Source: Rhodovulum sp. MB263 (lineage in GTDB: Bacteria; Pseudomonadota; Alphaproteobacteria; Rhodobacterales; Rhodobacteraceae). From it: a stretch of 64,000 nucleotides of DNA. Made by a program: the position numbers and the translations under genes. The DNA lies in contig NZ_CP020384.1 of assembly GCF_002073975.1 (NCBI RefSeq), positions 2,294,001 through 2,358,000 of the forward strand, in the 5' to 3' direction. The notes under the pieces were generated by a model that worked only from the letters and a program-made list of their open reading frames with translations, made no database searches and had not been told where the DNA came from. How positions within the stretch are numbered: the stretch's first letter is position 1; each line of letters starts with the position of its first letter. Shown piece after piece: positions 1-64,000 of the stretch.

Positions 1-432
1 ACCGACGGCGGCGAAATCCATCCGCCCGGCATATCTGGCCTTCAGCTGCGCCATCACCTTTCCCATGTCGCGGATCGAATTGGCCTCGGTCTCGACGATT
101 GCCGTGCCGATGGCCTCGTCGACCTCGTCCGCGGTCAGCTGGCGCGGCAGATATTCCTCGATCACCGCGATCTCGGCGCGTTCGCGTTCGGCCAGATCGA
201 GGCGCCCGCCCTCTTCATAGGCACGGGCGCTTTCCTGTCGCTGCTTGACCATGCGGGCGAGGATCGCCAGCACCTCGGCCTCGCTCACGCCCTCCTCGCC
301 ATCCCCGGTGCGGGCCGCGATGTCGCGGTCCTTGATCGCGGCATTGATCAGCCTCAGCGTTCCGAGCCGGTCCGCCTCCCTGTCCTTCATCGCCGCCTTG
401 AGCGCCGCAGAAATGCGGGTGCGTAGGTCCAT
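1..432 (-). CDS. GatB/YqeY domain protein (3' end outside window)
   Basis: Partial gene: 144 codons are inside the window and the stop lies just beyond position 1. The product begins MDLRTRISAALKAAMKDRE and continues with the helical YqeY pattern (RLGTLRLINAAIKDRD, then EAEVLAILARMVKQRQES, then EEYLPRQLTADEV). The family is about 150 residues long and resembles the tRNA-binding tail of GatB; its exact role is not settled. The ATG at 432 is chosen because an AGAGGCA ribosome site precedes it and the family start fits. It is divergent from carA across 183 bp. Confidence 0.9.
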   Translation of the reverse strand, partial: MDLRTRISAALKAAMKDREADRLGTLRLINAAIKDRDIAARTGDGEEGVSEAEVLAILARMVKQRQESARAYEEGGRLDLAERERAEIAVIEEYLPRQLTADEVDEAIGTAIVETEANSIRDMGKVMAQLKARYAGRMDFAAVG

Positions 433-469
433 CGGCTGCCTCTTGTCGTTTGCCAAGGTCAAGTTGAGC

Positions 470-498
470 AAGATAAGGGTGGGGCCCAGGCATGACAA
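470..498 (-). promoter_or_regulatory. Candidate sigma-70 promoter for yqeY
   Basis: On the minus strand TTGTCA (498-493) is followed after exactly 17 bp by TATCTT (475-470), about 40 bp upstream of the yqeY ATG. Five of six and four of six positions match the consensus boxes. Seen by eye only; no transcript evidence. Confidence 0.45.
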
Positions 499-615
499 CC
501 CTGGCAAGATGACGCTAAGATACTGAATTTAAACGATTCTACATTTTGCCGCTGGCCCTTGATTCTTCTTTTGCCTCGACCTAGTGTCCGGCCGACCAGC
601 GCCCAGGAGTTCCCG

Positions 616-1773
616 ATGCCAGCCGCAACGCCTCACCCGACCGCCTGCCTGACCCTCGCTGACGGAACCGTCTTCTATGGCCAGGGCTTCGGCGCCGTGG
701 GCGAGACGGTGGCCGAGCTCTGTTTCAACACCGCCATGACCGGCTATCAGGAGATCATGACCGACCCCTCCTATGCGGGTCAGGTGGTGACCTTCACCTT
801 CCCCCATGTCGGCAATGTCGGCGTCAATGGCGACGATGACGAAACCGCCGATCCGGTCGCCGCAGGCATGGTGGTCAAATGGGACCCCACCGAGCCCTCG
901 AACTGGCGCGCCACCGATGCGCTGAAGGACTGGCTGGCCCGGCGCGGCCGGATCGGGATCGGCGGCATCGACACGCGGCGACTGACCCGGGCGATCCGCC
1001 AGCAGGGCGCGCCGCATGTGGCGCTGGCCCATGATCCCGAGGGTCGGTTCGACATCGAGAAGCTGGTGGCAAAGGCGCGCGCCTGGTCCGGCCTGGTCGG
1101 GCTCGACCTGGCCAAGGATGTCACCTGCGCCCAGAGCTATCGCTGGGACGAGATGCGCTGGGCCTGGCCCGAGGGCCACGCGAAACGCACCGAGCCCGGC
1201 CACCGGGTCGTGGCCATCGACTATGGCGCCAAGCGCAACATCCTGCGCTGCCTGGCCTCGGCCGGCTGCGACGTGACCGTGCTGCCCGCCAGCGCCAGCG
1301 CCGAGGATGTGCTGGCGCTCGAGCCCGAAGGCGTGTTCCTGTCGAACGGCCCCGGCGATCCGGCTGCGACCGGTGAATACGCGGTGCCGATGATCCGCAA
1401 GATCCTGGACAAGGACGTGCCGCTGTTCGGGATCTGCCTTGGCCACCAGATGCTGGCCCTCGCCCTTGGCGCGAAGACCGTCAAGATGAATCACGGCCAT
1501 CACGGCGCCAACCACCCGGTGAAGGATCTCGAAACCGGCAAGGTCGAGATCACCTCGATGAATCACGGCTTCACCGTCGACAGCCAGACCCTGCCCGAGG
1601 GCGTCAAGGAAACCCATGTCTCGCTGTTCGACGGGTCGAATTGCGGCATCCGCATGACCGACCGGCCGGTCTTCTCGGTGCAGTATCACCCCGAGGCGAG
1701 CCCGGGCCCGCAGGACAGCTACTATCTGTTCGAACGCTTCGTGACCGCGATGGCAGACCGCAAGCAGGCCTGA
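616..1773 (+). CDS. carA: Carbamoyl-phosphate synthase small subunit (glutaminase)
   Basis: 385 residues, the usual length. The subunit hydrolyses glutamine and passes ammonia to CarB for carbamoyl phosphate, feeding arginine and pyrimidine synthesis in the cytoplasm. The N-terminal CPSase small-chain domain (GFGAVGETVAELCFNTAMTG) is followed by a class I glutamine amidotransferase domain with nucleophile Cys274 in GICLGHQ and a HPEASPGP histidine-glutamate pair near the end. The ATG at 616 follows CAGGAG with 6 bp spacing; the frame is open further upstream (to 559), but that stretch does not look like the family. carB is not in the window. A UACG hairpin follows the stop. Confidence 0.98.
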   Translation: MPAATPHPTACLTLADGTVFYGQGFGAVGETVAELCFNTAMTGYQEIMTDPSYAGQVVTFTFPHVGNVGVNGDDDETADPVAAGMVVKWDPTEPSNWRATDALKDWLARRGRIGIGGIDTRRLTRAIRQQGAPHVALAHDPEGRFDIEKLVAKARAWSGLVGLDLAKDVTCAQSYRWDEMRWAWPEGHAKRTEPGHRVVAIDYGAKRNILRCLASAGCDVTVLPASASAEDVLALEPEGVFLSNGPGDPAATGEYAVPMIRKILDKDVPLFGICLGHQMLALALGAKTVKMNHGHHGANHPVKDLETGKVEITSMNHGFTVDSQTLPEGVKETHVSLFDGSNCGIRMTDRPVFSVQYHPEASPGPQDSYYLFERFVTAMADRKQA

Positions 1774-1779
1774 CGGGCG

Positions 1780-1793
1780 GGGGCTACGGCCCC
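1780..1793. terminator. Candidate bidirectional hairpin between carA and arsC
   Basis: GGGGC-TACG-GCCCC gives a perfect 5-bp stem closed by a C(UACG)G tetraloop, which is unusually stable in RNA. It lies just after the carA stop and before the convergent arsC stop. There is no T-run on either side, so termination is inferred from position only. Confidence 0.3.
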
Positions 1794-1822
1794 TGCCCCC
1801 TGAACCTTCCGCGCGCCGGCGC

Positions 1823-2176
1823 TCAGTCTTCCAGAAGCTCCAGCACCCGTTCGGGCGGGCGGCCCAGGACGGCGCGGCCATCGGCCATCGCCAGCGGCCG
1901 CTCGATCAGCTTCGGATGCGCGGCCATGGCCGCGATCAGCACCTCGTCGGGGGCCTCCTTCGTAAGTTCCAGCTCGGCAAAGAGCGGCTCGCCGGTCCGC
2001 ATCATGCCGATGGCGGGACCGCCCAGCATGTCGAGAACCTCGCGCAACTCCTTCTCGTTCGGCGGCACCTCGAGATAGCGCCGCACCCGGGGCTCGACGC
2101 CCCGCTCCTGCAGAAGCGCCAGAGCCGCGCGCGACTTTGAACAGCGCGGGTTGTGCCAGATCACGATCGCCGTCAT
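1823..2176 (-). CDS. arsC: Arsenate reductase, ArsC (glutaredoxin-coupled) family
   Basis: 117 residues. The family reduces arsenate to arsenite through a thiol intermediate in the cytoplasm. Cys12 sits in HNPRCSKSR, and Arg60 (MMRTGEP), Arg93 (IERP) and Arg106 (LGRPP) match the arginines of the classical enzyme, so it looks catalytically complete rather than a YffB/Spx relative. The ATG at 2176 has a perfect AGGAGG that overlaps the pyrD stop codon. It is the last gene of the DUF952-pyrD-arsC operon. No arsR or arsB is nearby, so a dedicated arsenic operon is not indicated. Confidence 0.9.
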   Translation of the reverse strand: MTAIVIWHNPRCSKSRAALALLQERGVEPRVRRYLEVPPNEKELREVLDMLGGPAIGMMRTGEPLFAELELTKEAPDEVLIAAMAAHPKLIERPLAMADGRAVLGRPPERVLELLED

Positions 2177-2186
2177 GTCCTGCCTC

Positions 2187-3245
2187 CTATTGCCAGTCCT
2201 CTCGCCCCGTGCCCACGGCCTCGGAGACATGGGCGAACCCGTCCCGCGCCAGCAGCCCGTCGAGCCCCTCGACGATGTCGCGCACGAGACTCATGCCGCC
2301 ATAGACGAGCGCGGTGTAAAGCTGCAGCGCCGAGGCGCCCGCGCGGATCTTGGCATAGGCCTCCTCGGCCGAGCCGACACCGCCCACCCCGATCAGCGGC
2401 AGACGCCCGCCGGTCGCGAGCGACAACCGCGCCAGAACCCGGGTCGAGCGCGCGAAAAGCGGCGCTCCCGACAACCCGCCTGCCTGCCCCGCATCCGCGC
2501 TTTTCAGCCCGCTCCGGGCCAGCGTGGTATTGGTGGCGACGATGCCCGAAACCCCGGCCTCCAGCGCCACGGCGGCGATATCGTCGATCTCGGCATCGCT
2601 CAGATCCGGCGCGATCTTGAGGAAAACCGGGACCGGGCGGGAAAGTTCCGCCCGCGCCGCCATCACGCCCGCCAGAAGCGCCGCCAGTGCGTCGCGGCCC
2701 TGCAGATCGCGCAGCTTCTCGGTATTGGGCGAGGAGACATTGACCGTGGCGAAATCGACATGCGGCCCACAGGCCCTCAGCACCGTGGCGAAATCGGCCG
2801 CCCGGTCGGGACTGTCCTTGTTGGCCCCGAGGTTCAGCCCCACCGGCACGCCCGCAGGCCGCGCCGCCAGCCGGGCGCCGATCACCGCCATGCCCTCGTT
2901 GTTGAAGCCGAAGCGGTTGATCGCGGCCCGGTCCTCGATCAGACGAAAGAGCCGCGGGCGCGGATTGCCGGGCTGCGGGCGGGGCGTCGCGGCGCCCACC
3001 TCGAGAAAGCCGAAGCCCGCGCGCATCAGCGGGCCCAGCGCCACCGCGTTCTTGTCATAGCCGGCGGCGAGCCCGACCGGGTTGGGCAGCGAAAGCCCGG
3101 CCAGATCGGTGGCGAGCCGCGGGCTGGTCAACTGCCCCGGCAGCGGCACGAGGCCACCGCGCAGTGCCATCAGCGACAGCGCATGGGCCCGTTCCGGCTC
3201 GATCCGGTGAAACACCGCCAACCCCACCCGTTCGAACGGCGTCAT
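2187..3245 (-). CDS. pyrD: Dihydroorotate dehydrogenase (quinone), class 2
   Basis: 352 residues. It oxidises dihydroorotate to orotate with FMN and passes electrons to quinone at the inner membrane. The class 2 N-terminal helix ([15 protein letters not shown]) precedes an FMN barrel with GLAAGYDKN, the catalytic-serine segment VNVSSPNT, and the phosphate-binding [20 protein letters not shown]. The ATG at 3245 overlaps the TGA of the upstream DUF952 gene (ATGA), and its own stop overlaps the arsC ribosome site, so the three genes are translationally coupled. Confidence 0.97.
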
Positions 3246-3580
3246 ATCATGCCCTCGGGAAAGATATGCCCCGTCGCACCCAGCGGCAGCGACTTGTCCC
3301 AGACCAGATCCGCAAGCCGGAGTTCGCGGTAGAGATGCGGAAAGAGCGCGCCGCCGCGCGAGGCCTCCCATTTCAGGTCGGCCCCCAGACGCTCGGCCGC
3401 GACCGCGACCAGAACCAGGTCGCTTTCCCCGGCGAAATGCTTCTCGGCGGTGGCGGCCACCTGCCCGGCGGTCGAGAGATGGATGAAGCCATCGGCCAGA
3501 TCGACCGGCGCGCCGCGGCTGGCGCCCCGTTCACGGAGCGCGTCCCATTCGGCGCGTCGGAAAATCTTGTAAATCAGCAT
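3242..3580 (-). CDS. DUF952 domain protein
   Basis: 112 residues starting [15 protein letters not shown]. The body shows the DUF952 pattern: an N-terminal IYK strand, the central segment [25 protein letters not shown], and the [13 protein letters not shown] segment near the C-terminus. These small cytoplasmic proteins have no established biochemical function. It heads the pyrD-arsC operon and is divergent from the 5'-nucleotidase with a 107-bp gap. No clear Shine-Dalgarno was seen before its ATG. Confidence 0.88.
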
Positions 3581-3627
3581 GCGCCCGACATGCCCGCTGC
3601 CGCGGCCCGGGTCAAGCGCGGCGGGCT

Positions 3628-3656
3628 TTGACAGGCTCTGCGAACCGCGCCAATCT
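3628..3656 (+). promoter_or_regulatory. Candidate promoter for the 5'-nucleotidase
   Basis: A perfect TTGACA (3628-3633) lies 60 bp before the nucleotidase ATG. With a 17-bp spacer the -10 is CAATCT, a weak match, so only the -35 box is convincing. Confidence 0.35.
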
Positions 3657-3687
3657 GCGCGAATCGACCAGATGGAGACCCGGACCG

Positions 3688-5259
3688 ATGATCATGCGCA
3701 TCTTCCCTGCGACCGCGGCACTGGCGCTGCTGGCCGGCACCGCGCAGGCCGATATCGCGCTGACCCTGCTGCATACCAATGATGTGCATGCCCGACTCGA
3801 GCCGATCTCGGAATACGATTCGGGTTGCTCCGAAGAGGACAATCTGGCCGGCGCCTGTTTCGGCGGCACCGCGCGGCTGGCCACCGCCATCGCCGCGGCG
3901 CGGGCCGAAGGCCGGCCGACCCTGCTGTTCGATGCCGGCGATCAGTTCCAGGGCACGCTGTTCTACAGCTACTACAAGGGCAAGGCCGCGGCAGAGATGC
4001 TCAACCGGCTGGGCTATGATGCGATGGCCGTCGGCAATCACGAATTCGACGACGGTCCGGGCGGGCTGGCCGAGTTCGCCGCCCGGCTGAGGATGCCGCT
4101 CTTGATGGCCAATGCCGATCTCTCTGCCGAGCCACGGCTGAAGGATGCGATCCGGAAATCGGTGGTGATCGAGGCGGCGGGCGAGCGGATCGGCGTGATC
4201 GGCCTGACGCCGCGCAGCAATCCCGAGCTGGCAAGCCCCGGCCCCGATATCGTCTTCACCGATCCGGTTGAGGCGGCGCAGGCCGAGATCGACCGCCTGA
4301 CCGCCCAGGGCATCGACAAGATCGTCCTGCTCAGCCATTCCGGCCATGAGACCGACAAGCGGATCGCGGCCGAAACCACCGGCCTCGACGTCATCGTCGG
4401 CGGCCACAGCCACAGCTTGCTGTCGAACACCGACGAGACCGCCGCGGGCCCCTACCCGACCATGGTGGGCGATACCGCCATCGTGCAGGCCTATGCCTAT
4501 GGCCGGTATCTCGGCCGCCTGGACGTGGTCTTCGACGACACTGGCAAGCTGGTGTCGGCCGAGGGCGAGCCGATCCTGCTCGACGCCTCGGTCGCCGAGG
4601 ACGAAGCCGTCAAGGCCCGCATCGCCGAGCTCGCCCGGCCGCTCGACGAGATCCGCCGGAAGGTCGTGGCCGAGACGTCGGCCCCGATCGATGGCGATCG
4701 CGGCGCCTGCCGCGCGGGCGAATGCGCGATGGGCAATCTGGTGGCCGAGGCGATGCTCGACCGGGTGCGCAGCCAGGGCATCTCGATTGCGATCCAGAAT
4801 GGCGGCGGCCTGCGTGCCTCGATCGACGAGGGGCCGGTGACCATGGGCGAGGTGCTGACGGTCCTGCCGTTCCGGAACACGCTTGCGACCTTCCATGTCA
4901 GCGGCGCGACGGTGCGCGCGGCGCTCGAGCACGGGCTGAGCCAGGCCGAGGAGGGCGCGGGACGCTTCCCGCAGGTCGCAGGCCTGCGCTTCAGCTGGGA
5001 TCCCGCGGCGGCGCCCGGCCACCGGCTGCGCAAGATCGAGGTGAAGGAGGGCACAGAGTGGGAACCCCTTGACCCCGAGAAGAGCTATGGCCTCGTGTCG
5101 AACAACTATGTCCGGAACGGCGGCGACGGCTACACCATGTTTCTCGACGCCCGCGAGGTCTATGATTTCGGCCCCGACCTGGCCGATGTCACGGCCGAGT
5201 ACCTGGCCCGTAACGCGCCCTATGCGCCCGGGACCGACGGCCGCATCGCCACCGACTGA
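3688..5259 (+). CDS. Periplasmic 5'-nucleotidase / metallophosphoesterase
   Basis: 523 residues. A signal peptide (MIMRIFPATAALALLAG, probable cleavage after AQA at residue 21) leads into a calcineurin-like metallophosphoesterase with the dinuclear-metal motifs HTNDVH (29-34), DAGDQFQG, GNHEFD and GGHSH. A C-terminal 5'-nucleotidase domain follows, with GGLRASID and NNYVRNGGDGY for nucleotide binding. The family (UshA/NadN type) strips phosphate from external nucleotides or nucleotide sugars. The ATG at 3688 has GGAG 10 bp upstream; the ATG at 3694 is possible. The exact substrate cannot be read from sequence. Confidence 0.93.
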   Translation: MIMRIFPATAALALLAGTAQADIALTLLHTNDVHARLEPISEYDSGCSEEDNLAGACFGGTARLATAIAAARAEGRPTLLFDAGDQFQGTLFYSYYKGKAAAEMLNRLGYDAMAVGNHEFDDGPGGLAEFAARLRMPLLMANADLSAEPRLKDAIRKSVVIEAAGERIGVIGLTPRSNPELASPGPDIVFTDPVEAAQAEIDRLTAQGIDKIVLLSHSGHETDKRIAAETTGLDVIVGGHSHSLLSNTDETAAGPYPTMVGDTAIVQAYAYGRYLGRLDVVFDDTGKLVSAEGEPILLDASVAEDEAVKARIAELARPLDEIRRKVVAETSAPIDGDRGACRAGECAMGNLVAEAMLDRVRSQGISIAIQNGGGLRASIDEGPVTMGEVLTVLPFRNTLATFHVSGATVRAALEHGLSQAEEGAGRFPQVAGLRFSWDPAAAPGHRLRKIEVKEGTEWEPLDPEKSYGLVSNNYVRNGGDGYTMFLDAREVYDFGPDLADVTAEYLARNAPYAPGTDGRIATD

Positions 5260-5439
5260 GCCTTTTGCCCCCGGACCCGGGCCCGAGACCGGTCCCGGCC
5301 GGATCGCGGTCCGGTGGTCGCACCCCAGCCCCGGTTCAGCACCTTTCCGCGCCCCCTCCGGATACCGGCAGAGCACCGGCGGGTACTGGCTGGCTACTGG
5401 CCAGTCCCTCTCCGCGCCGGGGGCCTTGCGATCTTCCGG

Positions 5440-5469
5440 GTTGAACTTGCGCTGCGTGACGGGTTCAAC
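5440..5469. promoter_or_regulatory. Inverted repeat upstream of cobZ
   Basis: GTTGAAC (5440-5446) and GTTCAAC (5463-5469) are perfect 7-bp inverted arms with a 16-bp spacer, centred about 45 bp before the cobZ start. The geometry suits a dimeric repressor or activator. A second palindrome, ACTGGCCAGT, lies at 5396-5405. The cognate protein is unknown. Confidence 0.3.
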
Positions 5470-5498
5470 GGGCCGAGCCCGTCCGCCGGAGAGCCGCG

Positions 5499-8075
5499 AT
5501 GCCCGATCCCCGTTCCGCCCTGCCCGACCCGGACCCGGCCGCACCTTCCGGGACGACCGGCGTGCTGGTCGCGGGCGCGGGCTTTGCCGGGCTGACAGCG
5601 GCCATCGAGGCACGGCTTCGCGGCGCCGAGGTGACGCTGATCGATCCGGCCCCGAGGCCGCTTCTGGGCGGGAATACCCGCCATTCCCGCAATATCCGCC
5701 TTGCCCATGACGGCGAGACCCGCTGGCAGCGCGGTAGCTACACCGCCTCCGAATTCGAGGCCGATATCGCGAGGCTCGTGCCTTCCGATACCGGGCTTGC
5801 GGGCGTTCTGGCGCGGGGCTCGGCCGAGCTCGGGCCCTGGCTGGCGGCACGCGGCGTCGCCTTCGAGCCCTGGGACGAGGGCAACCTGCCCTTCTCGCGC
5901 CGCACCGCCTTCTTTCTGGGCGGCGGTCAGGCGCTGACGAATGCCCTCTGGCGCGCGGCCGAGCGGCTGGGCATCCGCATCCTCGAAGGCCGGATCGAGG
6001 CGCTGCCACCCGACTGGGCCGAGGACCGGCCGCTTCGGCTGAGCGTGCAGACAGGCCCCCGTGAGACAGACACCGGGACCTGCCATATCGAGGCCGGGGC
6101 TCTGATCCTGGCCACGGGCGGGTATGGCGCCAACCGGGCCGCGCTTGTCCGCCATCTCGGCCCGGGCGCGGCCGCCTTCGCCAATCGCGGCACCCCGTAT
6201 CAGGAGGGCGCGCCGCTTCTGTGGCTGATGGCCCATGGTGCGGCCACGGTCGGGAAGCCGGGCGACGGCCATCTCGTCGCTGTCGATGCGCGCGCCCCCG
6301 GTGAGGATGCAGGCATCGTCAGCCGCGCCGACGGCATGCATCTCGGCCTCGTCGTCGATGCGAGGGGACAGCGGTTCCGCGACGAGGGCTCGGATGTCGG
6401 ATCGGCCCGCTATTCGGTCTGGGGCCGGGCGCTGGCCGGGCGCGCCGATCCGCGCGCCTGGCTGATCCTCGATGCCGACGGCGCGGCCAGGCTGCCGCCC
6501 CTGCCTTACCCGCCGCTCAGCGCCGGAAACCCGGCCGATCTGGCAAGGCTTTGCGGCATCGACCCCACGGGGCTTGCCGCGACGCTGGAGGCGCTCGCCG
6601 CGCATCTCGACCGCGGCGCCCCGCTCGAACCGCCCCGGAGCCGCCCCGAAGGCCTGCCCTTCCCGGCGCCCCTCCGCCCGCCCCTCGCGGCGATCCCGCT
6701 GCTGCCGGGGCTTGCCTTCACCCGCCACGGGGTCGCTGTCGACGGCACCGCCCGGGTGCGGCTCGAGGACGGCGGCAGCGCGCATCGGGTCTTTGCCGCG
6801 GGCGCCGCGATGGCGGGCGGGCTGCTGGGCCAGGGCTATCTCTCGGGCAGTGCGCTGGCAATTGGCGGGGTCTTCGGCCGGATCGCCGGGGCGGGCGCGG
6901 CCAGCATCGCGGGCCCCGACGCCCGCCAGGCCGGGCCCGGCGCCGTCCCGTCCCTCCCGGCGGCGGACCCCGCCCCCCCCCTCTCACAGCCTGCCTCCGC
7001 GGCCTCCGGGCCCTGGCAGGAGGCCGCCCGCGCGCTGAACATCTGCAATAGCTGCGGTTTCTGCACCGGGCTTTGCGCGGTCTTTCCGGCGGCCCAGCTC
7101 CGTCCGGCCCTCGCGGCAGGCGATCTGCGCCACCTGGCGCATCTTTGCCATGACTGCCGCTCCTGCCATTACGACTGCCAATATGCCCCGCCCCATGCGC
7201 TGGCGGTGAACCTGCCCGCGGCCCTGGCCGAGGCGCGCGCAGCCGATTACGCCGCCGGCCTGCCCGCGCGCCTGCCCGGGGCGATCTTCCTGCTCTGCCT
7301 TCTCGGCCTGCCGCTGCTGGCCCTTCTGGCGATCCCGCCCGAGAGGCTCTTTGCCACCGGCACCGCGCCCGGCGCCTTTTACGAGGTGATCCCGCATTGG
7401 CTCATGGCCGGAGGCGCGGGGCTGGCTTTCGGCGGCGCGGCGCTGGTGCTGGCGATCCGGCTCGGACGGTTCTGGCATCAGACCAGAGGCCCCGCCGCGC
7501 GGCCGGGCATCCGCCCTTTGGCCCGGGGGCTTGGCGCGGCGCTGCGGCTTACCAATCTCGGCGCGGATCGCGGCTGCGACGGGCCGCGGGGCCCGACCGG
7601 CCCGGCGCGGCGGATCTTCCATCACCTGCTGGCGGGCGGCTTCGTGCTGACCGGGCTGGCGACGCTGGCCGGGGCCCTGCTTCACGCCCGGGGCGAGATC
7701 GCGCCCTATCCGCTGGCCTCGGCCCCGGTCGGGCTGGGCACGCTGGGCGGTCTCGCCATGCTTGCCGGGCTTGCCGGGCTTGCGGGACTGTCGCATCGGC
7801 GCATCCGGGCCGACCGCCGCCCTGCCTCGGCCCGGATGGAGACCGCCGACCGCGACCTGAGACGCGCCCTGGGCATTGTCGCGGGCTCGGGCCTCGCGCT
7901 GCTGGCCCTGCGCGACGGGCCGGCGATGGGGCTGATGCTGGCGCTCCATCTCGGGTCGGTCCTGGGGCTCGCGCTGGCGCTGCCCTTCGGCAAGCTCTCG
8001 CACGGGGCCTATCGCGGCCTCGCCCTGATCCGCCATGACGCCGAACGCGCGGCCCGGCCAAGGCCCCGTCGCTGA
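5499..8075 (+). CDS. cobZ: CobZ, flavin/Fe-S/haem precorrin-3B synthase (TcuA-TcuB fusion)
   Basis: 858 residues in two parts. Residues 20-470 are an FAD-dependent fumarate-reductase-like oxidoreductase with the dinucleotide motif GAGFAG (26-31) and C-terminal LLGQGYLSGSALA. Residues 505-858 carry two [4Fe-4S] motifs (Cys516/519/522/526 and Cys550/553/556/560) and about six membrane helices of the TcuB/CitB type. This architecture is that of Rhodobacter capsulatus CobZ, which makes precorrin-3B in place of CobG. The cob genes next door and the lack of cobG support that over a stand-alone tricarballylate dehydrogenase. GGAGAG precedes the ATG. A C8 run (6973-6980) lies in the linker. It sits upstream of the riboswitch, hence outside its control. 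Confidence 0.87.
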   Translation: MPDPRSALPDPDPAAPSGTTGVLVAGAGFAGLTAAIEARLRGAEVTLIDPAPRPLLGGNTRHSRNIRLAHDGETRWQRGSYTASEFEADIARLVPSDTGLAGVLARGSAELGPWLAARGVAFEPWDEGNLPFSRRTAFFLGGGQALTNALWRAAERLGIRILEGRIEALPPDWAEDRPLRLSVQTGPRETDTGTCHIEAGALILATGGYGANRAALVRHLGPGAAAFANRGTPYQEGAPLLWLMAHGAATVGKPGDGHLVAVDARAPGEDAGIVSRADGMHLGLVVDARGQRFRDEGSDVGSARYSVWGRALAGRADPRAWLILDADGAARLPPLPYPPLSAGNPADLARLCGIDPTGLAATLEALAAHLDRGAPLEPPRSRPEGLPFPAPLRPPLAAIPLLPGLAFTRHGVAVDGTARVRLEDGGSAHRVFAAGAAMAGGLLGQGYLSGSALAIGGVFGRIAGAGAASIAGPDARQAGPGAVPSLPAADPAPPLSQPASAASGPWQEAARALNICNSCGFCTGLCAVFPAAQLRPALAAGDLRHLAHLCHDCRSCHYDCQYAPPHALAVNLPAALAEARAADYAAGLPARLPGAIFLLCLLGLPLLALLAIPPERLFATGTAPGAFYEVIPHWLMAGGAGLAFGGAALVLAIRLGRFWHQTRGPAARPGIRPLARGLGAALRLTNLGADRGCDGPRGPTGPARRIFHHLLAGGFVLTGLATLAGALLHARGEIAPYPLASAPVGLGTLGGLAMLAGLAGLAGLSHRRIRADRRPASARMETADRDLRRALGIVAGSGLALLALRDGPAMGLMLALHLGSVLGLALALPFGKLSHGAYRGLALIRHDAERAARPRPRR

Positions 8076-8124
8076 GACCCGTTACCGAACCCTGCCCCCC
8101 AGGCATCGTCCCCAAGCATCGCGC

Positions 8125-8154
8125 TTGACAAGCGCGCTCCCGGAAGGGCATGAA
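8125..8154 (+). promoter_or_regulatory. Candidate promoter of the cobW-cobF operon
   Basis: A perfect TTGACA (8125-8130) is followed 17-18 bp later by CATGAA (8149-8154) or GCATGA. It lies immediately before the riboswitch P1 stem, where the promoter must be. The -10 is weak. Confidence 0.45.
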
Positions 8155-8159
8155 CCGCC

Positions 8160-8362
8160 GCGCTGGTGCCCGTCATCGGACGGGTGAAAAGGGAATGCGC
8201 CAGAGGCCGGGTTCGATGCATCGGGCCTTCAAGCGCAGCCGCCCCCGCGACCGTGACCGGAGAGGCCGCCCGCATGCCACTGACCCGAACGGGCCGGGAA
8301 GGCAGGGCCGCCGCCGAAGGCCCCTGCCTTCGAGATCCGCAAGCCGGGAGACCTGCCAGCGC
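8160..8362 (+). promoter_or_regulatory. Cobalamin riboswitch controlling the DUF1636-cobW-cobN operon
   Basis: P1 closes with GCGCTGG (8160-8166) pairing CCAGCGC (8356-8362). Between them are the conserved blocks GGGTGAAAAGGGAA, AGCCGCCCCCGCGACCGTGA (the B12-box region), GCCACTG, CGGGAAGGC and AAGCCGGGAGACCTGCC in canonical order. A 146-nt expression platform follows up to the DUF1636 start and includes a CCGGA/TCCGG hairpin (8375-8392). The family binds adenosyl- or hydroxocobalamin and lowers expression. No T-tract terminator is visible, so control of translation initiation or Rho-dependent termination is possible. Confidence 0.95.
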
Positions 8363-8508
8363 AGACGACGTGAACCGGACGGGGTGTTCCGGTGTCGGGT
8401 CCGGCTTCGGCTCTGCCCGCTCCCGCCCTTGTCCTCCGACCCGTGGGGCCCGACGATGAGTGTTTCCGTTTCCTTCCGCCGCTCCTTCCGCGACCGGAGC
8501 CGCCCGGC

Positions 8509-8892
8509 ATGAGCGCGCCCGAGGCCCCTGCGGTCGAGCTTCTGGTCTGCACCACCTGCAAGCGCCGCCAGCCCGCCGATCCCGATGCCCCCCGCCCGGG
8601 CAGCCTGCTTCACGAGGCCGTCCGGGCTCATGGCCTGCCCGAAGGCGTGCGCCTTGTGCCCGTCGAATGCCTCTCGGCCTGTGCCTCGGGTTGCACCGTC
8701 GCGCTGCGGGGACCGGGCCGCTGGACATATGTCTATGGCAATTTCGACGAGACGACCGGCGCGCCCATCATCGCCGAGGGCGCCCGCGCCTATCGCGACG
8801 CCGCCGACGGGCTCGTGCCCTGGCGCGAGCGCCCCGAGCATTTCCGCAAGAACTGCATTGCCCGTATCCCGCCCATGGAGGCCCTGAAATGA
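8509..8892 (+). CDS. DUF1636 ferredoxin-like metal-binding protein
   Basis: 127 residues. Cysteines at 14 and 17 (VCTTCKR) and at 54, 58 and 62 (VECLSACASGC) follow the spacing of thioredoxin-like [2Fe-2S] ferredoxins. It is the first gene after the cobalamin riboswitch and overlaps cobW by ATGA, so it is co-regulated with cobalamin synthesis. A role in electron supply or cobalt handling is inferred from this context only. The ATG at 8509 has GGAG at 8495-8498. The frame is open upstream to 8392, but that stretch overlaps the riboswitch platform. Confidence 0.85.
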   Translation: MSAPEAPAVELLVCTTCKRRQPADPDAPRPGSLLHEAVRAHGLPEGVRLVPVECLSACASGCTVALRGPGRWTYVYGNFDETTGAPIIAEGARAYRDAADGLVPWRERPEHFRKNCIARIPPMEALK

Positions 8893-9926
8893 CCGATCTC
8901 GCCAAACTTCCCGTCACCGTCGTCACCGGCTTTCTCGGCTCGGGCAAGACCACGCTGATCCGCCACCTGATGCAGAATGCGGGCGGCCGCCGCCTGGCCG
9001 TCCTGGTCAATGAATTCGGCGATGTCGGCGTCGATGGCGAGATCCTGAAGGGCTGCGCCCTGCCCGACTGCCCGGCCGAGAACGTGGTCGAGCTTGCCAA
9101 TGGCTGCATCTGCTGCACCGTCGCCGACGAGTTCATCCCGACGATGGAGGCGCTTTTGCAGCTCGAGCCGCGCCCCGACCATATCCTGATCGAGACCTCG
9201 GGGCTGGCCCTGCCGAAACCTCTGCTGAAGGCGTTCGACTGGCCCGCGATCCGCTCGCGCATCACCGTCGACGGGGTGATCGCGGTGGCCGATGCCGAGG
9301 CCGTGGCCGCGGGCCGCTTCGCGCCGAATGTCGCCGCCGTCGATGCCCAGCGCGCCGCCGATGACAGCCTCGATCACGAGACGCCGCTGTCCGAGGTCTT
9401 CGAGGACCAGATCGCCTGCGCCGATATCGTGCTGCTGACCAAGCCCGATCTCGCCGGCCCCGAGGGGCTGGCCGCCGCCCGCGCCGTGATCGAGGCCGAG
9501 GCGCCGCGCAAGCTGCCCGTGGTCGAGGTGACCGAGGGCGCGGTCGATCCGCGCGTGATCCTGGGACTTGGCGCGGCCGCCGAGGACGATCTCGACGCCC
9601 GGCCCAGCCATCATGACAGCGGCGCCGAGCATGACCATGACGAATTCGAAAGCGTGGTGATCGATCTGCCCGAACAGGACGACCCCGAGGCGCTCTCGGC
9701 CCGGATCGAGGCGCTGGCGCGCACGCAGAACATCCTGCGGGTCAAGGGCCATGTCGCGGTCGCGGGCAAGCCGATGCGGCTTCTGGTGCAGGCGGTGGGC
9801 GCGCGGGTGCGCCATCAGTTCGACCGGCCCTGGGGGCCGGACGAGACCCGCGCCACCCGGCTTGTCGTGATCGCCGAGCATGACGATATCGACGAAGGCG
9901 CGATCCGCGCGGCTCTGAGCGCCTGA
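8889..9926 (+). CDS. cobW: CobW, COG0523 GTPase (cobalt chaperone for CobN)
   Basis: 345 residues. The G3E GTPase domain has Walker A GFLGSGKTT (14-22), the family metal site GCICC (Cys73, Cys75, Cys76), and TKPD as the guanine-specificity motif. A CobW C-terminal domain follows a His/Asp-rich linker (HHDSGAEHDHDEFE). In R. capsulatus CobW has been shown to bind Co(II) for B12 synthesis. Its position directly before cobN fits delivery of cobalt to the chelatase. It overlaps the DUF1636 stop (ATGA); cobN starts 10 bp after its stop. Confidence 0.96.
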   Translation: MTDLAKLPVTVVTGFLGSGKTTLIRHLMQNAGGRRLAVLVNEFGDVGVDGEILKGCALPDCPAENVVELANGCICCTVADEFIPTMEALLQLEPRPDHILIETSGLALPKPLLKAFDWPAIRSRITVDGVIAVADAEAVAAGRFAPNVAAVDAQRAADDSLDHETPLSEVFEDQIACADIVLLTKPDLAGPEGLAAARAVIEAEAPRKLPVVEVTEGAVDPRVILGLGAAAEDDLDARPSHHDSGAEHDHDEFESVVIDLPEQDDPEALSARIEALARTQNILRVKGHVAVAGKPMRLLVQAVGARVRHQFDRPWGPDETRATRLVVIAEHDDIDEGAIRAALSA

Positions 9927-9936
9927 GGCCGCCCCC

Positions 9937-12900
9937 ATGCATGTCGTTTTCCGCGAAAGCCACGGGCTCGAGGAAACCGCCGTTCCGACGGATCTGGGTC
10001 AGGACCCGGCCGATCTGGCGGTGCTGTCCTTTTCCGACAGCGATCTCGGGGCCTTCGCGGCGGGCTGGCATCGCGGCGGCGGCCCCGAAGGCCGGATGCC
10101 CACCCTCAGGCTGGCCAATCTCGCGGCCCTGATCCATCCGCTCTCGGTCGATACCTATGCCGAGCGCACGCTTTCGGGGGCGAAGGGCATCCTGATCCGG
10201 CTGATCGGCGGGCGCGCCTATTGGGAGTACGGGCTGACCCAGATCGGCGCGCTGGCCCGCGCGCATGGCATCGCGCTGGCCGTGCTGCCCGCCGACGGGC
10301 GCCCCGATCCGCGGCTCGACGCGGCCTCGACCCTGCCGGTCTCGACACTCAGGCGCCTGTCCGAGCTCTGCGACGAGGGCGGTGCGGTCGCGGCGCAGGC
10401 GGCGCTGGCGCAACTGGCTCTGGCCGCGGGGCTTTACGCCGCGCCCGTGATCGGCACCAAGACCGTGCCCGAAATGGGCGCCTGGAGCCCCGAGGGCGGC
10501 GCCGTGCCCGCGCCCGACCTGTCGCCGGTGGATGCCCCCCGGATCGTCCTGACCTTCTACCGCGCCTATGTCACCGCCGCCGATCTCGGTCCCGTCGAGG
10601 CGCTTTTCGATGCGTTCCGGGCGCGCGGCTGCGCCGTCACCGGCCTCTTCGTGCCGTCCCTGAAGGCGCCCGAGGCGGCGCGCTGGCTGGCGGACCATCT
10701 GCGCGCGCTGAACCCCGCCGCCATCGTCAATGCCACCGCCTTTTCCGGCAAGGGCGAGGACGGGACCTCGCCGCTCGATGCCCCGGGCGTGCCGGTCTTT
10801 CAGGTGGCGCTGTCTTCCGCCCCCGAAACCGCCTGGGCCGAGGCCGAGCGCGGGCTGTCTCCGGCCGATCTTGCCATGCATGTGGTCCTGCCCGAGGTCG
10901 ATGGCCGGATTTTCGCGGGCGTTGCGTCCTTCAAGGAGGCGGGCACGCGCGACCCCGGCCTGCAGTTCGCCCGCATCGCCCACCGCGCCCATCCGGGCCG
11001 GATCGCGGCCATCGCCGACCGCGTCTTGGCCTGGACCGGCCTTGCCCGCACATCGCTGGCGAACCGCCGCCCGGCGCTGGTTCTCTCGACCTATCCCGGA
11101 CGGCCCTGGCAGATGGCCCATGCCGTCGGGCTCGATGCGCTGGCCTCGGCCGAGGCGGTGCTGGAGGATCTGACCCGCGCCGGTCTGCCGGGCGCCCCGG
11201 CCGGGGATCTTGCGGGCGATCCGGCGAAAGATCTGGCTGAAAACCTGGCGGGGGCCCTCGGCCGCGAGACCCTGAGCTGGCCGCTTGCAGATTACCAGAC
11301 CGCGTTGGCCGCCCTGCCCGCCGCCTTGCGCGACGCCCTGTCGGACGCCTGGGGCGCGCCCGGGGCCGATCCGGCCTGCCGCGACGGCGCCTTTCATTTC
11401 GCGGCCACCCGGCGCGGCGCGGCGCTGGTCGCGCTCCAGCCCGAGCGCGGCACGCCCGAGAGCCGCGAGGGCGATTATCACGACCTGTCGCGGGTACCCC
11501 GCCATGGCTATGTCGCCTTCTATCTCTGGCTGCGCCGGGCCATGGGCTGCGACGCGCTGATCCATATCGGCGCGCATGGCACGCTGGAATGGCTGCCCGG
11601 CAAGGCGGTCGCGCTGTCCGAGGCCTGCTGGCCCGAGGCGCTGATCGGCGATCTGCCGGTGATCTATCCCTTCATCGTCAACGATCCCGGCGAGGCGGCG
11701 CAGGCCAAGCGCCGGATCGGCGCGGTGACGCTGGGCCATCTGCCGCCGCCGCAGCGCCAGGCCGGCAGTTCCGAACGGCTGGCCCGGCTCGAGACGCTGC
11801 TCGACGAGTTCTCCAATGCCGACGGGCTCGACCCGCGCCGCCGCGACCGGCTGATGGCCGATATCCGCGCCGAGGCACAGGCCCTCGGCGTCGAGGCCGA
11901 TCTGGGACTGGAACCGGGGCTCTCACCCGCCGAGGCCATCACCCGCATCGACCGCTTCGTCTGCGACGTCAAGGAAAGCCAGTTCGGCGACGGGCTGCAT
12001 GTCTTCGGCCGCCCGCCGGAAATACAGCCGGAAACACAGCCCGAGGCCGCCTCCGGCTTCGACACCGGCGCCTCTGTCGCGGCCGAGAGCGCCGCCCTTC
12101 TCGGCGCGCTGCAGGGCGCCCCGGTCGCCCCCGGCCCCTCGGGCTCGCCCTGGCGGGGGCGGCGCGACGTGCTGCCGACGGGGCGCAACCTCTTCACCAC
12201 CGATCCGCGCGCGGTGCCGACGCGCTCGGCCCATGCCCAGGGCGTGCGGCTCGCCGAGGATCTGGTGCGCCGCCACCTGCAGGATCATGGCGACTGGCCC
12301 CGGCAGCTGGTCGTCGATCTCTGGGGCTCGGCCACCATGCGCACGGCGGGCGAGGATTTCGCCATGGCGCTGCACCTGCTGGGCGTGAAGCCGGTCTGGG
12401 ACGAGGGCACCGAGCGCGTCTCGGGCATCGAGGTGCTGCCCGTCGCCATGCTCGAGCGGCCGCGGCTCGACGTGACCTTGCGTGTCTCGGGGCTGTTCCG
12501 CGATGTCTTCCCCGCGCTCTCGGCCCTGTACCAGCAGGCCATCCGCGCGCTGTCCCGGCGCGACGAGGCCCCCGACTGGAACCCATATGCAGGCCGCCCC
12601 GAGACCCCGCGCGTCTACGGCCCCGCGCCGGGGATCTACGGGCTCGGCATGGAGACGCCAGAACCCACCGAGGCCGGGCGGCAGGCGGCGGGGGCCGCCT
12701 GGCTCGCCGCCAGTGCCTGGGCGCTGGACGGGGCCGAGGCGCGACGCGACGCCGAGGGCATCCGCGACCGGGTCGCCGGGGCCGAGGCCTTCGTCCATGC
12801 CCAGGACCTGCCCGAGACCGACCTTCTGCTGGCGGCCGATTATGCCCGGCACGAGGCGGGCTTTGCCGCGGCGCAGGGTGTCACCGGGGGCCGCGCCGCG

Positions 12901-13299
12901 CTCTACCATCTGGACAATACCGATCCCGCACGGCCCCGCACCCGGACCCTGAGCGAAGAGATCGCCCGCGTCGTCCGCGCCCGGGCCACCCACCCGGCCT
13001 GGCTTGCCGGCATGCAGCGTCACGGCTTTCGCGGCGCGGCCGAGATCGCTGCGACGCTCGACCACATGGCGGCCTTCGCCCGTCTGGCGGGGGTCGTGCC
13101 CGACCACCTTTTCGATCTCTATTTCGAGGCCACGCTGGCCGATCCGGGCTTGACGGCCTTCCTCGAAGAGGCCAACCCGCAGGCGCTCGCGGCGATGCGG
13201 GCCGAATTCGCGGCGCTGGCGCGGGACGGGCTCTGGCAGACCCGCCGGAACTCGATCGCGGCCGCGCTGACAGATCTGGAGACCCCGAATGCCCCATGA
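9937..13299 (+). CDS. cobN: Cobaltochelatase large subunit CobN
   Basis: 1120 residues, somewhat shorter than the Pseudomonas denitrificans protein. It is the substrate-binding, ChlH-like subunit of the ATP-dependent CobNST complex that inserts Co(II) into hydrogenobyrinic acid a,c-diamide. The central CobN/magnesium-chelatase H core is seen in AYWEYGLTQIGALARAHG and HIGAHGTLEWLPGKAVALSE. A low-complexity stretch near residues 690-730 (EIQPETQPEAASG) looks like a linker. cobS and cobT are not in the window. It overlaps cobH by 11 bp. Confidence 0.97.
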   Translation: MHVVFRESHGLEETAVPTDLGQDPADLAVLSFSDSDLGAFAAGWHRGGGPEGRMPTLRLANLAALIHPLSVDTYAERTLSGAKGILIRLIGGRAYWEYGLTQIGALARAHGIALAVLPADGRPDPRLDAASTLPVSTLRRLSELCDEGGAVAAQAALAQLALAAGLYAAPVIGTKTVPEMGAWSPEGGAVPAPDLSPVDAPRIVLTFYRAYVTAADLGPVEALFDAFRARGCAVTGLFVPSLKAPEAARWLADHLRALNPAAIVNATAFSGKGEDGTSPLDAPGVPVFQVALSSAPETAWAEAERGLSPADLAMHVVLPEVDGRIFAGVASFKEAGTRDPGLQFARIAHRAHPGRIAAIADRVLAWTGLARTSLANRRPALVLSTYPGRPWQMAHAVGLDALASAEAVLEDLTRAGLPGAPAGDLAGDPAKDLAENLAGALGRETLSWPLADYQTALAALPAALRDALSDAWGAPGADPACRDGAFHFAATRRGAALVALQPERGTPESREGDYHDLSRVPRHGYVAFYLWLRRAMGCDALIHIGAHGTLEWLPGKAVALSEACWPEALIGDLPVIYPFIVNDPGEAAQAKRRIGAVTLGHLPPPQRQAGSSERLARLETLLDEFSNADGLDPRRRDRLMADIRAEAQALGVEADLGLEPGLSPAEAITRIDRFVCDVKESQFGDGLHVFGRPPEIQPETQPEAASGFDTGASVAAESAALLGALQGAPVAPGPSGSPWRGRRDVLPTGRNLFTTDPRAVPTRSAHAQGVRLAEDLVRRHLQDHGDWPRQLVVDLWGSATMRTAGEDFAMALHLLGVKPVWDEGTERVSGIEVLPVAMLERPRLDVTLRVSGLFRDVFPALSALYQQAIRALSRRDEAPDWNPYAGRPETPRVYGPAPGIYGLGMETPEPTEAGRQAAGAAWLAASAWALDGAEARRDAEGIRDRVAGAEAFVHAQDLPETDLLLAADYARHEAGFAAAQGVTGGRAALYHLDNTDPARPRTRTLSEEIARVVRARATHPAWLAGMQRHGFRGAAEIAATLDHMAAFARLAGVVPDHLFDLYFEATLADPGLTAFLEEANPQALAAMRAEFAALARDGLWQTRRNSIAAALTDLETPNAP

Positions 13300-13918
13300 C
13301 TACGAAAAGGACGGCGCGGCGATCTACCTGCAATCCTTCGCCACGATCCGGGCCGAGGCCGATCTGGCGGGGTTCGACGCCGATGAGGAGCAGGTGGCCG
13401 TCAGGATGATCCACGCCGCGGGCATGGTCGAGCTGGCGCCCCATATCCGGTTCTCGCCCGGCATGGTCGCCACCGCCCGCGCGGCCCTCGAGGCCGGCGC
13501 GCCGATCCTCTGCGATGCGCGGATGGTGTCCGAAGGGATCACCCGCAAGCGCCTGCCCGCCGGGAACGAGGTCCTGTGCACCCTGCAGGCCGAGGGCATC
13601 GCCGAGCGCGCCGCCGCCATGCGCAATACCCGCTCGGCCGCCGCGCTGGAACTCTGGCGGCCGCATCTCGCAGGCGCTCTGGTGGCCATCGGCAATGCGC
13701 CGACCGCGCTTTTCCATCTGCTGAACATGCTCGAGGACCCCACCTGCCCGCGGCCCGCCGCCATCATCGGCTGCCCGGTGGGCTTTGTCGGCGCGGCCGA
13801 GTCGAAGGAGGCGCTCTGGGCCGAACAGCCGGTGCCCTGCTGCATCGTCGAGGGGCGCCTGGGCGGCAGCGCCATCACCGTCGCCGCCATCAACGCCATC
13901 GCAAGCCGCAAGGAGTGA
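13289..13918 (+). CDS. cobH: Precorrin-8X methylmutase
   Basis: 209 residues. It shifts the C11 methyl group to C12, giving hydrogenobyrinate. The catalytic histidine of the family is His42 in RMIHAAGM, and the fold is complete through GCPVGFVGAAESKEAL and the C-terminal GRLGGSAITVAAINA. The start codon lies inside the last 11 bp of cobN and is preceded by GGAGA. The AAGGAG at its 3' end serves cobI. Confidence 0.97.
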   Translation: MPHDYEKDGAAIYLQSFATIRAEADLAGFDADEEQVAVRMIHAAGMVELAPHIRFSPGMVATARAALEAGAPILCDARMVSEGITRKRLPAGNEVLCTLQAEGIAERAAAMRNTRSAAALELWRPHLAGALVAIGNAPTALFHLLNMLEDPTCPRPAAIIGCPVGFVGAAESKEALWAEQPVPCCIVEGRLGGSAITVAAINAIASRKE

Positions 13919-13920
13919 CC

Positions 13921-14643
13921 ATGGGCACCGTCTACGGCCTGGGGCTCGGCCCCGGCGACCCCGATCTGATGACCGTCCGCGCCGACCGGCTGTTGCGGGG
14001 CGCGCGCCACGTGGCCTTCTTCCGCAAGGCCGGCTGCGAAGGGAAGGCCCGCTCGATCGTGGCCGAGCTGATCCCCCCGGGCGCGATCGAGCACGCGATG
14101 GAATACCCGGTCACGACCGAGATCCCCTTCGACGATCCGCGCTATAACACGATCCTCGCCGAGTTCTATGCCGACAGCACCGCGCGGCTGAGGGCGCTGG
14201 CCGAGGCGGGCGAGGACGTGGTCGTGCTGTGCGAGGGCGACCCGTTCTTCTACGGCTCGTTCATGCATCTCTATACCCGCCTCAAGGACGATGTCCCGGT
14301 CGAGGTCGTGCCCGGAATCACCGGCATGTCGGCGGCCTGGACCGCCACCGGCGCGCCGATCACCTGGGGCGATGACGTGATGTCGGTGCTGCCCGGCACC
14401 CTGCCCGAGGAAACGCTGGTGCGGGGCATCAAGGCAGCCGATGCGGTGGTGGTGATGAAGATGGGCCGTCATCTCGGCAAGCTCAGGCGCGCGCTCTTGC
14501 TGGCGGGCCGGGCCGAGGAGGCCTGGATCGTCGAATATGCCGCGATGCCGGGCCAGACCGTGACCCGGCTTGCCGATTATCCCGGCCGGACCGCCCCCTA
14601 TTTCTCGATCGTCCTCGTTCATGGCCAGGGACGGCGGCCATGA
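13921..14643 (+). CDS. cobI: Precorrin-2 C20-methyltransferase
   Basis: 240 residues. This SAM-dependent tetrapyrrole methylase converts precorrin-2 to precorrin-3A. The SAM site is seen in GLGLGPGDPDLMTVRA, the CEGDPFFYGSF loop and VVPGITGMSAAW. The ATG follows AAGGAG and sits 2 bp after the cobH stop; its own stop overlaps the cobJ start (ATGA). Confidence 0.96.
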   Translation: MGTVYGLGLGPGDPDLMTVRADRLLRGARHVAFFRKAGCEGKARSIVAELIPPGAIEHAMEYPVTTEIPFDDPRYNTILAEFYADSTARLRALAEAGEDVVVLCEGDPFFYGSFMHLYTRLKDDVPVEVVPGITGMSAAWTATGAPITWGDDVMSVLPGTLPEETLVRGIKAADAVVVMKMGRHLGKLRRALLLAGRAEEAWIVEYAAMPGQTVTRLADYPGRTAPYFSIVLVHGQGRRP

Positions 14644-15392
14644 GCGGCTGGCTTGCCATTGCAGGCCTTGGCCCGGGCGCCGAGGCTCTGGTCACGCCCG
14701 AGGTCTCGGCCAGCCTCGCCGAGGCCACCGATGTCGTGGGCTACATTCCCTATGTCGCCCGGATCGCGGAGCGTCCGGGGCTGACGCTGCATGCCTCGGA
14801 TAACCGGGTCGAGGTGGACCGCGCCCGCCATGCATTGCAGATGGCCGCCGAGGGCCGCCGTGTCGTCGTGGTCTCCTCGGGCGATCCGGGCGTCTTCGCC
14901 ATGGCGGCCGCCGTTTTCGAGGCGCTCGAGGCGGGCGCGCCCGAATGGCGCGATCTCGACATCCGGGTGCTGCCCGGGATCACCGCGATGCTGGCCGCCG
15001 CCGCGCGCGCGGGTGCGCCCCTGGGCCATGATTTCTGTGCGATCAACCTGTCGGACAATCTCAAGCCCTGGGCCCTGATCGAGAAGCGTCTCAGGCTGGC
15101 GGCCGAGGCCGATTTCGCCATGGCCTTCTACAACCCGCGCTCGAAGGCGCGCCCCGAGGGCTTTGCCCGGGTGCTCGAGCTGCTGCGCGAGGTCTGCGGC
15201 GACGACCGCCCGGTGATCTTCGCCCGTGCGGTCTCGACCCCCGGGGAAAAGCTGAGCGTGGTGCCGCTGACAAAGGCCCGGCCCGAGATGGCAGACATGC
15301 GCACCGTCGTGCTGGTCGGCTCCTCGCTGACCCGGGTGCTGCGCGCGGGCGACCGGCCGCTGGTCTACACCCCCAGATCCGCCCCGGAATGA
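14640..15392 (+). CDS. cobJ: Precorrin-3B C17-methyltransferase
   Basis: 250 residues. It methylates C17 and contracts the ring of precorrin-3B, the product of CobZ here, to give precorrin-4. The CobJ hallmarks are the N-terminal IAGLGPGAEALVTPE, YIPYVARI, SSGDPGVFAMA, and the AFYNPRSKAR segment. Its last 28 bp overlap the 3' end of the oppositely oriented cobK, so the sense message from cobJ to cobL runs straight through cobK in antisense. Confidence 0.97.
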   Translation: MSGWLAIAGLGPGAEALVTPEVSASLAEATDVVGYIPYVARIAERPGLTLHASDNRVEVDRARHALQMAAEGRRVVVVSSGDPGVFAMAAAVFEALEAGAPEWRDLDIRVLPGITAMLAAAARAGAPLGHDFCAINLSDNLKPWALIEKRLRLAAEADFAMAFYNPRSKARPEGFARVLELLREVCGDDRPVIFARAVSTPGEKLSVVPLTKARPEMADMRTVVLVGSSLTRVLRAGDRPLVYTPRSAPE

Positions 15393-16120
15393 GCGAGCCA
15401 GTCCAGAACCTCGTCGGGATGCGCCAGTTCCCGCCGCGCGGGCAGGACGGGCCGGTCGATCATCAGAACCGGCAGCTCCAGCGCCCGGGCCGCGAGGATC
15501 TTGGCGCAGGCCCCAGTGCCGCCCGCGTTCTTCGACACCACGAGCTCGGTGCCATGCCCCTCCATCAGCGCCCGGTCGTCCGCTTCGGTGAACGGCCCGC
15601 GCGAGACGATGACATCGGCCTGCGGCAGGGGCAGCGGTCCCCTGGGCGCATCGACCAGACGCAGCAGGTAGCGGTGCTGGGGCCGGGCCGCGAAGGCCTC
15701 AAGATGCATCCGCCCCACGGCCAGGAACACCCGCCGGGGCGGCCCGGACAGCGCCGCGACCGCGCCTGCAATATCGGGCACATGGCGCCAGGTGTCGCCG
15801 GGCTGCGGTGCCCAGGCCGGACGGGTCAGCGCGACCAGCGGCAGGCCGAGGGCCGTGCAGGCCTCGGCCGCGTTCCGGCTCATCTGGGCGGCAAAGGGAT
15901 GGGTGGCGTCGATCACATGGGTCACGCCCTCGGCGCGCAGATAGGCGATCAGGCCCGGCACGCCGCCAAAGCCGCCCACCCGCATCGGAATGGGCTGGGC
16001 CTTCGGCGTCTCGACCCGGCCTGCCAGCGACAGGGTCGCGGTGAGGCCGGTTTCCGCCAGCCGGGCGGCCAGCGCGGTCGCCTCGGTGGTGCCGCCAAGG
16101 ATCAGAAGGGTGGGACGCAT
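15365..16120 (-). CDS. cobK: Precorrin-6A reductase
   Basis: 251 residues. It uses NADPH to reduce precorrin-6A to precorrin-6B. The nucleotide-binding N-terminus LILGGTTEATALAARLAE and the DATHPFAAQMSRNAAEAC and VSKNAGGTGACAKI motifs are typical. The gene is inverted inside the cob operon: its ATG (16120-16118) and the cobL ATG (16119-16121) share the palindrome CATG, and its 3' end overlaps cobJ by 28 bp. Any promoter and ribosome site of cobK must therefore lie inside the cobL coding sequence. The minus-strand sequence just before its ATG shows no strong Shine-Dalgarno. Confidence 0.96.
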   Translation of the reverse strand: MRPTLLILGGTTEATALAARLAETGLTATLSLAGRVETPKAQPIPMRVGGFGGVPGLIAYLRAEGVTHVIDATHPFAAQMSRNAAEACTALGLPLVALTRPAWAPQPGDTWRHVPDIAGAVAALSGPPRRVFLAVGRMHLEAFAARPQHRYLLRLVDAPRGPLPLPQADVIVSRGPFTEADDRALMEGHGTELVVSKNAGGTGACAKILAARALELPVLMIDRPVLPARRELAHPDEVLDWLAHSGADLGV

Positions 16121-17318
16121 GGCTGAGACTCCGTGGCTGACCATCGTGGGCCTGGGCGAAGATGGCCCGGAGGGGCTGCCGCCTGCAAGCCGCGATGCCC
16201 TTGAACGGGCCGAAATCGTCATGGGCCCGGCGCGGCATCTGGCGCTTCTGCCGGGTCTCGCGGCCGAGCGCCTCGACTGGCCGGTGCCCTTCGCCGACGG
16301 GCTGCCGATCCTGCAGGGCTTGCGCGGACGCCGGGTCGCGGTGCTGGCCTCTGGCGATCCGTTCTGGTTCGGCGCGGGCAGCGTGATCGCGCGGCGCTTC
16401 GCGCCCCATGAATGGCGCGCCCTGCCCGGCCCTTCGGTCTTTTCGCTGGCGGCCGCGCGGCTTGGCTGGCCGCTGGAGGCCACCCATTGCGCGGGGCTTC
16501 ATGCCGCACCCTTCGCCCGGCTGCGCCCCCTGCTGGCGCCGGGCTTCACCGCCCTCGTCACCCTGCGGGACGGCGCGGCGGTCGCGGATTTCGCGACCTT
16601 CCTGACCGGGGCAGGCTTCGGCGAGAGCCGCCTGCACGTGCTCGAGGCCCTTGGCGGGCCGCGCGAGCGCATCCGCGTCACAACCGCCCGCGCGATGGAT
16701 CTGGAGGGCATCGCCCATCCCGTCGCCGTGGCGCTGGAGGCCGCAGGCGAGGGCCCCGCGATCCCCGCCGCCTCGGGCTGGCCCGACAGCCTCTTCGAGA
16801 ATGACGGGCAGATCACCAAGCGCCCCGTCCGCGCGCTGACGCTTTCGGCCCTGGCGCCGCTGCCGGGCGAGCATCTGTGGGATATCGGCGGCGGCTCGGG
16901 CTCGATCTCGATCGAATGGCTGGCACGTCATCCGGGAATGCAGGCCAGCGTGATCGAGGCCGATCCCGTCCGCGCCGAACGGATCGCGGCCAATGCGGCG
17001 GCGCTTGGCGTCGAGCGTCTCCGCATCGTCGCCGGCCACGCGCCGGAGGCGCTGGACGGGCTTGCCCCCCCCGATGCGGTCTTTGTCGGCGGCGGGCTAT
17101 CGCAAGAGCTGCTGGAAACGCTCTGGGCGCGCGTTGCCCCCGGCTCCCGGATCGTCGCCAATGCAGTCACGCTCGAATCGGAAACGCTGCTGGCCCTGTG
17201 GCAGGCCGCCCATGGCGGCGAGCTTTTGAGGATCGAGCTGGCCGAGGCCCGCCCGCTGGGCCGCAGGCGCGGCTGGCGCGCCGCCTTCCCGGTGGTGCAA
17301 TGGAGCGTCCGGCGGTGA
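16119..17318 (+). CDS. cobL: Precorrin-6Y C5,15-methyltransferase (decarboxylating)
   Basis: 399 residues, a fusion of two methyltransferases as in the aerobic pathway. Residues 1-200 are the CbiE-like tetrapyrrole methylase ([26 protein letters not shown]). Residues 220-399 are the CbiT-like SAM domain ([24 protein letters not shown]). It methylates C5 and C15 and removes the C12 acetate carboxyl. The ATG at 16119 shares bases with the cobK start on the other strand; the frame is open upstream, but that region is cobK. Confidence 0.97.
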
Positions 17319-17683
17319 GGGTCGCGGGCTTCGGCTTTCGCGCCGCCGCGACCGAGGCAAGCCTTGCCGATGCGCTCGCGCGCGCGGGCGGGCCCGACGG
17401 GCTGACGGCGCTGGCCGCCCCCACCGACAAGGCCGCCGCCCCCGGCCTTGCGGCACTGGCCGCGCGGCTGGCCCTGCCGGTCTGCCCGGTCACCGCGGAC
17501 GCGCTGCACCGCCCCGCCACGCCGACCCGATCGGCGCAGAGCCTCGCCCATCGCGGCACCGGATCGGTCGCCGAGGCCGCGGCCCTTGCGGCCTGTGGCG
17601 AGGGGGCTCGCCTTCTGACCCCGCGCAGGGTATCGAACGACCGGATGTCCACCTGCGCCATCGCAATGAAAGACCTGCCATGA
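17315..17683 (+). CDS. cobE: CobE (CbiG C-terminal-like protein)
   Basis: 122 residues from the GTG at 17315, whose GTGA overlaps the cobL stop and which has GGAG 9 bp upstream. An ATG at 17300 without a ribosome site is the alternative and adds 5 residues. [23 protein letters not shown] and the C-terminal [18 protein letters not shown] are the CobE/CbiG C-terminal pattern. In the anaerobic pathway CbiG opens the ring-A lactone. The exact role of free CobE in the aerobic pathway is not firmly settled. Its stop overlaps the cobM ATG. Confidence 0.92.
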
Positions 17684-18456
17684 CCGTCCATTTCATCGGC
17701 GCCGGGCCCGGCGCCCCCGATCTTCTGACCCTGCGCGGCCGCGACCTGATCGCCGCCTGCCCGGTCTGTCTCTATGCCGGATCGCTGGTCCCCGAAGAGA
17801 TCCTCGGCCATTGCCCCGAGGGCGCGCGGATCGTGAACACCGCGCCGATGGATCTCGATGCCATCATCGCCGAGTGCAAGCGCACCCATGAGGCCGGGCA
17901 GGACGTGGCGCGGCTGCATTCGGGCGATCTTTCGGTCTGGTCGGCCATGGGCGAGCAGATCCGGCGGCTGAAGGCCCTGGGCATTCCGGTCAGCGTGACC
18001 CCCGGCGTGCCCTCCTTTGCCGCAGCGGCCGCGGCCCTCGGCACCGAGCTGACCCTGCCCGGCCTTGCCCAGTCGGTAGTGCTGACCCGGACGCCCGGCC
18101 GCGCCTCGTCGATGCCCGAGGGCGAGAGCCTTGCCAATTTCGCCGCGACCGGCGCAACGCTCGCAATCCATCTCTCGATCCACAATCTCGCGAAGGTGGT
18201 CGCGGATCTCGTGCCCCATTACGGCACCGACTGCCCGGCGGCGATCGTCTACCGCGCCAGCTGGCCCGACCAGCAGATCCTGCGCGGCACGCTCGGCACG
18301 CTGGAAGCGGCGCTGCCCGAGGACATCGAGCGCACCGCGCTGATCCTTGTCGGCCGCAGCCTCGGCGCCGAGGGCTTCGATGAAAGCTGCCTCTATGACG
18401 CCGGATACGATCGCCGGTTCCGGCCGCGCTCGGCCCGGGCGGGCAGCGATGGCTGA
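17680..18456 (+). CDS. cobM: Precorrin-4 C11-methyltransferase
   Basis: 258 residues. This SAM-dependent methylase makes precorrin-5. The SAM motif [27 protein letters not shown] and [16 protein letters not shown] are clear, and [14 protein letters not shown] is typical of CobM/CbiF. It overlaps cobE (ATGA) and cobB (8 bp). Confidence 0.97.
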
Positions 18457-19765
18457 AAGGCCGCCGGGTCTGGTGATCGCGGCGCCCGCCTCGGGCAGCG
18501 GCAAGACCACCGTCACGCTGGGGCTTCTTCGGGCCTTCCGCGCGGCGGGTATTGCCGTGCAGCCCTTCAAGAACGGCCCCGATTACATCGACCCGGCCTT
18601 CCATGCCCGCGCCTCGGGACGGGCCTCCTACAATCTCGACCCCTGGGCGATGGGCGAGGACCTGCTGGCGACGCTGGCGGCCGAGGCCCGGGGCGCCGAT
18701 CTGGTGATCGCCGAGGGCGCGATGGGGCTTTACGACGGCACCCTCGCGCCCGGCATCTCGGGTCATGGCACCAGCGCCGAACTGGCGCGGCGTTTCGGCT
18801 GGCCGGTGGTGCTGGTGATCGACGTCTCGGGGCAGGCGCAATCGGCGGCGGCGGTCGCCCATGGCTTTGCCTGCCATCCCGACGCGCCGCCCGTCGCGGG
18901 CGTGATCCTGAACCGCGTCGCGGGCGCGCGGCACGAGGCGATGATCCGCCCCGAAATGGCCCGGCTCGGCATCGCGGTCCTGGGCGCCCTGCCCCGCCGC
19001 CCCGACCTGACCCTGCCCGAGCGCCATCTGGGCCTCGTGCAGGCGGGCGAGCAGGCCGATCTGGAGGCGCGGATCGACGCCATCGGCCAGTTCGTCGCCG
19101 AGCATGTCGAGCTAGACGCGCTCCGCGCCGCCGCCCGGCCCGGGGTCTCGGGCGCCATGGGCAACTGGCCCGTCCCCCCGGCCCAGCGCATCGCGCTTGC
19201 GCGGGATGCGGCGTTTTCCTTCGCCTATCCGCATCTGCTGGAAGGCTGGCACCGCGCGGGGGCCGAGATCCTGCCCTTCTCGCCGCTGGCCGACGAGGCG
19301 CCTGACGAGGACGCCGATCTGGTCTGGCTGCCCGGCGGCTATCCCGAACTGCATGCCGGCCGGATCGCCGGGGCCGCGCGGTTTCTGAAGGGCCTCCGCG
19401 CCCATGCCAGAACCCGCCCCGTCCATGGCGAATGCGGCGGCTACATGGTGCTGGGCGAGGCGCTGATCGACAAGGACGGTACCCGGCACGCAATGGCCGG
19501 GCTTCTGGGCCTTGTCACCAGCTTCGAGACGCGCCGCCTGCATCTGGGCTATCGCCGGGCCGAGCTGCTGGCGGCGATGCCCGGCCACGCCCCCGGCACA
19601 AGGCTGCGGGGCCATGAATTCCATTATTCGACAATCCTTTCCCAGCCCGACGCAGCACTCGCCTGCGTCACCGATGCCAGTGGCGCGGATGTGGCCGAGA
19701 CAGGATCGCGGCGCGGCCCGGTCACGGGCAGCTTCTTTCACCTGATCGCGGAGGACCCAAGATGA
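18449..19765 (+). CDS. cobB: Hydrogenobyrinate a,c-diamide synthase
   Basis: 438 residues. It amidates the a and c carboxylates with glutamine and ATP. The N-terminal dethiobiotin-synthetase-like ATPase ([20 protein letters not shown]) is followed by a type 1 glutamine amidotransferase domain with the nucleophile in [11 protein letters not shown] and a late GHEFHYS segment. The ATG at 18449 is internal to cobM; the stop overlaps cobA (ATGA). Confidence 0.96.
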
Positions 19766-20496
19766 GCGGTTTCGTGAGCTTCGTGAGTTCCGGCCCCGGC
19801 GATCCCGAGCTTCTGACCCTGAAGGCGGTCGACCGGCTGGCAAAGGCCGATGCGGTCCTGTTCGACGATCTGTCCTCGGGGCCGATCCTGGGCCACGTGC
19901 GGCCGGGCGCCGATCTGGTCGGCGTCGGCAAGCGCGCGGGCCGGGCCTCGCCCAAGCAGGACCATGTCAGCCGCCTGCTGGTCGATTACGCCGCCTCGGG
20001 GCAGCGCGTGGTGCGGCTCAAATCGGGCGATTCGGGGCTGTTCGGACGGCTCGAAGAGGAAATCACCGCGCTGCGGGCGGCGGGCATCGGTTACGAGGTC
20101 ATCCCCGGCGTCACCTCGGCCTGCGCGGCGGCGGCGGCGGCGGGCATTCCGCTGACCCGGCGGCTGACCGCCCGGCGGGTGCAGTTCGTGACCGGCCATG
20201 ACGTGACCGGCCACCTGCCGCGCGACATCGACATCGCCGCACTGGCCGACGAACATGCGACGACGGTCGTCTACATGGGCAAGCGCACCTTCCCGGATCT
20301 GGCCGCGACGCTGATCGCGCGAGGCCTGCCGGAAACCACGCCGGCGCTGCTGGCCGAGGGCGTGGGCACGCCGGATCAGGCGCTGACCCGGACCACGGTC
20401 GCGGGGCTGGCGGCGCTCCTGGCCGAAAGCCATGGCTCGGCCGCGCCGGGGCTGATCCTGTTCGGGCCGCTGGTCGAGGAGGCCCGCGATGCATGA
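19762..20496 (+). CDS. cobA: Uroporphyrinogen-III C-methyltransferase (SUMT)
   Basis: 244 residues, a stand-alone SUMT rather than a CysG fusion. It makes precorrin-2, the entry point to corrin (and possibly sirohaem). Motifs are SSGPGDPELLTLKAVDRL, VRLKSGDSGLFGR and VIPGVTSACAAAAAAG. The ATG overlaps the cobB stop and the 3' end overlaps cobF by 8 bp. Confidence 0.96.
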   Translation: MSGFVSFVSSGPGDPELLTLKAVDRLAKADAVLFDDLSSGPILGHVRPGADLVGVGKRAGRASPKQDHVSRLLVDYAASGQRVVRLKSGDSGLFGRLEEEITALRAAGIGYEVIPGVTSACAAAAAAGIPLTRRLTARRVQFVTGHDVTGHLPRDIDIAALADEHATTVVYMGKRTFPDLAATLIARGLPETTPALLAEGVGTPDQALTRTTVAGLAALLAESHGSAAPGLILFGPLVEEARDA

Positions 20497-21235
20497 GCTT
20501 GTCCTGATCGGCATCGGCACCGGCAATCCCGACCATGTCACCTTCCAGGCCGCCGAGGCGATCCGGGACGCCGATCTGATCCTGATCCCGCGCAAGGGGG
20601 CGGACAAGGCCGATCTTGCCGATCTGCGCCGCCAGATCTGTGCACGCGTCCTGGGCGAGGACGCAAGCGGCCGGATCGCCGAGTTCGACCTGCCCGTCCG
20701 CGACGCCTCGGGCGACTATCGCGCGGGCGTGCTGGACTGGCACGACGCCATTGCCGGGGTCTGGACCGAGACCGTCGCGGCGACGCACCCCGCGCCCCGG
20801 AAGGTGGCACTGCTGATCTGGGGCGATCCCTCGCTTTATGACAGCTCGCTCCGGATCGCGGCACGGCTGTCGCCCGCGCCCAAGATCACCGTCATCCCGG
20901 GCATCACCGCGATCCAGGCGCTCTGCGCCGCCCATCGCATCCCGCTGAACGAGATCGGCGCGCCGGTCGTCATCACCACCGGACGGCAGATCCGCGATCA
21001 TGGCTGGCCCGAAGGGGCGGACACCGTGGTCGCGATGCTGGATGGCGGCTGCGCCTTCCAGACCCTCGCGCCCGAGGGCATCCGGATCTGGTGGGGCGCC
21101 TATCTGGGCATGGCGGAGGAAATCGCCATCGCCGGGCCGCTGGCCGAGGCCGGGCCCGAGATCCTGAAGACCCGCGACGCGGCCCGCGCCCGGCATGGCT
21201 GGCTGATGGACATCTACCTGATGCGGCGAGGTTGA
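20489..21235 (+). CDS. cobF: Precorrin-6A synthase (deacetylating)
   Basis: 248 residues. It methylates C1 of precorrin-5 with loss of acetate and is diagnostic of the aerobic pathway. GIGTGNPDHVTFQAAEAI, LLIWGDPSLYDSS and VIPGITAIQALCAAH mark the tetrapyrrole methylase fold, and RIWWGAYLGMAEEI is CobF-like. It is the last gene of the riboswitch-controlled plus-strand operon and is convergent with the cobalt transporter ATPase, with only 16 bp between stops and no terminator evident. Confidence 0.96.
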   Translation: MHELVLIGIGTGNPDHVTFQAAEAIRDADLILIPRKGADKADLADLRRQICARVLGEDASGRIAEFDLPVRDASGDYRAGVLDWHDAIAGVWTETVAATHPAPRKVALLIWGDPSLYDSSLRIAARLSPAPKITVIPGITAIQALCAAHRIPLNEIGAPVVITTGRQIRDHGWPEGADTVVAMLDGGCAFQTLAPEGIRIWWGAYLGMAEEIAIAGPLAEAGPEILKTRDAARARHGWLMDIYLMRRG

Positions 21236-21251
21236 AAGCGGGGCTGACGGC

Positions 21252-21902
21252 TCAGGCGGGCACCAGCCGCCCGGCCTGCAGCCGCAGCCCCTCGGGCGCG
21301 ATCCGCGCGCGCATCTCGGCATCATGGGTCACCAGCAGGATCGCCTGCGGCAGACCTTGCAGGATCGCGACCAGCCGCCCGGCATTCTCCTCGTCGAGCG
21401 CATTGGTCGGCTCGTCGAGCAGCAGCACCTCGGGCTCCATCGCCAGCACCGCGGCAAGGCTGACCAGCCGCTTCTCGCCGCCCGACAGCCGGTGGGTGAC
21501 ACGATCCTTCAGATGCATGAGATCGAGCCGGGTCAGCACCGCCTCGACCCTGGCTATCGCCGCCTCGCGGCCGAGCCCCAGATTGAGCGGCCCGAAGGCC
21601 ACGTCCTCGGCCACGGTCGGGCAGAACAGCTGATCGTCGGGGTCCTGGAAGACCAGCCCCGCCCGGCGGCGCACCTCGTGGAAATCGGGCTCGGCCCGGC
21701 GCACCTGCCCGAAGGCACGGATCCGCCCCGCCTGCGGAACGAGAAGCCCGACCATCAGTTGCAACAGCGTCGACTTGCCCGAGCCGTTCGCCCCCGCGAC
21801 CGACAGCCTCTGGCCCGCCTCGAGCCTCAGCCCCGCGCCCTGCAGGATCGCCGGCCGGCCGGGATAGCCGAAGACGAGCCCGTCGATCTCAAACAACGCC
21901 AT
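21252..21902 (-). CDS. cbiO: ECF-type cobalt transporter ATPase (CbiO)
   Basis: 216 residues. It is the single ATPase of the energy-coupling module. Walker A GANGSGKST, Q-loop VFQDPDDQLFCPTVAEDVAFGP (the CbiO-type DDQL), signature LSGGEKR, Walker B VLLLDEPTNALD and the H-loop LVTHD are intact. The ATG at 21902 is preferred because GGAG lies 8 bp upstream, inside the end of cbiQ; a TTG at 21908 is the only nearby alternative. It overlaps cbiQ by 14 bp. Confidence 0.94.
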   Translation of the reverse strand: MALFEIDGLVFGYPGRPAILQGAGLRLEAGQRLSVAGANGSGKSTLLQLMVGLLVPQAGRIRAFGQVRRAEPDFHEVRRRAGLVFQDPDDQLFCPTVAEDVAFGPLNLGLGREAAIARVEAVLTRLDLMHLKDRVTHRLSGGEKRLVSLAAVLAMEPEVLLLDEPTNALDEENAGRLVAILQGLPQAILLVTHDAEMRARIAPEGLRLQAGRLVPA

Positions 21903-22665
21903 GGACAAGCTCCGCCAGGATCATCGCCAGCAACAGCGCCCCGAGCCCCGCACCGAAGGCCGCGTCGCGCGGGCCGTAGGCGAAGCCGGAGAGCATCGGG
22001 AGCCGGCCCGAGAAGCCCCGGCATTTCATCGCCGCCAGCACCCGTTCCGAGCGCTCGACCGCGCGGACCAGCATCATGCCGACCAGATAGCCGAGGCTGC
22101 GATAGGTATGCCAGGAGGTGCCGGGCCGGAAGCCCCGGACCTTCATCGCCCGGCGCAGCCGCAGGTATTCGGCGCGCAGCACCTCGATATAGCGGATGGT
22201 GAACAGAAGCAGATGCACCAGCCGCTCGGGCGTGCCGAGACGGTGAAGCGCCTGACCCATCGTCACCGGCTCGAGCGTGCCGACCAGCGACAGGAGCGCC
22301 AGCACCACCGCATTGGCGGTCAGCAGGATGCGGGCGGCATGCAGGAGCCCCTCGCGCGAGGCCTCGAACCCCCAGAGCGCCATGACCGGCGTGCCGGGCG
22401 TGGTGAAGGGCAGCATCGCCACCAGCAGGAAGATGAAGCCGTCCATCGCCGCCATCCGCCGCAGCGTCCGGCCCGCCGCCCGGCCCGACAGCGCCATCAG
22501 CCCCAGCGCCAGAAGAAGCGCCGCCAGCAGCACCGGCAGGAAGGAGGCGCCGACCGTGACGCAGGCGAAAGCCCCCGCCCCGATCAGCCGCGTGCGCGGA
22601 TCGAGCCCGTCAAGACGCGAGACGGCACCGGGCGCCGCCCGGTCGGCGGTGAGGATGTCGGACAC
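21889..22665 (-). CDS. cbiQ: ECF transporter transmembrane coupling protein (CbiQ/EcfT)
   Basis: 258 residues with about five or six hydrophobic helices. Two Ala/Lys-Arg-Gly coupling motifs, KVRGFRP and KCRGFSG, lie in the cytoplasmic loops that contact the ATPase, as in the EcfT family. The start is GTG at 22665. It is 6 bp from the upstream gene stop and overlaps cbiO downstream. Confidence 0.93.
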   Translation of the reverse strand: MSDILTADRAAPGAVSRLDGLDPRTRLIGAGAFACVTVGASFLPVLLAALLLALGLMALSGRAAGRTLRRMAAMDGFIFLLVAMLPFTTPGTPVMALWGFEASREGLLHAARILLTANAVVLALLSLVGTLEPVTMGQALHRLGTPERLVHLLLFTIRYIEVLRAEYLRLRRAMKVRGFRPGTSWHTYRSLGYLVGMMLVRAVERSERVLAAMKCRGFSGRLPMLSGFAYGPRDAAFGAGLGALLLAMILAELVHGVV

Positions 22666-22671
22666 CGGGGG

Positions 22672-23355
22672 TCAGCCCTTCATCCGGCGCCGCGCGGCGA
22701 CATAGAAGCCGAGCCCGAAGATGCCCATGATATAGCCGATGCCGCCGAGGATCGACTGAAGGTCGTTCTTCTCGCGATAGGCGGCGATCTCGCGGCGCAG
22801 CGGCCGCAGCTCGTCGCGCAGCATCTTCGCGATCTCGGCCTTGTCGGCCTCGCTCAGCCCCGGCGCGGCGATCAGCGCGGCCGCCGAAGACCCGGCGGGC
22901 GCCCGGGCGGGGGCCGCCTCCAGCGGGAAGGTCGAGGGGTTGCCCCCGTCCGAAACCGGGGCCGCGTCCCCTGCCCCGGCTTCAGGGGCGGTTTCAGCGG
23001 CAGCTTCGGCGGCAGCCCGAGCGGCGGGGCTGTCGAGGATCGCCGCGACCTCCTCGGCGCTCATGGTGAATTCGGCGACATGGCCCGCACCCAGATCGGC
23101 GCGGAAGACATGGGCCACGGCGCGCGTCGGGCGGAAGGTGAACAGACCGTCGGCATCGGTCATCGTCTCGCCGAGGCGGTTGCCCTCGGGATCGAACACC
23201 CCGACCGGGGCATCGACGGCCATGTCGCCATTGGAAAAGCCGACCTCGCCCTCGATCAGGGCCCCGCTGGGATAGGCGGCGGCGATCACCTTGTGCGCGA
23301 GCGCGGGCATGGGCGCCAGAACAAGCGCCAGGGTCAGGAAAATCGGGCGGATCAT
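22672..23355 (-). CDS. NikL/CbiL-like accessory subunit of the cobalt ECF transporter
   Basis: 227 residues: a signal peptide (ending PALAH), a carboxypeptidase-regulatory-like beta domain (VGVFDPEGNRLGETMTDADGLFTFRP), an Ala/Pro-rich linker (110-165), and one C-terminal membrane helix (GYIMGIFGLGFYVAA) followed by basic residues. That layout matches the L component of K-M-L-Q-O nickel/cobalt transporters, which stands in for CbiN. The metal specificity is inferred from the riboswitch. The start overlaps the cbiM stop (ATGA). Confidence 0.8.
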   Translation of the reverse strand: MIRPIFLTLALVLAPMPALAHKVIAAAYPSGALIEGEVGFSNGDMAVDAPVGVFDPEGNRLGETMTDADGLFTFRPTRAVAHVFRADLGAGHVAEFTMSAEEVAAILDSPAARAAAEAAAETAPEAGAGDAAPVSDGGNPSTFPLEAAPARAPAGSSAAALIAAPGLSEADKAEIAKMLRDELRPLRREIAAYREKNDLQSILGGIGYIMGIFGLGFYVAARRRMKG

Positions 23356-23969
23356 CGGGCGGGTCCTTGCAGGCTGAGAAAGAGATCGGGCTTGACCTGG
23401 ATGGCCAGATAGACGGCTGCGGCACTCAGCAGGCCCTCGATCGCCATCACCGGAACATGGGCGAGAAAGACCAGCTTGGCCGCCGGAAGAAAGGCCGCAC
23501 CGCTGAGCGCGAGGGCGACACCGACAAGCGCGGCGGTCAGCGCGATGGCCAGCGCGCCGCCGATACCGCCCCAGATCGCGGCGGTCCGCGGACTGCCGGA
23601 CGCGATCCCGCGCCGGCAGAGGTAATGCACGATCACCGCGGGCAGCGCGATGTTCAGGGTATTGACCCCCAGCACCGTCAGCCCGCCGAAACCGAAGAAG
23701 ACCGCCTGGAGCAGAAGCCCCACGAACAGCGCGGGAAAGGCGGCCCAGCCGAGCACCAGCCCGGCCAGACCGTTCAGGATCAGGTGCACCGAGGACGGGC
23801 CGATCGGCACATGGATCAGCGAGGCCACGAAGAAGCTGGCCGAGAGCATCCCGGCGGCGGGGATCTTCTCGAGCGTCAGATCGCGCAACCCGCGGGCGAC
23901 GCCTCCGGCCGCCAGCACCGCACCGCCGATCACCACGGGCGCCGCCAGCGCCCCGTCCACGATATGCAT
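23352..23969 (-). CDS. cbiM: Cobalt-binding S component CbiM
   Basis: 205 residues with about six membrane helices. The N-terminus MHIVDGALAAPVV carries the invariant Met1-His2 used in metal binding, and PIGPSSVHLILNG holds the second conserved histidine. This is the substrate-capturing subunit of the Co/Ni ECF transporter. The ATG at 23969 is fixed by the required MHI start. No CbiN is present; the L and K proteins flank it instead. Confidence 0.93.
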   Translation of the reverse strand: MHIVDGALAAPVVIGGAVLAAGGVARGLRDLTLEKIPAAGMLSASFFVASLIHVPIGPSSVHLILNGLAGLVLGWAAFPALFVGLLLQAVFFGFGGLTVLGVNTLNIALPAVIVHYLCRRGIASGSPRTAAIWGGIGGALAIALTAALVGVALALSGAAFLPAAKLVFLAHVPVMAIEGLLSAAAVYLAIQVKPDLFLSLQGPAR

Positions 23970-23979
23970 GGCCCCGCCC

Positions 23980-24774
23980 CTATTTCAGATCGAAGGCGCG
24001 GATCCAGAGGACCGCATCCTGGCTGAGTTCCTTGCCCTCATGTTCGGTATCGGGCCCGACCCCCAGCGCGGCAAAGCCCCAATAGCCCGCCTTCGGCACG
24101 CCGAAGGTGAAATAGCCGTTCTCGTCCGTCACCGCGACAACCGCGCCGCCCGGCAACGGCCCCGCCGTCGCGGGCTTGGGCGCGCCCGTCGCCATGTCGG
24201 GCTCGGCCGCCATGTATTCGATCTCGATCTCGGCACCCGCGACCGGAGCGCCCTCGGACAGCACCCGCCCGGTGAAGGTCGAGCCCGCGATCACGTTATA
24301 GGGTTTGACCAGCGGCAGGATCTCGGCCTTGAGCCCCTGCGGGCCGTCCCAGTCGGTGGGCATCTGGCCGCGGTTGACGTAGGTCTTGGTGATCTGCTGG
24401 ATGTAGATATCCTCGGAGTCCTCGTAATAGGGCGCGGGCACCGTCACCAGGACGTAATCGCCCATCCGCTTGACCGGCAGGCTGCCATCCCATGCCACAG
24501 CCTCGTTCAGCGGACCGCGAAAGACGGTCTGGCTGAGCGTCGGCTTGAGGTCGATCCGCTCGCCGCGATGGATGGCGTAGAATTCCAGCGGCTCGCCCAT
24601 ATCCATGACCGGCCCGCTTTCCTGCGGATGCCAGAAGATCAGCTTGACCGGCACGTCGCCGGGCGCGTCGATGAGGCTTTGCTCGGTATAGGCCAGCTGG
24701 AAATGCGCCGCCGCGACCCCGGGAACGAGGGTCAGTGCCAGCGCGGCGGTTACGAGATTGCCGTGGAAGATCAA
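23980..24774 (-). CDS. DUF4198-type periplasmic protein (NikK/CbiK-like)
   Basis: 264 residues. A signal peptide (ALALTLVPGVAAA-HF) leads into a soluble periplasmic protein with the DUF4198 layout: the N-terminal AHFQ motif with a likely metal-ligand histidine, FWHPQESGPVMDMGEPLEF, and a C-terminal ENGYFTFGVPKAGYWGF beta segment. It is the first gene of the K-M-L-Q-O operon, just downstream of the cobalamin riboswitch, so periplasmic cobalt capture is the likely job. The start appears to be TTG at 24774, with AAAGG 8 bp upstream; no in-frame ATG is close. Confidence 0.8.
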   Translation of the reverse strand: MIFHGNLVTAALALTLVPGVAAAHFQLAYTEQSLIDAPGDVPVKLIFWHPQESGPVMDMGEPLEFYAIHRGERIDLKPTLSQTVFRGPLNEAVAWDGSLPVKRMGDYVLVTVPAPYYEDSEDIYIQQITKTYVNRGQMPTDWDGPQGLKAEILPLVKPYNVIAGSTFTGRVLSEGAPVAGAEIEIEYMAAEPDMATGAPKPATAGPLPGGAVVAVTDENGYFTFGVPKAGYWGFAALGVGPDTEHEGKELSQDAVLWIRAFDLK

Positions 24775-24900
24775 GGTCGTTGCCTTTCAACATGAGCGGC
24801 CGGACAGGCCGCGGGAGAAAGGACGAACGGGATGAGAGGCTCGGAGCGGCCGGGCTGCGGCCGAACCGGGCCAGACGCGCACCCCGGCGTCCGGTGGAAA

Positions 24901-24927
24901 CCGCCTCCCTTGCGGGGAAACGGGCGG
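24901..24927 (-). terminator. Hairpin in the expression platform of the second riboswitch
   Basis: On the minus strand CCGCCC...GGGAGGCGG folds into a GC-rich hairpin directly after the riboswitch, followed by only TTT. It could be a weak intrinsic terminator or an anti-antiterminator. Function is inferred from position. Confidence 0.35.
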
Positions 24928-25117
24928 CCGGCAGGTCTCCTGGCTTGCGGGTCTCAGCTTGGCTGGCCTTCCCGGGGGCCTCCCCAGTGGCGTTCTCAGC
25001 CGTGCTCGCCGCTTACAGTTGCGGGGGCAGCCGCGGAATTGCCCGTCCCTTCGGACGGGCGCACCGCGTTCCCTTTTCACGTCCGGACCCTCGGGCCCGG
25101 GCGAACCGGTCACGCAT
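24928..25117 (-). promoter_or_regulatory. Cobalamin riboswitch controlling the cobalt transporter operon
   Basis: Read on the minus strand it has ACGTGAAAAGGGAACGCGGTG, the B12-box CGGCTGCCCCCGCAACTGTAA, ACGCCACTG, CGGGAAGGCC and CAAGCCAGGAGACCTGCCGGC, in canonical order. A hyperstable helper stem GCCCGTCC/GGACGGGC lies between. The genes downstream encode cobalt uptake, so B12 sufficiency would shut off cobalt import. It lies back to back with the cobO promoter region. Confidence 0.95.
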
Positions 25118-25119
25118 CC

Positions 25120-25148
25120 GTCATTGCAAGCAGCTCGGGACTTGTCAA
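25120..25148 (-). promoter_or_regulatory. Candidate promoter for the riboswitch and cobalt transporter operon
   Basis: Minus-strand TTGACA (25148-25143) with a 17-bp spacer to AATGAC (25125-25120), ending right at the 5' edge of the riboswitch. The -35 is perfect and the -10 weak. Confidence 0.45.
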
Positions 25149-25175
25149 TCGGCACAACCGCCGCGCGGCCCGGGT

Positions 25176-25203
25176 TTGACGCGGCGGCCCCGCCCGCTAA
25201 GCT
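25176..25203 (+). promoter_or_regulatory. Candidate promoter for cobO
   Basis: TTGACG (25176-25181), 16-bp spacer, TAAGCT (25198-25203), then 26 bp to the cobO ATG. It is divergent from the riboswitch promoter, so cobO-cobQ transcription is separate from both riboswitches. No B12 element lies on this strand. Confidence 0.4.
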
Positions 25204-25229
25204 GTCCCCGACACGCGCAAGGAGCCCCC

Positions 25230-25883
25230 ATGACCGACGAGACCGCCGCCGCCACCGATACCGCCCCCACCAATACCGCAGCCGACGACGCCCGCCATGC
25301 CAGCAAGATGGCCAAGAAGAAGGCCGCGCGCGACAAGATCATGGCCGGGAAATCCGGCGAGAAGGGGCTGATCCTGGTGCATACCGGCACCGGCAAGGGC
25401 AAGTCCTCCTCGGGCTTCGGGATGATCCTGCGCTGCATCGCCCATCAGATGCCCTGTGCCGTGGTCCAGTTCGTCAAGGGCGCCTGGGATACCGGCGAGC
25501 GGCGGCTTCTGACCTCGCATTTCGGCGATCTCTGCCAGTTCCATGCCATGGGCGAGGGCTTCACCTGGGAAACCCAGGACCGCGCCCGCGACATCGCCGC
25601 GGCCGAAAAGGGCTGGGAAAAGGCCAGGGAGCTGATCCGCGACCCCGAAATCCGCATGGTACTGCTCGACGAGATCAACATCGCGCTGCGCTACGGCTAT
25701 CTCGACCCGGCCGAGGTGGTGGCCTTCCTGCAGGCCGAGAAGCCGCCGCTGTCGCATGTCGTCCTGACCGGGCGCAACGCCCCCGAAGAGGTGATCGAGG
25801 CGGCCGATCTGGTGACCGAGATGACGCTGGTCAAGCACCCGTTCCGCTCGGGCATAAAGGGCCAGCCGGGCGTCGAGTTCTGA
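25230..25883 (+). CDS. cobO: Cob(I)yrinic acid a,c-diamide adenosyltransferase
   Basis: 217 residues of the CobO/BtuR (CobA-type) family. It transfers adenosyl from ATP to the cobalt. P-loop-like HTGTGKGKSSSGFG near residue 50, VVQFVKGAWDTGER and the late VKHPFRSGIKGQPGVEF are typical. An Ala/Thr-rich N-terminal tail of about 40 residues precedes the domain. AAGGAG lies 5 bp before the ATG. A 62-bp gap leads to cobQ. Confidence 0.97.
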   Translation: MTDETAAATDTAPTNTAADDARHASKMAKKKAARDKIMAGKSGEKGLILVHTGTGKGKSSSGFGMILRCIAHQMPCAVVQFVKGAWDTGERRLLTSHFGDLCQFHAMGEGFTWETQDRARDIAAAEKGWEKARELIRDPEIRMVLLDEINIALRYGYLDPAEVVAFLQAEKPPLSHVVLTGRNAPEEVIEAADLVTEMTLVKHPFRSGIKGQPGVEF

Positions 25884-25945
25884 GCCGCGCTTGACATCCG
25901 CAGGGCCCCGTCCGACACCCCCTGCCGAAAGTCGCAGGAGCCGCC

Positions 25946-27544
25946 ATGACCCTTGACCGGACCCGGAGCCGCTATCCCGACCTGCCCCCCGGCGATGCGG
26001 CCCCGCCGATGCCCGAAATCTCGGTACCGATGCTCGACCCGGTGCCGCCGCGCCGCGCGAAGGCCCTGATGCTGCAGGGCACGAGTTCGGATGTCGGCAA
26101 GAGCCTCCTGGTCGCAGGGCTCGCCCGCGCCTATGCGCGGCGCGGCCTGAAGGTCGCGCCCTTCAAGGCGCAGAACATGTCGAACAATGCCGCCGTCGCC
26201 GCCGACAGCGACCTGCCTCCCGGCCCCGACGGCACCGCCCCCAGGGGCGAGATCGGCCGCGCCCAGGCGCTTCAGGCGCAGGCCGCGGGGCTGCCCCCCT
26301 CGATCCACATGAACCCGGTGCTGCTGAAGCCGCAGGCCATGGTCGGCTCGCAGGTGGTGCTGCGGGGCCGTCCGCTGGGCAACTGGCCCGCGCGGCATTA
26401 CCACAAGCTCAAGCCCAAGCTCCTGCCCGCGGTCATGGACAGTTTCAACCGCGTCGCGGCCGGGGCCGATCTGGTGCTGGTCGAGGGCGCGGGCGCGGGC
26501 ACCGAGACCTATCTGCGCAAGAGCGACATCGCCAACATGCGCTTTGCCGAGGCCGCCGATCTGCCGGTGATCCTCGTCACCGACAATGACCGGGGCGGCG
26601 CGATGGCGGCCGTGGTGGGCTCGTGGTGCCTGCATACGGCGGCCGAACGCGCCCGCATCGCGGGCTATCTGGTCAACAAGTTCCGCGGCTATTTCTCGCT
26701 TTACGAACCGGCCTGCGCGACGATCACCGAACGCACCGGCTGGCCCTTCCTGGGCGTCGCCCACTGGTTCGAGGGCGCCGCGCGGCTTCCGGCCGAGGAT
26801 GCGCTGGCGCTCGAGCGGCCGGCCTCGGGCGGCGGTACCGGACTGGTGATCGCGGTGCCCCATATCGCGCGGATGGCCAATTTCGACGATCTCGATCCGC
26901 TGTCGGCCGAGCCGGGCGTCGATCTCCGCTGGGTCCGCCCGGGCGAGCCGATCCCCGCCGAGGCCGATCTGGTACTGCTGCCGGGCTCGAAGACCACCCG
27001 GCCCGCGCTCGACTCGATCCGCGCCAATGGCTGGGACATCGACATCCTCGGCCATCTGCGCCGGGGCGGGCGGGTCGTGGGCATCTGCGCCGGGTTCCAG
27101 ATGCTGGGCCGGAAGGTGCGCGACCCCGACGGCATCGAGGGCCCGCCGGGCGAGACCGAGGGGCTGGGGCTTCTGGATATCGAGACCGAGATCGGCGGCG
27201 AGAAGCGGCTGGTCGAGATCGCGGCCGAGGATGCGATCAGCGGCACAAGCGTCACCGGCTACGAGATGCATATGGGCGTGACCCGGGGGCCGGGGCTCGA
27301 GCGGCCCTGGCTGCGGCTCGACGGCCGCCCCGAGGGCGCGGTCTCGGCCGATGGCCTTGTGATGGGCGGCTATCTGCACGGGCTCTTTGCCGCCGACGGC
27401 TTCCGCCGGCACTGGCTGAGGGCGATGGGCGGGCGGGCCTCGGGGCTCGACCATGCCGCCCGGGTCGAGGCGGCGCTGGATGCGCTGGCCGACCAGCTGG
27501 AACGCGATCTCGATCTCGACGCGCTGCTGGCGCTGGCGCGATGA
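25946..27544 (+). CDS. cobQ: Cobyric acid synthase, copy 1
   Basis: 532 residues. It amidates the b, d, e and g carboxylates of adenosylcobyrinic acid a,c-diamide. The N-terminal ATPase has MLQGTSSDVGKS and FKAQNMSNN; the C-terminal glutamine amidotransferase domain keeps nucleophile Cys381 (GICAGFQMLG) and His478 (GYLHGLF). Compared with copy 2 it has a 40-residue N-terminal extension and an insert (SDLPPGPDGTAPR) after AAVAAD. CAGGAG precedes the ATG. Its stop overlaps the ATG of a second complete cobQ. Confidence 0.95.
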   Translation: MTLDRTRSRYPDLPPGDAAPPMPEISVPMLDPVPPRRAKALMLQGTSSDVGKSLLVAGLARAYARRGLKVAPFKAQNMSNNAAVAADSDLPPGPDGTAPRGEIGRAQALQAQAAGLPPSIHMNPVLLKPQAMVGSQVVLRGRPLGNWPARHYHKLKPKLLPAVMDSFNRVAAGADLVLVEGAGAGTETYLRKSDIANMRFAEAADLPVILVTDNDRGGAMAAVVGSWCLHTAAERARIAGYLVNKFRGYFSLYEPACATITERTGWPFLGVAHWFEGAARLPAEDALALERPASGGGTGLVIAVPHIARMANFDDLDPLSAEPGVDLRWVRPGEPIPAEADLVLLPGSKTTRPALDSIRANGWDIDILGHLRRGGRVVGICAGFQMLGRKVRDPDGIEGPPGETEGLGLLDIETEIGGEKRLVEIAAEDAISGTSVTGYEMHMGVTRGPGLERPWLRLDGRPEGAVSADGLVMGGYLHGLFAADGFRRHWLRAMGGRASGLDHAARVEAALDALADQLERDLDLDALLALAR

Positions 27545-28998
27545 GCGCGCGGCGGCTGATGGTGCTGGGCACCGGCTCGGATGTGGGCAAGAGCCTGCTG
27601 GTCGCGGGGCTCGCGCGTGCCTATGCCCGCCGGGGGCTGAAAGTGGCGCCCTTCAAGGCGCAGAACATGTCGAACAATGCCGCCGTCACCGCCGATGGCG
27701 GCGAGATCGGCCGGGCCCAGGCGCTGCAGGCGCGCGCCGCGGGCGCGGCCCTGACGGTCGACATGAACCCGGTGCTGCTGAAGCCCGAGACCGATATCGA
27801 CTGTCAGGTCGTGCTGCGGGGCCGCGTGCTGGGCCGCTATTCGGCCTCGGCCTATCAGGCGCTCAAGCCCGGGCTGCGGGCCGGGGTCGTGGAAAGCCTC
27901 GACCGGTTGTCGGCGGACCATGACCTGGTGCTGATCGAGGGCGCGGGCAGCGGCGCCGAGCGCTATCTGCGCCCGCAGGACATCTCGAACATGGGGCTGG
28001 CCGAGGCCGCCGACCTGCCGGTGGTCCTGCTGGGCGACGAGTCGCGCGGCGGCGTGACCGCGGCCGCCATCGGCCATCACCGGCTCTGGACCGGGGCCGA
28101 GCGGGCCCGCGTGGGCGGCGTCATCGTGACCAAGTTCCGTGGCGACCCGGCCGTCTTCGCCCCCGCCGCCGCCGAGATCCGGGCCGAGACCGGCTGGCCG
28201 GTTCTGGGGCTCTTGCGCTGGTCCGAGGCCGCGCGCGCCCTGCCCGAGGAGGATACGCTGGGGCTCGGGCGGCGCAAGGGCGCGGGCGGGCAGCTGGTGA
28301 TCGCGGTGCCCGAACTGCCCCGGATCGCCAATTTCGACGATCTCGATCCGCTGGCGGCCGAACCGGGCATCGATCTGCGCTGGCTGAAGCCCGGCCAGCC
28401 GGTGCCGGGAGATGCCGATGCGGCGATCCTGCTGGGCTCGAAGACCACCCGCGCCGCGCTTGACGCGATCCGCGCCGAGGGCTGGGATATCGACCTGCGC
28501 GCCCTTCTGCGCCGGGGCGGCCGGGTGATCGGACTTTGCGCGGGCTATCAGATGCTGGGCCGCGTCGTGCGCGACCCCAAGGGCATCGAGGGGCCCCCGG
28601 GCGAGACGCCGGGGCTCGGGCTGCTCGATATCGAGACGGTGATGACCGGCGACAAGCGGCTGGTCCGGATCGCGGCCACGGACCGGATCAGCGGCCAGCC
28701 CGTCTCGGGCTATGAGATCCATATGGGCCGGGTCGCGGGTCCGGCGACCGCACGGCCCTGGCTCGATCTCGACGGCACGCCCGAGGGCGCGGTCTCGGAG
28801 GATGGAAGGGTGATGGGCAGCCATGTGCACGGGCTGTTCGGGACCGGGGCGTTCCGCCATCACTGGCTTGCCTCGATCGGCGGCCATGCCGCCCCCGGCC
28901 GGGCGGCGGAGGACCCGGTCGAGGCCGCGCTCGACCGTCTGGCCGACGAGATCGAGGCCGATCTCGATCTCGATACGCTGCTGACGCTGGCGCGCTGA
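27541..28998 (+). CDS. cobQ: Cobyric acid synthase, copy 2 (tandem paralogue)
   Basis: 485 residues, the canonical CobQ length. VLGTGSDVGKS, FKAQNMSNN, nucleophile Cys333 (GLCAGYQMLG) and His430 (SHVHGLF) are all present, so both copies look catalytic. The pair shares a 42-bp identical block (26156-26197 and 27646-27687) but differs widely elsewhere, which points to an older duplication rather than an assembly artefact. The ATG overlaps the stop of copy 1 (ATGA), so the two are co-translated. Whether they divide the four amidations, act on different corrinoids, or one is redundant cannot be told from sequence. Confidence 0.94.
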   Translation: MSARRLMVLGTGSDVGKSLLVAGLARAYARRGLKVAPFKAQNMSNNAAVTADGGEIGRAQALQARAAGAALTVDMNPVLLKPETDIDCQVVLRGRVLGRYSASAYQALKPGLRAGVVESLDRLSADHDLVLIEGAGSGAERYLRPQDISNMGLAEAADLPVVLLGDESRGGVTAAAIGHHRLWTGAERARVGGVIVTKFRGDPAVFAPAAAEIRAETGWPVLGLLRWSEAARALPEEDTLGLGRRKGAGGQLVIAVPELPRIANFDDLDPLAAEPGIDLRWLKPGQPVPGDADAAILLGSKTTRAALDAIRAEGWDIDLRALLRRGGRVIGLCAGYQMLGRVVRDPKGIEGPPGETPGLGLLDIETVMTGDKRLVRIAATDRISGQPVSGYEIHMGRVAGPATARPWLDLDGTPEGAVSEDGRVMGSHVHGLFGTGAFRHHWLASIGGHAAPGRAAEDPVEAALDRLADEIEADLDLDTLLTLAR

Positions 28999-29123
28999 GG
29001 CGGGATCTCGCCGGTCGGGACGCAAGGTCCTGCCCGGACCGGCCGTCCTGCGCTTGCGAACCGGTCCCCGGCCCCGCTATCGGAGACAGGCGAGGACACG
29101 GTCCGGGCCGGAGGAGATCGAAT

Positions 29124-29165
29124 GTGAGCGGAACCGCGCAACAGGGATCGGCGCGCCTTGGCTAG
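29124..29165 (+). CDS. Possible 13-residue leader ORF before the ABC transporter
   Basis: GGAGGAG (29110-29116) is a far stronger ribosome site than that of the ABC gene. It lies 7 bp before GTG, which opens a frame reading MSGTAQQGSARLG and stopping at 29163-29165, just past the TTG start of the transporter (29158). An ATG-TGA minimal frame overlaps it at 29122. Translational coupling is a fair inference; a real peptide product is unproven. Confidence 0.3.
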   Translation: MSGTAQQGSARLG

Positions 29166-30909
29166 AAGCGGGGACATCGCGGCGGAAAACCGGCTCGGAA
29201 GCCAGATCCGCGACACGCTGGGCCTTTTCCGCAGCTCGGGCTTCGGGCGCCGGGCGGCGCTGCTGGTGGCGGCCCTGGTCGCGGTGATCGGGCTGACCGC
29301 CTATATGCAGATCCGGCTGAACGCCTGGAACGAGCCCTTCTACGACGCCCTCACCCGCAAAGACATGGCGGCCTTCGTGACCCAGCTTGGCGTCTTCGCG
29401 GTGCTGGCGGGCATCCTGCTGGTCCTGAATGTCAGCCAGCTCTGGCTCGACCAGACCATGAAGCTGACGCTCAGGCGCGGGCTGTTCCGGGCGCTGGTGC
29501 GCGACTGGATGGCGCCGGGGCGTGCGCTCCGGCTGTCGCGGGCGGGCAAGATCGGCGAGAATCCCGACCAGCGGCTGCAGGCCGATATCGACCAGCTCGC
29601 GGATCTGAGCGCGGCGCTGGGGATCGGGCTGTTCCAGGCGACGTTGCTACTGGGGTCCTTCATCGGCGTGCTGTGGCACAAATCCGAGGGCTTCAGCCTG
29701 ACCTTCGCCGGGCAGAGCCACGAGATCCCGGGCTTCATGGTCTGGTGCGCGCTGTTCTATGCCTCTGCCGCCTCCTGGCTCAGCTGGCGCGTCGGCCGCC
29801 CGCTGGTCGCGCTTAGGGCCGAGGAATCCGCGCGCGAGGCCACGCTGCGCTTCGATCTGGTCCGGGTCAGCGAGGCTGCGGGACGGATCGCGCTCGAACG
29901 CGGCGAACGCGCCGAGACCGCCCGGATCGAGACCAGCTTCGCCGGGGTCGTGGGCATCGTCGAGGCGGTGATCCTGGCCACCGCGAACCTGACCTGGGTG
30001 ACGGCGGGCTATGGCTGGTTCACGCTGGTCGCGCCGATCCTGGTGGCCGCGCCCTTCTATTTCACCTCGGACATGAGCATCGGCGAGCTGATGCTGGTGG
30101 CCGGCGCCTTCACCCAGGTTCAGGGCTCGCTGCGCTGGTTCGTCAGCAATTTCGCGGTGATCGCGACCTGGCGCGCGACGCTGTTCCGGGTCGCGAGCTT
30201 TCATCGCGCGGTCCGGGCGGTCGACCGGGCCGAAGCCGATGACGCCGCCCCGCGGATCGACCGGCACGAGGGCGCCCCGCGGATCGAGATTTCCGGGCTG
30301 CATGTCGTCACCCCGCATGTGGGCGTCAGGCTCGACCCGCCCGAGATATCCCTCGCCCCGGGCGAAAGGGTTCTGCTGCAGGGCGGATCGGGCTCGGGCA
30401 AGACGCTTCTCTTCGAGACGCTGGCCGGGCTCTGGACCCGGGCCGAGGGCCGCCTTTCGATGCCCGCCTCCGACCGGGTGATGTACATGCCGAGCAGGGC
30501 CTATGTGCCGCCGGGACGGCTCGATCTGGCGCTTTGCTATCCCGAACCGGCCCGCCGTCACGGCCGCGACGAGATGGCTGCGGCGCTGAGCGCGACCGGG
30601 CTCGGGCATCTGACCGGGGCGCTGGCCGAAGAGGGGCGCTGGGACCAGTTGCTGAGCGAGAGCGACAAGCAATGCCTGGTCTTTGCAAGAGCGCTGCTGC
30701 GCGGTCCCGACTGGCTGGTTATGGACGACGTTCTGGACCAGCTCGACCCCGAGGCGCGGAACCGGATCGAGGCCCTGCTGCAGGGGCGGATGGCCCGGAT
30801 CGGGGTCCTGGGCATCGGCGACGGCACAGCACCCTCGCCGGTCTTCGGCCGGATCGTGAGGATCGTGGCCGAACCGGGCAGCGGCCAGACCGGGGCGCCG
30901 GCACGCTGA
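29158..30909 (+). CDS. SbmA/BacA/YddA-type ABC transporter with degenerate ATPase site
   Basis: 583 residues: an ABC_membrane_2-type domain (1-350, with the hallmark LNAWNEPFYDALTRKD near residue 52 and GENPDQRLQADIDQLADLS), then an ATPase domain. Walker A GGSGSGKT (409-416) is intact, but the signature is LSESD (499-503) instead of LSGGQ, the Walker B glutamate is Asp524 (VMDDV), and the H-loop (LGIGDG) has no histidine. Such loss is typical of the non-hydrolysing half of heterodimers. The family moves B12, bleomycin, peptides or acyl chains. The start is TTG at 29158 with AGGGA upstream. It lies 159 bp after cobQ copy 2. Confidence 0.85.
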   Translation: MARSGDIAAENRLGSQIRDTLGLFRSSGFGRRAALLVAALVAVIGLTAYMQIRLNAWNEPFYDALTRKDMAAFVTQLGVFAVLAGILLVLNVSQLWLDQTMKLTLRRGLFRALVRDWMAPGRALRLSRAGKIGENPDQRLQADIDQLADLSAALGIGLFQATLLLGSFIGVLWHKSEGFSLTFAGQSHEIPGFMVWCALFYASAASWLSWRVGRPLVALRAEESAREATLRFDLVRVSEAAGRIALERGERAETARIETSFAGVVGIVEAVILATANLTWVTAGYGWFTLVAPILVAAPFYFTSDMSIGELMLVAGAFTQVQGSLRWFVSNFAVIATWRATLFRVASFHRAVRAVDRAEADDAAPRIDRHEGAPRIEISGLHVVTPHVGVRLDPPEISLAPGERVLLQGGSGSGKTLLFETLAGLWTRAEGRLSMPASDRVMYMPSRAYVPPGRLDLALCYPEPARRHGRDEMAAALSATGLGHLTGALAEEGRWDQLLSESDKQCLVFARALLRGPDWLVMDDVLDQLDPEARNRIEALLQGRMARIGVLGIGDGTAPSPVFGRIVRIVAEPGSGQTGAPAR

Positions 30910-30960
30910 AAGGGCGGCCCGGCCAGGGGCACGTCTGGGGGCACGCCAGGGCCGTCAAGG

Positions 30961-30990
30961 TTGACGCTACGGAAAATCGTGGAAAATACA
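30961..30990 (+). promoter_or_regulatory. Candidate promoter of the di-haem cytochrome gene
   Basis: TTGACG (30961-30966) and AATACA (30985-30990) with an 18-bp spacer lie in a locally AT-rich leader. GGGAGGAA (31026-31033) is a strong ribosome site for the ATG at 31037. Only the -35 is convincing. Confidence 0.3.
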
Positions 30991-31036
30991 CGCAAGGAAT
31001 GAGAGAGTTCTAAACATTCAATTCTGGGAGGAATCA

Positions 31037-32761
31037 ATGTTTACGAAATCGCTTTCTTACGTGTTTTTCCTGTCCGGCCTTGCCGCCCCCGCCGCCGCAC
31101 AGACCGTCTTTGTCGATCAGGGCGACAGCTGGAGCCCCTCGCTCCGCGCCGCCTTCTACACCCAGGATCAGGGCTCGCGGATCATGCCGCTGGCCTGGAT
31201 GGAGGCGCTGATGCAGCCCGACGGGACGCCGTTTCTGGCCGACGGGCTGGCGCGCTATGGCTATCTGCCGATGCCCGACCGCGACGACGGCACGGCCCTG
31301 CCGGTCGGCTTCACCACCAATGAGGGCATGGGCGACACCGCCATCGGGATGACCTGCGCCGCCTGCCACACCCGCCAGATCGAGGTGAGCGGCACCGCCT
31401 ACCGGATCGATGGTGGCCCGGCCATCGTCGATTTCCAGAGCTTCCTCGCAGATCTCGACGCCGCGGTGCGGGCCATGCTGGAGGATGAGGCCGCATTCGA
31501 GGCCTTCGCCGACAAGGTGGCCGAAGATCAGGACGACCGCGCCGGGCTGCGCGACGAGCTCGAGACCTGGAGCCTGCGCTTCCATACCCTCATCAGCCGC
31601 TCGCTGCCCGATCCGGGCTGGGGGCCGGTCCGGCTCGACGCGGTCTCGATGATCTTCAACCGGCTGACCGGGCTCGATCTCGGCGCGCCGGAAGACGCCT
31701 ACCTGATCCCCGAGAATGTCATGCTGGCCGATGCGCCGACGCGCTATCCGTTCCTGTGGAACGCGGCGCGCCAGGACATGACGCAATGGCCGGGCTTTGC
31801 CGCGAACGGCAACGACCTGCTGGGGCTCGCGCGCAATCTGGGCGAGGTCTACGGCGTCTTCGGCGAATTCCATCCGATCGAGAAGCAGGGGCTTCTTTTC
31901 AACCGCGACTATGTCACCAACAACTCGGCAAACTGGGAGGGGCTGAAGGCGCTGGAGGAATGGATCTGGGATATCGGCGCACCGCGCTGGCCCTGGGAGC
32001 TCGATGCCGGTCTGGTCGAACAGGGCGGCGCGGTCTTCGCCCGCCCGACCGATCAGGGCGGCTGCGTCGAGTGCCACGGCAAGCGCCAGGGCGCGTTCCG
32101 CTCGATCTTCCACTCGACCTGGGCCACGCCGATCCTGCCCGCAGGCACCGACGAACGCGAATGCGAGATCCTGACCCGGACCGCCAGGACCGGCGTGCTG
32201 GAAGGCGCCAAAGTCCCGCTGTCGAGCAAGCCGATCGGCGCCGAGGCGCCCGCCTTCGACCTGCTCAGCGCCTCGGTGACAGGCGCCATCATCCAGCATG
32301 CCGTCGGCTTTCGCCTCTCGGGCGGGCTCGAGGCCAGCGCCGCCGTCTCCGCGCTCCAGAACGATGAGAAATTCATGGCCGAATTCGACGATCTGCGCGG
32401 CGCCTTCCCGCAAAGCGGCGATGACGGCATGCTGGAAAGCGCGGCCGCGCCCTGTGCCTATGAGGCCCGGGTGCTTGACGGGATCTGGGCCGCGGCGCCC
32501 TATCTGCATAACGGCTCGGTCCCGACCCTGCGCGAGCTCCTGACCCCGCCCGCCGAACGCATCGCCGCCTTCACGCCGGGCCCGGCCTATGACCTCGAGG
32601 CGGTCGGCATGGCGGTCGAGCAGACCGCCTTCGACCATGTGATCGAGACCACCGGCTGCGACGATCTCAGTTCCGGCAACAGCCGCTGCGGCCATGATTA
32701 CGGCACCACGCTGAGCGCGGAGGACAAGCGCGCCCTGCTCGAATACCTCAAGTCGATCTGA
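31037..32761 (+). CDS. Periplasmic di-haem cytochrome c, RoxA-like
   Basis: 574 residues with a signal peptide (cleavage near AAA-QT at residue 22). Two haem c sites are CAACH (Cys107, Cys110, His111) and CVECH (Cys343, Cys346, His347). The segment GIWAAAPYLHNGSVPTLREL near residue 483 is the hallmark of the rubber oxygenase RoxA / di-haem cytochrome c peroxidase superfamily. Members cleave polyisoprene (RoxA) or reduce peroxide (CcpA); many have no known substrate. It is flanked by two SbmA-like ABC transporters. The local leader is AT-rich compared with the genome. The family call is firm; the reaction is unknown. Confidence 0.85.
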   Translation: MFTKSLSYVFFLSGLAAPAAAQTVFVDQGDSWSPSLRAAFYTQDQGSRIMPLAWMEALMQPDGTPFLADGLARYGYLPMPDRDDGTALPVGFTTNEGMGDTAIGMTCAACHTRQIEVSGTAYRIDGGPAIVDFQSFLADLDAAVRAMLEDEAAFEAFADKVAEDQDDRAGLRDELETWSLRFHTLISRSLPDPGWGPVRLDAVSMIFNRLTGLDLGAPEDAYLIPENVMLADAPTRYPFLWNAARQDMTQWPGFAANGNDLLGLARNLGEVYGVFGEFHPIEKQGLLFNRDYVTNNSANWEGLKALEEWIWDIGAPRWPWELDAGLVEQGGAVFARPTDQGGCVECHGKRQGAFRSIFHSTWATPILPAGTDERECEILTRTARTGVLEGAKVPLSSKPIGAEAPAFDLLSASVTGAIIQHAVGFRLSGGLEASAAVSALQNDEKFMAEFDDLRGAFPQSGDDGMLESAAAPCAYEARVLDGIWAAAPYLHNGSVPTLRELLTPPAERIAAFTPGPAYDLEAVGMAVEQTAFDHVIETTGCDDLSSGNSRCGHDYGTTLSAEDKRALLEYLKSI

Positions 32762-33002
32762 GTTGCCCGACCGCTCGGGCCGCGGCCTCTGCCTTCCGAC
32801 ACGCCGCCGGGATGCCCCCGGCGGCGCCGTCATTTCCGCCCGCGCGGCCCGCCGAATGCGGATCTTGTCCTGGCGGAGGGGGGCCTTGACCGAGCGCAGT
32901 CAAGAACAAAGACGCGGCACCGATCGGTATTGACAACCTGAGAGCGATAATTCCGCAACATCCACAGGATTTCAGAATCGTTCCGGCGACGGAAGGAAAG
33001 AC

Positions 33003-33043
33003 CTCTGCAAATCTCTGACAAATTATATTTTTCTCTGCAAATC
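33003..33043. repeat. Pair of 11-bp direct repeats around an AT-rich core
   Basis: CTCTGCAAATC occurs at 33003-33013 and again at 33033-33043, exactly 30 bp apart, about three helical turns. The interval contains AATTATATTTTT. The phasing suggests paired binding of one regulator on the same DNA face. The regulator is unknown. Confidence 0.4.
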
Positions 33044-33143
33044 CCGCTCCATCCGCTCTGGCAGAAAGGCCCAGCATCGGGCCCCTCCGCCCCCTCCAAC
33101 CGCTCCGATAGCCTTTTGTGAAGGTTTTCAGGGGAGGATTTTT

Positions 33144-33173
33144 TTGGACTTTCGGCCATTTTTCGCCGATAAT
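33144..33173 (+). promoter_or_regulatory. Candidate promoter of the second ABC transporter
   Basis: TTGGAC (33144-33149), 18-bp spacer, GATAAT (33168-33173), giving a leader of about 135 nt to the GTG at 33313. The -10 matches five of six positions. Confidence 0.3.
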
Positions 33174-33312
33174 TGATGCAGCGCTACAAAGAGAGCCGGG
33201 TCTCCGGCTCGCGGGGCGCGACACAAACCATAAGAGGCGCCTTGCCCGGGCGGCCGCCGGAAACGGCTGGCACGTCACAGGACAGGTGCGCGCGAACGAG
33301 GCGAGAGCGGTT

Positions 33313-35238
33313 GTGCGTAAATTGTCGGGATTTTGGGGGCTGGTGACAGCCTACTGGGTCTCCCCCCGCTGGGCGGAGGCCTGGACATTGACGATCGTGG
33401 TCTTCGGACTGACCACGCTTCTGAGCAAGGCCAGCGTCTGGGTCGCGACCTCGAGCGCCGATTTCCTCGCGGCACTGGCCAATTTCCACCGCCCCGAAGC
33501 GGGCGTCGATCCGGCCGAGCTGCTGCTGATGGCCGCCGCCGCCCTGGTCGGGATCTATGCCGCCCGCGCCTGCGGCGTGGCGCTGCGCCATTTCCTGTCC
33601 TCGACCCTGCACCGGCGCGCCCGGGCCTGGCTGATCGGCCGCTTCGATGCCGCGATGCTCGCCGATGAACGCATCGCCCTCGATCTGATGAGCGACCGCA
33701 GCGAGACCGCGCGCGGCGCGCGCATGCCCGACGCCATCGATCAACGCATCGACGAATGCTCGATCGGGCTTTACGGCGGGCTGATCGGGCTGACCATGGG
33801 GCTCTGGGGCGCAGTGACCTCGGTCTGGTTCGTCTCGGCCGCGATCCTCGAACGCAGCCAGCCGGTGCCGCAGCTCGACCATTGGGGCGCTGCGGCCAAT
33901 GCCTGGATCGAGGCCGAATTCGGCCCCGGCCTCGCCGCGCGCGTCGATCTGGTGCCGGGCGAATACGGCACGGCGCTGCTGGTGGCGGGGCTGATCCTGC
34001 TTTACGTACCGGCCATCACCTGGGTCGCCTGGCGGCTCGGGCGCATCATCGAACGGCTCAAGCTGCAGCGCCAGCGCCGCGACGGCGCCTGGCGGGGCGA
34101 GCTGGGCGGGCTTCTGCACCGGGTCGGCCAGATCGCCGCCTCGCGCGGGGAACGCGCCCAGCGCCGGATCAACACCCGGCTTTACGCCGCACTCGACCGC
34201 ACCTGGGGCCGGCAGAACGGGCTTGGCGCCGGGATGATGCTGTTCACCGATCTCTACAACTTCCTGTCGCACAGGATGCTGGCCTATCTGCCCGCCCTGC
34301 CCGCCTTCATGGCCGGGCACATGAGCTTCAAGACCTTCGCCGCCAGCAGCGAGCTGACCGCCGGGCTGATCGGCGATCTGTCCTGGTTCATCAACGTGAT
34401 GCCCGAGATCGCGACGCTGCGCGCCAATGCCGGGCGGCTGACCGAGCTTGCCGCCGCGATCGAGCGGGTCCGGGCGCGGCAGGAGTTCTATGCCGAGACC
34501 GGGATCAGCCGCTTCGAGCGCAGCCGCGACGCGAAAGGCGCGCTGGTCGAGATCTCCGGGCTTGCGCTCTGCCATCGCGGTCACGATGCCACGCCCTTCG
34601 TCGAGCTGCCGCGCCTGCGGCTCGGGCGCGGCGACCGGATCTACCTGCGCGGCGCCAATGGCTCGGGCAAAAGCAGCATCCTCAAGGCCGTGGCCGGGCT
34701 CTGGCCCTACGGCGAGGGGCGCGTCGCCCTGGCCGGGGGCGCGCGGCTGTTCTTTGCCGGACAGGAACCCGACCTGCCCGAGCGGATGAGCCTCAAATCG
34801 CTGGTCTGCTACCCGGACCCGGCCGAGAAGCATGCCGATCTGGTGGTCGCGCGGGTGCTGTTCCGCGCCGGACTTCAGGACTTCGTCACCGAGATGCACA
34901 GCGATCTCTATCACGGCAAGACCTGGCGCACGGTGTTCTCGGGCGGTCAGAAACAGCGCCTGGTGCTGGCGCGCATCCTGCTGATGCGGCCCGACATCCT
35001 GCTGCTGGACGAGGCCACCTCGGCGCTTGACGTGAACGCCTCGGTAGATTTCCATGACGCATTATGCGAGGAATTGCCGAAGGCCGCGGTGATCGCGGTT
35101 CTGCATGGCGAAACCCTGCCCTACGACCCCGACGGGCGCCCCTTCTATACCGCGATGCTCGACATTGCGCAGGGCGTGGGCCGGGTCCGACCGGTGATGC
35201 CGCCGAGCCTTGCCGCCGCCCGCCACGCCGCGGAATAG
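33313..35238 (+). CDS. SbmA/BacA/YddA-type ABC transporter with intact ATPase site
   Basis: 641 residues from GTG at 33313, chosen because the product then begins MRKLSGFWGLVTAYW, as the family does. The frame is open to 33118, but that AT-rich stretch does not look coding. The membrane domain (1-400) has about six helices with a large loop after helix 3. The ATPase has Walker A GANGSGKS (447-454), signature SGGQ (543-546), Walker B LLLDE (Asp566, Glu567) and His598, all canonical. It may pair with the degenerate protein at 29158. The membrane domain lacks the WNxxFYxAL hallmark, so it is a divergent member. Confidence 0.85.
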   Translation: MRKLSGFWGLVTAYWVSPRWAEAWTLTIVVFGLTTLLSKASVWVATSSADFLAALANFHRPEAGVDPAELLLMAAAALVGIYAARACGVALRHFLSSTLHRRARAWLIGRFDAAMLADERIALDLMSDRSETARGARMPDAIDQRIDECSIGLYGGLIGLTMGLWGAVTSVWFVSAAILERSQPVPQLDHWGAAANAWIEAEFGPGLAARVDLVPGEYGTALLVAGLILLYVPAITWVAWRLGRIIERLKLQRQRRDGAWRGELGGLLHRVGQIAASRGERAQRRINTRLYAALDRTWGRQNGLGAGMMLFTDLYNFLSHRMLAYLPALPAFMAGHMSFKTFAASSELTAGLIGDLSWFINVMPEIATLRANAGRLTELAAAIERVRARQEFYAETGISRFERSRDAKGALVEISGLALCHRGHDATPFVELPRLRLGRGDRIYLRGANGSGKSSILKAVAGLWPYGEGRVALAGGARLFFAGQEPDLPERMSLKSLVCYPDPAEKHADLVVARVLFRAGLQDFVTEMHSDLYHGKTWRTVFSGGQKQRLVLARILLMRPDILLLDEATSALDVNASVDFHDALCEELPKAAVIAVLHGETLPYDPDGRPFYTAMLDIAQGVGRVRPVMPPSLAAARHAAE

Positions 35239-35278
35239 GCGCGCGACGGTCCGGCAGGCGCGGCGAAGGGAGGCCCGC

Positions 35279-37531
35279 ATGGCCAGCACAGGCACCGAAG
35301 AAACCGTCGCCCGGCTGATGACCGAGATGACGCTGGCCGAGAAGATCGGCCAGCTGAACCTGCTGGCTGCGGGCGAAGGGCTGACCACCGGCGAAGCGAC
35401 CGAAACGCCTTTGGCCAAACGGCTCGATGCGGGCGCGGTCGGCGCGATCTTCGGCACCAAGTCGCTGGCCTCGGCCCGGGCGCTGCAGGAGCGCGCGCTG
35501 GCGGGCTCGCGCCTCGGGATCCCGCTGTTCTTTGCCGAGGACGTGATCCACGGCCATCGCACCGTCTTTCCGCTGCCGATCGCGCTGGCCGCGAGCTGGG
35601 ACATGGCGCTGATCGAGGCAACCGCCGCTTTCGCCGCCGCCGAGGCCTCGGCCGAAGGGCTGCATCAGGTCTATGCGCCGATGATCGACGTCTGCCGCGA
35701 TGCGCGCTGGGGCCGGATGGCCGAGAGCCCCGGCGAGGATCCGCATCTCGCGGGCGCCATCGCCGCCGCCATGACCCGGGGCCTTCAGGGCCCGGACCCG
35801 GCCACCCCCGGCCGGGTCGCGGCCTGCCTCAAGCATTTCGTGGCTTATGGCGCGCCGCTTTCGGGGCGCGACTACGACAATGCCTCGCTGGCCTGGGAGG
35901 ATCTGCTGGAGATCTACCTGCCGCCCTTCGCCGAAGGTGTGGCGGCGGGCGCAGCCTCGGTCATGGCCGCCTTCAACGCCGTCAACAAGCTGCCGATGCA
36001 TGCCCATGGCCCGCTGATCGAGGGCTGGCTGCGCGGTCGGGCGAGCTTCGACGGGCTTGTGGTCTCGGACTATACCGGCATCCGCGAACTGGTCGCGCAT
36101 GGGCTGGGCAGCCCGGCCACGGTCGTGCTGCGCGCGCTGGCCGCAGGCATCGACATGGACATGGTGGGCGAGGATTACCTGACCCATCTGCCCGCACTGG
36201 CCGAAACCGGGCTCGAGGCGCCCGAGGCGGGGCTGAACCTGTCCGCAAAGCAGGTGCGCGCGCTGATCGAGCGGGCCTGTGCCCGGGTGCTGGGCTTCAA
36301 GGCGCGGCTCGGGCTGCTCGACGATCCCTGGCGCGGGCTGACCGGCACGCCCGCCGCCCCCAACCGGGCCGAGGGCCGCAGGCTGGCCCGCAAGGCCGCC
36401 GCGCAATCCGCCGTCCTGCTGAAAAATGACGACCTCCTGCCGCTTTCGCCGGGCACGAGGCTGGCCCTGATCGGGCCGCTGGCCGATGACAGCGCCAACA
36501 TGCTGGGCACCTGGTCGGTCTCGGGCCGGGCCGAGGATGTGACGCCGCTTCTGGCCGCGATCACGGCGCTGGCCGGGCATCCGCCCGACCATGCCCCGGG
36601 CTGCAATCTGGTCGAGGAAGACTGGCTGATCGAGCGGTTGAACGTCCATGGCACGACCGTCACCCGCGATCCCAGAAGCGAGGCCAACATGCTGGCCGAG
36701 GCGGTCGCGGCGGCAAAGGCGGCCGATGTGGTGCTGGTCGCGCTGGGCGAGGCCAAGGAACATGCGGGCGAATCCTCGTCGCGGCTCTGTCCCGACCTGC
36801 CCGCGCCGCAGCGCCGCCTGCTGGATGCGCTGGCCGCGACCGGCACGCCCCTTATCGTCGCGGTCTTCGCGGGCCGCGCTCTGGCGCTCGGCGGCATCGA
36901 ACGGCAATGCGGCGCGCTGCTCTACGCCTGGCATGGCGGCATTGCCGGGCCCGAGGGCGTGGCCGATCTGGTCTTCGGCCGGGCCGAGCCCTCGGGGCGG
37001 CTGCCCGTCACCCTGCCCGCCGGGCCCGGACAGACCCCGCTCAGCCATGCCGAGGACCCGACCGGCCGTCCCTGGACCGGGCATTTCGCCAAGTTCCGCA
37101 CCGGCTGGCTCGACCTCGCGGATGACAGCCGGCCCTACCCTTTCGGCTTCGGGCTGTCCTATACCGAGGTCGGTTACGGCCCGCCCCGGCTTTCGGCCCG
37201 CGAGGCCCGGCCGGGCGACCGCGTCAGCCTGAGCGTCACGCTGACCAATACCGGCACACGGCCCGCGATCGAGACGGTGCAGCTTTACCTCTCTGACCCC
37301 GAGGCCCGCATCACCCGGCCCGCGCGCCGGCTGGTGGCGTTCCGCCAGGTCGAGCTGGCGTCCGGCGAGGAACGCGAGGTCGCCTTCGAGATCAGCGCCG
37401 AGATGGCGCAATACCCGCTGGCGCCCGCGCTGGACGCGGCGGAATGGGTCCGCGATCCGGGCCGGATCCTGCTGCATGTCGGCCCGAACAGCCGCGACAC
37501 CCAATCGGAGACACTGACATGGCTGGCGTGA
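35279..37531 (+). CDS. GH3 family beta-glucosidase
   Basis: 750 residues: the GH3 N-terminal barrel with KHF (Lys185-His186) and nucleophile Asp264 in VVSDYTGI, the GH3 C-terminal domain (AAAQSAVLLKNDDLLPL, then the acid/base region GEAKEHAGESSSR), and a fibronectin III-like domain (VSLSVTLTNTGTRPAIETVQLYLSD). It removes terminal beta-linked glucose. No signal peptide is visible, so it is probably cytoplasmic. AGGGAGG precedes the ATG. It overlaps the next gene by 13 bp, which encodes a probable endo-glucanase, so the pair likely degrades one beta-glucan. Confidence 0.94.
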   Translation: MASTGTEETVARLMTEMTLAEKIGQLNLLAAGEGLTTGEATETPLAKRLDAGAVGAIFGTKSLASARALQERALAGSRLGIPLFFAEDVIHGHRTVFPLPIALAASWDMALIEATAAFAAAEASAEGLHQVYAPMIDVCRDARWGRMAESPGEDPHLAGAIAAAMTRGLQGPDPATPGRVAACLKHFVAYGAPLSGRDYDNASLAWEDLLEIYLPPFAEGVAAGAASVMAAFNAVNKLPMHAHGPLIEGWLRGRASFDGLVVSDYTGIRELVAHGLGSPATVVLRALAAGIDMDMVGEDYLTHLPALAETGLEAPEAGLNLSAKQVRALIERACARVLGFKARLGLLDDPWRGLTGTPAAPNRAEGRRLARKAAAQSAVLLKNDDLLPLSPGTRLALIGPLADDSANMLGTWSVSGRAEDVTPLLAAITALAGHPPDHAPGCNLVEEDWLIERLNVHGTTVTRDPRSEANMLAEAVAAAKAADVVLVALGEAKEHAGESSSRLCPDLPAPQRRLLDALAATGTPLIVAVFAGRALALGGIERQCGALLYAWHGGIAGPEGVADLVFGRAEPSGRLPVTLPAGPGQTPLSHAEDPTGRPWTGHFAKFRTGWLDLADDSRPYPFGFGLSYTEVGYGPPRLSAREARPGDRVSLSVTLTNTGTRPAIETVQLYLSDPEARITRPARRLVAFRQVELASGEEREVAFEISAEMAQYPLAPALDAAEWVRDPGRILLHVGPNSRDTQSETLTWLA

Positions 37532-38772
37532 TCCGGGGCCTTGACGATGCCCTGCTGCGCGACCGCATCGCCCAGGCGACGGCGGGGTATTTCCTCGACT
37601 GGAGCCATCCGGTCAGCGGCATGGCGCGCGAGCGCAGCGCCGGGGCCTTCGGCTATGACATCGAGGACACGGTCTGCACCGGCGGCACCGGCTTCGGGCT
37701 TCTGGCCCAGATCGTCGCGGCCGAGCGCGGCTGGCGGCCCCGGCGCGAGATCCTCGACCGGGTGGAACGGCTGGTGGGGTTTCTGGAAAGCGCCGACCGC
37801 TTCGAGGGCGTCTTTCCGCATTTCCTGCATGGCGCGACCGGGCGCGTCCTGCCCTTCATGGCGGGCGACGATGGCGGCGATCTGGTCGAGACCGCCTTCC
37901 TGATGACGGGCCTTCTGGGTGCCGCCGCCTTCTTCACCGAGGCCCCCGGGATCGGCGCCAGGATCGAGGCGCTTTACGACGCGGTGAACTGGGCTGCGCA
38001 TCTGCGCGCGGATGGCGCGGTGATGTGGCACCGCCATCCCAAGCGGCCCTGGGGGGCGACCGCGCTGCCGATCCGAGGCTGGAACGAGGCGATGCCGGTC
38101 TTCGTCCTGGGCGCCGGGTCCGAGACCTTTCCCATCCCGCCCGCCAGCTATCACGAAAGCTGGGTCAAGACGCCGAGCTTCGTGAACGGCCGCAGCTATG
38201 CCGGCACGGTCCTGCCGCTCGGGCCCGACTGGGGCGGGCCGCTGTTCCTCTCGCAATATCCCTTCCTCGGGATCGACCCGCGCGGACTTAAGGATGCCTA
38301 TGCCGATTACGGCGCCCAGGCCCGCGCCCATGCGCTGGTCAACCGCGCCCATTGCCTGGCGAACCCGAAGGGCCATGCAGGCTACGGCCCCGACTGCTGG
38401 GGCCTCACGGCCAGCGACGACCCGAAGGGCTATGCCGCCCATTCGCCCACCCATGATACCGGCGTCATCACGCCCACGGCGGCGCTCTCGTCCTTTCCCT
38501 ACGCACCCGCCGAGGCGATGCCGGTGCTGCGCCATCTGCATGACGATCTGGGCGAGCGGATCTGGGGCGAGGCGGGCTTTGTCGATGCCTTCTGCCCGAA
38601 TGGGGACTGGGTCGCGAAAAGCCGCCTGGCCATCGATCAGGGGCCGATCGTGGTGGGGCTCGAGAACCACCGCTCGGGGCTGATCTGGCGGCTGGTCTCA
38701 AACCGGCCCGAGATCCGGCGGGGGCTTTTGCGGCTGGGCTTTTCCGCGCCCTATCTGGCGGCCAGCGCCTGA
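37519..38772 (+). CDS. Glucoamylase-like (PF10091/GH144-type) protein
   Basis: 417 residues. The Pfam glucoamylase-like pattern is seen in FDIEDTVCTGGTGF-type N-terminal residues (YDIEDTVCTGGTGFGLL), the middle FLSQYPFLGIDPRGL and the late CWGLTASDDPKGYAAHSP plus GVITPTAALSSFPY. Characterised GH144 members hydrolyse beta-1,2-glucan. Coupling to a GH3 beta-glucosidase fits breakdown of beta-1,2-glucooligosaccharides, possibly periplasmic glucans. No signal peptide is seen. The 3' end overlaps the convergent GH15 gene by 22 bp. Confidence 0.85.
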   Translation: MAGVIRGLDDALLRDRIAQATAGYFLDWSHPVSGMARERSAGAFGYDIEDTVCTGGTGFGLLAQIVAAERGWRPRREILDRVERLVGFLESADRFEGVFPHFLHGATGRVLPFMAGDDGGDLVETAFLMTGLLGAAAFFTEAPGIGARIEALYDAVNWAAHLRADGAVMWHRHPKRPWGATALPIRGWNEAMPVFVLGAGSETFPIPPASYHESWVKTPSFVNGRSYAGTVLPLGPDWGGPLFLSQYPFLGIDPRGLKDAYADYGAQARAHALVNRAHCLANPKGHAGYGPDCWGLTASDDPKGYAAHSPTHDTGVITPTAALSSFPYAPAEAMPVLRHLHDDLGERIWGEAGFVDAFCPNGDWVAKSRLAIDQGPIVVGLENHRSGLIWRLVSNRPEIRRGLLRLGFSAPYLAASA

Positions 38773-40031
38773 TCGCGGGCGGCCGCGGCCATGAGGAAGG
38801 CGGCAGATGACCAGGTCAGCCCAAGGCAGGAGGCAGGCGCGCCGGTCTCGCGGTCGGCCTGTTCGGGCAGGTCGTCGCCCTCGGGCGCGAGGTCTTCCAC
38901 CACCGCCATCAGCGCCTCGGCCCGCTCGAACTCGGCCGCAGCGCCGGTTGCCGCTGCGATCCGGTAATAGGCCTCGGCAAAGCCCAGCGTGACCGGAAAC
39001 CACGGATTGCCGCCGAAGAAGACATCCCCCGCCCGGCGCCCCAGCGCGGGCGCGGTGCGGCCCTGGTTCACGGGATAGAGCCCGGCAAACAGCGCCTCGA
39101 GCGCCGCCATGGTGGCCCGGGTCCGGGGCGCGGTCAGCGCGAAGGGGCCATCCCTGCGCCCGGCCTGCACCAGCGCCAGCACCGTCGCGGCATCGAGCGC
39201 GCCCGGCGCCGCCTCGAGGCTTTCGCGCCAGCCGCCCGAGACCGGATCGGCGGCGCCTGCGATCAGATCGGCGATCTTCCCGGCCGCCTCGGCCAGATCC
39301 GCCCGCCCGAGACGCCGCGCCCCGAGATCGAGCGCATCCCACTGCGCGATCAGCGTGAAGCTGCTGCGCCGGGCGGGCTCTTCCTCCCAGGGGCCGAGGC
39401 AGGGCGCCCCGGCCATGGCCAGCGTGAAGTCGAGATCGCGTGCGATCAGCCGGTCGGGCTCCGCGCCTCGCGCCTCGGGCATCGCCGCGCCCAGCCGCAT
39501 CAGCGCCGCGGCCCGCAGCGCAGGCCCGTCGAATTGCGGCCGCCCCCAGCGTTCGAGATCGGGGCCGCCATCGGCGGCACAACGCGGCTCGGCCAGCCAG
39601 GCGGCGCCGGTCAGGGCGGAAAGTTCGGCATCGGGGCGCAGATAGGGCCGGAAGGCCTCGGTCGCGCTGTCTTTCAGAGGGTTGACGCAAGACCCGCGCC
39701 GGTCGGGGTCCGAAATCGCCAGCGAAAAGCGGACATGATCGCTGACCGCCTGCCGCCAGAACCCCGCCGCCCCGGGCTCGGCCGCCATCGCCTCGGGAAT
39801 GGCGGCAAGCGCAATGGCCGCATCGCGGGTCCAGTGGTGGAAATAATCGGGCTCGGGGTCCCATGAGGCCACCCGCGTCGAGGCCAGGACCGACCCCGGC
39901 GCAGGCACCACCGTCCAGCCGAAGCCCGCGCGGTGGCGGGACAGCCCGGTGGCCGACACCGCGCGGCGCAGCGCCCGCGCCGCGCCCTCGCGCCGGGCCG
40001 CGACCCAACCCCGGTCCGGCCCCGCGCTCAC
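38751..40031 (-). CDS. GH15 glucoamylase-type glycoside hydrolase
   Basis: 426 residues from the GTG at 40031, which overlaps the TGA of the upstream hydrolase (GTGA). FHHWTRDAAIALAAIPEA is the GH15 substrate-binding segment, DGPALRAAALM the helical hairpin, WEEEPARRSSFTLIAQWDAL the region of the catalytic acid glutamate, and NPWFPVTLGFAEAYYRIA the region before the catalytic base. Family members release glucose from alpha-glucans. No signal peptide and no starch-binding domain are visible, so it is a minimal, probably cytoplasmic enzyme. Confidence 0.88.
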   Translation of the reverse strand: MSAGPDRGWVAARREGAARALRRAVSATGLSRHRAGFGWTVVPAPGSVLASTRVASWDPEPDYFHHWTRDAAIALAAIPEAMAAEPGAAGFWRQAVSDHVRFSLAISDPDRRGSCVNPLKDSATEAFRPYLRPDAELSALTGAAWLAEPRCAADGGPDLERWGRPQFDGPALRAAALMRLGAAMPEARGAEPDRLIARDLDFTLAMAGAPCLGPWEEEPARRSSFTLIAQWDALDLGARRLGRADLAEAAGKIADLIAGAADPVSGGWRESLEAAPGALDAATVLALVQAGRRDGPFALTAPRTRATMAALEALFAGLYPVNQGRTAPALGRRAGDVFFGGNPWFPVTLGFAEAYYRIAAATGAAAEFERAEALMAVVEDLAPEGDDLPEQADRETGAPASCLGLTWSSAAFLMAAAARDQALAAR

Positions 40032-40774
40032 GCGCCCAGCGCGGCCAGCGCGACGCCCAGCATCGCCGCCACGCCGGGCCCTGCCGGGCAATGGTTCTGC
40101 CCCGGCAGCGCCCCGAAGAACCGCCCGTTCGGCGCCGCGTTGAAATAGGCGCGCGCATCGGCCAGCGGCACGATCCCGTCCTCGGCCCCGGTGATCACGC
40201 CCAGCGGCGCCGCGATCCGGGCCAGCGCGGGCGCGGCATCCTCGGCCTCCATGCCCGCGCGCATCAGAGGCACCTCGCGCTCCAGCGCGGCGACGGCAGG
40301 CGGCCCCATGGCCACGCGCGCCGCCAGAAGTCGCGCGCCCGACAGCACCGGCGAGGCGCCCAGCACATGATGCGGGTCGCCCAAATCGGCCCCCAGATGG
40401 CCGATGGCAAAGCCACCCAGACTGTGGCCCGCCAGCGCCAGCGGAGCCTCGGGCCAGCGCGCGCGGGTCCAGACCATGACCTCGGCCGCGGCCCGGCGCA
40501 GCCCGTCCATGGTCAGCCGGTCGGCCGGCCCGGAAGCGGGCAGCGCGATGGAATTGGGGAGTTCCGGCGCCACGACGCGCCAGCCGCGCGCGAGATAGGC
40601 CTCGGCGATGACCGCGATCTGTACCTGATCGGGCGCACCGTTCCGGCCATGAACCAGAAGCACGGTGCCGCGCGGTGCGATACCCGGTTCGGCCATGACA
40701 ACGGGCACGGGCTCGTCGGCGCGCAGACGTTGGGCGCGGGCGGTCCAGAGAGCGGAGGAAGAGGAACTGTCCAT
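40028..40774 (-). CDS. Alpha/beta hydrolase
   Basis: 248 residues. LLVHGRNGAPDQ supplies the oxyanion region, GHSLGG the nucleophilic serine, GAEDGIVP a likely acid residue and GQNHCPAG the catalytic histidine. The substrate is unknown; a carbohydrate ester is a guess from the GH15 gene coupled to it (GTGA overlap). The ATG at 40774 follows GGAAGAGGAA-like purines. Confidence 0.85.
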   Translation of the reverse strand: MDSSSSSALWTARAQRLRADEPVPVVMAEPGIAPRGTVLLVHGRNGAPDQVQIAVIAEAYLARGWRVVAPELPNSIALPASGPADRLTMDGLRRAAAEVMVWTRARWPEAPLALAGHSLGGFAIGHLGADLGDPHHVLGASPVLSGARLLAARVAMGPPAVAALEREVPLMRAGMEAEDAAPALARIAAPLGVITGAEDGIVPLADARAYFNAAPNGRFFGALPGQNHCPAGPGVAAMLGVALAALGA

Positions 40775-41384
40775 GCTCCGGTTCTAGCCCGCATGCGCAG
40801 GCCCGCAAGATCCGGCTTGCGCGCGGATTTCGGAATTGATGAGAAATGAAACCGCCTCCGTCGATACCGGAAGGCATCGCGGCCCGCACCTGCCGGGATA
40901 CAAGGCCGCGGCCCGCATTCCCCCATCAGCCCACCTTGCCGCGGCCGCCACCGGCATTTCACCGGGCCTCCGTTCTGCCTGCCACGCGCCCCGGACCAGG
41001 GCGGAACGAGGCCGCGCCTGGCCGGACGGACCACCGCCCCACAGGTCTCGACACCCGCCGCCCCATCGTGACGGCCTTGCGATGAAGGATCTGCCGGGCA
41101 CCGCCGAAAGCCCGAGCGGGCGGAGACCGCAGAGGCGCCCCCCCCCCGCGCGACGGGAACTTGGCGATGATCGCGCCGCCTTGTCAGGGATCGCGGCCGG
41201 GCGTCGCGCTGCGGTCGCCCACTTGCCAAGGCGGCCTCGGCGCACAGCCGTCAGGCCGCGACGGGCATGACCGGGACCGACCGGGCGGCCCCTGTCCCGG
41301 AGGGCGCCCTCCCAAGGGGAACGCCGCCGATCCGGTCGGGAGGGATTGCGTCGTCCGGCTCTGATCCACCGGTCAGGCCTGCGG
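40775..41384. other. 610-bp region without a recognisable gene
   Basis: Several frames are open because of the high GC, but none shows family motifs or a good start. A run of ten C residues (41138-41147) is present. It separates the glycoside hydrolase genes from the molybdenum locus. It could be a decayed gene or simply spacer; no RNA family was recognised. Confidence 0.45.
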
Positions 41385-41834
41385 TCATTTCCAGAGCGCG
41401 CAGGCCCCGCCGGTCAGGCCCCGTTCAGGCGGAAGCGGGGGATAGAGCGTTCGCCACCAATCATCGAGCGCGGCCGGATGGCAGGCCAGCCGTACGGCAC
41501 AGCCGCCGGTCAGATCGAGCCAGGCCCCGAACCGCGCCGCGGGCACCGGCACCAGAACCGGCCGCCGGGCCGCAGCGGCCAGGATCAGCGCCGGTCGCCA
41601 GTGCCGTTCGGCCAAAGCCCCGCCGCAAAGGGTGATCGCCAGCAGATCCGGCACCTCCGCCCCGGCCGTCGGGCAGGCTCCACGGCTCTGCGGCAGCCTC
41701 AGCACCCGGCGGCCTTGCCTGCGAAGCCGCGCCAGAAAGGCCGCGATCAGCGGGCCGGGGGCCTCGCCCGCCGCAAAGGTCAGGGCCGCGACATCGCCAT
41801 CGGCATCGTCAAGCAGGCATCTGGTCGGGATCAT
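41385..41834 (-). CDS. DUF2478-like protein next to the molybdenum locus
   Basis: 149 residues beginning MIPTRCLLDDADGDVAALTF. The layout suggests a small Rossmann-like NTPase relative of the DUF2478 family, often found beside mod genes: ITLCGGALAERHWRPAL near the middle and VLVPVPAARFGAWLDLTGG near the end. No P-loop is visible. GGAGG lies 7 bp before the ATG. A candidate Mo-box lies 42 bp upstream, so molybdate-dependent control is likely. The family call is moderate and function unknown. Confidence 0.6.
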   Translation of the reverse strand: MIPTRCLLDDADGDVAALTFAAGEAPGPLIAAFLARLRRQGRRVLRLPQSRGACPTAGAEVPDLLAITLCGGALAERHWRPALILAAAARRPVLVPVPAARFGAWLDLTGGCAVRLACHPAALDDWWRTLYPPLPPERGLTGGACALWK

Positions 41835-41875
41835 TGGGGCCTCCGGGCGGGGTCGGTCGATCAACGCCAATCCAT

Positions 41876-41900
41876 CACTATAAAGGTAGACTATATATCG
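41876..41900. promoter_or_regulatory. Candidate Mo-box (ModE site) upstream of the DUF2478 gene
   Basis: CACTATAAA-N7-CTATATATCG-like palindrome of 25 bp (C at 41876 to G at 41900), resembling the ModE consensus CGnTATATA-N6/7-TATATAnCG read on the minus strand as CGATATATA...TATAGTG. It lies 42 bp before the DUF2478 ATG, in promoter range. Confidence 0.55.
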
Positions 41901-42236
41901 AAATCCCTGCCTCAACCATCCCGCGCGCCGTCCCGTCTCCGCCGCAAGGCACGCCATGCCCGGGAATTGGGCATGCAGCACGTCTTTGCGCCGCCAGAGG
42001 CCGGGGCGCGGGGCACGGCCCGCTTCGGGCTGAAACCTGTCGAGTCGAGTGATCCCATGTCGGATTTCTTGTGAAATTGCCTTGTTTGAAGGCATATTCG
42101 CGCCGGTTGCCCAGAGTTTCGCCACCCGCTTTATCCCCGCCCTGCGACGGATCGCGCCAGCGCGAGGACAGCTTCTTCAAAACCGCTATAAAGTCGGCCT
42201 TCTTAATGTTCAGGCTTGCGCCAATCCGGCGCGGCT
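41901..42236. other. Divergent spacer between the DUF2478 gene and modE
   Basis: 336 bp bounded by two candidate Mo-boxes. It includes a further half-site-like CGCTATAAAG at 42184 and a possible modE -35, TTGCGC (42216-42221), whose -10 would fall inside the second Mo-box. No gene was recognised. Confidence 0.45.
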
Positions 42237-42261
42237 CGTTATGTCGTAAAAATATATAGCG
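42237..42261. promoter_or_regulatory. Candidate Mo-box upstream of modE
   Basis: A 25-bp imperfect palindrome running from CGTTATGT (42237-42244) to TATATAGCG (42253-42261), close to the ModE-box consensus. It ends 27 bp before the modE ATG and overlaps the probable -10 region, which fits molybdate-dependent autorepression. Confidence 0.65.
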
Positions 42262-42288
42262 CTGAATATGTTCACAGGACCCCGCCCG

Positions 42289-43089
42289 ATGTCGACCCCA
42301 TCGCTCAAAGCCGCCCTCACCCTTCAGCGCGAGGGCGCCCCGCGGGTCGGCGGAGACCGCATCCGGCTGCTGCAGGCCATCGAGGCACAGGGCTCGATTG
42401 CCGGCGCCGCGCGCGAGATCGGGCTGTCCTACAAGGCCGCCTGGGATGCGGTCGGCTCGATGAACAACCTCTTCGCCCATCCGCTGGTCGAAGCGGCGCC
42501 GGGCGGTCGGGCGGGCGGCGGCGCCCGGGTGACGCGCACCGGACATGCCGTGATCGAGTGTTTCTCGATGCTGGAAAGCGCACTCGGAAAGACCTTTGCC
42601 GCCATCGACACCGGATTGAAGACCGCGCCGGCCGGCGCGGTGAACACGCTTTGGAGCCTCATGATGCAAACGAGTACCCGCAACACGTTCCGTTGCACCG
42701 TGACCCGCGTCACCCCGGGCGCGGTCAGCACCGAGATCGACATGGCGCTGACCGACGGCCATCGCCTGTCCGCCATCATCACCGAACGCAGCGCTACGGA
42801 TATGGGGCTTGCCGAAGGCGCCGAGGTCTTCGCGCTGATCAAGGCGACCTTCGTGATGCTGGCCGCCGGCGAGGCGCCCGTGGCGATCTCGGCCTGCAAC
42901 CGGTTGACCGGCACCGTCTCGGCCCGCGAGGACGGCCCGGTCAACAGCGAGGTGACGCTCGATCTGGGCGAGGGCAAGACCATCACCGCCATCGTCACCC
43001 GCAAAAGCGCCGAGGCGCTCGGCCTGAAGACCGGCAGCACCGCGACCGCGCTGTTCAAGGCCAGCCACGTCATCGTGGCGATGCCCTGA
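42289..43089 (+). CDS. modE: Molybdate-responsive regulator ModE (MopA/MopB type)
   Basis: 266 residues. The N-terminal winged helix-turn-helix (GGDRIRLLQAIEAQGSIAGA, LSYKAAWDAVGSMNN) is followed by two molybdate-binding Mop/TOBE domains: TSTRNTFRCTVTRVTPGAV near 125, and AVAISACNRLTGTV-like residues near 195 (VAISACNRLTGTVSARE). It is the full ModE architecture, as in R. capsulatus MopA/MopB. With molybdate bound it represses mod genes and can activate others. The ATG at 42289 has AGGAC upstream; ATG 42268 has no ribosome site. Confidence 0.93.
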   Translation: MSTPSLKAALTLQREGAPRVGGDRIRLLQAIEAQGSIAGAAREIGLSYKAAWDAVGSMNNLFAHPLVEAAPGGRAGGGARVTRTGHAVIECFSMLESALGKTFAAIDTGLKTAPAGAVNTLWSLMMQTSTRNTFRCTVTRVTPGAVSTEIDMALTDGHRLSAIITERSATDMGLAEGAEVFALIKATFVMLAAGEAPVAISACNRLTGTVSAREDGPVNSEVTLDLGEGKTITAIVTRKSAEALGLKTGSTATALFKASHVIVAMP

Positions 43090-43150
43090 GCGCGCGCCCC
43101 CGGTCCCATCGTCTCACCACCTCACCGACCTGAAGGGGAAAGGATCCTCC

Positions 43151-43915
43151 ATGACATTCCGTCCGACCGCGCTGCGCAGCGGCATTGCCGCCCTCCTTGC
43201 CACGCTGGCGCTGAGCGCTCCGGCCCGGGCCGCCGAAACCGTGGTCGCCGTCGCCGCGAACTTCACCGATGCCGCGACCGAAATCGGCGCGGCCTTCGAG
43301 AAAGCCACCGGCGATCGCGTCACCTACAGCTTCGGCTCGACCGGACAGCTTTACACCCAGATCACCCAGGACGCCCCCTTCGAGGTGTTCCTCGCCGCCG
43401 ATCAGGCCCGCCCCGAAAAGGCCGAGGCCGAGGGCCATGCCGTGGATGGCAGCCGCTTCACCTATGCGGTCGGCAAGCTCGTGCTTTACAGCAGCGAGGC
43501 CGGGGCCCTCGACGATGGCTCGGACGCACTCGCCCGGCCCGGCATCGCCCATATCGCCATCGCCAACCCGGTGACCGCCCCCTATGGCGCCGCGGCCGTC
43601 GAGGCGATGAAGGCGCTCGGCCTCTACGAGACGCTGGAGCCGAAGATCGTGCAGGGCAAGAGCATCAGCCAGACCCATCAATTCGTGGCCACCGGCAATG
43701 CCGAGCTGGGCTTCGTCGCGCTGTCGCAGGTCATCGCCGAGGAAGGCGGATCGCGATGGATCGTCCCGCAGGAGATCTATACCCCGATCCGTCAGGATGC
43801 TGTGCTGCTGACCAGGGGCGCCGACAGCGAGACCGCCCGGGCCTATCTCGACTTCCTCAAAAGCCCCGAGGCGCTCGCGATCATCGGGAAATACGGCTAC
43901 GGCACCGAGGACTGA
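43151..43915 (+). CDS. modA: Molybdate-binding periplasmic protein
   Basis: 254 residues with a signal peptide (LLATLALSAPARA-AE). It captures molybdate for ModBC. VAVAANFTDAATEIGAAFEKA is the ModA N-terminal loop, FGSTGQLYTQI the second anion-binding segment, and VFLAADQARPEKAEAEG follows. The leader is 61 bp from modE and contains AAAGGA. It is followed closely by modB (3 bp after the stop). Confidence 0.95.
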   Translation: MTFRPTALRSGIAALLATLALSAPARAAETVVAVAANFTDAATEIGAAFEKATGDRVTYSFGSTGQLYTQITQDAPFEVFLAADQARPEKAEAEGHAVDGSRFTYAVGKLVLYSSEAGALDDGSDALARPGIAHIAIANPVTAPYGAAAVEAMKALGLYETLEPKIVQGKSISQTHQFVATGNAELGFVALSQVIAEEGGSRWIVPQEIYTPIRQDAVLLTRGADSETARAYLDFLKSPEALAIIGKYGYGTED

Positions 43916-43918
43916 GCG

Positions 43919-44602
43919 ATGACGGCGTCCCCCCTCTTCGACGCGGCGATGATCGAGACGATCCTGCTGACCCTGAAGCTGGCAGGCATCACAACGGTCG
44001 TGTTGCTGCTGGTGGGGACGCCGCTGGCCTGGTGGCTGGCGCAGGGCGGCGGACTCTGGAAAGAGGTCGTCGCCACCGTCGTCGCGCTGCCGATCGTGCT
44101 GCCGCCGACGGTGCTGGGCTTTTACCTGCTGATCGCAATGGGGCCGCACAGCCCGCTGACCGGCCTTCTGGGGCGGCAGCTCTCCTTCACCTTCACCGGG
44201 CTCGTGCTGGGCTCGGTCGTCTATTCCCTGCCCTTCGTCGTGAACCCGATCCGCAACGCCTTCGAGGCGATGGGCCCGCGCCCGCTCGAGGCGGCGGCGA
44301 CGCTGCGCGCGGCGCCGCTGGATGCCTTCTTCTCGGTGGCGCTGCCCTTGGCCAGCCCCGGCATCATGACCGGCGCGATCCTGGGCTTTGCCCATACCGT
44401 CGGCGAATTCGGCGTGGTGCTGATGATCGGCGGCGGCATCCCGGGCCGGACCAAGGTGCTGTCGGTGACGATCTTCGACTATGTCGAGACGCTGCAATGG
44501 CCCAAGGCGCATGTGCTGGCGGGTGGCATGCTGGCAATGTCCTTCATCGTGATCCTGGCGATGATGCTGATCGAGCGGCGGCTGAACGGAGGCCGGAAAT
44601 GA
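43919..44602 (+). CDS. modB: Molybdate ABC transporter permease
   Basis: 227 residues with about five membrane helices. [15 protein letters not shown] and the EAA-type loop [23 protein letters not shown] are typical of ModB. The stop overlaps the modC ATG. Confidence 0.96.
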
Positions 44603-45720
44603 TCGAGGCGGATTTCATGGGCCGCCTCGGCGGCTTCGAGCTGGATGCGGGCTTCACCGCCCCCGGCGAGGGCATCACCGCGCTGTTCGGGCCCTCGGGC
44701 TGCGGCAAGACCACGGTGCTGCGGGCCATCGCGGGGCTGTTGCGGCTGCGGAACAGCCGGCTTTCGGTCAATGGCGAGGTCTGGCAGGAGGGCCTCCGCT
44801 TCCGTCCGCCCCATCGCCGCGCCGTCGGCTATGTCTTTCAGGAGGCAAGCCTTTTTCCGCATCTCTCGGTCCGCGCCAACCTGACCTTCGGACTGCGCCG
44901 GGTGAAGGGACCGATCCGGATCGGCGAAGACGAGGTGGCCGAGCTTCTGGGCATCGCACCCCTCTTCGACCGGCCGACCCGGATGCTGTCGGGCGGCGAA
45001 CGCCAGCGCGTCGCCATCGGCCGGGCGCTGCTCTCGCAGCCCGAATTGCTGCTGATGGACGAGCCGCTCTCGGCGCTCGACCGGTTTTCCAAGGACGAGA
45101 TCCTGCCCTATCTCGAACGGCTGCATGCCGCGCTGTCGATCCCCGTGCTCTATGTCAGCCATGACATCGCCGAGGTCGAGCGGCTGGCCGATACGCTGGT
45201 CCTGATGGAGGCGGGCCGGGTCCGCGCCGCCGGGCCCCTGGCCGGGATGCTGGCCGATCCGGCGCTGCCCCTGATCCACATGCCCGAGCCCGCGGCCGTG
45301 ATCGATGGCGAGGTCGTGGGCCGCGACCCGCGCTACGGGCTGTCCGAGGTGCGGGTGCCGGGCGGCGTGGTCGTCGTGCCCGGTGATCTGGGCCCGAACG
45401 GGCAGCGCAGGCGGCTGCGCATTCCCGCCAGCGATGTCAGCCTCGGGCGGCATGCGCCGCTCGACACCACGATCCTCAATGCCCTGCCCGCCCGGATCGA
45501 GGGCGCCGAGCCCGCGGGCGCGCATCAGATCACCGTGCGGCTGCGCCTTGGCCCGGACGGGCGCGGCGCAGCGCTTCTGGCACGGGTCTCGCTGAAATCC
45601 TGGGATCGGCTGATGCTGAAACCGGGCGAGCTGGTGGTGGCGCGGCTCAAGGCCGTGGCGCTGGCCGAACCCGCACAATCGCCCGCACAGGTCCCGCCCG
45701 CCATCGCCCGCAGCCGCTGA
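44599..45720 (+). CDS. modC: Molybdate ABC transporter ATPase
   Basis: 373 residues. The ATPase has Walker [10 protein letters not shown], signature LSGGERQR, Walker [13 protein letters not shown] and H-loop VSHD. The C-terminal third is a Mop/TOBE domain ([21 protein letters not shown]) that binds molybdate and can trans-inhibit the transporter. The ATG overlaps the modB stop. Confidence 0.96.
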
Positions 45721-45733
45721 AAGGAGTCCCGCC

Positions 45734-46480
45734 ATGATGCGCCTCTCCCTCGTTTTCGGACCCGTCCTGAGCCTCGGTCTGGCCGCCGCTGCGCCTGCCG
45801 AAACCCTTCATGTCTATTCCGGCGCCGGGCTTCGCCCCGCAATCGAGCCGCTGGCAGACGCCTTCGAGGCCCGGACCGGGGCAAAGCTTGCCATCGAATA
45901 TGCCGGGACCGGCCAGATCCTCGCCCGGGCCCGGACCACCGGCAGGGGCGATGTCTTCATCGCCGGCACGCGCTTCTTCTCGGACCAGCTCGAGGCCGAG
46001 GGCCGGCTCTCGGGCGTGGTCGCGCTCGGCATCCATGGCGCGGCGATCGGGGTCTCGCAGGCGGCGGCGGACAGGGTCACCGGGATCGCCGATCTGGGCC
46101 GCCCCGGGCTTCGGCTCGCCCTGGGCGATCCGCAGGCGATGGCGCTCGGCCGCACCGCCGACGAGATCATGGCACGCTGCGGCGATCCCGAAGCGATCCG
46201 TACCAATACCGTCGTTCGCGCCACCACGCTGCAACAGCTGGCGATGTATGTCGCGAGCGGCGATGTCGATGCCGCGATCCTCGCGCGCTCGGCCGCGCTG
46301 CCCCATGGCGCGCGCATCGCGCTCGTGCCGGTCCCGGCCGAATGCTACAGCGCCGAGGAGATCACCGCGGGCCTGCTGAAAAGCGCCGACGCGCCCGACC
46401 TGGCCGCCGCCTTCATCGCGCTCCTCGCCTCGCCCGAAGGCCGCGCCGCCTTCGAGGCGGCGGGCTTCGGCGCGGAATAG
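45734..46480 (+). CDS. ModA-like periplasmic binding protein of a second transporter
   Basis: 248 residues with a signal peptide (LGLAAAAPA-ET). The fold is of the ModA/WtpA type: VYSGAGLRPAIEPLADAFE, YAGTGQILARARTTGRGDVFIAG and LGDPQAMALGR are the three anion-contact segments. It has two cysteines that could form a disulphide. Molybdate, tungstate or a related oxyanion is likely from its place between modC and modD; the exact anion is not readable. AAGGAG precedes the ATG, 13 bp after the modC stop. Confidence 0.87.
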   Translation: MMRLSLVFGPVLSLGLAAAAPAETLHVYSGAGLRPAIEPLADAFEARTGAKLAIEYAGTGQILARARTTGRGDVFIAGTRFFSDQLEAEGRLSGVVALGIHGAAIGVSQAAADRVTGIADLGRPGLRLALGDPQAMALGRTADEIMARCGDPEAIRTNTVVRATTLQQLAMYVASGDVDAAILARSAALPHGARIALVPVPAECYSAEEITAGLLKSADAPDLAAAFIALLASPEGRAAFEAAGFGAE

Positions 46481-46484
46481 GCCG

Positions 46485-47303
46485 ATGCGCGGGCTGGCGA
46501 TCCTGCTCTGGGCGCCGCTCGTGCTGATCGTGGCGACGATCCTCGGCGCGCTCGTCTCCCTTGCCAGCCAGTTGCCGCTGAGTGGCCTCGCCGAGGCGCT
46601 GGCCGCGGAAGAGACCCGCTTTGCCATCGCCCTGTCGCTGCGCTCTTCGCTGATCGCGCTGGCGCTGGCCTTGCTTCTGGGCCTGCCCACCGCCTGGCTC
46701 CTGGCGCGGCGGCGCTTTTTCGGCAAGGCGGTGGTCGAGACCGTGCTCGATCTGCCGATGGTGACGCCGCCGCTGGTGGCGGGCATCGGGCTGCTGTTCC
46801 TGCTGGGACGCGAGGCGCCGGTGGGCGGGGCGCTGGCCGGGCTCGGGATCGAGATCCTGTTCTCGCCCGCGGGCGTGATCCTCGCCCAGACCTATATCGC
46901 CAGCTCGGTCGTGATCCGCAGCGCCCGCGCGGCCATCGGCGCCGTCGATCCGGACTATGCCGCCAATGCCGCGACGCTGGGCCTGCCGCCCTTCTGGGCC
47001 ACGCTTCTGGTCGAGCTGCCGATGGCCGGGCGCGGACTGATGGCGGCGGCGGTGCTGGGCTGGGCCCGGGCGCTGGGCGAATTCGGCGCCACGCTGATGC
47101 TGGCGGGCGCCACGAGGATGCGGACCGAAACCCTGCCGATGGCGGTCTATCTCAACATCGCCAGCGGCCGCACCGACATCGCCATCGCCTGCGCCCTGAT
47201 CCTTCTGGCGCTGGCCTTCGCGCTTCTCCTGGCGATCCGGCTGCTGACCGCCGACCGCCCCGACCCGATGACGGAGGCCCGGCATGCCCGCCCTCAGGCT
47301 TGA
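46485..47303 (+). CDS. ModB-like ABC permease of the second transporter
   Basis: 272 residues with about six membrane helices. LDLPMVTPPLVAGIGLLFLLG and the cytoplasmic loop ARALGEFGATLMLAGATRMRT place it in the ModB/WtpB/TupB group. It starts 4 bp after the binding-protein gene and overlaps the ATPase gene by 20 bp. Confidence 0.9.
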   Translation: MRGLAILLWAPLVLIVATILGALVSLASQLPLSGLAEALAAEETRFAIALSLRSSLIALALALLLGLPTAWLLARRRFFGKAVVETVLDLPMVTPPLVAGIGLLFLLGREAPVGGALAGLGIEILFSPAGVILAQTYIASSVVIRSARAAIGAVDPDYAANAATLGLPPFWATLLVELPMAGRGLMAAAVLGWARALGEFGATLMLAGATRMRTETLPMAVYLNIASGRTDIAIACALILLALAFALLLAIRLLTADRPDPMTEARHARPQA

Positions 47304-47961
47304 ACGGATCGGAAACGCGGTGCTGGGGCCGCTCGATCTCGAGATCGGCACGGGCGAGGCGGTGGCCCTGCTCGGCCCCTCGGGCGCAGGCAAGAGCACG
47401 CTTCTGAAGATCGTGGCCGGGCTTCTGCCCCATCGCGGCCGGGTGATCTACGAGGGCCGGGACATGACCGGCCTGCCGCCGCACCGGCGCGGCTTCGGCT
47501 ACATGAGCCAGGATCTGCACCTCTTCCCCCATCTCAGCGTCGCCGGGAACCTGGCGCTGCCGCTGGTCTTCGCCGGTCTCGGCCGCCGGGCCCGCGCCCG
47601 GCGGGTGGCCGAAACGCTGGCGCTTTGCGCCATCGCCCACCGCGCGCATCGCCGCCCTGCCCGGCTTTCGGGTGGCGAGCGGCAACGCGCCGCCCTGGCC
47701 CGTGCGCTGTCGCTGCGACCCCGGCTGCTGCTGCTCGACGAGCCCTTCGCCAATCTCGACCGCGATACCCGGGCCGGGCTCTGGGCCGAGCTCGACGCGC
47801 TGCGCCGCCGGCTGGGCATGACCGCGCTCATCGTCACCCATGACCCGTCCGAGGCCCGCGCCCTTGCCGACCGCTCGGTCACGATCGAGGCGGGTCGTCT
47901 CAGCGAAAGGACCCCATTGCCATGCTGCCCCTCGACGACGCCACCCTCCTTGGCCTCCTGA
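47284..47961 (+). CDS. ABC ATPase of the second transporter
   Basis: 225 residues: Walker A GPSGAGKST, signature LSGGERQR, Walker B LLLLDEPFANLD and H-loop VTHD. Unlike ModC it lacks the C-terminal TOBE domain, so no intrinsic molybdate feedback is expected. It overlaps the permease gene (20 bp) and modD (40 bp). Confidence 0.9.
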   Translation: MPALRLERIGNAVLGPLDLEIGTGEAVALLGPSGAGKSTLLKIVAGLLPHRGRVIYEGRDMTGLPPHRRGFGYMSQDLHLFPHLSVAGNLALPLVFAGLGRRARARRVAETLALCAIAHRAHRRPARLSGGERQRAALARALSLRPRLLLLDEPFANLDRDTRAGLWAELDALRRRLGMTALIVTHDPSEARALADRSVTIEAGRLSERTPLPCCPSTTPPSLAS

Positions 47962-48758
47962 AGGAGGATGCCCCCTATGGCGACCTGACCACCCGGAGCC
48001 TCGGCTTCGGCGCGGCAGCGGGCCGGCTGACGATGCGGGCGCGCGGGCCGATGACCGTCTGCGGCACCGAGGAGGCCGCGCGGATCTTCGCCCTTCTGGG
48101 CGCCCGGGCCGAGATCGCGGCCCCAAGCGGCACGCCGGTCGCGGCGGGCTCGCTGCTTGCCGAAGCCACCGGCCCGGCCGAGGCGCTGTTTCTGGGCTGG
48201 AAGGTCGCGCAGACCCTGACCGAATGGGCCTCGGGCGTGGCATCGGCCACCGCCGCCCTCGTCGACGCGGCCCGCGCCGTGACCCCCGGCATCGGCATCG
48301 CCTGTACCCGCAAGGCCGTGCCCGGCACCCGCGCGCTGTCGCTGAAGGCCGTCGTGGCGGGCGGCGCCGAGATCCACCGCACCGGGCTTTCCGACACGGT
48401 TCTGCTGTTTCCCGAGCATCGCGCCTTCGGCGGTGCGGCGGCGCTTGCAGCCCAGATCGGCGCGCTTCGCCTTGCCTGCCCCGAGCGCCGCGTGGTGGTC
48501 GAGGTCAAGACCCTGCCCGAAGCCGAGGCTGCCGCCGAGGCCGGGGCCGACGTGCTGCAGCTCGAGAAATTCTCTCCCGACGCGGCCGCCGCCGCCGCCC
48601 GCGCGCTGGCGGGCTGGACCGGCTGCCTGGCCGCGGCCGGGGGCATCACGCCGGAGAATGCTGCCGCCTATGCCGCGACCGGCATGCAGGTGCTGGTCAC
48701 ATCCTCGCCCTATTGCGCCAGACCTGCCGATGTTTCGGTAACGCTCGCCCCGGCCTGA
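47922..48758 (+). CDS. modD: ModD, nicotinate-nucleotide pyrophosphorylase-like
   Basis: 278 residues of the quinolinate phosphoribosyltransferase fold (GDLTTRSLGF, CTRKAVPGTR, VEVKTLPEAEAAAEAGADVLQLEKF). ModD paralogues of NadC are a regular part of mod operons in Rhodobacter; their role is not established. Position and the TRKAVPGTR motif favour ModD over NadC. The start lies 40 bp inside the preceding ATPase gene, with AAAGGA upstream. Confidence 0.9.
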   Translation: MLPLDDATLLGLLKEDAPYGDLTTRSLGFGAAAGRLTMRARGPMTVCGTEEAARIFALLGARAEIAAPSGTPVAAGSLLAEATGPAEALFLGWKVAQTLTEWASGVASATAALVDAARAVTPGIGIACTRKAVPGTRALSLKAVVAGGAEIHRTGLSDTVLLFPEHRAFGGAAALAAQIGALRLACPERRVVVEVKTLPEAEAAAEAGADVLQLEKFSPDAAAAAARALAGWTGCLAAAGGITPENAAAYAATGMQVLVTSSPYCARPADVSVTLAPA

Positions 48759-48839
48759 GCCGCGGCACTTGCCCCGCGCCCTAGGCACGGCGTAAACCCG
48801 AGTACGAGACTCACCTTTATTCAACCGAGGACTCCTGCC

Positions 48840-50230
48840 ATGACCGACGCCGCTCCCGAGATCCGGCCCCGCGGCCGCGGCAGGAGCGCTCCGTTGACCG
48901 CCATCGCCACCGGGCGGCTCCTTCGCGATATCTGGCTGTCGCCGCACCGGCCGTTCTTCGCGCTGTCGGCGCTCTGGGCGGTGCTGGCGGTCGCGTGGTG
49001 GCGCTTCGGCGACAGGATCGGGCTGCCGGTCCCCGCGCTCGGCACGACGACGCTCTGGCATGCGCATGAGATGACCGTGGGCGTCGGCGGCGCGGCGATG
49101 GCAGCCTATTTCCTGACCGCGATGCCGAACTGGACCGGGGCGCGGCGGGTGACGGGGCGCGGGTTGATGGTACTGGCGGGACTCTGGGCGCTGGCGCGGC
49201 TGGCGGCTGCCCTGGGGCAGATGCTGCCGCTGGCCGTGGTGCTGGCGCCGGGGCTGGCCTTCTACGCGCTGTTCACGGCCGCCTATCTGCGCGCCGTGGT
49301 CTCGGGACGGCGCTGGGACCGCTGGGTCATTCCGGCGGCCATCGCCTTTCTGGGGCTTGCCGATGCGGCCTTCCTCGCCACCGCGCTGGGCTATCTGAGC
49401 GCTCCGGGCGATGCCGCGATGACCCGCGTGCTGGTGCTGTTCTTCGCGATCAAGGTCTCGATCATCGCGGGAACCATGGCGCCCGCCCTGATCGCGGGCT
49501 GGGTCGGGCGCAGGGGCGGCCGCCTGCCCGAGATCGACCCGCTGGCCAGCCGCGCGGGACTTGGCCTGATGCTGGCCGCGATGGCGCTGACGCTGGGCGG
49601 CGCGGTCACCGCCGGATCGGCGCTGTTGATCCCGGCAGGCGCGGCCCAGCTCTGGCGGATGCGGCACTGGCGCAGCCTTTCGGGCTTTGGCTATGCCCCC
49701 GCGCTGATGCTGGTGCTGGCCTTCGCCTGGGCGCCCATGGGGCTTGCCCTGACCGGGCTTGCGGCGCTGGTCCCCCTGCCCTGGCGCGAGGCCGACGCGA
49801 TCCATGTGCTGATGATGGGCGCGATGTCGGGACTTGCCTTCTCGATTGCGGCGCGGGCAGCGGCCCGGCGCGCGGACGGTTTCTTGCGCATCGGCCCGGT
49901 GCACAAGGCCGGCTTCGCGCTGCTCTGGGGCGCGGTCTGGCTGCGGCTCGCGGCGCCCGTGGTGCCGTCGCTTTACGAGCCGCTTCTCGATGCCACCGCG
50001 GCCGCCTTCTGCACCGGCTGGGCCCTGTTCCTGAGCGGCTATCTGCCCAGCCTGCGCGGCCCGGTCATCAACCCGGTCTTCAATGTCGGAGGCCACGGCC
50101 ACGGTCATCGTCATGGTCACGGCCAGGGCTGCGGATGCGGCGGGCATGGTGGCGGTTGCGGCGGCCACGGACAGCGTAGCGGCCCGGGCCCCGGCCGAGG
50201 CGCCGGGCCGTTCCGGATGCCCGAGCCGGG

Positions 50231-50234
<4 letters not shown>
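48840..50234 (+). CDS. nnrS: NnrS family membrane haem protein with His/Cys-rich tail
   Basis: 464 residues with about twelve hydrophobic helices. [30 protein letters not shown] and [15 protein letters not shown] are NnrS hallmarks; the family contains haem and copper and is linked to nitric oxide stress and denitrification. The last 50 residues are unusual: [20 protein letters not shown] and further Gly/Cys/His repeats, an obvious metal-binding tail. GAGGA precedes the ATG. It is convergent with ureG (4-bp overlap). No FNR/NnrR box was seen upstream. Confidence 0.93.
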
Positions 50235-50850
<616 letters not shown>

Positions 50851-50854
<4 letters not shown>

Positions 50855-51495
50855 GTGCGGAAAAGCCTCGAATACTGGGTTTCATGCGTCATCGACGCGA
50901 TATCGGCGAGGAAGGTCGTCCCGGCAAGATCGTCGGGCGTCTCGCCCAGAGCGGCCTCTGCCACCTCCTCGCAGAGCGGTTGCAGCGCGGTCAGCACCTG
51001 CTGGCCCTCGGTCTGGCCGATGGGAATGAGCCGGATCCCCGCCGAGACGAGGTTCGACAGGAAGGCCTGCAGATACATCCGCGCGGTCAGCCCGAGCGGC
51101 AGGTCATGGAGCCGCGCGGCACGGCCAAGCGCCACCGGATAGGCGAAGGCGGGCAGATCGTCCGGCCAGACCGCGGCGGTGACCTGGGCGAAGGCCGCGC
51201 CCTGGGCCGTGGTCTCGGTCCGCCGCTCGGCCGAGGGCTGAAAAGCGCGGGCCAACGCGTCGATTTCGGGCAGATCCCCGGGCGGAGCCTCATAGGCGGC
51301 CTTGAGGAAGATCGTGTCGGAACGTCCGGCGCCGAAGCGCAGGATATCGGTCAGCCAGTCCTGCAAGGCAGGTCCGTCCGCGACTGCGCCGGTTGCGACC
51401 GCCGATTCCAGCCCGTGGCTATAGGCGAAGGCCCCCACCGGATAGGCGGGCGAGAGCCATTGCGCCAGCCTCAGGATCTGGCCGTCAGTGACCAT
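50851..51495 (-). CDS. ureF: Urease accessory protein UreF
   Basis: 214 residues, all-helical, beginning [37 protein letters not shown] and [19 protein letters not shown] are typical. It bridges UreG to the UreD-urease complex. The ATG at 51495 is inside the end of ureE (11-bp overlap), and the stop overlaps ureG. Confidence 0.95.
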
Positions 51496-52189
51496 GCCCG
51501 CAGCAGCCCCCGCCTCCGCAGCCGCCGGTCTTGCGTCCGGACGCGGGACCATGGCCGCCATGGTCGTGACCGCCGCAGCCGCAGCCGCCCTGCCCCGATC
51601 CGCCGCAGCAGCCTTCGGCCTCGTGCTCGTGCAGATGGTCCGCCGCGCCGTGGCTGTGGCTGTGGCCATGGTCGTGGTGATGGTGGTGCCCGTGGTCATG
51701 ATCGTGGTCATGGCCATGATCGTGCGAATGACCATGGGCGTCGCCATGGGAATGGCCATGGGTGCGGCCATGGCCATAGGCGCCACCTTCGGGGGTGAAG
51801 GGCTCGACCACCTCGCGCACGGTCGCGCCGATCCGGCCCAGCATGTCCAGAAGCACGTGATCGCGCTGGATCAACAGCCGAGTCTCCTCGACCTGGCAGG
51901 GCGTGTGGCGGTTGCCGATATGCCAGGCGAGCCGGGCAAGATCGGTGCCCGTCACTTCCAGAAGCGGCTCGGCCGCGGCCCTGACGACGATGCCGCGCCC
52001 GTCCTCCAGCACGATCAGATCGCCCTCGGCCAGCGAGGTCGTATGCGCCAGATCCAGCAGGAAGGCCTGCCCGCCATCGCTGACAAGCCGCTTGCGGCGC
52101 AGAAACCGCGCGTCATAGTCAAGCGTCACGCTGTCTTCGTCCGCCCCCGCGCCGGGCCGGACATCGAGCGCCACCGGAAGCCCGCTCAT
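51485..52189 (-). CDS. ureE: Urease nickel metallochaperone UreE with extended His/Cys tail
   Basis: 234 residues. Residues 1-134 form the UreE core (LAWHIGNRHTPCQVEETRL near 87-105, with the interface histidine). The tail is exceptional: residues 140-189 are mostly His with Gly/Asp (GHGRTHGHSHGDAHGHSHDH and so on), and 194-234 is Gly/Cys-rich (Cys194, 195, 203, 205, 224, 229, 230). The first part can store several Ni(II); the cysteines could bind softer metals. The ATG at 52189 lacks a clear ribosome site. It lies between a DUF1127 gene and ureF. Confidence 0.95.
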   Translation of the reverse strand: MSGLPVALDVRPGAGADEDSVTLDYDARFLRRKRLVSDGGQAFLLDLAHTTSLAEGDLIVLEDGRGIVVRAAAEPLLEVTGTDLARLAWHIGNRHTPCQVEETRLLIQRDHVLLDMLGRIGATVREVVEPFTPEGGAYGHGRTHGHSHGDAHGHSHDHGHDHDHDHGHHHHHDHGHSHSHGAADHLHEHEAEGCCGGSGQGGCGCGGHDHGGHGPASGRKTGGCGGGGCCGHGH

Positions 52190-52214
52190 GCCGCCCGCCC
52201 CGGCGCCTGCGCGC

Positions 52215-52439
52215 CTAGTTGAAGAGGTCGCGGAAGACATAGCCCGGGATATCGTCCCGGGTGATGCCCAGCTTGGCCAGCTGCGCGTCGGAACAGGCGT
52301 TCAGGTTCTGGATCTCCCGCATCCGCGCACGTCGCAAACCATAGGGATTCACTCCGAGACCGAGCCCCGCGAAGAACAGGTCGAGCCGTTCCGCCATGCC
52401 CCCGGGCACGGACTTGACCGTCATGAATGGAGTCGCCAT
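52215..52439 (-). CDS. DUF1127 small protein in the urease operon
   Basis: 74 residues beginning MATPFMTVKSVPGGMAERL. The C-terminal half RRARMREIQNLNACSDAQLA followed by KLGITRDDIPGYVFRDLF is the DUF1127 motif; such proteins bind RNA or tune phosphate and carbon metabolism in some alphaproteobacteria. GGAGG lies 7 bp before the ATG. The 149-bp gap to ureC and its own strong ribosome site suggest it may also be made separately. A role in urease is not known. Confidence 0.85.
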   Translation of the reverse strand: MATPFMTVKSVPGGMAERLDLFFAGLGLGVNPYGLRRARMREIQNLNACSDAQLAKLGITRDDIPGYVFRDLFN

Positions 52440-52588
52440 CGGAAACCTCCGTCTGTATCCACAGGCATGGTTTCCCCCCTTTCCCCTTAAAATAGGGCTT
52501 ACATACCGCCCGGCCCAGCGCATTCGCTGCAAGGGGGACATTTTTGTGCTGCATTGCGGCGCAGATCGTCACCGTGATCATCATGACC

Positions 52589-54331
52589 TCAGAACATGAA
52601 ATAGCGTTGCGCCATCGGCAGAACCTCGGCCGGCGCGCAGGTCAGCAGCTCGCCATCGGCGCGGACCTCGTAGGTCTCGGGATTCACCTCGACCTTCGGC
52701 ATCGCGTCATTCAGCCTGAGATCGCGCTTGCCGATGCCGCGGGTATGGCGGACCGCGACGGTCTGCTTGGCCAGCCCCAGCCGGGCGCGGATGCCCTCGG
52801 CCTCGGCCGCAGCCGAGACGAAGGTGACAGCCGAATTCTCGACAGAGCGGCCATAGGCGCCCCACATCGGCCGCGTATAGACCGGTTGCGGCGTCGGGAT
52901 CGAGGCATTAGGGTCGCCCATCTGGGCACAGACGATGGTGCCGCCGATCAGCACCATCTCGGGCTTCACCCCGAAGAAGGCAGGGTTCCAAAGCACCAGA
53001 TCTGCGCGCTTGCCCTCCTCGACCGAGCCGATCTCGTGGCTGATCCCATGGGCGATGGCGGGGTTGATGGTGTATTTCGCGACATAGCGGCGGACCCGCA
53101 GGTTGTCGTTCGCTCCCGTCTCCCCGGACAGACGGCCGCGCTGGACCTTCATCTTGTGGGCGGTCTGCCAGGTGCGGATGATGACCTCGCCGACCCGGCC
53201 CATGGCCTGGCTGTCCGAGGCGATGATCGAGAAGGCGCCCATGTCATGCAGGATGTCCTCGGCGGCGATGGTCTCGCGCCGGATCCGGCTTTCGGCGAAG
53301 GCCACATCCTCGGGGATCGACTTGTCGAGATGGTGGCAGACCATCAGCATGTCGAGATGTTCCTCGAGCGTGTTCACAGTGAAGGGCCGCGTCGGGTTGG
53401 TCGAGGACGGCAGCACGAATTCCTCGCCGCAGATCTTGATGATGTCGGGCGCATGGCCACCGCCCGCGCCCTCGGTATGGAAGGCATGGATGGTGCGGCC
53501 CTTCATCGCCGCCACGGTATGTTCGACGAAGCCCGACTCGTTCAGCGTGTCGGTATGGATCATCACCTGCACGTCCATCGCATCGGCCACCGACAGGCAG
53601 CAATCGATGGCGGCGGGCGTGGTGCCCCAGTCCTCGTGCAGCTTCAGCGCGCAGGCCCCGGCCTTGACCTGTTCCTCCAGCGCGCCGGGCAGCGAGGCAT
53701 TGCCCTTGCCCGCGAAGGCGAGGTTCATCGGGAAGGCATCGGCCGCCTGCAGCATCCGGCCCAGATGCCAGGGCCCCGGCGTGCAGGTGGTGGCGAGCGT
53801 GCCATGCGCAGGCCCGGTGCCGCCGCCCAGCATGGTGGTGAGACCGGAATGCAGCGCATCCTCGATCTGCTGCGGGCAGATGTAATGGATATGGCTGTCG
53901 AAGCCGCCCGCGGTCAGGATCCTGCCCTCGCCCGCGATGACCTCGGTGCCGGGGCCGACAATTATGTCGACGCCGGGCTGGGTGTCGGGATTGCCGGCCT
54001 TGCCGATTCTGGCGATCCGGCCGTCCCTCAGACCGACATCGGCCTTGTAGATCCCGGTCCAGTCGAGGATCAGCGCATTGGTGATGACGGTATCGACCGC
54101 GCCCTCGGCGCGGGTCGCCTGACTCTGGCCCATGCCGTCGCGAATGACCTTGCCGCCGCCGAACTTGACCTCCTCGCCATAGACCGGCGCATTGCCGTCG
54201 CCCCCGGCGCGTTCGGCAGTCAGGTCGCGCTCGACCTCGATGATCAGGTCGGTATCGGCCAGCCGCAGCCGGTCGCCGGTGGTGGGGCCGAACATCGCGG
54301 CATAATCCGCGCGGGAAATCGTGACGGGCAT
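52589..54331 (-). CDS. ureC: Urease alpha subunit
   Basis: 580 residues, about 13 longer than the Klebsiella subunit. Nickel ligands His147 and His149 (SHIHY), the carbamylated Lys230 with His232 (LKLHEDWG), [10 protein letters not shown], the active-site flap CHHLDK (catalytic His near 333) and the late Asp ligand region [12 protein letters not shown] are all present. It hydrolyses urea to ammonia and carbamate in the cytoplasm. The ATG at 54331 has GAGG 7 bp upstream. Confidence 0.98.
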
Positions 54332-54461
54332 CTGGAACCTCATGCGGGGGAAGAAAGAACGACGGCACCGGTCGCGGCAGGCGCCGGTCGGGGAAAGGCT
54401 GCAAGGCGGCGACGGCCGGGACACGCGACGGGACGCGCAGCGGTCCGATGCGGCCTCGGTC

Positions 54462-54821
54462 TCATTGCGACAGGGCGCGCAGATCGGCGCTGCGCCGGTC
54501 TGTCAGCCGACGCAGGCAGTCCAGCCGCACCACCGGTTGCAGGCTGCCCCCTTCATAGGGGGCAGCTTCCGCCGCGCAGGCGGCATCGCGGAACAGAAGC
54601 CACTTGCGCTGCGCATCGAGAAGCAGCTCACCCGCCCCCGCAGCGGCGGCAGAGGCCCGCGCTGCGGGCCAGGCCGCGTTGAGCCGGGCATCGGCCTCGC
54701 GATAGGCCTGATCGGCGCAACGGTTCATCTCGGCCTGCGTCTCGCCGGGACAGGCGGCCAGCGCCTGTCCCGGCAGTCCGAAGACCGAAAGCGCCGCGAG
54801 TGCCACCGTGAGAGGCCTCAC
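54462..54821 (-). CDS. LprI-like (DUF1311) secreted small protein
   Basis: 119 residues with a signal peptide ([17 protein letters not shown]). Four cysteines ([42 protein letters not shown]) fit the LprI/DUF1311 fold, a family that includes lysozyme inhibitors. The GTG start at 54821 overlaps the TGA of the upstream unknown gene. It lies between ureB and ureC, an unusual place. The functional link to urease is unknown. Confidence 0.8.
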
Positions 54822-55597
54822 CTATCGCCCTCGGGCTCGTTCCCGCCGCGCGGCAGGGTCGGCGGCGAGGCGGGCTTGCGCCGCGCCCGGCCCGACGTCC
54901 CGGAACGGGCCGGGCGCGACGCGGATCCCTTGCGCGCCGCCGCCGTCCCCCGCGTCCCTGACTTGCTGCCCGATGCCGTCGCAGCGGCGGGCGCGGCCTC
55001 GGCCATGGCAGGCTCGGGTTCGGGGTTGGCCCCGGGTCCGGATGTCACCTCGGCTGTCGGCCCGGATGGGACAACAGGCAGGGAACCGTGCGGGACATGG
55101 CGGCCCGGCTCCGCGGCGGCGGCAGGCGCCCGGACAGAGGCCTGGGCGGGCGTCGAAGCGGGCGCGTCGGCGCGCCGCCCGGCAACGGGCTCCCTGGCGG
55201 TCGGGTCGGCGGAACTGGCGGCGGGACTGGCGGCAGCATTGCCAACAGCTTTGACAGCAGGACCGGCGGCAGCACTGGTGGAAGCACTGGCAGCGGGCCC
55301 GGCGACGGAATCGGGCGGGGCCGGCGAACGCGCCGACCGTTTCCGGCTTTCGGCCTCAGCCCCCACGCCCATGGCGATGCCGGCATCGAGCGGGATGTCG
55401 TCGTCACAATCGGCGCGGCTGAGCCCGGAATCGGCGGTCAGCGGGTCGAACCCGCCCGCCCGCATCATCAGGGCCCAGGGATTGGCCCGCAGCATGAAAT
55501 CGGTACCCGCCTGAAACAGGCGCATTTGCTGATCGAACATCACAGTCGCCGCCAGATACGGATTGGCAGCGAAAAAGGCCGGGGACGTGAAAGTCAT
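54818..55597 (-). CDS. Unknown Ala/Pro-rich protein in the urease operon
   Basis: 259 residues. Not recognised. The first 50 residues are ordered and aromatic-rich (SPAFFAANPYLAATVMFDQQ, then MRLFQAGTDFMLRANPWALM), somewhat like a short amphipathic helix of phasin or granule proteins. The remaining 200 residues are disordered Ala/Pro/Ser/Gly with a basic end (RPARSGTSGRARRKPASPP). AAGGAGG lies 8 bp before the ATG. It sits between ureB and the LprI-like gene with a GTGA overlap to the latter. Surface or DNA/granule association are both possible. Confidence 0.65.
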   Translation of the reverse strand: MTFTSPAFFAANPYLAATVMFDQQMRLFQAGTDFMLRANPWALMMRAGGFDPLTADSGLSRADCDDDIPLDAGIAMGVGAEAESRKRSARSPAPPDSVAGPAASASTSAAAGPAVKAVGNAAASPAASSADPTAREPVAGRRADAPASTPAQASVRAPAAAAEPGRHVPHGSLPVVPSGPTAEVTSGPGANPEPEPAMAEAAPAAATASGSKSGTRGTAAARKGSASRPARSGTSGRARRKPASPPTLPRGGNEPEGDR

Positions 55598-55637
55598 CGC
55601 AGGTCCTCCTTGCGGTATAACGCTCGATGCGGGCACT

Positions 55638-55955
55638 TCAAAGCGCGCCCATCACCTTCTGGTTGAAGCCGAAGATTCGCCGCTGCCCGGAAATCGGGAT
55701 CAGCCGCACCTCCCGGCGCTGGCCCGGCTCAAAGCGGACCGCAGTGCCCGCGGCGATATCGAGCCGCAGGCCCCGCGCGGCATCCCGGTCGAAATCGAGC
55801 GCGGGGTTGGCTTCGGCGAAATGGAAATGACTGCCGACCTGAACCGGCCGGTCTCCGGTATTCGCCACCATAAAGGTGAGTGACTCGCGCCCTGCATTCA
55901 AGGTCAGGTTGCCATCTGCGGGAAAAAGCTCTCCGGGGATCATCGGGGGAATCAT
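55638..55955 (-). CDS. ureB: Urease beta subunit
   Basis: 105 residues. [38 protein letters not shown] and [14 protein letters not shown] cover the whole UreB pattern. The ATG at 55955 (TGAGGTG upstream) adds MIPP before the usual MIPGE start at 55943. It is 9 bp from the ureA stop. Confidence 0.97.
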
Positions 55956-55964
55956 CGGCGCACC

Positions 55965-56267
55965 TCAGCGGATCGGGTTGTGAACGGTGACGAGCTTGGT
56001 GCCGTCGGGGAAGGTCGCCTCGACCTGAACCTCGTGGATCATCTCGGCCACGCCCTCCATGCATTGCTCGCGCGCCACGACCTGCGCCCCCGCCTCCATC
56101 ATGTCGGCGACCGAGCGGCCGTCGCGCGCGCCCTCGACCACCGCATCGGTGATCAGCGCGATCGCTTCGGGGTGGTTGAGCCTGACGCCACGGGCCAGCC
56201 GCCTGCGGGCGACCTCGGCGGCCATGGCGATCAGAAGCTTGTCTTTTTCGCGGGGGGTCAGTTGCAT
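55965..56267 (-). CDS. ureA: Urease gamma subunit
   Basis: 100 residues. [40 protein letters not shown] and [10 protein letters not shown] are invariant in UreA. The start lies 1 bp after the ureD stop, so the two are tightly coupled. Confidence 0.98.
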
Positions 56268-56268
56268 G

Positions 56269-57105
56269 TCAGCTCATCCATGATCTTGGCAAGGCTTCGG
56301 TCAGGCGCGTCAACACAGGGATCAGCACCTTGCGCAGGTGGTAACTGTCGGCGGCCAGCAGACGCAATGCCAGCACGTCCCCGGCCAGCAGGCTGGCGCC
56401 GCCGATCGCAGGCAGGGCCGCGGGCAGCAGCGCGCGGATCGGCGCCAGATGCGCCGCCGCATCGGGCGCGACCAGCACGAGGCTCGCCAGCGCCCCGGCC
56501 CCGCCCGCCACGGCCGGCCGGGCCAGTTGCGCGGCCACATCGCCCTCGAAGCGCAGCGCGTCGAGATAAAGCGGCGCCCCGTCGCGGCGGATCTCGATCC
56601 GGTCGCGGAACCGCGCGGCATGCAGGCGCTCGCCCATCAGCGCGCGCCCGAAGACCAGCGGCTCGACCAAAAGCAGCCGGGCGCCGGGGGCGAGATCGGC
56701 GATGAGGCTGCGTTCGAGGCAGCAGCCCTCGAACAGGATCGTTTCCTGCGGCAGCCAGTCGAGCCGCGCGCCCGCCGCCACACTCAGCCGGTTCGCGACC
56801 CGGCCGGTCTCGCCTGGCCGGGCGCGATAGGCGCGCTCGGCCGCCTGCGTCGTCAGCCGCAGATGGCTGCCCGCCCCGGCCTGAAGCGTGCAGGAAAAGC
56901 GGTCGCCGCCGGTGATGCCGCCTGCGGTATTGACCAGCACCGCCTCGAGCGGCGGCGTCGCTCCGGCCCCGGTCACGCGCGGGAACACCGCCTTGAAGGC
57001 ACCGCTCTGGCGCAGCCCGGCGATCGCCGTTCCGCGCGGGCCGTTCCTGACCGAGAGCCGCACCTCGCCGATGGCGCGCGGCGGCGAGACCGGCGCGAGG
57101 TCCAT
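56269..57105 (-). CDS. ureD: Urease accessory protein UreD
   Basis: 278 residues. [46 protein letters not shown] and VFGRALMGE are the family motifs. UreD binds apo-urease and receives nickel from UreG via UreF. It is the first gene of the minus-strand urease operon; GAGGGAAA lies before the ATG at 57105. The operon is divergent from urtA. Confidence 0.95.
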
Positions 57106-57181
57106 GGCGGATTTTCCCTCAAAGGCGATGTGCCCGCCCCCTTTCGATATCTTGCGCCCCCGTTCTTCCGCATCGCGAACC

Positions 57182-57208
57182 GGGCTGCACGGATTTTCGG
57201 TGCAGCCC
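57182..57208. promoter_or_regulatory. Inverted repeat, possible NtrC-type operator
   Basis: GGGCTGCA (57182-57189) and TGCAGCCC (57201-57208) are perfect 8-bp arms around an 11-bp spacer. The core TGCAC...GTGCA read on the minus strand (TGCACCGAAAATCCGTGCA) is like enteric NtrC sites but two bases longer. Nitrogen control of urease and urea uptake is well known, so this is a fair candidate. Confidence 0.4.
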
Positions 57209-57227
57209 CGCCCCCTCCACGCGCAAG

Positions 57228-57246
57228 CCGCCCATTTATTGGGCGG
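57228..57246. repeat. Hairpin-forming inverted repeat
   Basis: CCGCCCA (57228-57234) and TGGGCGG (57240-57246) pair perfectly around a TTTAT loop. It could be a second operator half or an RNA hairpin in a leader. No T-run follows, so an intrinsic terminator is unlikely. Confidence 0.35.
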
Positions 57247-57521
57247 AATGCCCGGAATTGACCGGTTTCAAGGCGGTTTCTCGGGGCGCGCCGGAATTAC
57301 GCCCCCTGTTTCACGGAGTTGCGATTGCGAGTCTTCCGGCACGGGGAAACCCTTCGCTCACCCGCAGCGGCGACCGGGATCGGTCCTGTCGGGTGTGCGG
57401 CAGCCCCGGGGACGGACCGAGGGGGCCGCGCGGGACGCAACAAGATCTGGCAGCCGGGCCGCCGCCGCCCGCGCGGGATGCGCAAGGGCCGGTGCGGGGT
57501 CCATACGCCCGGAGGTAGACC

Positions 57522-58796
57522 ATGACATCCATGAAGAAGATCCTGCTTGGCGCGGTGGCCTGTGGGGCGATCTCGATGCCCGCCCGGGCCGAACATATCA
57601 AAGTGGGCGTGCTGCACTCGCTTTCGGGCACGATGGCGATTTCGGAGATGACGCTGAAGGATACCGTGCTGATGCTGATCGACGAGCAGAACGCCAAGGG
57701 CGGCCTGTTGGGCGAGCAGATCGAGGCGGTGGTGGTCGACCCGGCCTCGGACTGGCCACTTTTCGCCGAGAAGGCGCGCGAATTGCTGACGGTGCAGGAT
57801 GTCGACGTCATCTTCGGCTGCTGGACCTCGGTCAGCCGCAAATCGGTGCTGCCGGTGGTCGAGGAGCTGAACGGGCTGTTGTTCTATCCGGTGCAGTATG
57901 AGGGCGAGGAAAGCTCGAAGAACGTCTTCTATACCGGCGCCGCCCCGAACCAGCAGGCGATCCCCGCGACCGACTATCTTCTGGACGAGCTGGGCGTCGA
58001 GAAATTCGCGCTTCTGGGCACCGACTATGTCTATCCGCGCACCACCAACAACATCCTTCAGGCCTATCTGAAATCGAAGGGCATCCCCGACGCCGACATC
58101 TTCGTCAACTACACCCCCTTCGGCCAGTCCGACTGGTCGAAGATCGTGTCGGATGTCAGGGCGCTGGGCGCCGATGGCAAGAAGGTCGGCGTGATCTCGA
58201 CCATCAATGGCGATGCCAATATCGGCTTCTACAAGGAGCTGGCGGCGCAGGGCATCTCGGCCGAGGACATCCCCGTGGTGGCCTTCTCGGTCGGCGAGGA
58301 GGAACTCTCGGGCCTCGACACCTCGAACCTCGTCGGCCATCTCGCGGCCTGGAACTACTTCGAATCCGCCACCTCGCCCGAGAACGAGGCCTTCGTGGCC
58401 AAGTGGAAGGAACGGATGGGCCAGGACCGGGTCACCAACGACCCGATGGAGGCGACCTATATCGGCTTCAACATGTGGGTGAACGCGGTCGAAGAGGCCG
58501 GCACCACCGATGTCGACGCGGTCACGAAGGCGATGATCGGGCAGACCTATGCCAACCTCACCGGCTCGACCGCCGAGATGCTGCCGAACCACCATCTGAC
58601 CAAGCCCGTGCTGATCGGCGAGATCCGCGCCGACGGCCAGTTCGACATCATCAGCGAGACCGATCCGGTGCCGGGCGATGCCTGGACCGACTACCTGCCC
58701 GGCTCGGCCGTCCTGACCTCGGACTGGAAGGATCTCGGCTGCGGCATGTACAATACCGAGACCGAAACCTGCGTGCAGATCAAGTCGAACTACTGA
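57522..58796 (+). CDS. urtA: Urea ABC transporter substrate-binding protein UrtA
   Basis: 424 residues with a signal peptide (LLGAVACGAISMPARA-EH). The fold is the HAAT family binding protein; VGVLHSLSGTMAISE, FGCWTSVSRKSVLPV and LLFYPVQYEGEESSKNVFYT are UrtA signatures. It captures urea in the periplasm. GGAGGT lies 5 bp before the ATG at 57522; ATG 57531 is an alternative. Confidence 0.97.
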   Translation: MTSMKKILLGAVACGAISMPARAEHIKVGVLHSLSGTMAISEMTLKDTVLMLIDEQNAKGGLLGEQIEAVVVDPASDWPLFAEKARELLTVQDVDVIFGCWTSVSRKSVLPVVEELNGLLFYPVQYEGEESSKNVFYTGAAPNQQAIPATDYLLDELGVEKFALLGTDYVYPRTTNNILQAYLKSKGIPDADIFVNYTPFGQSDWSKIVSDVRALGADGKKVGVISTINGDANIGFYKELAAQGISAEDIPVVAFSVGEEELSGLDTSNLVGHLAAWNYFESATSPENEAFVAKWKERMGQDRVTNDPMEATYIGFNMWVNAVEEAGTTDVDAVTKAMIGQTYANLTGSTAEMLPNHHLTKPVLIGEIRADGQFDIISETDPVPGDAWTDYLPGSAVLTSDWKDLGCGMYNTETETCVQIKSNY

Positions 58797-58849
58797 TCCG
58801 GACCGGGGGCGGCGCGCCTTGCCCCCGCCTTTTCCGAGCAGGGTCCCAG

Positions 58850-60859
58850 ATGCGCCTTTACTCCGTTCTCTTCGCCTGCCTTGTGCTGGTCGCGGTGGTT
58901 TTCGCAGGTCCGGTCGCGGGGCCCGCGCTGGCGCAGTCGGCCACGGCCGGGTCATCTTCGGACCAGACCAGTCCGATCCAGATCATTCTTCAGGAAAACC
59001 GTTGGCTTATCGAGAAAAGCTCACGCAGGACCATCGGCCCGGCCATCGCCGCGGTCGCGACCAGCGGCCTGCCCCAGGCCCGGAGCGTGCTGGAGAGATG
59101 GCAGGACCGGGCGCTCTACCTGCGCAAATCCGACGGCCGCTTCTTCTTCGCCGAGGCAAGCGGGGCCGGCGGCGAGCGCCTGATCGACATCGCCACCGGC
59201 GCCGATACCGGCCCCGCGACCCGGCAGGAGCTGGAGCAGCTCCGGCCAAATAGCGGCGTGCGCGCGCTGATCGGCGCGGCGCTGGTCCCCTTCCAGTTGA
59301 CGGATCCCGATCCGGCGGTCCGCTCGGGCGCGCTCGATGCCATCGCGCGGGATGCCGCGCCCGGTCATCTGGAGGCGCTGCGCGGCGCCATCGCGACCGA
59401 GACCGATCCGGGGCTCAGGGCCCGCAAAGAGCGGCTGGAACGGCTGCTGACCATCGCCTACGCCCCCGATCCGGCCGACCGGATCGCCGCCATCGAGAGT
59501 TTCGCGGGCGATCTGGGCGTCGATGTGCGCGCCGCGCTGAACCCTCTGGTCGCCACCACCCGCGCGGTCGCCCCCGGCGCGCCGCCCGGAGACGAGAACA
59601 TCGCGCGCCGCCTGAGCCCGGGCAGCGACGCCCTGCCCGCGGCAGAGGCCTACCGTCTTCTGGTCGAGGCCGGTCTGGCCCGGCCCCGCATCAGCGCCGC
59701 CGACAAACGGAACGCGCTGGCGGCCCATATCGAGAACGGCACCGTCGCGGGCCTGCCCGTGGCCGGCCTCGACAGCGACGAGGCCCGCGACCGTGCCTAT
59801 GCGGCGCTGGAGGATCAGGGCCTCGTGCCGCCCACAGCGACCGAAGCGGAGGTGCAGGCGGCGCTCGATGCCCATGTCTTCTATGACCGCTACGCCGAAC
59901 CCGACCCCTCGGTCACCGCCGCCGCCGAGGCCGCGCTCGACGCCATCGCCTTCAAGGTGGGGCTGAACCAGGCCGTCAATCTCTCGCTCGACGCGCTGTC
60001 GCTTGCGTCGATCTACTTTCTCGCCGCCATCGGGCTGGCCATCACCTTCGGCGTGATGGGGGTCATCAACATGGCCCATGGCGAGTTCATCATGATGGGC
60101 GCCTATACCGGCTATGTGGTCCAGCAGATCGTGCCGGATTACACCCTCTCGATCCTGATCGCGCTGCCGCTGGCCTTCGCCGTGACCTTCGCGGCCGGCG
60201 TTGCGATGGAGCGGCTGGTGATCCGCTGGCTTTACAACCGGCCGCTGGAGACGCTGCTGGCGACCTTCGGCATCTCGGTCGCGCTGCAGCAGCTGGCCAG
60301 GAACATCTTCGGCACCCAGGCCCGGCCGCTGACCTCGCCCGCCTGGCTCGACGGCGCGCTGCATCTCAACGACGTGGTCTCGATCAGCTATATCCGGATC
60401 GCGATATTCGTGCTGGCGCTTCTGTTCCTTGCGCTTTTCCTCTTCATCATGCGCCGGACGCGGCTCGGGCTCGAGATCCGTGCGGTGACCCAGAACCCGC
60501 GCATGGCCGCTTCAATGGGGATCGACCCCGACCGCATCAACATGCTGACCTTCGGGCTCGGCTCGGGCATCGCGGGGGTCGCGGGCGTGGCTATCGGGCT
60601 TTATGCCAAGGTCACCTCGGAGCTCGGCCAGGACTATATCGTGCAAAGCTTCATGACCGTGGTCGTGGGCGGCGTCGGCAATATCTGGGGCACGCTCATG
60701 GGCGCCACCATGATCGGTTTCCTCCAGAAGGGCATCGAGTGGCTGAACCCCGGCAATACGCTCGCGGCCCAGACCTACATGATCCTCTTCATCATCCTCT
60801 TCATCCAGATCCGGCCGCGGGGCATCGTCGCGCTCCGGGGCCGCGCCGCAGGAGACTGA
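58850..60859 (+). CDS. urtB: Urea ABC transporter permease UrtB
   Basis: 669 residues. A signal-like N-terminus (cleavage after ALAQ near 29) and a periplasmic domain of about 330 residues with helical repeats (DPDPAVRSGALDAIARDA) precede the permease (370-669). GLAITFGVMGVINMAHGEFI is the LivH-type signature, and ATFGISVALQQLARNIFG is UrtB-like. The long N-terminal domain is normal for UrtB. It lies 53 bp after urtA; a GNAT gene follows 4 bp later. Confidence 0.95.
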   Translation: MRLYSVLFACLVLVAVVFAGPVAGPALAQSATAGSSSDQTSPIQIILQENRWLIEKSSRRTIGPAIAAVATSGLPQARSVLERWQDRALYLRKSDGRFFFAEASGAGGERLIDIATGADTGPATRQELEQLRPNSGVRALIGAALVPFQLTDPDPAVRSGALDAIARDAAPGHLEALRGAIATETDPGLRARKERLERLLTIAYAPDPADRIAAIESFAGDLGVDVRAALNPLVATTRAVAPGAPPGDENIARRLSPGSDALPAAEAYRLLVEAGLARPRISAADKRNALAAHIENGTVAGLPVAGLDSDEARDRAYAALEDQGLVPPTATEAEVQAALDAHVFYDRYAEPDPSVTAAAEAALDAIAFKVGLNQAVNLSLDALSLASIYFLAAIGLAITFGVMGVINMAHGEFIMMGAYTGYVVQQIVPDYTLSILIALPLAFAVTFAAGVAMERLVIRWLYNRPLETLLATFGISVALQQLARNIFGTQARPLTSPAWLDGALHLNDVVSISYIRIAIFVLALLFLALFLFIMRRTRLGLEIRAVTQNPRMAASMGIDPDRINMLTFGLGSGIAGVAGVAIGLYAKVTSELGQDYIVQSFMTVVVGGVGNIWGTLMGATMIGFLQKGIEWLNPGNTLAAQTYMILFIILFIQIRPRGIVALRGRAAGD

Positions 60860-60863
60860 GATC

Positions 60864-61346
60864 ATGGCGCTTTGCATCCCCCTTGCCGACCTGTCCGATC
60901 CGGCGATCCGCCGCCTTCTGGCCAGCCATGCCGCGTTCTGCGAGGCTACGAGCCCGCCCGAAAGCCGCCATTTCCTGCCCCTCGAAGGGCTCGACATGCC
61001 CGAGGTCACGGTCTGGGCCGCCTGGGACGGCGCCGAGATCGCGGGTATCGGCGCGCTGAAGGCGCTCTCGCCCGAGGCCGGCGAAATCAAGTCGATGCAC
61101 ACCGCCGCCGCCTGCCGGGGGCAAGGGGTCGGCGCAGCCCTGCTGGCCGCGATCCAGACCGAGGCCCTGAAACGCGACTATCGCGCGCTCTGGCTCGAAA
61201 CCGGAACCGCAGCCGCCTTCGCGGCGGCCCGCGCGCTTTACGAAGGCCAGGGGTTCGAGCCCTGCGGCCCGTTCGGCACCTACCGGATCGACCCGCACAG
61301 CGCCTATTACACCAAGCGCCTCGCGCGGCAGGAGGCAGGCCTTTGA
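60864..61346 (+). CDS. GNAT family acetyltransferase inside the urt operon
   Basis: 160 residues. The acetyl-CoA loop is RGQGVG (85-90), preceded by EIKSMHTAAAC and followed by the GFEPCGPFGTY C-terminal strand; this looks like the PhnO/YjaB-type small N-acetyltransferases. AGGAGA precedes the ATG. Its TGA overlaps the TTG start of urtC (TTGA), and AGGAGG near its 3' end serves urtC, so translation is coupled. The substrate is unknown. Confidence 0.9.
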   Translation: MALCIPLADLSDPAIRRLLASHAAFCEATSPPESRHFLPLEGLDMPEVTVWAAWDGAEIAGIGALKALSPEAGEIKSMHTAAACRGQGVGAALLAAIQTEALKRDYRALWLETGTAAAFAAARALYEGQGFEPCGPFGTYRIDPHSAYYTKRLARQEAGL

Positions 61347-62575
61347 AACAAAGCCTCTTTGCCCGAAACCCGTCGGTGCTGATCTTCCTCGGTCTGCTTG
61401 CGGTGTTCGTGGCCGCGGTCACGGTCCTTGGCGAGGGCATCGGCATGGGCCTCGTCTCGACGAGCTTCGTCAAGACGCTGGGCAAGACGCTCTGCCTGTG
61501 CCTGATCGCCATCGCGATGGATCTCGTGTGGGGCTATACCGGCATCCTGTCCTTAGGCCATTTCGCCTTTTTCGGGCTCGGCGGCTACATGATCGGCATG
61601 TGGCTGATGTATGCCCGGACCGAGACCATCGTCGCGGCCTCGCTGGCGCAATCGCCGATCCCGCCCACACCGCAGGAGATCCGCGACGCCATCGGCAGCC
61701 AGATCTTCGGCGTGGTCGGCGGCTCGGACTTTCCCGCGATCTGGGCCTTCGCCCATTCGCTGCCCTTGCAACTGGCCCTTGTGGTGCTGGTGCCGGGGCT
61801 GCTGGCACTGATCTTCGGCTGGCTCGCCTTCCGCTCGCGCGTGACCGGCGTCTATCTGTCGATCCTGACCCAGGCGATGACGCTGGCGCTGTCGCTGTAT
61901 CTTTTCCAGAACGACAGCGGGCTACGGGGCAATAACGGGCTTTCGGGGCTGCAGAACATCCCCGGCGCCGCGGATGTGCCGCAATCGCTGCTGTCGATCT
62001 GGTTCTTCTGGGCCTCGGCCCTGGCACTGGGGCTGGGCTACCTGCTGGCGGCCTTCGTCGTCTCGGGCAAGTTCGGCTCGGTGATCCGGGGCATCCGGGA
62101 TGACGAGGCGCGGGTGCGCTTCCTCGGCTATCCGGTCGAGGCCTACAAGCTCTTCGTCTTCACCCTGACGGCGGTGATCGCGGGCATTGCGGGTGCGCTT
62201 TACTATCCACAGGCGGGCATCATCAACCCGGCCGAGATGGCGCCCATCGCCTCGATCTATCTCGCGGTCTGGGTCGCCATCGGCGGCCGGGGCCGGCTTT
62301 ACGGCGCAGTGATCGGCGCGGGCCTCGTCTCGCTTCTGTCGAGCTGGTTCACCGGCGGTCAGGCGCCCGACCTGCCGCTTGGCCTCTACACCGTCAAATG
62401 GGTCGACTGGTGGCAGGTACTTCTGGGCCTCGGTTTCGTCCTCGTCACCCTGTTCGCACCGAAGGGCATCGGCGGGCTCGTCGATCTGATCCCGCGCCGG
62501 AGAGGCCCCGCCCGCCAAGGCGCCGATCCCGGTCCGGATACCGGCCCGTTCCGCGAAGAGGAGGCCAGCGAATGA
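61343..62575 (+). CDS. urtC: Urea ABC transporter permease UrtC
   Basis: 410 residues. MDLVWGYTGILSLGHFAFFG is the LivM-type signature; AFRSRVTGVYLSILTQAMTL and IAIGGRGRLYGAVIG-like residues (VAIGGRGRLYGAVIGAG) follow. About nine helices are present, with a cytoplasmic Pro/Gly-rich tail. The TTG start at 61343 is supported by AGGAGG 7 bp upstream and by coupling to the GNAT stop. Confidence 0.94.
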   Translation: MKQSLFARNPSVLIFLGLLAVFVAAVTVLGEGIGMGLVSTSFVKTLGKTLCLCLIAIAMDLVWGYTGILSLGHFAFFGLGGYMIGMWLMYARTETIVAASLAQSPIPPTPQEIRDAIGSQIFGVVGGSDFPAIWAFAHSLPLQLALVVLVPGLLALIFGWLAFRSRVTGVYLSILTQAMTLALSLYLFQNDSGLRGNNGLSGLQNIPGAADVPQSLLSIWFFWASALALGLGYLLAAFVVSGKFGSVIRGIRDDEARVRFLGYPVEAYKLFVFTLTAVIAGIAGALYYPQAGIINPAEMAPIASIYLAVWVAIGGRGRLYGAVIGAGLVSLLSSWFTGGQAPDLPLGLYTVKWVDWWQVLLGLGFVLVTLFAPKGIGGLVDLIPRRRGPARQGADPGPDTGPFREEEASE

Positions 62576-63312
62576 CAGCCCTGCTCGAGGTCTCGGGCGT
62601 TTCCGTCAGTTTCGACGGCTTCCGCGCCATCGACAACCTCTCCTTCGAGATCGGCCCGCGCGAGCTGCGTGCCATCATCGGCCCCAATGGCGCGGGCAAG
62701 ACCACCTTCATGGACATCGTCACCGGCAAGACCCGCCCCGATACGGGCCGGGTGCTCTGGGGCGAGCGCTCGGTCTCGCTTCTGAAGATGAGCGAAGCGC
62801 GCATCGCGCGCGAGGGCGTGGGCCGCAAGTTCCAGCGCCCGACCGTGTTCGAGGACCAGTCGGTCTTCGACAACCTGCTGATGGCGCTGAGAAAGGACCG
62901 CAGCCCCCTCGCCGTGCTGTTCTATCGCCAGAGCGCGCGCGACCGCGACCGGGTGGCCGAACTGGCCGGGGAAATCGGGCTGGGAAACCAGCTTGGGCGG
63001 AAGGCGGGCAACCTCAGCCACGGCCAGAAGCAATGGCTGGAAATCGGCATGTTGCTGGCACAGGAGCCGCGCCTTTTACTGGTCGACGAGCCCGCCGCGG
63101 GCATGACGCTTGCCGAGCGCGCGCACACGGCCGGGCTTCTGAAAGAGGCCGCGAAGACCCGCGCCGTGGTGGTCGTCGAACATGACATGGACTTCGTGCG
63201 GCGGCTCGGCTGCCGGGTGACGGTGCTCCATGAGGGATCGGTTCTGGCCGAGGGCAGTCTCGACCATGTCACGAGGAACCGGCAGGTGATCGATGTCTAT
63301 CTGGGGCGCTGA
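62572..63312 (+). CDS. urtD: Urea ABC transporter ATPase UrtD
   Basis: 246 residues of the LivG type: Walker A GPNGAGKTT, signature LSHGQKQWLEIGM (UrtD form), Walker B LLLVDEPAAGMT and H-loop VVEHDMDFV. The ATG overlaps the urtC stop (ATGA). Confidence 0.96.
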   Translation: MTALLEVSGVSVSFDGFRAIDNLSFEIGPRELRAIIGPNGAGKTTFMDIVTGKTRPDTGRVLWGERSVSLLKMSEARIAREGVGRKFQRPTVFEDQSVFDNLLMALRKDRSPLAVLFYRQSARDRDRVAELAGEIGLGNQLGRKAGNLSHGQKQWLEIGMLLAQEPRLLLVDEPAAGMTLAERAHTAGLLKEAAKTRAVVVVEHDMDFVRRLGCRVTVLHEGSVLAEGSLDHVTRNRQVIDVYLGR

Positions 63313-63327
63313 GAGATGCGGGAAACC

Positions 63328-64000
63328 ATGCTGAAAACCAATGGCCTGACGCTGCATTACGGCGGCTCGCAGATCCTGCATGGCGTCGATATCGAGGCCC
63401 GCACGGGCGAGGTGACCTGCCTCATGGGCACCAACGGCGTCGGCAAGACCAGCCTGCTGAAGGCGATCTCGGGCAGCCATCCGCGCTCGGGCGGGGGGAT
63501 CGAGCTGGACGGTGCCGCGCTGGGGCGGCTTTCGGCCCAGGCCATGGCCCGTCGCGGCGTGGGCTACGTGCCGCAGGGGCGGATGATCTTTCCGCTGCTG
63601 AGCGTGCGCGAGAATCTGGAAACCGGTTTCGCCTGCCTGCCCCGCTCCGAACGATTCGTGCCCGACGAGATCCACGAGCTGTTCCCGGTGCTGAAGGAGA
63701 TGGCGCAGCGGCGCGGCGGCGATCTGTCGGGCGGCCAGCAGCAGCAACTGGCCATCGCCCGGGCGATGATCGCCCGGCCCAAGCTCCTGCTGCTCGACGA
63801 GCCGACCGAAGGCATCCAGCCCAGCATCATCCGGCAGATCGGCCGGGTGATCGCCCATCTGCGCGATCAGGGCCGGATGGCGATCCTGCTGGTCGAGCAG
63901 TATTTCGACTTCGCCCATGACCTCGCCGACCGCTTCTACGTGATGGAGCGCGGCCGCATCACCCTGTCGGGGACCAAGGCCGAGCTGCCGAAAGACCGCC
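63328..64000 (+). CDS. urtE: Urea ABC transporter ATPase UrtE (3' end outside window)
   Basis: 224 codons are inside the window, so only a few residues are missing. LivF type: Walker A GTNGVGKTS, QGRMIFPLLSVRENLETGF, signature LSGGQQQQLAIARAM, Walker B LLLLDEPTEGIQPSII and H-loop LVEQYFDFA, the UrtE form. The ATG at 63328 (MLKTNGLTLHYGG) fits the family; ATG 63316 would add four residues. Confidence 0.95.
   Translation, partial: MLKTNGLTLHYGGSQILHGVDIEARTGEVTCLMGTNGVGKTSLLKAISGSHPRSGGGIELDGAALGRLSAQAMARRGVGYVPQGRMIFPLLSVRENLETGFACLPRSERFVPDEIHELFPVLKEMAQRRGGDLSGGQQQQLAIARAMIARPKLLLLDEPTEGIQPSIIRQIGRVIAHLRDQGRMAILLVEQYFDFAHDLADRFYVMERGRITLSGTKAELPKDR

Follow-up and report, generated by a model that had tools for sequence, protein, structure and literature searches.

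Why does a bacterium encode two complete cobyric acid synthases side by side? The question is raised by Rhodovulum sp. MB263, in a 64,000-nucleotide stretch of its genome analysed here as a whole (the window), where two cobQ genes lie in tandem:

25946..27544, plus strand: cobQ copy 1 (branch A of the clade described below), 532 aa
27541..28998, plus strand: cobQ copy 2 (branch B), 485 aa
27541..27544, plus strand: ATGA shared by the end of copy 1 and the start of copy 2

Both genes are intact, as an initial annotation of this DNA had proposed together with the ATGA overlap, and coordinates, domains and family cut-offs agree on this. The products share 62% identity (483 residues aligned) and score above the NCBIfam equivalog cut-offs for cobyric acid synthase, with 579.7 (copy 1) and 564.9 bits (copy 2) for NF001989 (cut-off 273 bits) and 382 and 372.3 bits for TIGR00313 (cut-off 309.9 bits). 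Each contains the CbiA synthetase and GATase_3 domains and a P-loop, in keeping with the ATPase motif noted earlier, and the amidotransferase residues that had been picked out (Cys381 and His478 in copy 1, Cys333 and His430 in copy 2) occupy invariant columns in an alignment of 38 CobQs. The model for CobB (cobyrinic acid a,c-diamide synthase) scores 48.1 and 51.6 bits against copies 1 and 2, below its cut-off of 254 bits, and that for GatD (lipid II isoglutaminyl synthase) scores 20.8 bits against copy 1, below its cut-off of 450 bits, with no listed match for copy 2; the pair is within the CobQ family. AlphaFold2 models have a mean pLDDT of 87 for copy 1 and 92 for copy 2, the low-confidence parts being the copy 1 N-terminal extension and one short linker. 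GatD, CTP synthetase and dethiobiotin synthase have the solved folds closest to these models, and a sequence search found no solved CobQ/CbiP structure. Among solved folds, MurT/GatD and dethiobiotin synthase come nearest to the two domains; they act on different substrates, and GatD is a separate subunit whereas the CobQ domains are fused.

Several sequence features distinguish the two copies from each other and from canonical CobQ:

25946..26059, plus strand: residues 1-38, forming the N-terminal extension of copy 1, where model confidence is low
26207..26245, plus strand: copy 1 loop insert (approximately residues 88-100), a typical feature of the phototroph clade that copy 2 has lost
26483..26518, plus strand: EGAGAGTETYLR, the signature loop of the clade as it appears in copy 1 (EGAGSPAExNLR in canonical CobQ)
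27937..27972, plus strand: clade signature loop EGAGSGAERYLR of copy 2
26582..26599, plus strand: DNDRGG of copy 1 (canonical DIDRGG)
28036..28053, plus strand: DESRGG of copy 2, with the second Asp gone, as across branch B

The N-terminal extension described for copy 1 is real, although residues 1-40 are modelled at low confidence (block means of 34-67 pLDDT), and other branch A proteins carry similar proline-rich extensions. The insert is likewise present in copy 1 as described, but it was not gained there: the 12-13-residue loop persists in copy 2 relatives from Ectothiorhodospira, Rhodocyclus and Halorhodospira, and this excludes it as a copy 1 novelty and shows it to be ancestral to branches A and B and lost by copy 2. 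Neither copy has the canonical EGAGSPAExNLR loop, an SGxExYL-type loop being present instead. The largely conserved second Asp of DIDRGG is lost throughout branch B; since His, Asn or Glu occupies this position in some canonical CobQs, its loss need not abolish activity.

The genome encodes a third CobQ that the initial annotation, which considered only the pair, did not take into account. It lies about 1 Mb from the pair (C1:3296207), has the highest CobQ score of the three and is canonical in both its loop (EGAGSPAEVNLR) and its DIDRGG motif, with 55-58% identity to copies 1 and 2. Canonical CobQ/CbiP proteins, as defined by NF001989 and TIGR00313, have the same domains and catalytic residues as the pair. 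The pair differs in forming a separate clade, in the change from SPAExNL to SGxExYL, in an alanine rather than a glycine after the nucleophilic Cys, in the clade loop insert (lost in copy 2), and in its gene neighbourhood. The assumption that CobQ normally acts alone overlooks both this third gene and the existence of a phototroph-only clade.

Relatives at 60-88% identity to copy 1, among named genomes, all come from purple phototrophs or from metagenome-assembled genomes placed among them, and include Rhodovulum, Rhodocyclus, Rubrivivax, Rhodopseudomonas, Rhodoblastus, Magnetospirillum (Phaeospirillum) fulvum, Ectothiorhodospira, Halorhodospira and many Chromatiaceae; below these the identity falls to 55%, and ordinary Rhodobacterales come next. 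A tree of 75 CobQs sets 47 clade entries, copies 1 and 2 included, apart from the canonical proteins at 100/100 support, and divides the clade into branch A (with copy 1; 96/85) and branch B (with copy 2; 100/99). Alpha-, beta- and gammaproteobacteria are represented in each branch, so the A/B duplication predates the spread between classes; the phylogeny that had been suggested for dating the two copies thus rules out a recent tandem duplication. Clade-wide changes from the canonical sequence include EGAGSPAExNL to EGAGSGxExYL, in which the loop after EGAG exchanges P for G and N for Y, together with an R in place of P towards the end of the synthetase domain and an A in place of the G that follows the nucleophilic Cys. 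The age of the split and its co-inheritance argue for non-redundant roles of A and B.

The two branches are distributed unequally. Branch A is the sole CobQ in about 22 genomes, mostly of purple sulfur bacteria, and should therefore carry out the whole reaction; it is probably a complete cobyric acid synthase. Branch B is always accompanied by A or by a canonical CobQ and is never seen as the sole CobQ; Halorhodospira has B with a canonical CobQ and no A. The two genes overlap in Rhodovulum, are adjacent in Rhodocyclus, Rubrivivax and two further genomes (G236 and G532), and lie about 10-13 kb apart in two others (G694 and G705). The branch B cobQ of Halorhodospira is adjoined by a gene that, judged by eye, resembles an IscB-type HNH nuclease (L053:3032-4363, minus strand).

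Median dN/dS values across 11 Rhodovulum genomes are 0.20 for copy 1, 0.22 for copy 2 and 0.22 for the canonical gene. Relaxed selection on one copy, which the initial annotation had named as part of a result that would speak against its reading, is thereby excluded, as is a pseudogene, with the exception of one genome (G014), and this equal purifying selection indicates that B has a maintained role. In G014 (L185:9607-11055) the branch A gene ends before the catalytic His, the sequence past its stop does not resemble cobQ, B is missing and the canonical gene is kept, showing that the pair can be lost. Rhodovulum imhoffii has an assembly gap where the pair was checked.

Which trait does the clade follow? 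Within the family, sampled at about one genome per genus, 2 of 247 genomes carry it and 94 have reaction centres; a link to phototrophy in general is unsupported there (2/94 reaction-centre genera against 0/153 others, p 0.14). The gene bchE, which encodes the anaerobic cyclase of the bacteriochlorophyll pathway, is the better correlate. BchE requires cobalamin (PMC13142503), and the MB263 genome encodes it at C1:1067525. All three clade carriers in a phylum sample of 397 genomes have bchE, and 77 genomes of one gammaproteobacterial family comprise 18 with both, 1 with the clade only (a genome of 2.2 Mb), 8 with bchE only and 50 with neither, fragmentary CobQ matches being unclassified and entered as lacking the clade. 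The p values for co-occurrence, 1.6e-10 and 2.8e-5, are uncorrected for shared ancestry and overstate the case because the genomes are related. The association extends to position: in 24 genomes 364-2526 bases separate the branch A gene from a bchE model match, with the cobQ mostly just 3′ of it on the same strand, and in Allochromatium warmingii the neighbour is confirmed as BchE. The clade genes lie apart from bchE in Rhodovulum, Rubrivivax and Rhodopseudomonas, and several bchE genomes, including three Rhodovulum species, lack the clade.

Two further features were noted. Purple bacterial BchE proteins (L037:6154-7878, L038:6129-7838 and L040:6103-7785) carry one or more short CGGGxxQ motifs at the C-terminus, such as ACGGGDEQL and ICGGGDQQL. 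In Rhodoblastus acidophilus a long protein with near-identical short repeats of the ALTTAQ/ALSTDQ type is encoded upstream of the branch A cobQ (L042:1-2493, minus strand).

The pair in MB263 lies beside the genes of de novo corrin synthesis:

8147..8374, plus strand: cobalamin riboswitch, 5′ of the main corrin operon
9937..21235, no single strand assigned: de novo corrin genes (cobN, H, I, J, K on the minus strand, L, E, M, B, A, F)
18449-19765: separate CobB, identified by its family model
24913..25125, minus strand: cobalamin riboswitch, facing the minus-strand cobalt-transport genes and not cobO-cobQ-cobQ
25197..25883, plus strand: cobO, corrinoid adenosyltransferase, directly 5′ of cobQ copy 1 on the same strand

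Family models confirm the cobZ-like gene, cobN, cobH, cobB, cobF and cobO in the window; the names cobW, I, J, K, L, E, M and A come from reading the sequence. The CobZ-like protein (5499-8075, plus strand) is a fusion that matches both the FAD-dependent TcuA/CobZ and the TcuB 4Fe-4S models. No riboswitch faces cobO and the two cobQ genes, all on the plus strand. Upstream of the cobQ genes we found no CrtJ/PpsR- or FNR-type sites, nor any regulatory site common to the cobQ and photosynthesis genes, and a promoter and terminator scan found nothing.

The canonical CobQ has different company, being preceded by a cobalamin riboswitch and by TonB-receptor-like and BtuF-like genes (the latter two named by reading their sequences); in another Rhodovulum genome (G009) cobT and a CbiZ/CbiS-like gene are found close to its orthologue. 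Reaction centre genes and bchE are present in all 16 Rhodovulum genomes, and the pair or a remnant of it in 13. A CobB match occurs in 13/13 of the latter and in 0/3 of those without the pair, which still hold the canonical CobQ. This gene content, with CobB tracking the pair and uptake genes beside the canonical copy, suggests that the pair supplies de novo synthesis in Rhodovulum and the canonical CobQ supplies salvage. The division of labour raised in the initial annotation is therefore clearest between the pair, in its de novo cluster, and the canonical copy among salvage genes, and not between copy 1 and copy 2.

We lean toward the reading that the pair represents branches A and B of a phototroph-specific, bchE-associated CobQ that serves de novo supply, with A the complete enzyme, B an accessory, and the canonical CobQ acting in salvage. 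By the usual chemistry the glutaminase domain would free ammonia from glutamine, and the synthetase domain would consume ATP in amidating the four carboxylate side chains still left on the corrin a,c-diamide. The Rhodovulum pair, encoded with cobO by the corrin-ring genes and lacking a B12 riboswitch of its own, would be the de novo CobQ supply, and the third CobQ would be part of a riboswitch-led uptake and salvage set. The clade would have spread among purple bacteria together with bchE, whose anaerobic cyclase product needs cobalamin. Branch A would serve alone, and B would be an old, constrained paralogue that adjusts or assists it.

A less likely though credible account is one of dosage, with three interchangeable cobyric acid synthases of which the pair merely raises capacity at the same step on the same substrate. 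Both copies appear catalytically complete, A has replaced the canonical CobQ outright in many genomes, and G014 lost the pair and kept its canonical gene; however, the A/B split predates the spread between classes, each branch has its own fixed differences, and B never occurs as the only CobQ. A mixed oligomer, in which B either regulates A or completes the active site of A, would suit the overlapping or adjacent genes, the constant association of B with another CobQ, and the resemblance of the synthetase fold to dethiobiotin synthase, whose active site is at a dimer interface. The many genomes with A alone, the pairing of B with a canonical CobQ and no A in Halorhodospira, and the separation of A and B in G694 and G705 make this quite improbable. 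Amidation by the clade of a tetrapyrrole from the bacteriochlorophyll pathway, and not of a corrin, would explain the linkage to bchE, but it is highly unlikely given that many genomes have no CobQ outside the clade, that the Rhodovulum pair directly follows cobO in a corrin cluster, and that both proteins score about twofold over the cobyric acid synthase cut-off.

The substrate itself is a further consideration, and a second, metal-free corrinoid substrate is possible for the pair. Kieninger and colleagues report that a purple sulfur bacterial cobQ, introduced into E. coli cells that produce hydrogenobyrinic acid a,c-diamide, completes the amidations on this metal-free corrin to yield hydrogenobyric acid, and that certain purple sulfur bacteria form cobalt-free corrinoids when cobalt is absent (PMC6771967). 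Since the CobQ of Allochromatium warmingii, like that of most Chromatiaceae examined, is branch A only, the enzyme they used is probably of branch A; the text of that paper does not give its sequence, and our literature search found no paper naming the exact CobQ. A clade mainly devoted to amidating hydrogenobyrinic acid a,c-diamide to hydrogenobyric acid would explain the cobalt-free corrinoids and is consistent with the change in the loop after the EGAG motif across the whole clade. As the main role this is improbable: A is the sole CobQ in many genomes whose bchE needs cobalamin and so must also work in the cobalt route, and cobN and cobalt-transport genes lie within the same window cluster. 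It is also unlikely that a separate corrin pool, reserved for anaerobic phototrophy, has its four amidations shared out between A and B or is handled by a mixed enzyme of the two; such a pool, possibly metal-free or not yet adenosylated, would mean that purple bacteria run two parallel cobyric acid routes.

The phototroph-specific clade, its bchE link and the old A/B split appear to be new relative to the open literature searched, which does not mention a bchE-cobQ link (subscription papers and theses were outside its scope) and in which we found no studied relative of branch B. They establish a genetic tie, in three proteobacterial classes, between an enzyme of B12 biosynthesis and a step of bacteriochlorophyll synthesis that depends on B12, offer candidate genes for the old observation of cobalt-free corrinoids in purple bacteria, and provide a naturally occurring A/B pair with which to study the order in which one CobQ makes its four amidations.

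Three genes on the 3′ side of the pair have a possible role in corrinoid transport:

29158-30909, plus strand: ABC transporter of the ABC_membrane_2/SbmA-BacA type, directly 3′ of the cobQ pair
31037-32761, plus strand: RoxA-like cytochrome c
33118-35238, plus strand: second protein with an ABC ATPase domain

Further along the window, positions 53857-54146 (plus strand) match the Rfam 5′ ureB small RNA family opposite a long minus-strand open reading frame (52589-54424), and the match may reflect only a conserved coding sequence.
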